From the IMG/VR virus record IMGVR_UViG_3300045932_000064, positions 1 to 24,036 of that record: a DNA stretch of 24,036 nucleotides. One strand, given 5' to 3'. Shown here piece by piece: positions 1-24,036 of the stretch (positions are counted from its first letter, which is position 1; each line of letters opens with the position of its first letter). Origin of the DNA: a virus. Position numbers and translations under genes: made by a program. The notes below the pieces were generated by a model, which had not been told where the DNA came from, did no database searches, and saw nothing but the letters and a program-made list of their open reading frames with translations.

Positions 1-54
1 GCGTCGGAGGCGTGGTGGTGGGCGCGCGGCCATGCGGAGGCGGCCGACCGGTGA
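1..54 (+). CDS. 3' part of a small membrane protein ORF that continues from the right end of the window
   Basis: The frame starting at base 1 is open and ends in TGA at 52-54, giving a short tail with the run AWWWARGHAEAADR. It is the in-phase continuation of the ORF that begins at 23962 and is still open at 24036. Joined directly, the two pieces make a protein of about 42 residues with one hydrophobic segment followed by a Trp-rich, charged tail. If the 9 bases shared by both window ends (GCGTCGGAG) are a duplicated overlap, the protein is three residues shorter and still in frame. The function is unknown. A small lysis-related membrane protein is possible but unsupported. Confidence 0.4.
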   Translation, partial: ASEAWWWARGHAEAADR

Positions 55-80
55 GAGGCCGGAGCGGTGTACGTACGGTC

Positions 81-215
81 ATGGATGAGTTGCTCAACGT
101 CCTCACCCTGATCGTCGGATGGACATTGCTCCCGATTGTCGTCGTCGCGGAGTGGGTGTGTGAGCAGGGGGAGCGCTGGTTACGCTGGCGACTCCGGCGG
201 ATAAATCGGGAATGA
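81..215 (+). CDS. small membrane protein, one hydrophobic segment, basic C-terminus
   Basis: A 44-residue ORF starting at ATG 81, the first ATG in the frame. Residues 4-27 are hydrophobic (LLNVLTLIVGWTLLPIVVVA) and suit one membrane-spanning helix. The last 18 residues are rich in Arg and Trp and should stay in the cytoplasm. The ribosome binding site is weak: a GGAG lies about 16 bases upstream, which is far. The gene sits just after the small ORF that spans the window ends and before a tandem repeat array. It could be a holin-like or other lysis accessory protein, but nothing in the sequence proves it. Upstream in-frame GTG codons from position 12 would add a Gly/Arg-rich stretch that looks non-coding. 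Confidence 0.4.
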   Translation: MDELLNVLTLIVGWTLLPIVVVAEWVCEQGERWLRWRLRRINRE

Positions 216-218
216 GGG

Positions 219-267
219 TCTGTCCGGTTCTGTCCGGTTCTGTCCGGTTCTGTCCGGTTCTGTCCGG
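219..267 (+). repeat. tandem 10-bp repeat array, unit TGTCCGGTTC
   Basis: The unit TGTCCGGTTC occurs four times without change at 221-260, followed by a partial fifth unit TGTCCGG at 261-267 and preceded by TC. The period is 10 bp, about one helical turn, so a protein could bind all copies on the same face. The array lies in a gene-free gap upstream of the terminase genes. Its reverse complement contains GAACCG, the same core as the array at 23901-23947 on the other side of the window junction. A terminase-binding (cosB/pac-like) role or iteron role is inferred. Confidence 0.9.
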
Positions 268-270
268 ACA

Positions 271-298
271 TTCAAGTTAGGGCGATCGCTAACTTGAA
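271..298. promoter_or_regulatory. perfect 10-bp inverted repeat with 8-nt spacer
   Basis: TTCAAGTTAG (271-280) and CTAACTTGAA (289-298) are exact reverse complements. The spacer GGCGATCG itself contains the palindrome CGATCG. There is no T-run after the right arm, so an intrinsic terminator is unlikely. It directly follows the 10-bp repeat array and lies 15 bases before the ATG of the first gene of the packaging/structural operon. A dimeric operator, a terminase recognition element or an mRNA leader hairpin would all fit. The arms are AT-rich compared with the surrounding DNA. Confidence 0.7.
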
Positions 299-313
299 CT
301 TGACAAACGGGCG

Positions 314-583
314 ATGAGTCATCACGTGTTGAAATGCTGGCCCGGGCTTTTCGATGATGTGGTGTGCGGGGAGAAACGATTCGAGGTGCGGCGCAACGAT
401 CGCGGATTCGACGCCGGCGACGTCCTGCAGCTGCGCGAATGGCGCCCGGACACGCGATCCTTTAGCGGCCGCGTGACACACGTCCGCGTCACGTATATCC
501 TGCACACCGCGCCCGGCCTCCAGTTCGGTTTTGTCGTGATGGGAATCGAACCGTGTGAGGTACCGTTCGATGGGACGCGCTAA
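314..583 (+). CDS. DUF3850 / ASCH-like (PUA-fold) protein
   Basis: An 89-residue protein with the pattern of the DUF3850 family, a small ASCH/PUA-like fold thought to bind RNA or nucleic acid. Visible family features are the opening HHVLKCWPGLFDDV, the central GEKRFEVRRNDRGFDAGDVL, and the C-terminal FGFVVMGIE strand. The length is usual for the family, and ATG 314 gives the normal N-terminus. The stop TAA overlaps the ATG of the small terminase by one base (TAATG), so the two are probably translationally coupled. It is the first gene of the long rightward head and tail operon. Its role in phages is not established. Confidence 0.75.
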   Translation: MSHHVLKCWPGLFDDVVCGEKRFEVRRNDRGFDAGDVLQLREWRPDTRSFSGRVTHVRVTYILHTAPGLQFGFVVMGIEPCEVPFDGTR

Positions 584-1077
584 TGGCCGGCAATTGGAAC
601 AGCGGTCGGCGCCCGCAGCCCACGGCGCTCAAAGTCCTGCGCGGCAATCCGTCAAAAACGCGGCTCAACGCAAACGAGCCCAAGCCGCCGGCGGTCACCG
701 ACAACTTCGACATTCCGCCGCCGGAACTCGACGGCGACGCGATGGCGATCGCGGAGTGGACGCGGGTCGCGCCCCTGCTGCGGATGTGCGGTCTGGTCAG
801 TCAAGCCGAACGGACGGCGCTGACGGCGCTATGCCAGCAATGGAGTCAGTACCTCGAAGCGCAAACCCACATCCGCAAACTCGGCATGGTCGTCAAAACG
901 ACAAACGGCCTGCCGATGACGAACCCGTATCTGCCGATCGCGCGCGCCGCCCTCGCGGCGTGTCACCGCCTCTGGACCGAACTCGGCCTGACGCCGAGCG
1001 GGCGCGCCCGCGTGTCGAGACTGCCGCCGCTGTCCGACGCGCCGGCGCCGCGGAGCAAGTGGGCGGGTCTGTTGTGA
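583..1077 (+). CDS. terS: phage terminase small subunit, P27 family
   Basis: A 164-residue protein. It would recognise the packaging site and load the large terminase. The N-terminus matches the P27-type small subunit: a basic GRRP motif, then LKVLRGNPSKTRLN and a proline-containing linker (residues 7-36). A helical body follows in which residues 45-110 resemble the family core (DAMAIAEWTRVAPLLRMCGL, then CQQWSQYLEAQ). ATG 583 overlaps the preceding stop. The TGA at 1075-1077 overlaps the GTG of the ParB-like gene (GTGA). The large subunit does not follow directly: three other genes lie between. The tandem repeats at 219-267 and 23901-23947 are candidate binding sites. Confidence 0.85.
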   Translation: MAGNWNSGRRPQPTALKVLRGNPSKTRLNANEPKPPAVTDNFDIPPPELDGDAMAIAEWTRVAPLLRMCGLVSQAERTALTALCQQWSQYLEAQTHIRKLGMVVKTTNGLPMTNPYLPIARAALAACHRLWTELGLTPSGRARVSRLPPLSDAPAPRSKWAGLL

Positions 1078-1712
1078 GTGTCGCCGCCCTGGTCACCGAC
1101 CCGCAGAACCGGCGGGCGCATCCGGCGCGCAATCTGGAGATGATCACCGCGTCGCTCAAGGAAGTGGGCGCCGCACGCGCGATCGTGATCGATGAAGACA
1201 ATCTCATCCTGGCCGGCAATGGCGTCACGCACGCGGCGCCGGCGGCGGGTCTCGATCGCGTGCGCATCATCGATGCCGACGGCGACGAATTGATTGCGGT
1301 GCGGCGCCGCGGATTGACGGACACGCAGAAACGCGCGCTCGCGATGTACGACAATCGCACCGGCGAGCTCGCGACATGGGACCTGGCGCAACTGGCCACC
1401 GACGTGAAGAACGACCTCGACCTGGCGCCGTTCTTCTTCGACGCGGAAGTCCACGCGCTGCTCGACGTGCCGACCGGCGCCGAATGGAATGACAGCGTCG
1501 CGAAACTCCCGATAACCGACCACGCGGGATATCAACAGGTGGCGTTCATTCTCACGGCGGCCCAGGTCGAGATCGTGAAGGGCGCGCTCGCGCGCGCCAA
1601 GGCGGCCGGGGATTTCGGCGACACGGGCAACAGCAACAGCAACGGCAACGCGATCGCGCGCATCTGCGAGGCGTATGGGATTCGCGAAAACGATCATCCT
1701 CCGACCGATTGA
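1074..1712 (+). CDS. ParB/sulfiredoxin-like domain protein
   Basis: A 212-residue protein if translation begins at GTG 1074, which overlaps the TerS stop by four bases. Residues 1-100 carry a ParB N-terminal-like fold: a first motif around DPQNRRAHPARNLEMI, the SLKEVG helix, strands AIVIDEDNLILAGNGV where ParB proteins usually show a GH/GE-type motif, and a closing region LTDTQKRALAMYDNRTGELA. Phage ParB-like proteins of this kind often accompany DNA-modification genes; here a Mom-like gene follows. The C-terminal 110 residues are less conserved and include an Asn/Ser/Gly linker (residues 184-192) coded by a CAACAG-type repeat. No plasmid partition system is present, so partitioning is unlikely. 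Nuclease, nucleotide-handling or DNA-targeting activity is unproven. Confidence 0.7.
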   Translation: MSVAALVTDPQNRRAHPARNLEMITASLKEVGAARAIVIDEDNLILAGNGVTHAAPAAGLDRVRIIDADGDELIAVRRRGLTDTQKRALAMYDNRTGELATWDLAQLATDVKNDLDLAPFFFDAEVHALLDVPTGAEWNDSVAKLPITDHAGYQQVAFILTAAQVEIVKGALARAKAAGDFGDTGNSNSNGNAIARICEAYGIRENDHPPTD

Positions 1713-2418
1713 CGCCGCGGAGGCGAATGCGACGATTCGGCGCCTGCATTACAGCGGGAAGGTCGTGCGCAATTCGCAGCTGCACATCGGGGTCTTCTAC
1801 CAGGGCGCGCTCGAAGGCGCGCTGCAATTTGGGCCGTCGATGGACAAGCGCCGGTTGATCGGATTGGTCCGCGGCACGGCGTGGCACCAGTTCGTCGAAT
1901 TGAATCGGCTCGCCTTTTCCGAACGCCTGCCACGCAACAGCGAATCCCGCGCGCTCGCGATCGCGTGTCGGTTGCTGCAGCGCCACGCGCCGCAGGTGAA
2001 ATGGATCGTCACGTTCGCGGACGCGACGCAATGCGGCGATGGGACGATCTATCGCGCGGCCGGGTTTCTGCTGACCGGCCTGCGCAAGAACAATCAGATC
2101 TGGGCCTGGCCGGATGGCACGCGCCTGCCGACGCGGCATACGTTGACGACGTCGCACGCCATGAAGGCGGTCACGGGCGGTGCGGCGTCGATGAAACCCT
2201 TCGCCGCGCAAGGCGCGCGACCCGTTCCCGGCTTTCAGATCCGGTATATTCGATTCCTCGATGCGACCTGGCTGGAACGATTGACGGTACCGGTGTTGCC
2301 GTATACCGACATTCAGCGGGTCGGCGCGTCGATGTACCGCGGGCGAGGTGCTGAGAACGGCACGGCGGTCCCAACCGCAGGGGGCGGTGAGATTCCGACC
2401 CGCCCGCTCCACTCATGA
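1675..2418 (+). CDS. Mom-like DNA modification protein (GNAT fold)
   Basis: A 247-residue protein resembling the phage Mu Mom family, which converts adenine in DNA to a carbamoylmethyl-type adenine and so protects against restriction. Recognisable stretches in order are RLHYSGK (23-29), HIGVFYQGALEGALQF (37-52), LNRLAFSERLPRNSESRALA (76-95), KWIVTFADATQCGDGTIYRA (109-128) and AGFLLTG. The Arg, the N-S-E-S-R segment, the Asp of FAD and the Tyr of TIYRA correspond to positions conserved in Mom. A C-terminal part (about 165-247) contains FQIRYIRFLD and VPVLPYTDI, as in larger phage members. ATG 1675 overlaps the ParB-like gene by 38 bases; its stop overlaps the next ATG (ATGA). Lying between the terminase subunits, it is probably expressed late, as is known for Mu mom. 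Confidence 0.7.
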   Translation: MGFAKTIILRPIDAAEANATIRRLHYSGKVVRNSQLHIGVFYQGALEGALQFGPSMDKRRLIGLVRGTAWHQFVELNRLAFSERLPRNSESRALAIACRLLQRHAPQVKWIVTFADATQCGDGTIYRAAGFLLTGLRKNNQIWAWPDGTRLPTRHTLTTSHAMKAVTGGAASMKPFAAQGARPVPGFQIRYIRFLDATWLERLTVPVLPYTDIQRVGASMYRGRGAENGTAVPTAGGGEIPTRPLHS

Positions 2419-2744
2419 ACCATTACATGCTCGATGAGAAGGGCGAAGTCGTGATGACCGAGGACCTGCTCGTGTGGGCTGCCTGGTTCGAGCGGGCAAC
2501 GCGCGATCGCAGCCGGATCATTGCCCACGACCGTGACGAGCAGCCGGGCGCGCCCGATGTACTGGTCTCGACCGTGTTTCTCGGCCTCGATCACAATTGG
2601 ACCGGCCACGGATTACCGGTCTTGTGGGAGACGCTGGTCATGGGCGGCCCGCACGATGGACACATGCGCCGGTATACGTCGCGCGCTGAGGCCATTGCCG
2701 GGCATCAAGCCGTTTGCCGGATGGTCAATCCGGTCCACTCATGA
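2415..2744 (+). CDS. small conserved phage protein of unknown function
   Basis: A 109-residue protein coupled to its neighbours on both sides by ATGA overlaps (ATG 2415; TGA 2742-2744). It has the look of a widespread phage family: an early Asp/Glu-rich turn, DLLVWAAWFERATRDRSRII, then VSTVFLGLDHNWTGHG, LWETLVMGG, and a final RRYTSRAEAIAGHQ segment. No catalytic motif stands out and no function is known. Homologues are typically scattered among packaging and early genes of siphoviruses. Its placement between the Mom-like gene and the large terminase keeps it in the same transcript. Confidence 0.65.
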   Translation: MNHYMLDEKGEVVMTEDLLVWAAWFERATRDRSRIIAHDRDEQPGAPDVLVSTVFLGLDHNWTGHGLPVLWETLVMGGPHDGHMRRYTSRAEAIAGHQAVCRMVNPVHS

Positions 2745-4297
2745 CCCCGTCGCGCAAGGTCGAACTCATCAATCAACTCACGCACACCAAAGGCCCGTTT
2801 GCCGGGCAGCCGTTCCGATTGCGCCGGTGGCAGGAACGCCAGATCATCCGGCCGCTGTTTTCGATCGACCGGAAGACCAGACTGCGACGGTACCGGATGT
2901 GCCTGCTGATGATGCCGCGCAAAAACGGCAAGACGGAATTGTGCGCGGCCCTCGCGATCGATGGCTTGCTGTTCGATGAGGAAATCGGCGCCGAGGTCTA
3001 TTCCGCGGCCGCGGACAAGGACCAGGCCGGGCTCGTGTTCAACGTCGCCGCGCAGATGATCCGCAATGACGCTGAACTCTACGCCGCGTGTGAGATTGTC
3101 GATTCGCAAAAACGGATCATCCACCGCAAGACCGGCAGCTTCTATCGCGCGATTTCCGCGGAGGCGTACTCGAAACACGGCTTCAACGCCTCGCGCGTGA
3201 TTTACGACGAACTCCATGCCGCGCCGTCGCGCGAATTGTGGGACGTCCTGGCATCGAGCACCGGCGCGCGGGCGCAACCGCTCATCATCGGCATTTCAAC
3301 CGCGGGCTACGACCGCCATTCGATTCTGTGGGAGTTGTATCAACACGCGCTGAAGGTGCGCGAGAATCCGGCACTCGATCCGACGTTCCTCCCGGTGATT
3401 TGGGAGGCGCCGGCCGATGCCGACTGGACCGATGAGCGCGTGTGGCATGCGGCGAATCCGGCGCTCGGCGATTTCCGGTCGCTCGAGGAGCTCCGGGCGG
3501 CGTGCGCGCGGGCGAAGGAAATTCCGGCCCAAGAAAACGCCTTCCGCCGGCTCTATCTGAACCAATGGACCGAACAGGCCGAGCGGTGGATTCCGCTGGC
3601 GGCCTGGGATGCGTGCCGGCGCCAAGGTCTATTTGGCGGCAACGCCATCGGTCCCGACATCCTGGCGGGCCGGCGGTGTTACGTCGGGCTCGATTTGTCG
3701 ACCACCACGGACTTGACCGCGGCGGTCGCCGTGTTCCCGGACGACGACGGACCGGGCTTCGCGGTCGTGCCGCAGTTTTTCATTCCGGAAGAACGCATCC
3801 AGGCGCGCGTCACGCGCGACCGCGTGCCGTATGACGAATGGTCGCGCCTCGGGTACCTCACCACGACGCCCGGGCCGACCGTCGACTACGAATACATCCG
3901 CATGCACCTGCACGCCTGGCGCGATCGCTTCGATCTCCGCATGATCGCGTATGACCCCTGGAACGCCACCGACTTGACCACGCGTCTCGAAAAGCAGGAC
4001 GGCTTCATGTGCGTGAAAATGCGCCAGGGCAAAGCCACGCTGTCGGCGCCCTCGAAGGCGCTCGAAAAAGCGATCCTCGAAAAAACACTTCGACATGACG
4101 GCCATCCGGTCTTACGCTGGAACGTCGGCAACGCCGCAGCAGAGAGCGACGCCGCCGGCAATATTCAACTCTCGAAGGCGCGGTCCACGGAACGGATTGA
4201 CGGGCTCTATGCCCTCGTGATGGGCCTCGATGCGATGCAACGCGACGCGCCAACACCGCCGAAGGAATATCAAATTTTCTTTCTCGGTGGCCGGTGA
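2741..4297 (+). CDS. terL: phage terminase large subunit (ATPase + nuclease)
   Basis: A 518-residue motor that pumps DNA into the prohead and cuts it. The ATPase domain shows a Walker A-like PRKNGKTE (59-66), Walker B VIYDELH (153-159) and a coupling motif GIST (184-187). The RNase H-like nuclease domain shows acidic residues in GLDLSTTTD (316-324), YDPWNAT (404-410) and ERIDGLYALVMGLDA (484-498). The order and length match the Terminase_1 / YmfN-type large subunits of HK97-like phages. ATG 2741 is chosen because it overlaps the upstream TGA (ATGA); an upstream TTG at 2714 would add nine residues with no support. The nuclease acidic residues are all present, so the enzyme should be active. 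Confidence 0.93.
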   Translation: MTPSRKVELINQLTHTKGPFAGQPFRLRRWQERQIIRPLFSIDRKTRLRRYRMCLLMMPRKNGKTELCAALAIDGLLFDEEIGAEVYSAAADKDQAGLVFNVAAQMIRNDAELYAACEIVDSQKRIIHRKTGSFYRAISAEAYSKHGFNASRVIYDELHAAPSRELWDVLASSTGARAQPLIIGISTAGYDRHSILWELYQHALKVRENPALDPTFLPVIWEAPADADWTDERVWHAANPALGDFRSLEELRAACARAKEIPAQENAFRRLYLNQWTEQAERWIPLAAWDACRRQGLFGGNAIGPDILAGRRCYVGLDLSTTTDLTAAVAVFPDDDGPGFAVVPQFFIPEERIQARVTRDRVPYDEWSRLGYLTTTPGPTVDYEYIRMHLHAWRDRFDLRMIAYDPWNATDLTTRLEKQDGFMCVKMRQGKATLSAPSKALEKAILEKTLRHDGHPVLRWNVGNAAAESDAAGNIQLSKARSTERIDGLYALVMGLDAMQRDAPTPPKEYQIFFLGGR

Positions 4298-4501
4298 ATG
4301 CCGGTGACCCGCCGGCGCAATGGGCGGCCGCCGCTCGACCCGACCGGTCGGTCAGTGCCGGTGTGTTTGAGATTGCCAGGCCAACGCTATGACGAGCTTT
4401 ACGTGCGCGCCCAAACCGCGCGCGTGAGCGTGCCGGAACTCATTCGGCGGTCGCTCAAACCTGAAAAAATAGATATCGAAAGTTCCCGCCGCGACGCCTG
4501 A
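4298..4501 (+). CDS. small ribbon-helix-helix-like DNA-binding protein
   Basis: A 67-residue basic protein whose ATG follows the terL stop codon directly with no gap. Residues 17-52 suit a ribbon-helix-helix fold: a strand (RSVPVCLRLPG) followed by two helices (QRYDELYVRAQTA and VSVPELIRRSLK). The N-terminus RRRNGRPPLDP is a basic arm that could contact DNA. Such proteins are usually repressors or antitoxins. No toxin partner lies beside it, and its place between the large terminase and the capsid gene is unusual. It could autoregulate the late operon or act in packaging. The fold is inferred from pattern only. Confidence 0.6.
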   Translation: MPVTRRRNGRPPLDPTGRSVPVCLRLPGQRYDELYVRAQTARVSVPELIRRSLKPEKIDIESSRRDA

Positions 4502-4522
4502 CCCCGCACACTACGCGCGCCC

Positions 4523-6382
4523 GTGGACCGCAAGTACACGTACGCGCTCCTGCACGTCAAAGACCTGAACGCGGAGACGCGCACGATTGCCGGCATTGCC
4601 TCGACCGCGACGCCCGACCTACACGGCGACATTCTCGAACCCAAGGGCGCGCATTTCCGGAATCCGCTCCCGCTGCTGTTCCATCACGACAAAACGGCGC
4701 CGGTCGGCCATGCGACGTTGAGCGTCGAGGGTGACGAGATCCGGTTCGAGGCCACGCTCGCGGAGGTCGCCGAACCGGGCGCCGTGCGCAATCGCGTCGA
4801 GGAAGCCTGGCAATCCATCAAGGCCGGCCTGATTCGGGCCGTGTCGATCGGGTTTATGCCGCGGCCCGGCGGCATGAAGTTCCGCAAACAAGGCGGCCTG
4901 CACTTACTCCAGACCGATATCTTCGAACTGTCGCTCGTCACGATTCCGGCCAACGTCGACGCGACGATCCTGACGGTGAAGTCGCTCGATGCGCCGCATC
5001 TTGCCGCCGCCGAACGGTGGGCCTTCGCCACGCGGACAAAGGACCGCGCGCCTATGACGCACAAAGAAATCATTCAGAACTTCGAGAACAAACGGGCGGC
5101 GATCGTGGCGCGCATGGACGTGCTGATGGCCGATGCCAACGCGGCCGGCGAAACATTGAGCGGCGACCAGGCGGCGGAATACGACCGTCTGGGCCTCGAA
5201 GTGAAAAGCATCGATGAGCACCTGGTCCGCGCGCGGGAGCTGGAACGGCTCAACGCGGCCGCGGCCACGCCGGTGACGTCGAACAATTCGCCGGCCGTGA
5301 CGACGCGTCCGGTCGTCAGCATCCGCCCGAATGTCGAGCCGGGCACGGCCTTCACCCGGATCGCGATGGCGACTGCGGCGTGCAAAGGCAACAAATGGGA
5401 AGCGGCCGAATATGCGAAGCAATGGGACGACACGACCCCAGAAGTCAGTTTGTTTCTCAAGGCGGCGGTGGCGCCTGGCACGACGACCGATGCCGCCTGG
5501 GCCAAACCACTCGCGACGCCGGGCAACGTGATCCTCGAAGAGTTTCTGACGCTGTTGCGGCCGGCGACGATTATCGGGCGGATTGGCGGCATGCCCAAAG
5601 TCCCGTTTCTCGTTCCCGTGCCGCTCGTCACCGCGGGAGGCTCCTACAAGTGGGTCGGGGAAGCGAAACCCAAGCCCGTGACAAGCATGGCCTTTTCGAG
5701 CACGTCCCTCCCGATCACGAAAGCGGCCGGCATCATCGTGTTGACCGAGGAACTCGTCCGCAACTCGACGCCGAGCGCCGAGGAGGTCGTCCGACGCGAA
5801 ATGATTCGCGGGATTGCGTCATTTCTCGACAAACAGTTTGTCGATCCGACCGTGGCGGCGGTCGCCGGCGTGAATCCCGCCAGCGTGACGAATGGCGTCA
5901 CGCCCGTGACCGCGACGACGAATCCGGCGACCGATATTCATGCGCTGCTGTCGAAATTCACGACGGCGGGACTCCCGGTCGCCGGCGTGCATCTCATCAT
6001 GTCGTCGACGAACGCGCTCGCGCTCGCGTTTCGGAAAAACAATGACGGCTCGGCCGAGTTTCCTGGCGTGTCCGTCACGGGCGGCGCGATCAGTGGAATC
6101 CCGCTCATCGTCTCGGATCATGTCGGGGATGACGTCGTCGCTGTCCTGGCGCCGTATGTCGTGTATGCCGATGATGGCGGCGTGACGGTGGACGTCTCGC
6201 GCGAGGCGTCGCTCCAGATGGACTCGGCGCCCATGTCGCCCGCGGATGCGACGACGGTCTATGTCTCGCTCTGGCAGACGAACAGCGTCGGGCTCAGGGC
6301 GGAGCGGTTCATCAACTGGGTCAAAGCTAATCCGAACGCGGCCCAGTATATCGATGGCGCCGTGTGGACGCCGGGACTCTAA
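4523..6382 (+). CDS. fused prohead protease (S78-like) and HK97-fold major capsid protein
   Basis: A 619-residue fusion starting at GTG 4523. Residues 1-155 are an HK97-type prohead protease: RTIAGIASTATPDLHGD, a His pair in LLFHHDKTAPVGHA (H54/H55), the Ser of LIRAVSIGFMP (S108) and FELSLVTIPAN. Residues 178-245 form a predicted coiled coil like the HK97 delta (scaffold) domain. Residues 270-619 are the capsid fold: an N-arm region, KWVGEAKPKPVTSMAFSSTS, then ITKAAGIIVLTEELVRNSTP, a central domain, and a final HK97-like strand. In most relatives protease and capsid are separate genes or use separate starts. An internal ATG at 5054 could yield a separate scaffold-capsid form. The gene precedes the portal gene, the reverse of the common order. 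Confidence 0.9.
   Translation: MDRKYTYALLHVKDLNAETRTIAGIASTATPDLHGDILEPKGAHFRNPLPLLFHHDKTAPVGHATLSVEGDEIRFEATLAEVAEPGAVRNRVEEAWQSIKAGLIRAVSIGFMPRPGGMKFRKQGGLHLLQTDIFELSLVTIPANVDATILTVKSLDAPHLAAAERWAFATRTKDRAPMTHKEIIQNFENKRAAIVARMDVLMADANAAGETLSGDQAAEYDRLGLEVKSIDEHLVRARELERLNAAAATPVTSNNSPAVTTRPVVSIRPNVEPGTAFTRIAMATAACKGNKWEAAEYAKQWDDTTPEVSLFLKAAVAPGTTTDAAWAKPLATPGNVILEEFLTLLRPATIIGRIGGMPKVPFLVPVPLVTAGGSYKWVGEAKPKPVTSMAFSSTSLPITKAAGIIVLTEELVRNSTPSAEEVVRREMIRGIASFLDKQFVDPTVAAVAGVNPASVTNGVTPVTATTNPATDIHALLSKFTTAGLPVAGVHLIMSSTNALALAFRKNNDGSAEFPGVSVTGGAISGIPLIVSDHVGDDVVAVLAPYVVYADDGGVTVDVSREASLQMDSAPMSPADATTVYVSLWQTNSVGLRAERFINWVKANPNAAQYIDGAVWTPGL
5038..5056 (+). promoter_or_regulatory. possible internal ribosome binding site and start (ATG 5054) for a separate capsid protein
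   Basis: AAAGGA at 5038-5043 lies ten bases before an in-frame ATG at 5054, exactly where the protease domain ends and the coiled-coil scaffold domain begins. Initiation here would give a 442-residue delta-domain plus capsid protein, the size and layout of an ordinary HK97-type capsid precursor. This would supply many capsid copies per protease copy, as nested starts do in other phages. The site is seen; its use is inferred. Confidence 0.45.
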
Positions 6383-6392
6383 AGGGGAGCGT

Positions 6393-6686
6393 ATGAGTGT
6401 TGGCCTCGCGGTCACGAAAGCGGAAGTCGACGCGCGCGCGGGCGACCTGGCGCGGCAATTCCAGCGCAGTTTCGGCGACGTGGTGACGATGCAGCAATTC
6501 CTGCTCGCCACCGCGGACGCCGACCTCGTCGCCCTGGGCTACACGCCGGAGGAAGTCGCATCGCTGAAAACCGCGTACACGGATTTGATGCAGCTCGCGA
6601 ATATTTGGACGGGCGCGCAGGCCTTACCGGCCGCGAAGGATTTTCGGATCTTCGTGTCGCGGCTCTGGGGCGTCGGCGCCTTCTAA
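6393..6686 (+). CDS. small conserved phage protein between capsid and portal genes
   Basis: A 97-residue protein. ATG 6393 is preceded by a strong site, AGGGGAG, eight to nine bases after the capsid stop codon begins. The sequence is mainly helical, with MQQFLLATADADLVALGYTP and KTAYTDLMQLANIWTGAQAL, and ends in a DFRIFVSRLWGVGAF tail. This pattern is common among small uncharacterised proteins beside capsid genes of siphoviruses, and no enzyme motif is present. A role as a head decoration, connector accessory or assembly factor would fit the position. The function is unknown. Confidence 0.65.
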   Translation: MSVGLAVTKAEVDARAGDLARQFQRSFGDVVTMQQFLLATADADLVALGYTPEEVASLKTAYTDLMQLANIWTGAQALPAAKDFRIFVSRLWGVGAF

Positions 6687-6688
6687 CC

Positions 6689-8065
6689 ATGAATCTGTTC
6701 GGCTGGACGCTGACGCTGCAACGCAAAGCGGTCGCGGCGCCCGCGGACGCCGGGCCTCTCACCGGGTTCGGATCGGGTGGCTGGTGGCCGGTCATCCGCG
6801 AACCGTTTACCGGCGCGTGGCAGCAGAACGCCGAGATCAAAGGCGAGACGGCTCTCGCCTATTGGGCCGTCTTCGCCTGCACGACGCTGATTGCCTCCGA
6901 TATCGGCAAGATGCGTCTGCGCCTCGTCGCCCAGGACGACGCCGGCGTCTGGACCGAAACCACGAATCCGGCGTACTCGCCGGTCCTCCGCAAGCCGAAC
7001 CGCTATCAAACGACGCTGAAATTCGTCGAGCAATGGATCACGTCGAAGCTGACGCACGGCAATGCGTACGTCTTGAAAGAACGGGACGCGCGCGGGGTCG
7101 TGAAGGCCTTGTACGTGCTCGACCCGCGGCGCGTGACCGTGCTGATTGCGCCCGATGGCGAGATCTATTACGAATTGAATCGACCGGACCAGGATTTGAC
7201 GGGCCTCATGCGCGACGGTGCCGTCGTCGTGCCGCGCAGCGAAATCATTCACGACCCGATGGTCACGCTCTTTCACTCACTCGTGGGCGTGACGCCGCTC
7301 TATGCGTGTGGCCTCGCGGCGGTGCAAGGCCTCACGATTCAAACGACGTCGAACAAGTTTTTCGAGGGCGGGTCGCAACCGGGCGGCGTGATCATGATTC
7401 CCGACAAGCCGAGCGACGAATTCGTGCAACGGATCAAGAACAAGTGGGACACGGGCTATAGCGGCGAGAACATCGGGAAAATTGCCGTCCTGACCGAAGG
7501 CATGAAGTACCAACAGCTCTCGATTAGTGCCACCGACGCGCAGCTGATTGAACAATTGCGCTGGACCGCGGAAACGATCTGCGCCTGTTACCACGTGCCA
7601 TTTGCGCTCATCGATTCGTCGAAAGGGATGCCCGACAACCCCGAGGCGATGGTGCAGCAGTACTACTCGCAATGTTTGCAAACGTTGACCGCGTCCCTCG
7701 AGGCGCATCTCGATGACGGTCTCGACCTCGGGTCAGACTTGGGCACCGAGTTCGACGTCGACGACCTGGTGTGGATGGACACCGCCACGAAAACCAAGGC
7801 GGCCGCGGACACGATCGGCGCCGGCGCATTGTCGCCGAACGAAGCGCGGCTCAAATATTTCGGTATGGGAAAAGTCAAAGGCGGCGATTCACCGATGGTG
7901 CAGCAGCAGTACTACTCGCTCGCGGCCCTCGCCGAGCGCGACGCCGACCAACCGTTTGCGAAACCGACGCCGGCGACGCCGCCGGCGAGCAGCTCGTCCG
8001 ACCGGCTCGCCCTCGCCGACGACACCGCCGCCGACGATGAGAGCAACGAGGAGCCACGTGAATGA
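6689..8065 (+). CDS. phage portal protein, HK97 family
   Basis: A 458-residue protein forming the dodecameric channel through which DNA enters and leaves the head. Family signatures in order: AYWAVFACTTLIASDIGKM early, KFVEQWITSKLTHGNAYVLK, LYVLDPRRVTVLIAP, IIHDPM, then GLTIQTTSNKFFEGGSQPGG, KWDTGYSGENIGKIAVL, and the VPFALIDSS segment with QYYSQCLQTLTASLE. The size is typical. ATG 6689 is the first ATG after the upstream stop (6684-6686). The last 60 residues are Pro/Ala/Asp-rich and probably disordered. The TGA overlaps the next ATG (ATGA at 8062-8065). The portal is encoded after the capsid instead of before it. Confidence 0.92.
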   Translation: MNLFGWTLTLQRKAVAAPADAGPLTGFGSGGWWPVIREPFTGAWQQNAEIKGETALAYWAVFACTTLIASDIGKMRLRLVAQDDAGVWTETTNPAYSPVLRKPNRYQTTLKFVEQWITSKLTHGNAYVLKERDARGVVKALYVLDPRRVTVLIAPDGEIYYELNRPDQDLTGLMRDGAVVVPRSEIIHDPMVTLFHSLVGVTPLYACGLAAVQGLTIQTTSNKFFEGGSQPGGVIMIPDKPSDEFVQRIKNKWDTGYSGENIGKIAVLTEGMKYQQLSISATDAQLIEQLRWTAETICACYHVPFALIDSSKGMPDNPEAMVQQYYSQCLQTLTASLEAHLDDGLDLGSDLGTEFDVDDLVWMDTATKTKAAADTIGAGALSPNEARLKYFGMGKVKGGDSPMVQQQYYSLAALAERDADQPFAKPTPATPPASSSSDRLALADDTAADDESNEEPRE

Positions 8066-8526
8066 TAAATCCTGGACCGTATCCACCAACGACCCCGGCA
8101 TCGGACCCCGAACCGGACCCGACGAGGGAAGACCCCGACCCGCTGACGGTCCCGCCGCCGGCACCGCGCGAAGAGCCGCCGCCGGAGGAACCGCCCGGGC
8201 CGGCGCCGCCAGGACCGGAAACGCCGCTCGTGTCCCTGGACGATGCGAAACGGCACTTAGGCGTCACCGATCCGGCACGTGACACCGAGATAACGTTTAC
8301 GCTCCGACACGCGAGCGCGCTCATTTTCGACTACATGAAAACGCGGATTGATCCGACCTGGGACGCGACCACGGCGCCGGCCGCCGTCCAGCGCGCGACG
8401 TTGATCATGCTCGGGCATCTGTGGGAACACCGCGGCGATGACATGGCGCCGGATGACCATGACGAGAAGGTGTGGGCGGTGATCAAGAACCTGCTCGCGA
8501 CCCGGCGCGATCCGGCGTTTGCGTGA
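8062..8526 (+). CDS. head-tail connector protein (HK97 gp6-like) with Pro-rich N-terminal extension
   Basis: A 154-residue protein. The C-terminal 100 residues match the gp6-like connector family, which forms a ring under the portal: VSLDDAKRHLGVTDPARDTE, a helix in TFTLRHASALIFDYMKTRI, and AVQRATLIMLGHLWEHRGD. The first 55 residues are extraordinary: almost only Pro, Glu, Asp and Gly, with repeats such as PPEEPPGPAPPGPE, and probably disordered. Family members normally begin close to the SLDDAK motif. ATG 8062 overlaps the portal stop, which supports translation of the extension; no ATG lies between the extension and the domain. The extension might reach the portal clip or the head interior. 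Confidence 0.8.
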   Translation: MINPGPYPPTTPASDPEPDPTREDPDPLTVPPPAPREEPPPEEPPGPAPPGPETPLVSLDDAKRHLGVTDPARDTEITFTLRHASALIFDYMKTRIDPTWDATTAPAAVQRATLIMLGHLWEHRGDDMAPDDHDEKVWAVIKNLLATRRDPAFA

Positions 8527-8529
8527 TCC

Positions 8530-8886
8530 ATGAAACGCGGTACGCGCGGCGGCCTGTGGCACGTGGTCACGTTTGAGAATCCCGGCACGCCGACGCCCGA
8601 CCCGGACGGCGGATATACCGAGGAGTGGACGCCCATCACGCCGCCGGACGGATGGCGTGTGAGTATTCGACCGGCGACCGTGCGCGACCTCGAACGCACC
8701 ACGGCCGGCACGGTGACCGCGCAAGCGACGCATATCGTCCAGGGTGACTATCATCCGGGCGTGACGACGAAAACGCGCATGAAGAAATTCGACGGGACAA
8801 CGTTTCAGATCGCCGGCGTCACGAGTGTGGATGACCGGGACCGCGAAATGGAACTCTTTTGTGTGGAGCAACTCGATGCCGAGTGA
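8530..8886 (+). CDS. head closure / head-tail adaptor protein
   Basis: A 118-residue, beta-rich protein of the phage head-tail joining family (SPP1 gp16 / HK97 gp7 group). It starts four bases after the connector stop. Features are the N-terminal strand region VVTFENPGTPTPDPDGGYTE, a central VSIRPATVRDLERT, HIVQGDYHPGVTTKTRMKK, and FDGTTFQIAGVTSVDDRDRE before a short tail. In this family the ring closes the DNA channel and provides the surface for tail docking. The gene overlaps the next by 11 bases. The length is normal. Confidence 0.82.
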   Translation: MKRGTRGGLWHVVTFENPGTPTPDPDGGYTEEWTPITPPDGWRVSIRPATVRDLERTTAGTVTAQATHIVQGDYHPGVTTKTRMKKFDGTTFQIAGVTSVDDRDREMELFCVEQLDAE

Positions 8887-9259
8887 ACTCCGCCTTGGCG
8901 GCGTCGATGTCTTGATCGCTGAACTGGAACGCACGTCGCCGGACCTCGCCGACGAAACGGCACCGGAAATTGAGAACGCCACGGACCGCACGGAGACGCG
9001 CACGCGGGACGCCTATCCGGTCGTGTCGGGTGACTTGCGCGACGGGGTCCGCAAGGTCCCGGTGTCGACCGGACGGCGGTATCGCCTGCATACGCGCGTC
9101 GTGTCGGGCGCGGCGCACGCGCACTTCTACGAATTCGGCACGGTGCGCACGCGGGCACATCCGACGTTCCTGCCGATCGCGCGCCAGGAGCAAGTGGCGA
9201 TGGTGAAACGGGTCGTCGCGATCGTGCGCGCCCACGGCCTGCAGGTGACCGGAGACTAA
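8876..9259 (+). CDS. HK97 gp10-like tail-joining protein
   Basis: A 127-residue protein. ATG 8876 lies inside the end of the head closure gene, an overlap of 11 bases. The pattern is that of HK97-gp10-type minor tail proteins: an N-terminal helix (VDVLIAELERTSPDLADETA), a segment TRDAYPVVSGDLRDGVR, then HAHFYEFGTVRTRAHPTFLP, which is the family's most constant part. The C-terminal helix includes AMVKRVVAIVRAH. These proteins act at the head-tail interface or in tail completion. Its order, after head closure and before the tail terminator, is the usual one. Confidence 0.82.
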   Translation: MPSELRLGGVDVLIAELERTSPDLADETAPEIENATDRTETRTRDAYPVVSGDLRDGVRKVPVSTGRRYRLHTRVVSGAAHAHFYEFGTVRTRAHPTFLPIARQEQVAMVKRVVAIVRAHGLQVTGD

Positions 9260-9263
9260 GCCG

Positions 9264-9692
9264 ATGGCCGACGCAAATGGCCTCGACAGCGCGGTGCTCA
9301 TACTCCTGCAACAGGACACGCAGCTGCTCGCGCTCTGTCCCGATGGCACGTGGTGGGACCGCGCGCCGGTCGGCCTCTCGCAATTCGTGATCGTGTCGCT
9401 CTTTGACCATGAGGATATTCCGGGCCTCGATGATACCGACCTATGGGAACGGACCGAGTATCTCGTGAAGGCCGTCGTGCGCAGCAAGTCCGGCACTACG
9501 GCCGGCGATGCCGCGGCGCGCATTCACACGCTGCTCCATCGCACCGTGATCGACCTCGCGCCGGCCAGCTACGCATATATGGCCTCCCGGCGCCTTCGAC
9601 GCGTGGATTACACCGAACCGGACCCGAGCGATAAAGCGATGAACTGGCACCACAACGGCGGGACCTACGAACTCGCCGCCACGGCACTCTGA
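9264..9692 (+). CDS. tail terminator / completion protein (DUF3168, gp17-like)
   Basis: A 142-residue protein of the family that caps the tail tube and joins it to the head. The N-terminal helix SAVLILLQQDTQLLALCPDG is followed by FVIVSLFDHEDIPGL, a strand region TEYLVKAVVRSKSGTTAGDA, and AARIHTLLHRTVIDL, then LRRVDYTEPDPSDK near the end, as in DUF3168-type members. It lies four bases after the previous stop. The size and place, just before the major tail protein, are as expected. Confidence 0.78.
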   Translation: MADANGLDSAVLILLQQDTQLLALCPDGTWWDRAPVGLSQFVIVSLFDHEDIPGLDDTDLWERTEYLVKAVVRSKSGTTAGDAAARIHTLLHRTVIDLAPASYAYMASRRLRRVDYTEPDPSDKAMNWHHNGGTYELAATAL

Positions 9693-9712
9693 ACCACGAA
9701 AGGATCACGCGT

Positions 9713-10123
9713 ATGGCTCGACGCCACGGCAGCAAAGGCCAAGTGAAGATGGACCCCACGGGCGGCGCGACGACAGCCGTGGTCGCGTCGCTCAACAACT
9801 GGTCGCTCGACCTCACGCGCGATCGCGCGGACGTGACGTGTTTCGGCGACACGAACAAAGTCAGCGTCCAAGGCCTGCCGACCTACGAGGGCGAGCTCGC
9901 CGGCATCTGGGACCCGACCACGACGCCGGATCTCTTCCATGCCGCAATGGGAGACGTCGCCGTCATGCTCGAACTGGTTCCGTCCGCGCTCGACCCGACG
10001 CACTTGTTCAAAGGCCTCGCGTATCTCGACGCCGGCATCGAAGTCGCCGCCGATGGGGCCATCACGATCAGCGGGTCGTTTGCCGCGGCCGGGCCGTGGG
10101 CGCTCGAACCGCCGCCGGCCTAA
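9713..10123 (+). CDS. major tail (tube) protein
   Basis: A 136-residue protein that would polymerise into the tail tube. ATG 9713 has a clear ribosome binding site, AAAGGA at 9699-9704, consistent with a protein needed in many copies. The sequence is beta-rich. The telling stretch is NNWSLDLTRDRADVTCFGDT followed by NKVSVQGLPTYEGELAGIWD, seen in many small siphovirus tail tube proteins. The end ITISGSFAAAGPWALEPPPA is also typical. The position between tail terminator and tail chaperone genes agrees. Confidence 0.82.
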   Translation: MARRHGSKGQVKMDPTGGATTAVVASLNNWSLDLTRDRADVTCFGDTNKVSVQGLPTYEGELAGIWDPTTTPDLFHAAMGDVAVMLELVPSALDPTHLFKGLAYLDAGIEVAADGAITISGSFAAAGPWALEPPPA

Positions 10124-10132
10124 GCGGGCGCC

Positions 10133-10417
10133 ATGCATGTGAGCGGCCGAGTCGCGCGCGTGAAGTGGACCTATTTCACCGCGGCGGAGGTCAGCGCTTA
10201 TACCGTCACGTATGAAGCCGCCGGCGCGTGGCAGATGGGCGCCAAGGTCGAGATCGCGGACGCCTACCTGCTCACGCAACGGCCGCTGATGTTTGTGGCG
10301 CCGTTTCGCGGCGGCGCCTGGCAGTGGCCAGTCAAAACCGTGGAACTGGCTGCCGACGGGCGCCGCCTGACCGCGCGCCTGGGCGACTGGTTTGTTACCC
10401 GAAAGGACACCGCATGA
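10133..10417 (+). CDS. small tail-region protein of unknown function
   Basis: A 94-residue protein with predicted beta strands: RVARVKWTYFTAAEVSAYTV, WQMGAKVEIADAYLL, RPLMFVAPFRGGAWQWPVK, then RRLTARLGDW. No known motif is recognised. Proteins of this type follow the tail tube gene in some phages of GC-rich bacteria, but their job is not known. The gene starts ten bases after the tail tube stop, and its TGA overlaps the ATG of the chaperone gene (ATGA at 10414-10417). A minor tail or assembly role is inferred from position. Confidence 0.6.
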   Translation: MHVSGRVARVKWTYFTAAEVSAYTVTYEAAGAWQMGAKVEIADAYLLTQRPLMFVAPFRGGAWQWPVKTVELAADGRRLTARLGDWFVTRKDTA

Positions 10418-10872
10418 GCATCCGGATGCGCCGCCCGGAGACCACACGCCTGGATCTCTCGGGGGACGATTACCTGGTCGTCAAAAAGTATTTAACCGCC
10501 GGCGAGGCGCAGCAACTGTTCGGCGCGAGCGTGAAGCCGGTGTACGTGCCCCAGGGCACGGTGACGCCCGAGATCCTGGCCGCGGCCATGTCGCAAATGC
10601 AGGTCGACATCACGGCCGCCACACGCGAGACGATCCTGGCGTATTTGCTGGATTGGAGTTTCCAAGACCCCGACGGACGGCCGCTGGTGATTGCCGACCA
10701 GCCGCGGAGCGTCGTGAGTGCGATCCTCAGCAACATCGATGACGACGCGTATATGGAGGTCCTCCGGGCGATCGGCGCCCACAAAGCCGCGGTGGATGCC
10801 GAGGTCGCGGCACAAAAAAAAATCCCGCGTGGACCGCGGCCCTTGACACCGATCTCGACCTCTGTCGGGTAA
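10414..10872 (+). CDS. tail assembly chaperone, short (gpG-like) form
   Basis: A 152-residue protein preceded by AAAGGA at 10402-10407, six bases before ATG 10414. It lies directly upstream of the tape measure gene, where almost all siphoviruses encode a pair of tail chaperones. The protein is helical, with SGDDYLVVKKYLTAGEAQQL, RETILAYLLDWSFQDPDGRP and SVVSAILSNIDDDAYMEVLR. Near its end, codons 134-136 (CAA AAA AAA) lie in a run of nine A. A -1 shift there opens the frame that holds the downstream half. Without the shift, translation ends after a short basic, Pro-containing tail at TAA 10870-10872. Confidence 0.82.
   Translation: MSIRMRRPETTRLDLSGDDYLVVKKYLTAGEAQQLFGASVKPVYVPQGTVTPEILAAAMSQMQVDITAATRETILAYLLDWSFQDPDGRPLVIADQPRSVVSAILSNIDDDAYMEVLRAIGAHKAAVDAEVAAQKKIPRGPRPLTPISTSVG
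10814..10822 (+). promoter_or_regulatory. -1 programmed ribosomal frameshift site (nine A)
   Basis: Nine consecutive A residues occur in a GC-rich genome, read as CAA AAA AAA ATC in the zero frame. This contains A AAA AAA, a classical bacterial slippery heptamer. Slipping back one base continues as AAT CCC GCG from 10821 and stays open to TGA at 10977-10979. The GC-rich stretch ATCCCGCGTGGACCGCGGCC right after it (10822-10841) can form a CCGCG/CGCGG hairpin, a plausible stimulator. Confidence 0.72.
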
Positions 10873-10979
10873 TGGGCTGGACGTATGCCGACGTCCAGGA
10901 GCTGCCCCTTCATGTCCATGAGCATCTGGTGGCGAAGCTCAACGCGGAGGCCGAGCGCGCGTCTCATCGCCGGTGGTGA
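10821..10979 (+). CDS. tail assembly chaperone, frameshifted C-terminal part (gpT-like)
   Basis: This -1 frame segment adds 52 residues to the chaperone after the A run, giving a 188-residue fusion. It reads NPAWTAALDTDLDLCRVMGW and later VQELPLHVHEHLVAKLN. The motif of an aromatic Gly-Trp followed by an LP and helix is common in the second tail chaperone frame of phages. It ends three bases before the tape measure ATG. An independent start at ATG 10872, overlapping the upstream TAA, would give only 35 residues, so expression by frameshift is more likely. The two forms are expected to escort tape measure and tube subunits. Confidence 0.7.
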   Translation, partial: NPAWTAALDTDLDLCRVMGWTYADVQELPLHVHEHLVAKLNAEAERASHRRW

Positions 10980-10982
10980 CCG

Positions 10983-12443
10983 ATGGCCTTAAGTGCAAAT
11001 TTCATTGCGGATTTTTCGTCGTTCATCGAGCAGACGCGGGCGAGTGTCGCCGCGATGCAAGGGTTTAAGGAAACGGCCGAAGAGATGGGACCGGCGGCCG
11101 ATCGCGGCCTCGCCGACCGCGAAAAACAGTTTGAGCAATTGGGCCGCCAAATTCACCGCGTCGGCGCGGATGCCCTCGCCGCGGCCGGGACGTTCATCCA
11201 GGCCTTCGCGGAGGAACAAGAAGCGGTCGCGCACCTGACCGCCGCGCTCGAAGCGAACGGGCAAGCGGCGCCGGCGGTCATCCAGGCGTACGCCGACATG
11301 GCGTCGCAATTTCAAAACACGACGAAGTACGCCGACGACGCGATCACGTCCGCGCAGGCCGTGTTGACCACCATCGGCGACGTCGGACCCGAGCAAATGC
11401 AAGCGGCGCTGACCGCGGTCACGAATCTCGCCTCGGGCATGAAGATCGATTTGAGTACCGCGGCCGAGCTCGTGGCGAAGGCCTTCGCGACCGGTGGCGA
11501 AAACCTCGGGCGACTGAAAACGGTCCTGGGTGACACCGTGCCAGAAGGCGCCGAGATGGCCGACGTCCTGGCGGCGATCAATGAAAAATTCGGCGGCCAG
11601 GCGCAAAAGGATTTGGAAACCTACAACGGGCAAATGGCGCAGCTGAACAATCAACTGGGCGATTTCCAAGAACAAGTCGGCAAGGTCCTCGTCGACAACC
11701 TCACCACGTTGCTCCACGCATTCCAATCGTTGCCGGAAGGCGTGCAGACGTTCACGCTCGCGGTCGTCGGCATCGGCACGGCCCTGGCGCCCGTCCTGGT
11801 GAGTCTCGCGTCGCTCGTGTCGATTCTGTCCACGCCGGTCATTGCCACCGGCTTGTCGGCCGCGCTCAGTGCCATCTTGCCGTTCCTCGGTCCGGCCGGC
11901 CTGATTGCCGCCGGCGTGATCGCGGTTGTCGCGGTCTGGAAAAACTGGGACGCGATCGTCGGATTCGTGAAGGCGGTGCATGACGCCGTCGCCACGTGGC
12001 TCGTCAACAAGTTCAACGCCCTGGTCGACTCGATTAAGGAAAAAATCGGCGCCGTCGTGAACGCGTTCAAGTGGATGTATTCGGCCGTCGCCGGCAATTC
12101 GTACGTCCCGGACATGGTGAACGTCATTCGGTCGGAATTCGGCAAACTCGATTCCGTGATGGTGCAACCGGCGAAACACGCCGCCGCGGCCGTGACGGAT
12201 GCGTTCGCGGGTCTGCTCGGCGGGCAGTTCACGTCGATTAGTGATTTTGCGCGCTACCGGGGCGGCATTGCGGATCTGATGACCAAAGGCGGCGCCGGCG
12301 GCGGCGGGCCGATCAACGTCACGATCAACATGTCCGGCATGATGGGCACCGATGACCCGCAAACCCGATCGATGCTGCGCCAGCTCGTCGGGGAGGCGCT
12401 GATGGAAGGCATGAGAGAGGCGCGCCTGCTCGGGCGCACCTGA
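10983..12443 (+). CDS. tail tape measure protein
   Basis: A 486-residue protein rich in Ala and Gln, mostly helical. Residues 35-240 are likely coiled coil, including LADREKQFEQLGRQIHRVGA and TTKYADDAITSAQAVLTTIG. Residues about 253-320 are strongly hydrophobic, with FTLAVVGIGTALAPVLVSLA and LPFLGPAGLIAAGVIAVVAV. A Gly-rich hinge (GGAGGGG) precedes the C-terminus. These are standard tape measure features, and it is the longest tail gene before the hub. At roughly 1.5 angstrom per residue it implies a tail of about 70 nm, short for a siphovirus. The hydrophobic part probably helps the DNA cross the inner membrane. No lytic transglycosylase motif is seen. Confidence 0.88.
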   Translation: MALSANFIADFSSFIEQTRASVAAMQGFKETAEEMGPAADRGLADREKQFEQLGRQIHRVGADALAAAGTFIQAFAEEQEAVAHLTAALEANGQAAPAVIQAYADMASQFQNTTKYADDAITSAQAVLTTIGDVGPEQMQAALTAVTNLASGMKIDLSTAAELVAKAFATGGENLGRLKTVLGDTVPEGAEMADVLAAINEKFGGQAQKDLETYNGQMAQLNNQLGDFQEQVGKVLVDNLTTLLHAFQSLPEGVQTFTLAVVGIGTALAPVLVSLASLVSILSTPVIATGLSAALSAILPFLGPAGLIAAGVIAVVAVWKNWDAIVGFVKAVHDAVATWLVNKFNALVDSIKEKIGAVVNAFKWMYSAVAGNSYVPDMVNVIRSEFGKLDSVMVQPAKHAAAAVTDAFAGLLGGQFTSISDFARYRGGIADLMTKGGAGGGGPINVTINMSGMMGTDDPQTRSMLRQLVGEALMEGMREARLLGRT

Positions 12444-12454
12444 CGAAATGATCC

Positions 12455-14383
12455 ATGCCGCTCGACCTCTCGCAAGTCGTGATCGTGCTGGGCGGCGTCG
12501 TCGCCACACCACTCGGCCGCCTGGGCTCGCTGCACATTTCCGATGTGCTGAACGATGCGCCGAACACGGCGACGCTCACGACGAAGTTCCTCGGCGAAGA
12601 TACCGTCATTTTTGCGGCGCCGTTCAACCCGGACGCCTTCGATAACGCCGCGTTTTGCACGACACCCACCGCCGGCCCGCCGCTGCCGGCGGTCCATCCC
12701 GGCATGCCGATCGCGATCTACCTCGGCCAGGTGAATCCGGACTATTTGATTTTCGGCGGCGAGCTGATCGTGCTGGAGCAATTTTACGAGCTGATTCCCG
12801 AGCACGTTGCGTTTCATGTGTCCTGCCTCGATTACACACGCCGCGGCAATCGCAAAAAAGTCCTGCGGACCTACGGACAACAATCCGCGACGGCGATCGT
12901 CCTCGACCTCGTCTCGCGCTACACCGATTTGACGAGCGCCCACGTGGCCGCCGGCCTGCCCACGGTCGAGGGCGGCATTACGTTCACGTTCGAAGACCTC
13001 TCGCGTGCCCTCTCGCGCGTGGCCGAAACCATCGGCGCCTCGTGGTATTGGGACTACACCGGCGACTTGCATTTTTTTCTCACCGAACCGGAGGACGCGC
13101 CCGACGACCTCACGCCGACGGCGCGATTCGCCGACCTGAAAATCACCAGCGATATCACGCAAGTCCGCACGCGCGTCCTCGTCGAAGGCGCCGGCTCGAC
13201 GGTGGCGGCGACGCTGGCCGCCGGCGAAACGATCATCCCGGTGCGCGATGCGACGGCCTTCGCGGCCGCCGGCGGCCAGGCGATCAGCGGCACGTTGCGC
13301 CTCACGTATACCGGCAAACAGGCCGGGACGGGCAAGGCGAATACCGTCGGCACCCCGACGGCGCCGCCGGCGCGGCCTGGAACCCCGTCGTCCGCGTATT
13401 CATCGACTCCGGGAGGATTGGGCGCAGGCCCCTATTACTGGGTCGTCCAGTTTGAAATGAGCGATGGCGCGCGGAGCGATATCACGCAGATTCCCCAAGG
13501 GCCGATCTGGCCGGGGACCTACACGGCGATCGATCTGTCGATGATCTCGATCGGGCCAGCCGGCACCGCGCGGCGCCGGATTTTCCGCACGAAGTCCGGC
13601 GGAAGTGAATATCGAGAAGTCACGGCGATTCAAAACAACACGGCGACGACCTTCACCGATACCGAAGCGGATTCGACGCTTGGCGGCGCGCCACAAGCGC
13701 CGCAAGGCGGCGCCGCGCCGCCGACGGCGATCGGCGCGACGACTCTCCAAGTCTCGGATCTGACGCCGTTTTCGGCCTCGGGCGGCTGGGTCCTGGCGGG
13801 CGAGCAACCGATTCGCTATACGGGAACGTCGAGCACGGGCGGGTTCTTCCTGACCGGGATTCCGGCCTCCGGGCCGGGTTCGATTACGGCCACCATTCCC
13901 GTCGGCGATCCGATCGTGGCCGCGCCGGCGCTGGTCGGCGTCGCGCCGCTGACCGGCACCGACCCGCTCGCCCTGGCCGTGGATGCCGACATCCAGCTGC
14001 TCGCGGTCGTGGATGACGCGGCCGCGCAGTCGGCCCTGGCCGCGCTCGAAGGCGGCGACGGCATCGTGGAGCACTACATTCAAGATCGGCGCTTGTCGGA
14101 AGCGGGCGCGCGCGCGCGAGGCCTCGCCGAGCTCGCGCTGTTCAAACAGGTCGAAGTTCGGATTTCCTATCTGACCTACGACGAGAAGACGCGCAGCGGC
14201 AAAACCGTCCATGTCGACCTGCCGGCGCCGACCGACCTCACCGGCGATTTTCTGATCCAGCAAGTCACGATTGACCAGGTGTCGTTCGCGAAAAACTTCA
14301 TGCCGCGCCGGCGCGTCGAGGCGAGTTCGACGCGGTTCACGTTCGACCAGGTGTTGCAGCGCCTGCTCTTGGAAGGATTGTGA
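12455..14383 (+). CDS. tail hub / baseplate protein with inserted beta domains
   Basis: A 642-residue protein after the tape measure gene. Residues 1-230 resemble a gpD/gp44-like hub: LGSLHISDVLNDAPNTATLT, GMPIAIYLGQVNPDYLIFGG, HVSCLDYTRRGNRKKVLRTY, and SRALSRVAETIGASWYWDYT. Residues about 245-480 look inserted: Gly/Thr/Pro-rich beta repeats with APPARPGTPSSAYS, a Fn3-like YYWVVQFEMSDGARSDI and IFRTKSGGSEYREV. Residues 480-642 return to a hub-like fold with GDGIVEHYIQDRRLSEAGAR and DLTGDFLIQQVTIDQVSF. The inserted domains may bind surface sugars. No lysozyme or peptidase motif was seen. The start is ATG 12455, 11 bases after the previous stop. Confidence 0.7.
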   Translation: MPLDLSQVVIVLGGVVATPLGRLGSLHISDVLNDAPNTATLTTKFLGEDTVIFAAPFNPDAFDNAAFCTTPTAGPPLPAVHPGMPIAIYLGQVNPDYLIFGGELIVLEQFYELIPEHVAFHVSCLDYTRRGNRKKVLRTYGQQSATAIVLDLVSRYTDLTSAHVAAGLPTVEGGITFTFEDLSRALSRVAETIGASWYWDYTGDLHFFLTEPEDAPDDLTPTARFADLKITSDITQVRTRVLVEGAGSTVAATLAAGETIIPVRDATAFAAAGGQAISGTLRLTYTGKQAGTGKANTVGTPTAPPARPGTPSSAYSSTPGGLGAGPYYWVVQFEMSDGARSDITQIPQGPIWPGTYTAIDLSMISIGPAGTARRRIFRTKSGGSEYREVTAIQNNTATTFTDTEADSTLGGAPQAPQGGAAPPTAIGATTLQVSDLTPFSASGGWVLAGEQPIRYTGTSSTGGFFLTGIPASGPGSITATIPVGDPIVAAPALVGVAPLTGTDPLALAVDADIQLLAVVDDAAAQSALAALEGGDGIVEHYIQDRRLSEAGARARGLAELALFKQVEVRISYLTYDEKTRSGKTVHVDLPAPTDLTGDFLIQQVTIDQVSFAKNFMPRRRVEASSTRFTFDQVLQRLLLEGL

Positions 14384-14385
14384 TT

Positions 14386-15315
14386 ATGAGCAACGTCCTC
14401 GCTCACCGCTTTGTCAGTGCGCGCGCCGACGGCGCCGATGCCACGCAAGTGCAACCCTCGCATTGGAACGACGGCCACAAGTTCACGGGCGGCGCCGCGG
14501 ACGAGCTGCTCGTGCGCGATCCGACCGACACGAATTTCGGCGCGAAGTGGGTCGCGAGTCCGTCCGTCGTCAATCTGACGGCGTCCGGGCTAATCACCGG
14601 CCGCGACGTCACCCGGATCTCGTCGACGGCGACGGGCACGCAGAACGACTGGAATCCGGGCATTGTGAAAGGCACGACGTATATCGAATGGGCGGGCGCC
14701 TCAGCCCTCACGGTCACGGGGATCGCGGGGGGATTCGAGGGCTCCGTGCTGATTTTCAAAGCGGCGGGGGCCGCGGCGCCGGCGACATTCGCGCATGCCT
14801 CGGCCTCGTCGGCCGTGGGCGCTCGATTCAGCAATATCGCCTCGAGCGGGCCGACGCCGGTGGCGAATTTGGGCTATGCGATCTGGGTGCATAACGGCAC
14901 GTATTGGGTGCTGGTGTCGCACGACCAGGGAAGCTGGATCACGCCGGCCTTTTCTGCGGCGAACTATACGGCGTTCTCGGCCGGCACCTGGACCGTCGAG
15001 GCGAGCGATATCGGCGTCCTGCGGTATGTGCTGCACGGTAAGACGCTGAGTGTGCAACTGGCGATCGACAACACCACGGTCGTGCTCAGTGGCGGACAAC
15101 CGACGTTTCTCGTGATCGCGACGGCGGGCGTCTCGCCCTTTATGCCGACGGTCTTTACGAATCTGTGTCTCGTCGATAACAACAATCTGCAGGAGACGGG
15201 TCTCTTTCAATTCAACGGTGCGAATTATCTCATTTCACGCTTGGGCGGCGGCGTCTTTACGGCGGCGACCAATACCAGCGGCGTCTTTGCCCATTCCACG
15301 TTTGAAGTTAACTAA
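14386..15315 (+). CDS. candidate receptor-binding / tail fibre protein
   Basis: A 309-residue beta-rich protein. ATG 14386 has GGAAGGA at 14371-14377, eight bases upstream; a GTG at 14380 is a less likely alternative. The N-terminus holds ATQVQPSHWNDGHKFTGGAA and a later GAKWVAS, a pattern common at the attachment end of phage fibre proteins. Residues 80-200 look like a beta domain (TYIEWAGASALTVTGIAGGF, LGYAIWVHNGTYWVL). Residues 200-309 form another (HGKTLSVQLAIDNTTVVLSG). Its place as the last tail gene, before membrane proteins, fits receptor binding. The exact fold and ligand are unknown. Confidence 0.65.
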   Translation: MSNVLAHRFVSARADGADATQVQPSHWNDGHKFTGGAADELLVRDPTDTNFGAKWVASPSVVNLTASGLITGRDVTRISSTATGTQNDWNPGIVKGTTYIEWAGASALTVTGIAGGFEGSVLIFKAAGAAAPATFAHASASSAVGARFSNIASSGPTPVANLGYAIWVHNGTYWVLVSHDQGSWITPAFSAANYTAFSAGTWTVEASDIGVLRYVLHGKTLSVQLAIDNTTVVLSGGQPTFLVIATAGVSPFMPTVFTNLCLVDNNNLQETGLFQFNGANYLISRLGGGVFTAATNTSGVFAHSTFEVN

Positions 15316-15331
15316 CCTTGGAGAAGGACCG

Positions 15332-15496
15332 ATGCTGTTGCAATTGATCGTGTTGATCGTCGTGCTCGGCGTCGCGCTCTATCTGGTCGAAACCTACGTA
15401 CCGATGGCGCCACCGCTGAAGCTGTTGCTTCGCGTCGTCATCGTCCTGGCGATCATCATCTACCTGTTCCGCCTGGCCGGCTTGCTGCCACTATGA
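15332..15496 (+). CDS. small two-helix membrane protein (Thivi_2564-like)
   Basis: A 54-residue protein with a very strong ribosome binding site (GGAGAAGGA at 15320-15328, three bases before ATG 15332). There are two hydrophobic segments, residues 2-20 and 32-52, joined by a short loop TYVPMAPPLK. This layout matches a family of tiny membrane proteins found in phages and proteobacteria. A class II holin has the same topology, so a lysis role is possible. The next gene starts within its stop codon (ATGA at 15493-15496). Confidence 0.68.
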   Translation: MLLQLIVLIVVLGVALYLVETYVPMAPPLKLLLRVVIVLAIIIYLFRLAGLLPL

Positions 15497-15705
15497 CCAG
15501 GCGCGCCGCGATCGTCGTGTTCCTCGCGGCCGTGTCGAGCAGCTGCGCGACGGTGGACCGCCTGGCGCGCGCCCGCGTGCCGCGGCGGTGTGCCGACGGC
15601 TTGCCGGCGAAGGTGTTTCAAGATCCGCGGTGTCCGCCCGACGGCATCTGCGGATTTACCTGCGCGCCCGAGCGATGGGCCGACGTGATCACGCCGCCGA
15701 AGTGA
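15493..15705 (+). CDS. small cysteine-rich lipoprotein-like protein
   Basis: A 70-residue protein. The N-terminus MTRRAAIVVFLAAVSSSC has a basic start, a hydrophobic core and a Cys where a lipid anchor could attach (SSSC is a weak lipobox). Four more Cys follow in the mature part (CADG, RCPP, ICG, TCAP), suggesting disulfides in the periplasm or outside. It is coupled to the membrane protein gene upstream. An Rz1-like spanin lipoprotein or a superinfection-exclusion lipoprotein would fit the place, but no partner Rz was recognised. It is the last gene before the attachment site. Confidence 0.6.
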   Translation: MTRRAAIVVFLAAVSSSCATVDRLARARVPRRCADGLPAKVFQDPRCPPDGICGFTCAPERWADVITPPK

Positions 15706-15766
15706 GCGCGCGCGGGACATCACACCACGAAATTCCCTAACGGACCTTTCGCCTCGCGCGGGGCTC

Positions 15767-15783
15767 ATCGGGTATCCGATTTT
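15767..15783 (+). terminator. weak hairpin followed by T residues after the structural operon
   Basis: ATCGG (15767-15771) and CCGAT (15776-15780) form a 5-bp stem with a GTAT loop, followed by a short T tract ending at 15783. It lies about 60 bases past the last late gene. The stem is short, so termination may be weak. No stronger terminator is visible between the late genes and attP. Confidence 0.3.
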
Positions 15784-15794
15784 AGCGGTTCTTG

Positions 15795-15829
15795 TGCGTG
15801 GAAGCGTGGAAATGCTGCGTGGAAGTTTT
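15795..15829 (+). repeat. attP left arm: three arm-type direct repeats
   Basis: TGCGTGGAAG occurs at 15795-15804 and 15816-15825, with the variant AGCGTGGAAA between them at 15803-15812. The 26 bases 15804-15829 recur at 16022-16047 on the other side of the core with one mismatch. Repeated decamers on both sides of a tRNA core are the signature of integrase arm-type sites. The pair spacing of 13 bp (15803 to 15816) is also the spacing of the right-arm pair. Confidence 0.8.
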
Positions 15830-15843
15830 TGTAACTCCCGCAT

Positions 15844-15856
15844 TATCAATTACTTA
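15844..15856 (+). promoter_or_regulatory. perfect IHF consensus site, left of the attP core
   Basis: TATCAATTACTTA matches the IHF consensus WATCAANNNNTTR at every fixed position. It lies between the left arm repeats and the tRNA core, where IHF bends attP in lambda-like systems. A short AT-rich patch surrounds it. IHF binding is inferred from the motif only. Confidence 0.6.
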
Positions 15857-15868
15857 GCCTACCGAAAA

Positions 15869-15918
15869 TCGGTTTCCTAAACCGGGGGTCGCAGGTTCGA
15901 GACCTGCCGGGCGCACCA
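15869..15918 (+). other. attP: attP core: 3' half of a tRNA-Arg(CCU) gene including CCA
   Basis: Bases 15869-15885 form an anticodon arm (stem TCGGT/ACCGG, loop TTCCTAA, anticodon CCT). A five-base variable loop, a perfect T arm (GCAGG, loop TTCGAGA, CCTGC), the 3' acceptor strand CGGGCGC, discriminator A and CCA follow. The 5' half (acceptor strand GCGCCCG and D arm) is absent upstream. A 3' tRNA fragment beside an integrase gene and arm repeats is the classical phage half of a tRNA attachment site. Integration would restore a complete host tRNA-Arg(CCU). The left limit of identity with attB is uncertain; it may extend a few bases beyond the anticodon stem or start within it. Confidence 0.88.
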
Positions 15919-15922
15919 ATAA

Positions 15923-15935
15923 AATCAACAACTTA
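15923..15935 (+). promoter_or_regulatory. perfect IHF consensus site, right of the attP core
   Basis: AATCAACAACTTA matches WATCAANNNNTTR at every fixed position. It begins five bases after the tRNA CCA and mirrors the site at 15844-15856. Two exact matches within 100 bases, one on each side of the core, are unlikely in a GC-rich sequence. They suggest a bent nucleoprotein complex of the lambda type. Confidence 0.6.
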
Positions 15936-15955
15936 CGGGAAATGCCCGCGATCGA

Positions 15956-15966
15956 CTTCCACGCAG
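15956..15966 (-). repeat. attP right arm: inverted arm-type repeat
   Basis: CTTCCACGCAG is the reverse complement of CTGCGTGGAAG, the same element found directly repeated in both arms. It is the only copy in inverted orientation. It lies between the right IHF-like site and the two distal direct copies. Confidence 0.75.
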
Positions 15967-15983
15967 TCGGGATTCAACGAAGT

Positions 15984-16005
15984 TCAAAAATACGCCCATT
16001 TTTGA
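15984..16005. promoter_or_regulatory. AT-rich 8-bp inverted repeat in the right arm of attP
   Basis: TCAAAAAT (15984-15991) and ATTTTTGA (15998-16005) are exact reverse complements around ACGCCC. The AT-rich arms stand out from the GC-rich surroundings. No T-run follows the stem on the + strand. It could be an operator for the integrase operon, or a site for an excisionase within the attP complex. Confidence 0.45.
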
Positions 16006-16020
16006 TCGAGCGCTCCGCCC

Positions 16021-16047
16021 TGCGTGGAAGTGCTGCGTGGAAGTTTT
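16021..16047 (+). repeat. attP right arm: two distal arm-type direct repeats
   Basis: TGCGTGGAAG occurs at 16021-16030 and 16034-16043, 13 bp apart, as in the left arm. Bases 16022-16047 repeat 15804-15829 with a single mismatch. These sites end about 90 bases before the start codon of the arm-domain protein. Confidence 0.8.
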
Positions 16048-16069
16048 GCCGACCTTAGCTTTCGCCCTT

Positions 16070-16099
16070 TTGACCAGGGCTTAACGAATAACCTAAGCT
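16070..16099 (+). promoter_or_regulatory. possible promoter of the integrase operon
   Basis: TTGACC (16070-16075) is close to a -35 element. TAAGCT (16094-16099) lies 18 bases further and is a poor -10 element. The place, between the arm sites and AGGAGGA of the first integrase-operon gene, is suitable, and binding at the arm sites could repress it. The support is weak because the -10 match is low. Confidence 0.28.
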
Positions 16100-16125
16100 G
16101 TGAGCGCGAAACCTAATTTCAGGAG

Positions 16126-16173
16126 GACCGATTCGATGAAAGACCAGCGGACCGATTCGAAGAAAGACCAGCG
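16126..16173 (+). repeat. 24-bp tandem duplication across the start codon of the arm-domain gene
   Basis: Bases 16126-16149 and 16150-16173 are identical except for one base. The ATG start in the first copy is AAG in the second. The copy junction is GCGGACCG. The duplication encodes the repeated D-S-x-K-D-Q-R pattern at the N-terminus. It looks like a recent slippage event and may have moved the start codon relative to the ribosome binding site AGGAGGA at 16121-16127. Confidence 0.85.
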
Positions 16174-17215
16174 GAAATTGACAGACGAATTTGTGGCGCG
16201 GTGTTCCACGGGCAACTACTGGGACACCGAGGAGCGCGGCCTCCATCTGCGCGTCCGCGCCAACGGCGGCAAGCGATGGTGGTTTAACTACAAGCACGAC
16301 CCGTCGGACCCCGAGGCGATGGGCGCCATCTCCGGGTCGGCCGGCATTGGAGACTATCCCGCCGTCTCGTTGCAGGAAGCGCGGCGCCAAGCGCGCATGA
16401 TTCGCAGCCGGACGCCTGGCTATCGCGACCACACCTGGAAGCGTCCGAAGAAAACACCGACCACCACACCGACGAACCCTAAATCCTCGCGACGCCGCGT
16501 CGTCGCGTCCCGCGCCAACGGCCGCCTCGGTGGCCGCCCACGCACCAGCGCGCAGCGCGTCTTCACCTATCGCTGGGAGGACGGGGATTTGTCCCTCATC
16601 GTCGCGTCCGACCTGCAAGATGCCATCAATGCCCTCGACGAAATCGGCCCGCTGGATTTCCGTCAGATCAAACCCTATACGGGGCGCGAATTTGCGCTCG
16701 TGTTTTGTCGAGACGCCGCGGGTCGCCTCGTGCTGAATCGCACCGGCGAACGGGCCGCAGCGTTCGAGGAGCTGTGTGACGAGGCCGAGCTCGGCATCCC
16801 AGACGCAATCGCGGAAGACGACGAACGGTACCAGCAGCTCATGCAACTCCACGCGGAGGCCAACGCCCTGGCCGTGCAACACGTACGCGATCGCTTGTCG
16901 CCCGAGGACCTGGCCGCGCTGGACGACTCGCATCCGGGCACCGGCACGCGCGCGCGGGCGAAGCCACGTGAGGAACTCGAACGTGCCCTCAAGATGACCT
17001 TGCCGCAAATGAAGCGCTACCTGAAGCGCGAAGCGCGCGCCACGGCCATGTCGATCTCGATTTGGACCAAAGGCGGCGACGGGTCCGATGTGGACATGAC
17101 GGAGGAGTACAAGCGGATCGACGCGATGACCGAGGCGGACATGGAACGCGGCCATGCCAGCGCCCGCGCCCAACTTGAGGCGATGGCGAAGCGAGAGGCG
17201 GAATTGCAATCATGA
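16136..17215 (+). CDS. orphan integrase arm-binding domain (DUF4102-like) fused to an unknown C-terminal region
   Basis: A 359-residue protein. ATG 16136 follows AGGAGGA (16121-16127) with ideal spacing. Residues 14-90 match the arm-type DNA-binding domain at the N-terminus of P4-type integrases: LTDEFVARCSTGNYWDTEER, GLHLRVRANGGKRWWFNYKH, then IGDYPAVSLQEARRQARMIR. No core-binding or catalytic recombinase domain follows. Instead there is a basic Thr/Arg linker with a GGRPR AT-hook-like motif (132-136), a domain around 142-205 (FTYRWEDGDLSLIVASDLQD, GREFALVFCRDAAGRLVL) and a charged helical C-terminus (225-359). It is coupled to the next gene by an ATGA overlap. It lies right beside the arm sites, so it may bind them as an integrase partner or directionality factor. 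A rearranged integrase remnant is the alternative. Confidence 0.65.
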   Translation: MKDQRTDSKKDQRKLTDEFVARCSTGNYWDTEERGLHLRVRANGGKRWWFNYKHDPSDPEAMGAISGSAGIGDYPAVSLQEARRQARMIRSRTPGYRDHTWKRPKKTPTTTPTNPKSSRRRVVASRANGRLGGRPRTSAQRVFTYRWEDGDLSLIVASDLQDAINALDEIGPLDFRQIKPYTGREFALVFCRDAAGRLVLNRTGERAAAFEELCDEAELGIPDAIAEDDERYQQLMQLHAEANALAVQHVRDRLSPEDLAALDDSHPGTGTRARAKPREELERALKMTLPQMKRYLKREARATAMSISIWTKGGDGSDVDMTEEYKRIDAMTEADMERGHASARAQLEAMAKREAELQS

Positions 17216-17469
17216 AAACATCAGCCGACGAGACTATCGAACGTGGCGAAGCGACCTTCAGCGTGACACTCATCCGCGAGAATGGCGTCTGGAAACCCGT
17301 ACGTGACCCGAACTATGTCCCATTGATTGACCGCCTGAGCCCGGAGGGGCAAGACATTCTGATCGAGGCGTTCGCGGACATCTTTCTGGCCAGAGCGCGG
17401 GCCACACTCAAGGCTCGCAAACAACACAAACGGCGCCCGCGGCCGACAGAAAAGAGCAGCAAATCATGA
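17212..17469 (+). CDS. small protein of unknown function in the integrase operon
   Basis: An 85-residue protein coupled on both sides by ATGA overlaps (17212-17215 and 17466-17469). The N-terminal half may form strands (GEATFSVTLIRENGVWKPVR). A helix follows (LSPEGQDILIEAFADIFLAR), and the last 20 residues are very basic (ARKQHKRRPRPTEKSS), which suggests nucleic acid contact. No family is recognised. Lying between the arm-domain protein and the recombinase, it may belong to the integration machinery, for example as an excisionase-like accessory. That is inference from position and charge only. Confidence 0.55.
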   Translation: MKTSADETIERGEATFSVTLIRENGVWKPVRDPNYVPLIDRLSPEGQDILIEAFADIFLARARATLKARKQHKRRPRPTEKSSKS

Positions 17470-18743
17470 ACACCCGTACACGCAAAACGCGGCTGGCGCG
17501 CGGCATCTATCGCGACGCCCACGGCATCTCCGTCGTCGCGCGGATTGGATCGGGCGCGAGCGAACGGACCGCGCCGCCGGTCCGCTTTCCGTTGCTCGCG
17601 CCCGATGGCCGGGAATACTCGGTCAAGAATCGCAATCTCGCCGAGCTCGAGCAGACGTTCATCCGCCTCCGCGAGCAGCTGCTCCGGGCGCCCGAGGCGC
17701 AGCGCGGCGCCGGCACATTGGCCGCCGAGATGGACCGCTACTTCGACCTGCTACCGCCGGACAAGGACGGGCGGCACAAGAAACGCGATTTCGCGTACCT
17801 GCGCAAGCATTGGCAGGCGTCGGACCTCGGCGCGATGGACCCGGACCGGATTCAACCGTCGGATATCCTGAAACCATGGACCGACTGGCAAGTCGCGGGC
17901 GTCGCGAACACGACGATGAATCATCGCATCCGCATCCTGGACGAGGTGTTGCGGTGGTTGCATGTCAATGACAAGACCTACGTGCCGCCGACGGCGAAGG
18001 TCCACATCAAACGGTTGCCGCCGCCCGACCCCGAGCCGCGCAATGTGCCGATTCCGACGATTCGGCGGATTTTTGTGACCATGCCGGACCAGGGGCGCGC
18101 CGAGAAGGGCCAGGCGCGGCCGACCGTCAGTCGGACTAAAACGATCCTGCAGGTCTGCGCCTGGACCGCGCTCCCGTACGCGCAATTGGCACGTCTCAAA
18201 AAGACTGACGTTGACCTGCGACGCGCCCGCATGTTGATGCCGAACCGGCCGAAGGGCAAAGGCGTGCGGGCGAAGTATGTGCCGCTCTTGCCGCAGGCGG
18301 TCGAGGCGTTTAAACGGTTCGATGCCGTCGGCCTGTGGGGTCTGCCACATTTTTCTGCGTCGAGCGCGTGGAAATCCTGGACATGCGCCGTCGAGAACAC
18401 GCGCGCGGCGCTCGCGCGAGAGGCCGCACAGACGGGCGACACGCAGCCGCTCGACGACTTCAACCGGGACGTGCCGCCGAAGTGCCATCCGTACGACCTG
18501 CGCCATAGTTTCCTGACCGACGCCTACGAGCAGACGGGCGACATTCGCGCGGTCGCCGGTCTCGGGCATCATGCGGACATCAAAACGACCGAACGCTATA
18601 CCACGGGCGGCGTGGCGAAACGCGAAACGATTGCGGTCGACAAGATGCGCGACGCCTGGAAGGATCTGCCGCCGGTCCCGCCACCGGCACCGCGGGTGCC
18701 GCGGCCACGCGGAAAGTTGCATCTCGTCCCGCCGCGTTCGTAA
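17466..18743 (+). CDS. int: tyrosine recombinase (phage integrase), atypical first catalytic box
   Basis: A 425-residue integrase that would recombine attP with the host tRNA-Arg gene. Residues 1-75 form a beta-rich N-terminal part that may bind arm sites. Residues 83-170 are a SAM-like core-binding domain. Residues 195-400 are catalytic. Box II reads HPYDLRHSFL with R346; a Tyr replaces the usual His three residues before it. The LGHHADIKTTERY segment gives H368 and the nucleophile Y378. A beta-hairpin Lys is present in RPKGKGVRAKYVPL. In box I the expected T-G-L-R reads TALP (residues 234-237), so the first catalytic Arg appears to be Pro. The C-terminus is a Pro-rich tail. ATG 17466 overlaps the upstream stop. 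Confidence 0.88.
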   Translation: MNTRTRKTRLARGIYRDAHGISVVARIGSGASERTAPPVRFPLLAPDGREYSVKNRNLAELEQTFIRLREQLLRAPEAQRGAGTLAAEMDRYFDLLPPDKDGRHKKRDFAYLRKHWQASDLGAMDPDRIQPSDILKPWTDWQVAGVANTTMNHRIRILDEVLRWLHVNDKTYVPPTAKVHIKRLPPPDPEPRNVPIPTIRRIFVTMPDQGRAEKGQARPTVSRTKTILQVCAWTALPYAQLARLKKTDVDLRRARMLMPNRPKGKGVRAKYVPLLPQAVEAFKRFDAVGLWGLPHFSASSAWKSWTCAVENTRAALAREAAQTGDTQPLDDFNRDVPPKCHPYDLRHSFLTDAYEQTGDIRAVAGLGHHADIKTTERYTTGGVAKRETIAVDKMRDAWKDLPPVPPPAPRVPRPRGKLHLVPPRS

Positions 18744-18754
18744 TCGACCCATGC

Positions 18755-18783
18755 GTGGCCCTACGTGACGCGTAGGGCCACGA
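18755..18783 (+). terminator. perfect 12-bp hairpin after the integrase gene
   Basis: CGTGGCCCTACG (18755-18766) and CGTAGGGCCACG (18772-18783) pair perfectly around TGACG, 12 bases after the integrase stop. The very stable stem suits an intrinsic terminator or an mRNA-stabilising end, although no T-run follows. It separates the integrase operon from the regulatory gap upstream of the HTH genes. In the reverse direction the hairpin is equally stable. Confidence 0.65.
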
Positions 18784-19089
18784 TCGCGGATCGCTCCCGC
18801 CCGCTCTATTCCTCCTAGCACCAAAATCGTTATCCGCGGCACGTCGTGGTTCCCGCGTAATTTTGAATCCTACGGACGAGGTCGTGTGTCCGGAAGTGTG
18901 CCGGTGCGCTGTTGCCTTTTCGATAAATTCTTCACGACCGCGCAAAAAAAGGTCATCGCGCGATAGACGTGCATCGTCGCGCGTGTTATTGATGACGGAA
19001 CCTATTTCCCCGCGCAAAAAACCAGCGCCACGATTCGACTCGAACCGATCGCACGATGACTCGACTCGATCCGATTTGTGGAGGCACAA
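18784..19089. other. gene-poor regulatory gap before the HTH genes
   Basis: No convincing gene is seen in these 306 bases. Reading frames here use poor starts and have odd composition. The DNA is relatively AT-rich in patches, including runs of A at 18942-18948 and 19016-19021, TTGCC followed by TTTTCGATAAATT near 18913-18929, and two 14-bp direct repeats near the right end. This is the most likely place for an early promoter and its operators, but no -35/-10 pair is clear enough to call. Confidence 0.5.
19036..19075 (+). promoter_or_regulatory. two 14-bp direct repeats upstream of the excisionase-like gene
   Basis: CGACTCGAACCGAT (19036-19049) and CGACTCGATCCGAT (19062-19075) differ at one base and start 26 bp apart. 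The second copy ends 15 bases before the ATG at 19090. Half-turn-spaced repeats just before a small HTH gene suggest operators, possibly for autoregulation by the HTH protein. Related CGATTCGACT (19031-19040) overlaps the first copy. Confidence 0.6.
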
Positions 19090-19091
19090 AT
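19074..19091 (+). promoter_or_regulatory. ribosome binding site held in the loop of a perfect 7-bp hairpin
   Basis: ATTTGTG (19074-19080) and CACAAAT (19085-19091) are exact reverse complements. The 4-base spacer GAGG (19081-19084) is the core of the Shine-Dalgarno sequence of the next gene, and the A and U of its start codon (19090-19091) lie in the right arm. In RNA the start would be partly paired and the binding site displayed in the loop. In DNA the same sequence could be a dimer operator. Confidence 0.6.
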
Positions 19092-19389
19092 GCCGATAAA
19101 GAAGCTCCCTCCCGTGACGGACCTCGATGCCCTGCCGGTCATTCTGACCATCAAGGAGGTCTCGGCCGTCTATCGGATTAGTCCGCTGACGATTCGCCGG
19201 CGGTTGTTCGAAAACACGTTTCGTCCGTTGCCGTTTGATAAATATCCGTACCGCTGGTTGAAGGACGACGTCGTCAAGGACCTCGCCACGTTCAAAAGCC
19301 GACTGCCCTATCGCGCGCACGGATTCGCCAAAGCGAAGCCGCGACGCGGACAGTCGGAAAACCACGAACGCAAAATCGGATCGAAGTAA
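19090..19389 (+). CDS. small HTH protein, AlpA/excisionase-like
   Basis: A 99-residue basic protein. Residues 18-66 form a MerR/excisionase-type winged helix: ILTIKEVSAVYRISPLTIRR (turn-helix), then a wing with FDKYPYRWLKDDVVKDLA. Proteins of this type either bend attachment DNA during excision or activate integrase and early genes. The C-terminal 30 residues are Lys/Arg-rich and may be disordered. ATG 19090 has TGGAGG at 19079-19084. It is the first gene after the regulatory gap, not in the integrase operon, so a regulatory role is as likely as excision. Confidence 0.72.
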   Translation: MPIKKLPPVTDLDALPVILTIKEVSAVYRISPLTIRRRLFENTFRPLPFDKYPYRWLKDDVVKDLATFKSRLPYRAHGFAKAKPRRGQSENHERKIGSK

Positions 19390-19396
19390 CACGGCC

Positions 19397-19906
19397 GTGA
19401 GCGCGCGTCTCGTGTCGGCCGTGTGGGTGTCGGGTCTCCCGACGTGGCTGAAGCCATATGCGGCAGTCTTGGCCGGGTTCGCCGCGGAGGATGGTTCGCG
19501 CGTCTATCCGTCGCGCCATCGCCTGGCGCGATTAGTGGGTCAAAGCGATCGGACCGCGCAACGCGCGCTGAAGGCGCTCCGGACGCGCGGCATTCTCGTC
19601 GTCGATCGCCGGCATGGTCCGGCCCGTCCGACGCGGTATCGATTTGTGGAGGCCGCGCTGCCGCCAGGCGAAGACCCCACACAACTCACATTGTTTTCTT
19701 CAGGGAATCGGCGATTTCCGCAGACGAAACCGATCAAAATCAAAATGCTTTCGCGATTTCCACAACTTCCACAGGCGTACACAGGACACGGGTGTCTCCC
19801 TGAGGGAGACATGGGTGTCTCCCGATCAGTTAGTGATCAGTCAGTACTTCGTACCACGCGCGCGCGCGCGAGACGAACGCTGCGTGTGGCCGGTCGTCGC
19901 CGGTGA
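19397..19906 (+). CDS. winged-helix protein, candidate replication initiator
   Basis: A 169-residue protein with GTG start at 19397, seven bases after the previous stop. Residues 14-88 form a winged HTH of the type found at the N-terminus of phage replication proteins: LKPYAAVLAGFAAEDGSRVY, then RLARLVGQSDRTAQRALKAL, RTRGILVVDRRHG and RPTRYRFVE. The C-terminal half has no recognisable domain and is coded by a repeat-rich, locally AT-rich DNA stretch. In lambda, the origin iterons lie inside the initiator gene O; the same design is suggested here. No helicase loader or helicase gene follows. A transcription regulator is the alternative. Confidence 0.65.
   Translation: MSARLVSAVWVSGLPTWLKPYAAVLAGFAAEDGSRVYPSRHRLARLVGQSDRTAQRALKALRTRGILVVDRRHGPARPTRYRFVEAALPPGEDPTQLTLFSSGNRRFPQTKPIKIKMLSRFPQLPQAYTGHGCLPEGDMGVSRSVSDQSVLRTTRARARRTLRVAGRRR
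19711..19845 (+). repeat. iteron-like repeats inside the winged-helix gene, candidate replication origin
   Basis: Three sets of short repeats follow each other. GCGATTTCC occurs at 19711-19719 and 19753-19761, flanking an AT-rich patch with CAAAATCAAAATGC. The heptamer GTCTCCC occurs at 19794-19800 and 19817-19823, with its exact complement GGGAGAC at 19804-19810, so the first two make a perfect 7-bp hairpin with loop TGA. GATCAGTTAGT (19824-19834) and GATCAGTCAGT (19835-19845) are tandem 11-bp repeats. A clustered set of direct and inverted repeats beside an AT-rich patch within a presumed initiator gene is typical of a phage origin. The function is inferred. Confidence 0.5.
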
Positions 19907-19921
19907 AACGGTGGTGTCGTC

Positions 19922-20188
19922 ATGCTACTGCTCGTGTTCGGCTGGCCGTGGAATGCGGTCATCGTGATCGGTCTGCTGGCCCTGATTGACGTCGCGCTCT
20001 GGCTCGTCGTGAACCGTCTGGCCCGGGGAGGGTTCCGTGATAAAACGCAAGCCGCCGAAATCGCCGCGCCTCACACCGTCGCCCGATGGCACGTTCAGCA
20101 CCACGATCACCGACGCCCACGATGGCGTCTGGTTACTCGGGCCGAACCGCGAAACGATCCGTTGGGTCGACACCGGGTCCGGCAGTGA
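19922..20188 (+). CDS. possible small membrane protein overlapping the next gene
   Basis: An 88-residue ORF from ATG 19922. Residues 1-34 contain a strongly hydrophobic segment (NAVIVIGLLALIDVALWLVV) that looks like a real transmembrane helix. The rest, from about residue 39 on, overlaps the start of the next gene in another frame for 152 bases and has composition like a shadow frame (rich in His and Arg). No good ribosome binding site precedes ATG 19922. It may be a holin-like protein whose tail is not conserved, or a spurious frame with a hydrophobic start. It would stand next to the glycoside-hydrolase-like gene, as holins stand next to lysins. Confidence 0.4.
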   Translation: MLLLVFGWPWNAVIVIGLLALIDVALWLVVNRLARGGFRDKTQAAEIAAPHTVARWHVQHHDHRRPRWRLVTRAEPRNDPLGRHRVRQ

Positions 20189-21653
20189 ATATTGCTGGTC
20201 CGAGGGTGTGCTCTATGTGCACGGCGTCGACGACCAGTGGTATCGATTGCGGGAGGACCACCACTGGGAACATTTCGGCGCGACCCCACCGATTCCGAAA
20301 CCACATCCGGACATGTCGCCCGATGGAACGTGCGCGTTCGAGGTCGTGGATGTCGACGGGCACAGGTGGACCATCGGCGCGAACCAGGCCACGCTTTGCG
20401 ACGGCGCATGGATCGGCGGCGGGTCCGGGTCGTACTACCTGTATTCGGGTCGCGTCGTGTTCGTCTTTGGCATTGACCTGAATTGGCACTATTGGAGCGG
20501 CGAGGCCTGGCGCTATTACGGACCCGAGCCGCCGGTGCCGGTGACGCCGCCCACACCGGGCGCCACGTGTCCGCCGCGCCTCTATCGCAACGCGGACAGC
20601 TGGCCGCAAGCCCTCTGCCATCTCAACACCGCAACGCCCGTCGTCATCAAAGGCGTGAGCGCATTTCCGCTCGCCGAGATGATTGCGCACGGGCGCGAGC
20701 CGGAAGCGATCGGTTTTCTGGACTGGTGTCAGATGCAACGGCTCAACATGGTCCGCGTCTTTTTGTCCTGCTCGAACATGTTTCCGCTGACCCCGGACGA
20801 AGGACGCGCAGCCCTGCCACGGCTCCTCGAGCTGGCCGGCAATCGCGGGCTCTACGTCGAAGCCGTCGCGATCGCGGATAGCTTCGCGTATGCAGCGTGT
20901 GACTGGGCGGCGCACGTGCGCGCGGTCGGCGAGATCTGCGCCGCGTATCCGAATAGCCTGGTCGAGGGCGCGAACGAGCCGATGCAGCAATGGCAACCGT
21001 TCAACCCGGACGAGCTCTACCGCTTCTGCAGTCAGATTCCGTCAGGTGTGCCCTGGACGCTCGGCGCCGCCGATGGTCCGAACGATGAATCACGCGCCTA
21101 TTGCTCGAAGTCGTCGAGTTGGCAAAACGTGCATTCGGATCGGACTAAGGCGCCGTGGGGCAACGTGCGGCATACGCGCGAGCAGCAAGTCCTCTCGGAC
21201 GAGATCAACCAATACGTCGGCAACGACGAACCGGGCGACGACTTCACGCCCGCGCAACAGTTCGCGATCGGTGGCTTGTGTCGCGTCTGCATGCTGTGGG
21301 ACACGTTCCACGCCGACCAGGTGAAGTACGGACAGATTCCGACCGGCGCCGAGCTCGACGCCTTCCGCGCCCGGCAGGCGGCGTGGGACTTTGTGCCGGA
21401 CGGCGCCTGGGGCACGTTTGCGAATTACGGCTGGGTGCCGCCGAACCCGGAGTCACCGGTCCAGGCGTACACGGCGCACTCCGATGATTCGCGCGCCTAT
21501 GCGGTGCTCGTGGGCGACCGCGAAGCCTACGTCCTGCTGAGCGATGGATGTTCGCCGGTCTGGAAATCGGGCTGGACGTGTGACCGGAAAGACGAACGGA
21601 CGAGCCGCGTCGATGGCGTCATCGAAACCGGGCTCTACCACGTGTACCGGTGA
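20037..21653 (+). CDS. glycoside-hydrolase-like protein with two N-terminal beta repeats
   Basis: A 538-residue protein from GTG 20037, with GGGGAGGG just upstream. Residues 13-85 and 92-166 are two copies of one repeat: SPDGT, a Trp-Gly core (VWLLGPN / RWTIGAN), GSGSEY / GSGSYY, YVHGVDDQWYR / FVFGIDLNWHY, and a closing W with GxxPPxP. Similar repeats occur in phage and cell-surface proteins. Residues 180-470 look like a TIM-barrel hydrolase of the GH5-type clan: LDWCQMQRLNMVRVFLS (228-244), YVEAVAIADSF, and VEGANEPMQQW with N-E-P at 313-315 (E314 as possible acid/base). A second acidic cluster, SDEINQYVGNDEP, lies at 387-399. The tail (470-538) is beta-rich. No signal peptide is seen. It may be a depolymerase or an unusual lysin; the substrate is unknown. 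Confidence 0.6.
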   Translation: MIKRKPPKSPRLTPSPDGTFSTTITDAHDGVWLLGPNRETIRWVDTGSGSEYCWSEGVLYVHGVDDQWYRLREDHHWEHFGATPPIPKPHPDMSPDGTCAFEVVDVDGHRWTIGANQATLCDGAWIGGGSGSYYLYSGRVVFVFGIDLNWHYWSGEAWRYYGPEPPVPVTPPTPGATCPPRLYRNADSWPQALCHLNTATPVVIKGVSAFPLAEMIAHGREPEAIGFLDWCQMQRLNMVRVFLSCSNMFPLTPDEGRAALPRLLELAGNRGLYVEAVAIADSFAYAACDWAAHVRAVGEICAAYPNSLVEGANEPMQQWQPFNPDELYRFCSQIPSGVPWTLGAADGPNDESRAYCSKSSSWQNVHSDRTKAPWGNVRHTREQQVLSDEINQYVGNDEPGDDFTPAQQFAIGGLCRVCMLWDTFHADQVKYGQIPTGAELDAFRARQAAWDFVPDGAWGTFANYGWVPPNPESPVQAYTAHSDDSRAYAVLVGDREAYVLLSDGCSPVWKSGWTCDRKDERTSRVDGVIETGLYHVYR

Positions 21654-21664
21654 TGGAGGACGTA

Positions 21665-21907
21665 ATGCAACGAAGGAAGACACGGGCACATCCGCCGAAT
21701 CCGCTCTTCGCCGTGTTCTGCCGGTGTGGCGCCGAGTGGTACGGGCACTACGCCGTCGGGAATCCGGTAATTGCGGACCATCGCAAAGGGTGCGGCCCGA
21801 GCATTACGCGCGCGGAGTTCGAAGCGCTCGGGCATCGCGTGCACCTGCCGAAGTGGTGGACCGATGGTAGACCAGACCGGAGGCCGGATGAATCGCCGCG
21901 GTCATAA
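21665..21907 (+). CDS. small protein of unknown function, possible metal-binding
   Basis: An 80-residue protein. ATG 21665 is chosen because GGAGGA (21655-21660) is well placed before it; ATG 21653, overlapping the upstream stop, is the alternative. One Cys-x-Cys pair (FCRCGAEW) and a later His and Cys (DHRKGCG) could bind zinc. The sequence ends in a basic, Pro-rich tail that overlaps the next gene by 20 bases. No family is recognised. It belongs to a row of small early genes running to the HNH gene. Confidence 0.55.
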   Translation: MQRRKTRAHPPNPLFAVFCRCGAEWYGHYAVGNPVIADHRKGCGPSITRAEFEALGHRVHLPKWWTDGRPDRRPDESPRS

Positions 21908-22169
21908 AGGGAAAGTCGATCGTACGCATGGCGAAATTCTCGCGGGCCTGCGGAAGGCCGGCATCGTGGCGTATTCGATCGCGCCGGTGGGCGAGGGGCT
22001 GCCGGATATTATCGCCGCCCGCGCCGGTCAAACCTGGTTGCTCGAAGTGAAAGTCGGACGCGCCAAGCTCACGGCCGACGAGGAACGGTTCAAAGTGAGT
22101 TGGCCCGGGCGGTACGCGATGGTGCGCACGGTGCAAGAGGCGCTCGCCGTGGTCCTGGGGAGGTCATGA
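21888..22169 (+). CDS. VRR-NUC / resolvase-like nuclease
   Basis: A 93-residue protein with PD-(D/E)xK nuclease signature: GEGLPDII (D40) followed by TWLLEVKVGRAKLTADEERF (E53 and K55). This spacing and the closing WPGRYAMVRTVQEAL match small phage VRR-NUC domain proteins thought to resolve branched DNA. The start is ATG 21888, with GGAGG at 21879-21883. The stop overlaps the next start (ATGA). A resolvase would clear replication or recombination junctions before packaging. All core residues are present. Confidence 0.8.
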   Translation: MNRRGHKGKVDRTHGEILAGLRKAGIVAYSIAPVGEGLPDIIAARAGQTWLLEVKVGRAKLTADEERFKVSWPGRYAMVRTVQEALAVVLGRS

Positions 22170-22594
22170 GCCGCAAGATTGTGTTGAATCTACCGGACGC
22201 GTTCGATGTGCTTGTGAAAGAGCATTTCGACGGCTTGCCGGCGCCCGATTATTTGCCGATTACCGACGACGCACGGCGCGAGTTTATCGCCGCGCTCGTG
22301 GCGAAGATTGCCGACGGGCTCGATGCGCCAGGCGTCGCGTGCGAGCTCGTCGATTTGAACGGCCGTGATGTGTCGGTGGATCGCGACGTCGTCGCCGTCG
22401 AGATACCGGCCGCCGAGCCCCTGCTGTTGACCCTGCAAGAGGCGGCCGCGTATACCGGCGTGCCGTATACGTCCCTTCGCAAGTTAGTGCTGGCGGGTCA
22501 TCTGCCACACGTGCAACTGGGCGATGCCAAGCGAACCTGGGTCAAGCGGGCCGATGTCGACCAGCTGATTGAACGGTCAACGAAACGCGCGTAG
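22166..22594 (+). CDS. HTH protein with excisionase-family C-terminal domain
   Basis: A 142-residue protein with GGGGAGG directly upstream of ATG 22166. The N-terminal half (1-80) has no recognised fold, with LVKEHFDGLPAPDYLPITDD and an acidic end. Residues 88-137 form a helix-turn-helix of the excisionase/MerR type: LTLQEAAAYTGVPYTSLRKL, then a wing with AKRTWVKRADVDQLIE. It is a second candidate excisionase or regulator besides the protein at 19090-19389. It is coupled to the nuclease gene by ATGA. Confidence 0.72.
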   Translation: MSRKIVLNLPDAFDVLVKEHFDGLPAPDYLPITDDARREFIAALVAKIADGLDAPGVACELVDLNGRDVSVDRDVVAVEIPAAEPLLLTLQEAAAYTGVPYTSLRKLVLAGHLPHVQLGDAKRTWVKRADVDQLIERSTKRA

Positions 22595-22597
22595 TGC

Positions 22598-22858
22598 ATG
22601 GAACCGCGGACCCGATCGGAATTCGAGACCCGCGTGGCGGCCATCATGCTCGAGCTACGCCAGGCCATCCACGGGCACGATCGTGCCGAGGTCACGGTGG
22701 CGCAGGCGACGTTGCTCTATCTCACCGTGATTGTGTATCCGCCGCCCATGCTGCCGGCCGATCGCGCGCAGCTGCACCGCGCGCTGCTCGCCCTGTGCGC
22801 AGCGGTCACGCCGCCCGGCGTCATGGGTGGCCCGGACCGCACACGGCTCGAATCCTAG
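22598..22858 (+). CDS. small helical protein of unknown function
   Basis: An 86-residue protein starting three bases after the previous stop. It is predicted to be helical: SEFETRVAAIMLELRQAIHG, AQATLLYLTVIVY and RAQLHRALLALCAAV. The LLYLTVIVYPPPML segment is hydrophobic but short for a membrane helix. The ribosome binding site is weak, so it is probably translated by coupling. No family is recognised. Confidence 0.55.
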   Translation: MEPRTRSEFETRVAAIMLELRQAIHGHDRAEVTVAQATLLYLTVIVYPPPMLPADRAQLHRALLALCAAVTPPGVMGGPDRTRLES

Positions 22859-22870
22859 AAAGGCGGATGA

Positions 22871-23158
22871 ATGGATATCCATCGATGCGACGAATGCGGC
22901 GTCGAAGCGCCCGATAGTGTCAGGTTCTTTCGGCCGACCGAAGAACGGTGGTGGTTCGTCGGGCCGGAACACCGGCTTGGATTTCATTTCTGTAGGTGGG
23001 AGTGTGTGGTCAACTTCGTCGCGAAACATCCGACGACGCCGACGCCGCTGGTGGAGACCCTAGAGAAGCAGCACAGGTGGAACGCAGAAAAGCAGCGATA
23101 CGAAAAACTGCCGTCCAAGTCGTCGCCGAAACGAGTTCCAAAACGTCAGAACCGTTGA
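22871..23158 (+). CDS. small zinc-binding-like protein
   Basis: A 95-residue protein. Two Cys pairs, CDECG at residues 6-10 and CRWEC at 41-45, are placed like a zinc finger, and H40 or a nearby His could take part. Aromatic residues between them (ERWWFVGPEHRLGFHF) suggest a compact treble-clef-like fold. The C-terminal 30 residues are basic (KSSPKRVPKRQNR). No function is known. AAAGGCGG lies before ATG 22871. Confidence 0.6.
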   Translation: MDIHRCDECGVEAPDSVRFFRPTEERWWFVGPEHRLGFHFCRWECVVNFVAKHPTTPTPLVETLEKQHRWNAEKQRYEKLPSKSSPKRVPKRQNR

Positions 23159-23170
23159 GGGTGTTTGATC

Positions 23171-23434
23171 ATGTCGCTAGTGAACCCGGGTCGCTTGTAT
23201 CGCTTCGTCGGCACGCGCCTGGTCGAACTGACCGAAACGGTGCCGCCAGATGTGCACGTGTGCCGGCGTGTGGCAGACTACGCGCCCGCGCCCGTGCCGC
23301 CGCAAGCAGCGATCACGCTCTGTGTCGTGTGTGCCGAGCTCGTCGCGTTCGACCCCAACGGGCCATTTCCAAACGCGCCGCGCGTGTGTCAACGCTGTCT
23401 CGGTATTGAACCGCTGCCGATGTCATCGGAGTGA
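23171..23434 (+). CDS. small zinc-ribbon-like protein
   Basis: An 87-residue protein. It carries Cys pairs CVVC and CQRC near the C-terminus, about 20 residues apart, typical of a zinc ribbon. The N-terminal half (PGRLYRFVGTRLVELTETVP) is strand-like. ATG 23171 is the first ATG; the ribosome binding site is poor. It is the third Cys-rich small gene in this row before the HNH nuclease, which is also zinc-binding. The function is unknown. Confidence 0.55.
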   Translation: MSLVNPGRLYRFVGTRLVELTETVPPDVHVCRRVADYAPAPVPPQAAITLCVVCAELVAFDPNGPFPNAPRVCQRCLGIEPLPMSSE

Positions 23435-23444
23435 TCACATAAAC

Positions 23445-23777
23445 ATGACCCAATTCTGCGCGGCGCCTGGCTGCGGTGTGCTGGTTCCGTCCGGTCGGTG
23501 TGCCGCCCATCGGGTCGAGCGGGAACACGCCCGCCCGGCGTATGCGGTGGACCGGTGGTATCGGACGGTGCGCTGGCGTCGGCTCCGGAACATCATCCTG
23601 CGTGAGCAACCGTTCTGTTTGGCGTGTCTCATCGCCGGTCGGAAGGTGTTGACCGTCGACGTCGACCACATCCGGCCGCATCGTGGTGATCCGGTGCTGT
23701 TCTGGGACCTGACCAACTTGCAGGGCCTGTGCAAATCGTGTCACACGGCCAAAACCATGTGGGACCTAAGCCGTTGA
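23445..23777 (+). CDS. HNH endonuclease
   Basis: A 110-residue nuclease. The HNH motif is complete: VDVDHIRPHRGD (D74-H75), TNLQGLCKSCH (N91 and H100), with zinc-binding pairs C58-C61 and C96-C99. An N-terminal Cys/His cluster (C5, C10, C19, H22) may bind a second zinc. In many HK97-like phages an HNH protein encoded beside the terminase genes works with the large subunit to cut cos DNA. Joining the window ends puts this gene just upstream of terS, which supports that role. A homing endonuclease is the alternative. Confidence 0.88.
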   Translation: MTQFCAAPGCGVLVPSGRCAAHRVEREHARPAYAVDRWYRTVRWRRLRNIILREQPFCLACLIAGRKVLTVDVDHIRPHRGDPVLFWDLTNLQGLCKSCHTAKTMWDLSR

Positions 23778-23961
23778 TTTAGTGAGGCTTATAACCAGGG
23801 GGGGGAGGGGCGCCAGGCGCGCGCGCGACTCGCGCGAAGCCGTGCCGGGCGACGCGCGCATTTTCGGGGAAAATCGGGGGGGGTCGCCCGGGGTCGGCCC
23901 GAACCGTCCCCGGAACCGTTCCCGGAACCGTCCCGGAACCGTTCCCGCGGGGAGGGGCCAT
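23778..23961. other. G-rich and repeat-rich gap right of the HNH gene, candidate packaging region
   Basis: No gene is seen here. The gap holds an 8-G run followed by A and four G (23798-23810), a second 8-G run (23876-23883), CG-alternating stretches near 23819-23835, and the 12-bp array at 23901-23947. Strong strand bias of G runs could allow G-quadruplexes on the + strand. The position between the HNH nuclease and the terminase genes in the circular map is where cos sites lie in related phages. Confidence 0.55.
23901..23947 (+). repeat. tandem 11-12-bp repeat array, unit GAACCGTYCCCG
   Basis: Four adjacent copies: GAACCGTCCCCG (23901-23912), GAACCGTTCCCG (23913-23924), GAACCGTCCCG (23925-23935) and GAACCGTTCCCG (23936-23947). 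The T and C variants alternate. With the preceding G, the T copies contain GGAAC-C-GTTCC, an inverted repeat around one base. GAACCG is also the core, in the other orientation, of the 10-bp array at 219-267. Confidence 0.85.
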
Positions 23962-24036
23962 ATGAGGCGGTCGTTATTGTGGGCGACGTTCGGCCTGGTG
24001 GTCGTGGCGGCATTCATGGTCGGAGCGGCGTCGGAG
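23962..24036 (+). CDS. 5' part of a small membrane protein, open at the window end
   Basis: ATG 23962 follows GGGGAGGGG and opens a frame still open at the last base, giving 25 residues: MRRSLLWATFGLVVVAAFMV and then GAASE. A basic start and a hydrophobic core make a membrane anchor or signal peptide. Continuing at base 1 gives an intact short ORF ending at 54. The ribosome binding site and hydrophobicity suggest it is real. The function is unknown; a lysis accessory is possible. Confidence 0.5.
   Translation, partial: MRRSLLWATFGLVVVAAFMVGAASE

Follow-up and report, generated by a model that had tools for sequence, protein, structure and literature searches.

What does a phage gain from a large glycosidase-like protein when its genome encodes no endolysin that can be recognised? 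The question is raised by protein P0001 of a 24,036-base virus record (the whole stretch of DNA analysed here, referred to as 'the window'). The first-pass annotation, made from the letters alone, considered three roles for this protein, namely a new type of lysin replacing the endolysin, a surface depolymerase, or a cargo protein that alters the surface sugars of the lysogen. We favour, with moderate confidence, the view that P0001 is a host-type surface-polysaccharide hydrolase of a small, soil-type temperate siphophage, which acts after release and is not a cell-wall lysin. Origin and substrate of phage polysaccharide depolymerases are usually obscure; for P0001, the origin and the likely substrate become testable because its nearest relatives are often found in bacterial glycan-assembly loci.

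P0001 is placed in a module that follows excisionase-like and replication-initiator-like genes (Table 1). The tail-like genes end at position 15315 and P0001 begins ~4.7 kb later, beyond the integrase, in agreement with the earlier remark that the gene is remote from the tail genes and lies in the early region. It is hence not encoded with the tail genes, that is, not where a tail spike or virion depolymerase would be looked for. The hydrophobic ORF which had been noticed next to the gene turned out to be an 88-residue frame that extends into P0001 itself, and it has no Pfam match. At the other end, the overlap of the P0001 stop with the start of the next ORF makes a shared transcription unit for these two genes likely, as judged from the gene layout. 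The codon-position GC content of P0001 (0.63/0.51/0.80) matches that of the phage structural genes, and a simple promoter and terminator scan yielded nothing exceeding shuffles. A 371-residue ORF (window positions 16100–17215) with the integrase arm-binding domain PF13356, in which the catalytic domain was not found, adjoins the full integrase at 17466–18743.

Table 1. Positions of P0001, its predicted parts and the adjacent genes in the window.
Feature	Position	Strand	Basis or remark
Replication-initiator-like gene upstream of P0001	19397..19906	+	PHROG 678, E 3.4e-7
Small hydrophobic ORF, 88 aa	19922..20188	+	Other frame; covers P0001 start by ~150 bp
GGGGAGGG, possible ribosome-binding site for GTG at 20037	~20025..20032	+	Read from sequence
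P0001 ORF, 538 aa, GTG start	20037..21653	+	Tandem β-repeats, Pro-rich linker, clan GH-A-like (β/α)8 barrel
β-repeat 1, residues 15–84	20079..20288	+	Repeat self-alignment
β-repeat 2, residues 94–166	20316..20534	+	Repeat self-alignment
(β/α)8 barrel, about residues 205–460	20649..21416	+	AlphaFold2 model, block pLDDT 54–97 to ~455; VIA Z 24
E314 codon, N-E-P, proposed acid/base, end of β4	20976..20978	+	Model and alignments
E398 codon, D-E-P, proposed nucleophile, end of β7	21228..21230	+	Model and alignments
ORF after P0001, 85 aa	21650..21907	+	Start overlaps P0001 stop; relative present in G026

The proposal that P0001 contains a TIM-barrel-like domain with an N-E-P motif is borne out by a second AlphaFold2 model of the barrel (m4654e04b8ed9; 12-row alignment; pTM 0.75, mean pLDDT 68.4), in which strands and helices alternate in the manner of a (β/α)8 barrel. 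Most of the core exhibits pLDDT values >75 and the β5–β6 region values of ~54–71, while the C-terminal stretch of residues 459–538 (pLDDT <50) is not resolved by the model. The first model, computed from three rows (pLDDT 45.9), and the fold search performed with it were too poor in quality and were therefore not used as proof. Foldseek with the barrel model returned 369 PDB matches at E ≤ 0.001, the best one being GH5 BVU_2644 (E 6e-8), and VIA-align Z-scores reached 24.1 with a GH140 apiosidase and 24.0 with both BT_1012 and a GH5 mannosidase, and were about 24 for GH5 mannosidases and mannanases overall, so that comparison with the GH families yields a barrel resembling GH5 and GH140. Among viral structure models, the best match to the barrel is an uncharacterised phage protein (E 2.6e-12), and the 'cellulase or glycoside hydrolase' of Erwinia phage phiEaP8 matches with E 2.5e-5. 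In domain-model numbering, E314 follows the strand comprising residues 132–137, and a second glutamate, E398, follows strand 218–222; both are invariant throughout the 12-row family alignment, to which P0001 contributes one row, and in all 12 bacterial rows described below. E398 thus supplies the partner of E314 that had been anticipated at first pass. E389, suggested as second glutamate by a poor alignment, was rejected because it is not conserved and is located within a modelled helix (residues 198–215 of the domain model). Judged from the model, P0001 fits the clan GH-A glycosidases, with (i) a (β/α)8 barrel and (ii) glutamates at the C-terminal ends of β4 and β7, and E314 and E398 are the predicted catalytic pair.

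A common fold gives no substrate, and the GH5/GH140 structures 4lyq, 5msy and 8t9w, which share the barrel fold of P0001 with Z-scores of about 24, exhibit 9–13% sequence identity to it. None of the 12 aligned family members, P0001 included, passes Pfam, PHROGs or NCBIfam; one of the 12 reaches E 0.32 for the Pfam GH5 model PF00150, short of its cut-off, and P0001 does not match that model at all. A PROSITE-like pattern for the GH5 signature is present in three of the 12 alignment rows and absent from P0001. When run against PDB sequences, the family profile matches endoglucanase 6gjf (E 4e-7) with N-E-P aligned on N-E-P, the match covering only profile positions 6–131 out of 319. Since P0001 misses both the Pfam cut-off and this signature, strict GH5 membership is not claimed. 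What emerges is a glycosidase family absent from the three libraries searched and present on 13 viral contigs (the window counted) and in 15 of 162 genomes of one bacterial order; a limited literature search retrieved no published record of it.

Searches with the single sequence contributed little to the delineation of this family. No relative was obtained by scanning viral and genome contigs for patterns of P0001, by tblastn against 50,697 phage records, by phmmer against the PDB, by a search of 294 genomes, or, using the barrel part, from plasmids; a search of 398 genomes yielded two weak matches, one of them with internal stops. The records of 50 phage relatives likewise returned nothing, although one of these (G037) has a member, and the method is therefore weak for distant members. 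This 342-residue ORF of G037 (27% identity to P0001) was the first barrel relative found. The motif T[FY]H-x4-K[FY]G-x2-PT, searched as a degenerate DNA pattern, then gave five stretches, of which two are new members; the match in L171 was discarded as a chance one. An alignment scan brought the number of viral contigs with related barrels to 12 (L175–L186). Barrel queries from G037, L178 and L184 found no family member among the 50,697 phage records, an additional scan with A5 returned only members already known, and scans with A2 and with the excisionase-like gene added nothing on P0001. The family alignment comprises P0001 and 11 of the 12 viral contigs, L182/L102 being omitted as its member scores the same as that of L101. 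A profile built from the 11 viral members without P0001 was run on 187 loci including the window (15,423 frames in total) and recovers P0001 with E 1.2e-9.

One profile thus detects both P0001 and the phage-type barrels (L175–L186), which nevertheless form a clade separate from that of P0001 and are either encoded behind a propeller/Pro-rich partner gene or fused to fascin-like domains. Nine of the 12 viral contigs (L175, L176, L177, L101, L102, L082/G037, L184, L185 and L186) have a partner gene just upstream of the barrel, and these partners share an N-terminal domain; L178 encodes an 841-residue fusion, and L181 a fascin-type fusion. In contrast to P0001 with its place in the early module, some phage-type barrels directly follow tail genes: on the viral contigs with visible tail homologues (L177, L178 and L101), the barrel gene is downstream of these. 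Three side observations may be added. First, to judge by eye, a second barrel-like domain closes the partner gene L175:6085–7668, which has no Pfam match. Second, a conserved pair of small genes, encoding a lipoprotein-like protein of ~134–159 residues and a protein of ~96–103 residues, is located 3' of the barrel in L177, L181, L184, L185, L101, L102 and L082, and may possibly represent lysis or accessory genes. Third, G004 (15068–16945), G003 (11186–13060) and G020 (L160:31–1914) encode proteins of 625–628 residues after a tail gene, which combine a fascin-type β-trefoil with a barrel-looking part; the family profile misses them at E 1, and they are not considered members.

It is then of importance for the origin of P0001 that its closest relatives are bacterial. 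With the 12-row profile, the phylum of Herbaspirillum gave no match (398 genomes) and the phylum of G052 a single one (297 genomes); within the order to which this match belongs, 15 of 162 genomes then gave matches. This order may, as a guess, belong to the Acidobacteriota. 16S matches were obtained in two of four genomes. Of the 17 bacterial matches, the 12 with loci entered the tree and the five without were omitted. P0001 is 37.5% identical to the bacterial sequence L191_bact (E 4e-41) as compared with 26% for its best phage-type match (E 4.5e-7), and it scores 201 bits with a profile of the bacterial rows versus 37.8 bits with the phage-type profile. Consistently, the 24-row tree places P0001 among the bacterial rows and the phage rows, together with L189, on the opposite side, with a split support of 100/98. 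The branch of P0001 is long (1.35 in this tree), and its exact position within the bacterial side is therefore loose. L189 (G1062:C107:48926–49879; locus L204) is a gene on a bacterial contig that groups with the phage-type barrels, and its neighbours are not phage-like in appearance.

The barrels of the bacterial order (L190–L199) have the barrel family and motif residues of P0001, with which they group at 100/98, and differ from it at the N-terminus, where most carry a signal-like hydrophobic segment. A hydrophobic stretch, defined as a mean hydropathy of at least 2.3 over 12 residues, precedes the barrel in nine of the 12 bacterial members. In P0001, no such stretch occurs among the first 40 residues (VIKRKPPKSPRLT..., VIKRKPPKSP...), and it thus lacks the N-terminal signal of its bacterial relatives. 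It carries the two-copy β-repeat described at first pass, which stands up to scrutiny: the local score of the repeat pair is 140, while shuffles have a mean of 28 and a maximum of 55, with 0 of 1000 scoring as high. A Pro-rich linker joins the repeats to the barrel. The repeats have no match in the 12 bacterial relatives, tblastn of the N-terminal part against 50,697 phage records gave nothing significant (best E 0.01), and no known virion-attachment domain was found in P0001. Hence, the tree and the profile scores show P0001 to share, at the level of sequence, a lineage with a mostly secreted bacterial enzyme, and we infer that its gene was transferred from host to phage.

The surroundings of the bacterial genes suggest what this enzyme may act on. 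Glycan-assembly markers are present at seven of the 12 bacterial barrel loci; as the marker queries were taken from L205–L207 themselves, the independent count is four of nine. A gene for an ArnC-like polyprenyl-phosphate glycosyltransferase (so labelled from PDB matches with E 1e-48 to 1e-63) lies within ~2 kb upstream of the barrel at five loci (L205, L207, L208, L209 and L210), all of which also have DedA-like genes nearby and four of which have GT-C genes, and L206 and L211 exhibit radical-SAM, flippase-like and GT-C genes. UGM-like and GT4 labels likewise come from searches, whereas radical-SAM, flippase, GT-C, DedA and AroA are names assigned by eye, without any search. The other five loci (L188, L212, L213, L214 and L204) have no close glycan marker, a single remote GT2 match being all that L204 shows, and two of these five are on contigs shorter than 10 kb (L213, 4.6 kb; L214, 9.6 kb).

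Because the nearest relatives are secreted and several are encoded beside surface-sugar genes, P0001 probably trims or opens the sugar coat of its host. Its barrel would cleave a glycosidic bond by the usual two-glutamate retaining mechanism, with E314 serving as the acid/base and E398 as the nucleophile; the substrate would be a surface glycan of the host, and the tandem β-repeats would hold the protein on this glycan or on the virion. Showing no signal peptide, P0001 most likely acts extracellularly once set free with the virions or the lysate, where it would thin the host's own exopolysaccharide and thus aid adsorption or spread. The gene itself would be host-derived, from a lineage found in surface-glycan assembly loci. 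It is tempting, if tentative, to speculate further that the phage took a glycosidase with which the host builds or trims its glycan, and that this enzyme lost its export signal, gained a binding module, and was turned against the same glycan. If so, the specificity of the depolymerase would be inherited from a glycan locus of the host, and the host operon containing the nearest relative could reveal what a phage depolymerase cuts.

The nearest working model for P0001 is, by analogy, gp095 of Erwinia phage S6, which consists of two N-terminal anchor domains and a C-terminal GH5 domain and breaks down a soluble derivative of cellulose; cellulose itself serves phage S6 as its first receptor (PMC9544554). 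The two proteins are alike in having two N-terminal domains, a C-terminal clan GH-A barrel and two catalytic glutamates, and in acting (P0001 by prediction) on a bacterial exopolysaccharide type of substrate. However, gp095 is a recognised GH5 member from a lytic phage (PMC9544554), while P0001 matches no family model, has other N-terminal repeats and resides in the early module of a temperate phage. Polysaccharide hydrolases are also encoded on soil viral contigs, as exemplified by a GH5 endomannanase from Stordalen Mire (PMC6786970) and a GH75 chitosanase (PMC9485262), both of which were expressed and found active. In these two reports, the enzymes are presented as carbon-degradation genes, whereas the relatives of P0001 point to a surface glycan of the host.

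The early-module position of P0001 also fits expression in the lysogen, and the protein could then be cargo that remodels the surface glycan of the host, for example to mask a receptor from other phages. We regard this main rival as rather unlikely, even though several observations are in line with it: (i) the gene has the replication-initiator-like gene on one side and a weakly Hjc-like gene on the other and is overlapped by the next ORF, (ii) the glycan loci of the bacterial relatives would suit such a function, (iii) two phage-type barrels (L175 and L176) open with a lipoprotein-like signal, and (iv) the early regions of G023 and G024 encode secreted PEP-CTERM proteins, so that this region can hold surface cargo. 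Against it, P0001 is devoid of the N-terminal hydrophobic stretch that most of its bacterial relatives possess, and the hydrophobic ORF upstream is in a different frame. The PEP-CTERM proteins (L095:10559–11329 in G023 and L096:1310–2062 in G024; 251–257 residues) begin with a signal and end with a PEP-CTERM sorting motif, a possible sign that the host has an exosortase. Quite improbable is the alternative that P0001 is a catalytically dead sugar-binding protein: beyond the motif residues its barrel is indeed divergent (20–28% identity to the phage-type rows), but all 24 sequences retain R240, N313, E314, H366, E398 and H425.

As for the lysin, the window looks, from its ends and an overlapping contig, like a complete circular genome of ~24 kb: its first and last nine bases are identical, and IMG/VR contig L002 runs across the joint, being 100% identical to window positions 23849–24036 followed by 1–10873. 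The absence of a recognised lysin is therefore no effect of truncation. In agreement with the first-pass annotation, which recognised no lysozyme, amidase, transglycosylase or peptidase, no lytic family was found among 36 distinct window ORFs scanned (24 against Pfam, 20 against PHROGs, eight against both), and P0001 has no known peptidoglycan-hydrolase domain. The phage relatives (80 of 216 found through the terminase were kept) share the gene order TerS–TerL–head–tail–integrase–excisionase/replication–HNH and measure about 21–25 kb where nearly whole; a terminase scan of genome contigs gave no close prophage (best 49%). For eight of them (G003, G004, G005, G023, G024, G030, G031 and G033), none of which has P0001, 69 non-structural ORFs were scanned, chosen from a list of 171 ORFs that omits head and tail genes; the 13 Pfam families matched, all of which were listed, include no lytic one. 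A scan of 139 ORFs shows only the best 25 of 39 Pfam and the best 25 of 125 PHROG families, and hence cannot exclude a lysin. Since relatives without P0001 are also without a recognised lysin among the ORFs scanned, the absence of a recognised lysin does not track P0001. Conversely, in L177 a gene two positions upstream of the related barrel codes for a protein with an SLT transglycosylase domain (E 8.9e-10).

P0001 is thus probably not the missing cell-wall lysin, and the reading in which it substitutes for the usual enzyme and cuts peptidoglycan, which the complete circle devoid of another lytic family among the ORFs scanned and the adjoining small hydrophobic ORF would favour, is the least probable of all, given the relatives without a recognised lysin among their scanned ORFs, the SLT protein of L177, the frequent location of bacterial relatives in glycan loci, and a fold related to GH5/GH140-type polysaccharide hydrolases and not to lysozymes. 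Of the three roles considered at first pass, depolymerase and surface-sugar cargo both fit the glycan loci, while the new lysin is not supported. What also emerges is a clade of near-complete 21–25 kb phages with no recognised lysin among the ORFs scanned. Two minor features are located near the joint of the circle, namely a short intergenic tandem repeat of TCTGTCCGGT units (window positions about 216–270) and two very short hydrophobic ORFs of 39 and 44 residues (23962–24036 continuing into the window start, and 81–215), which are possibly membrane proteins.
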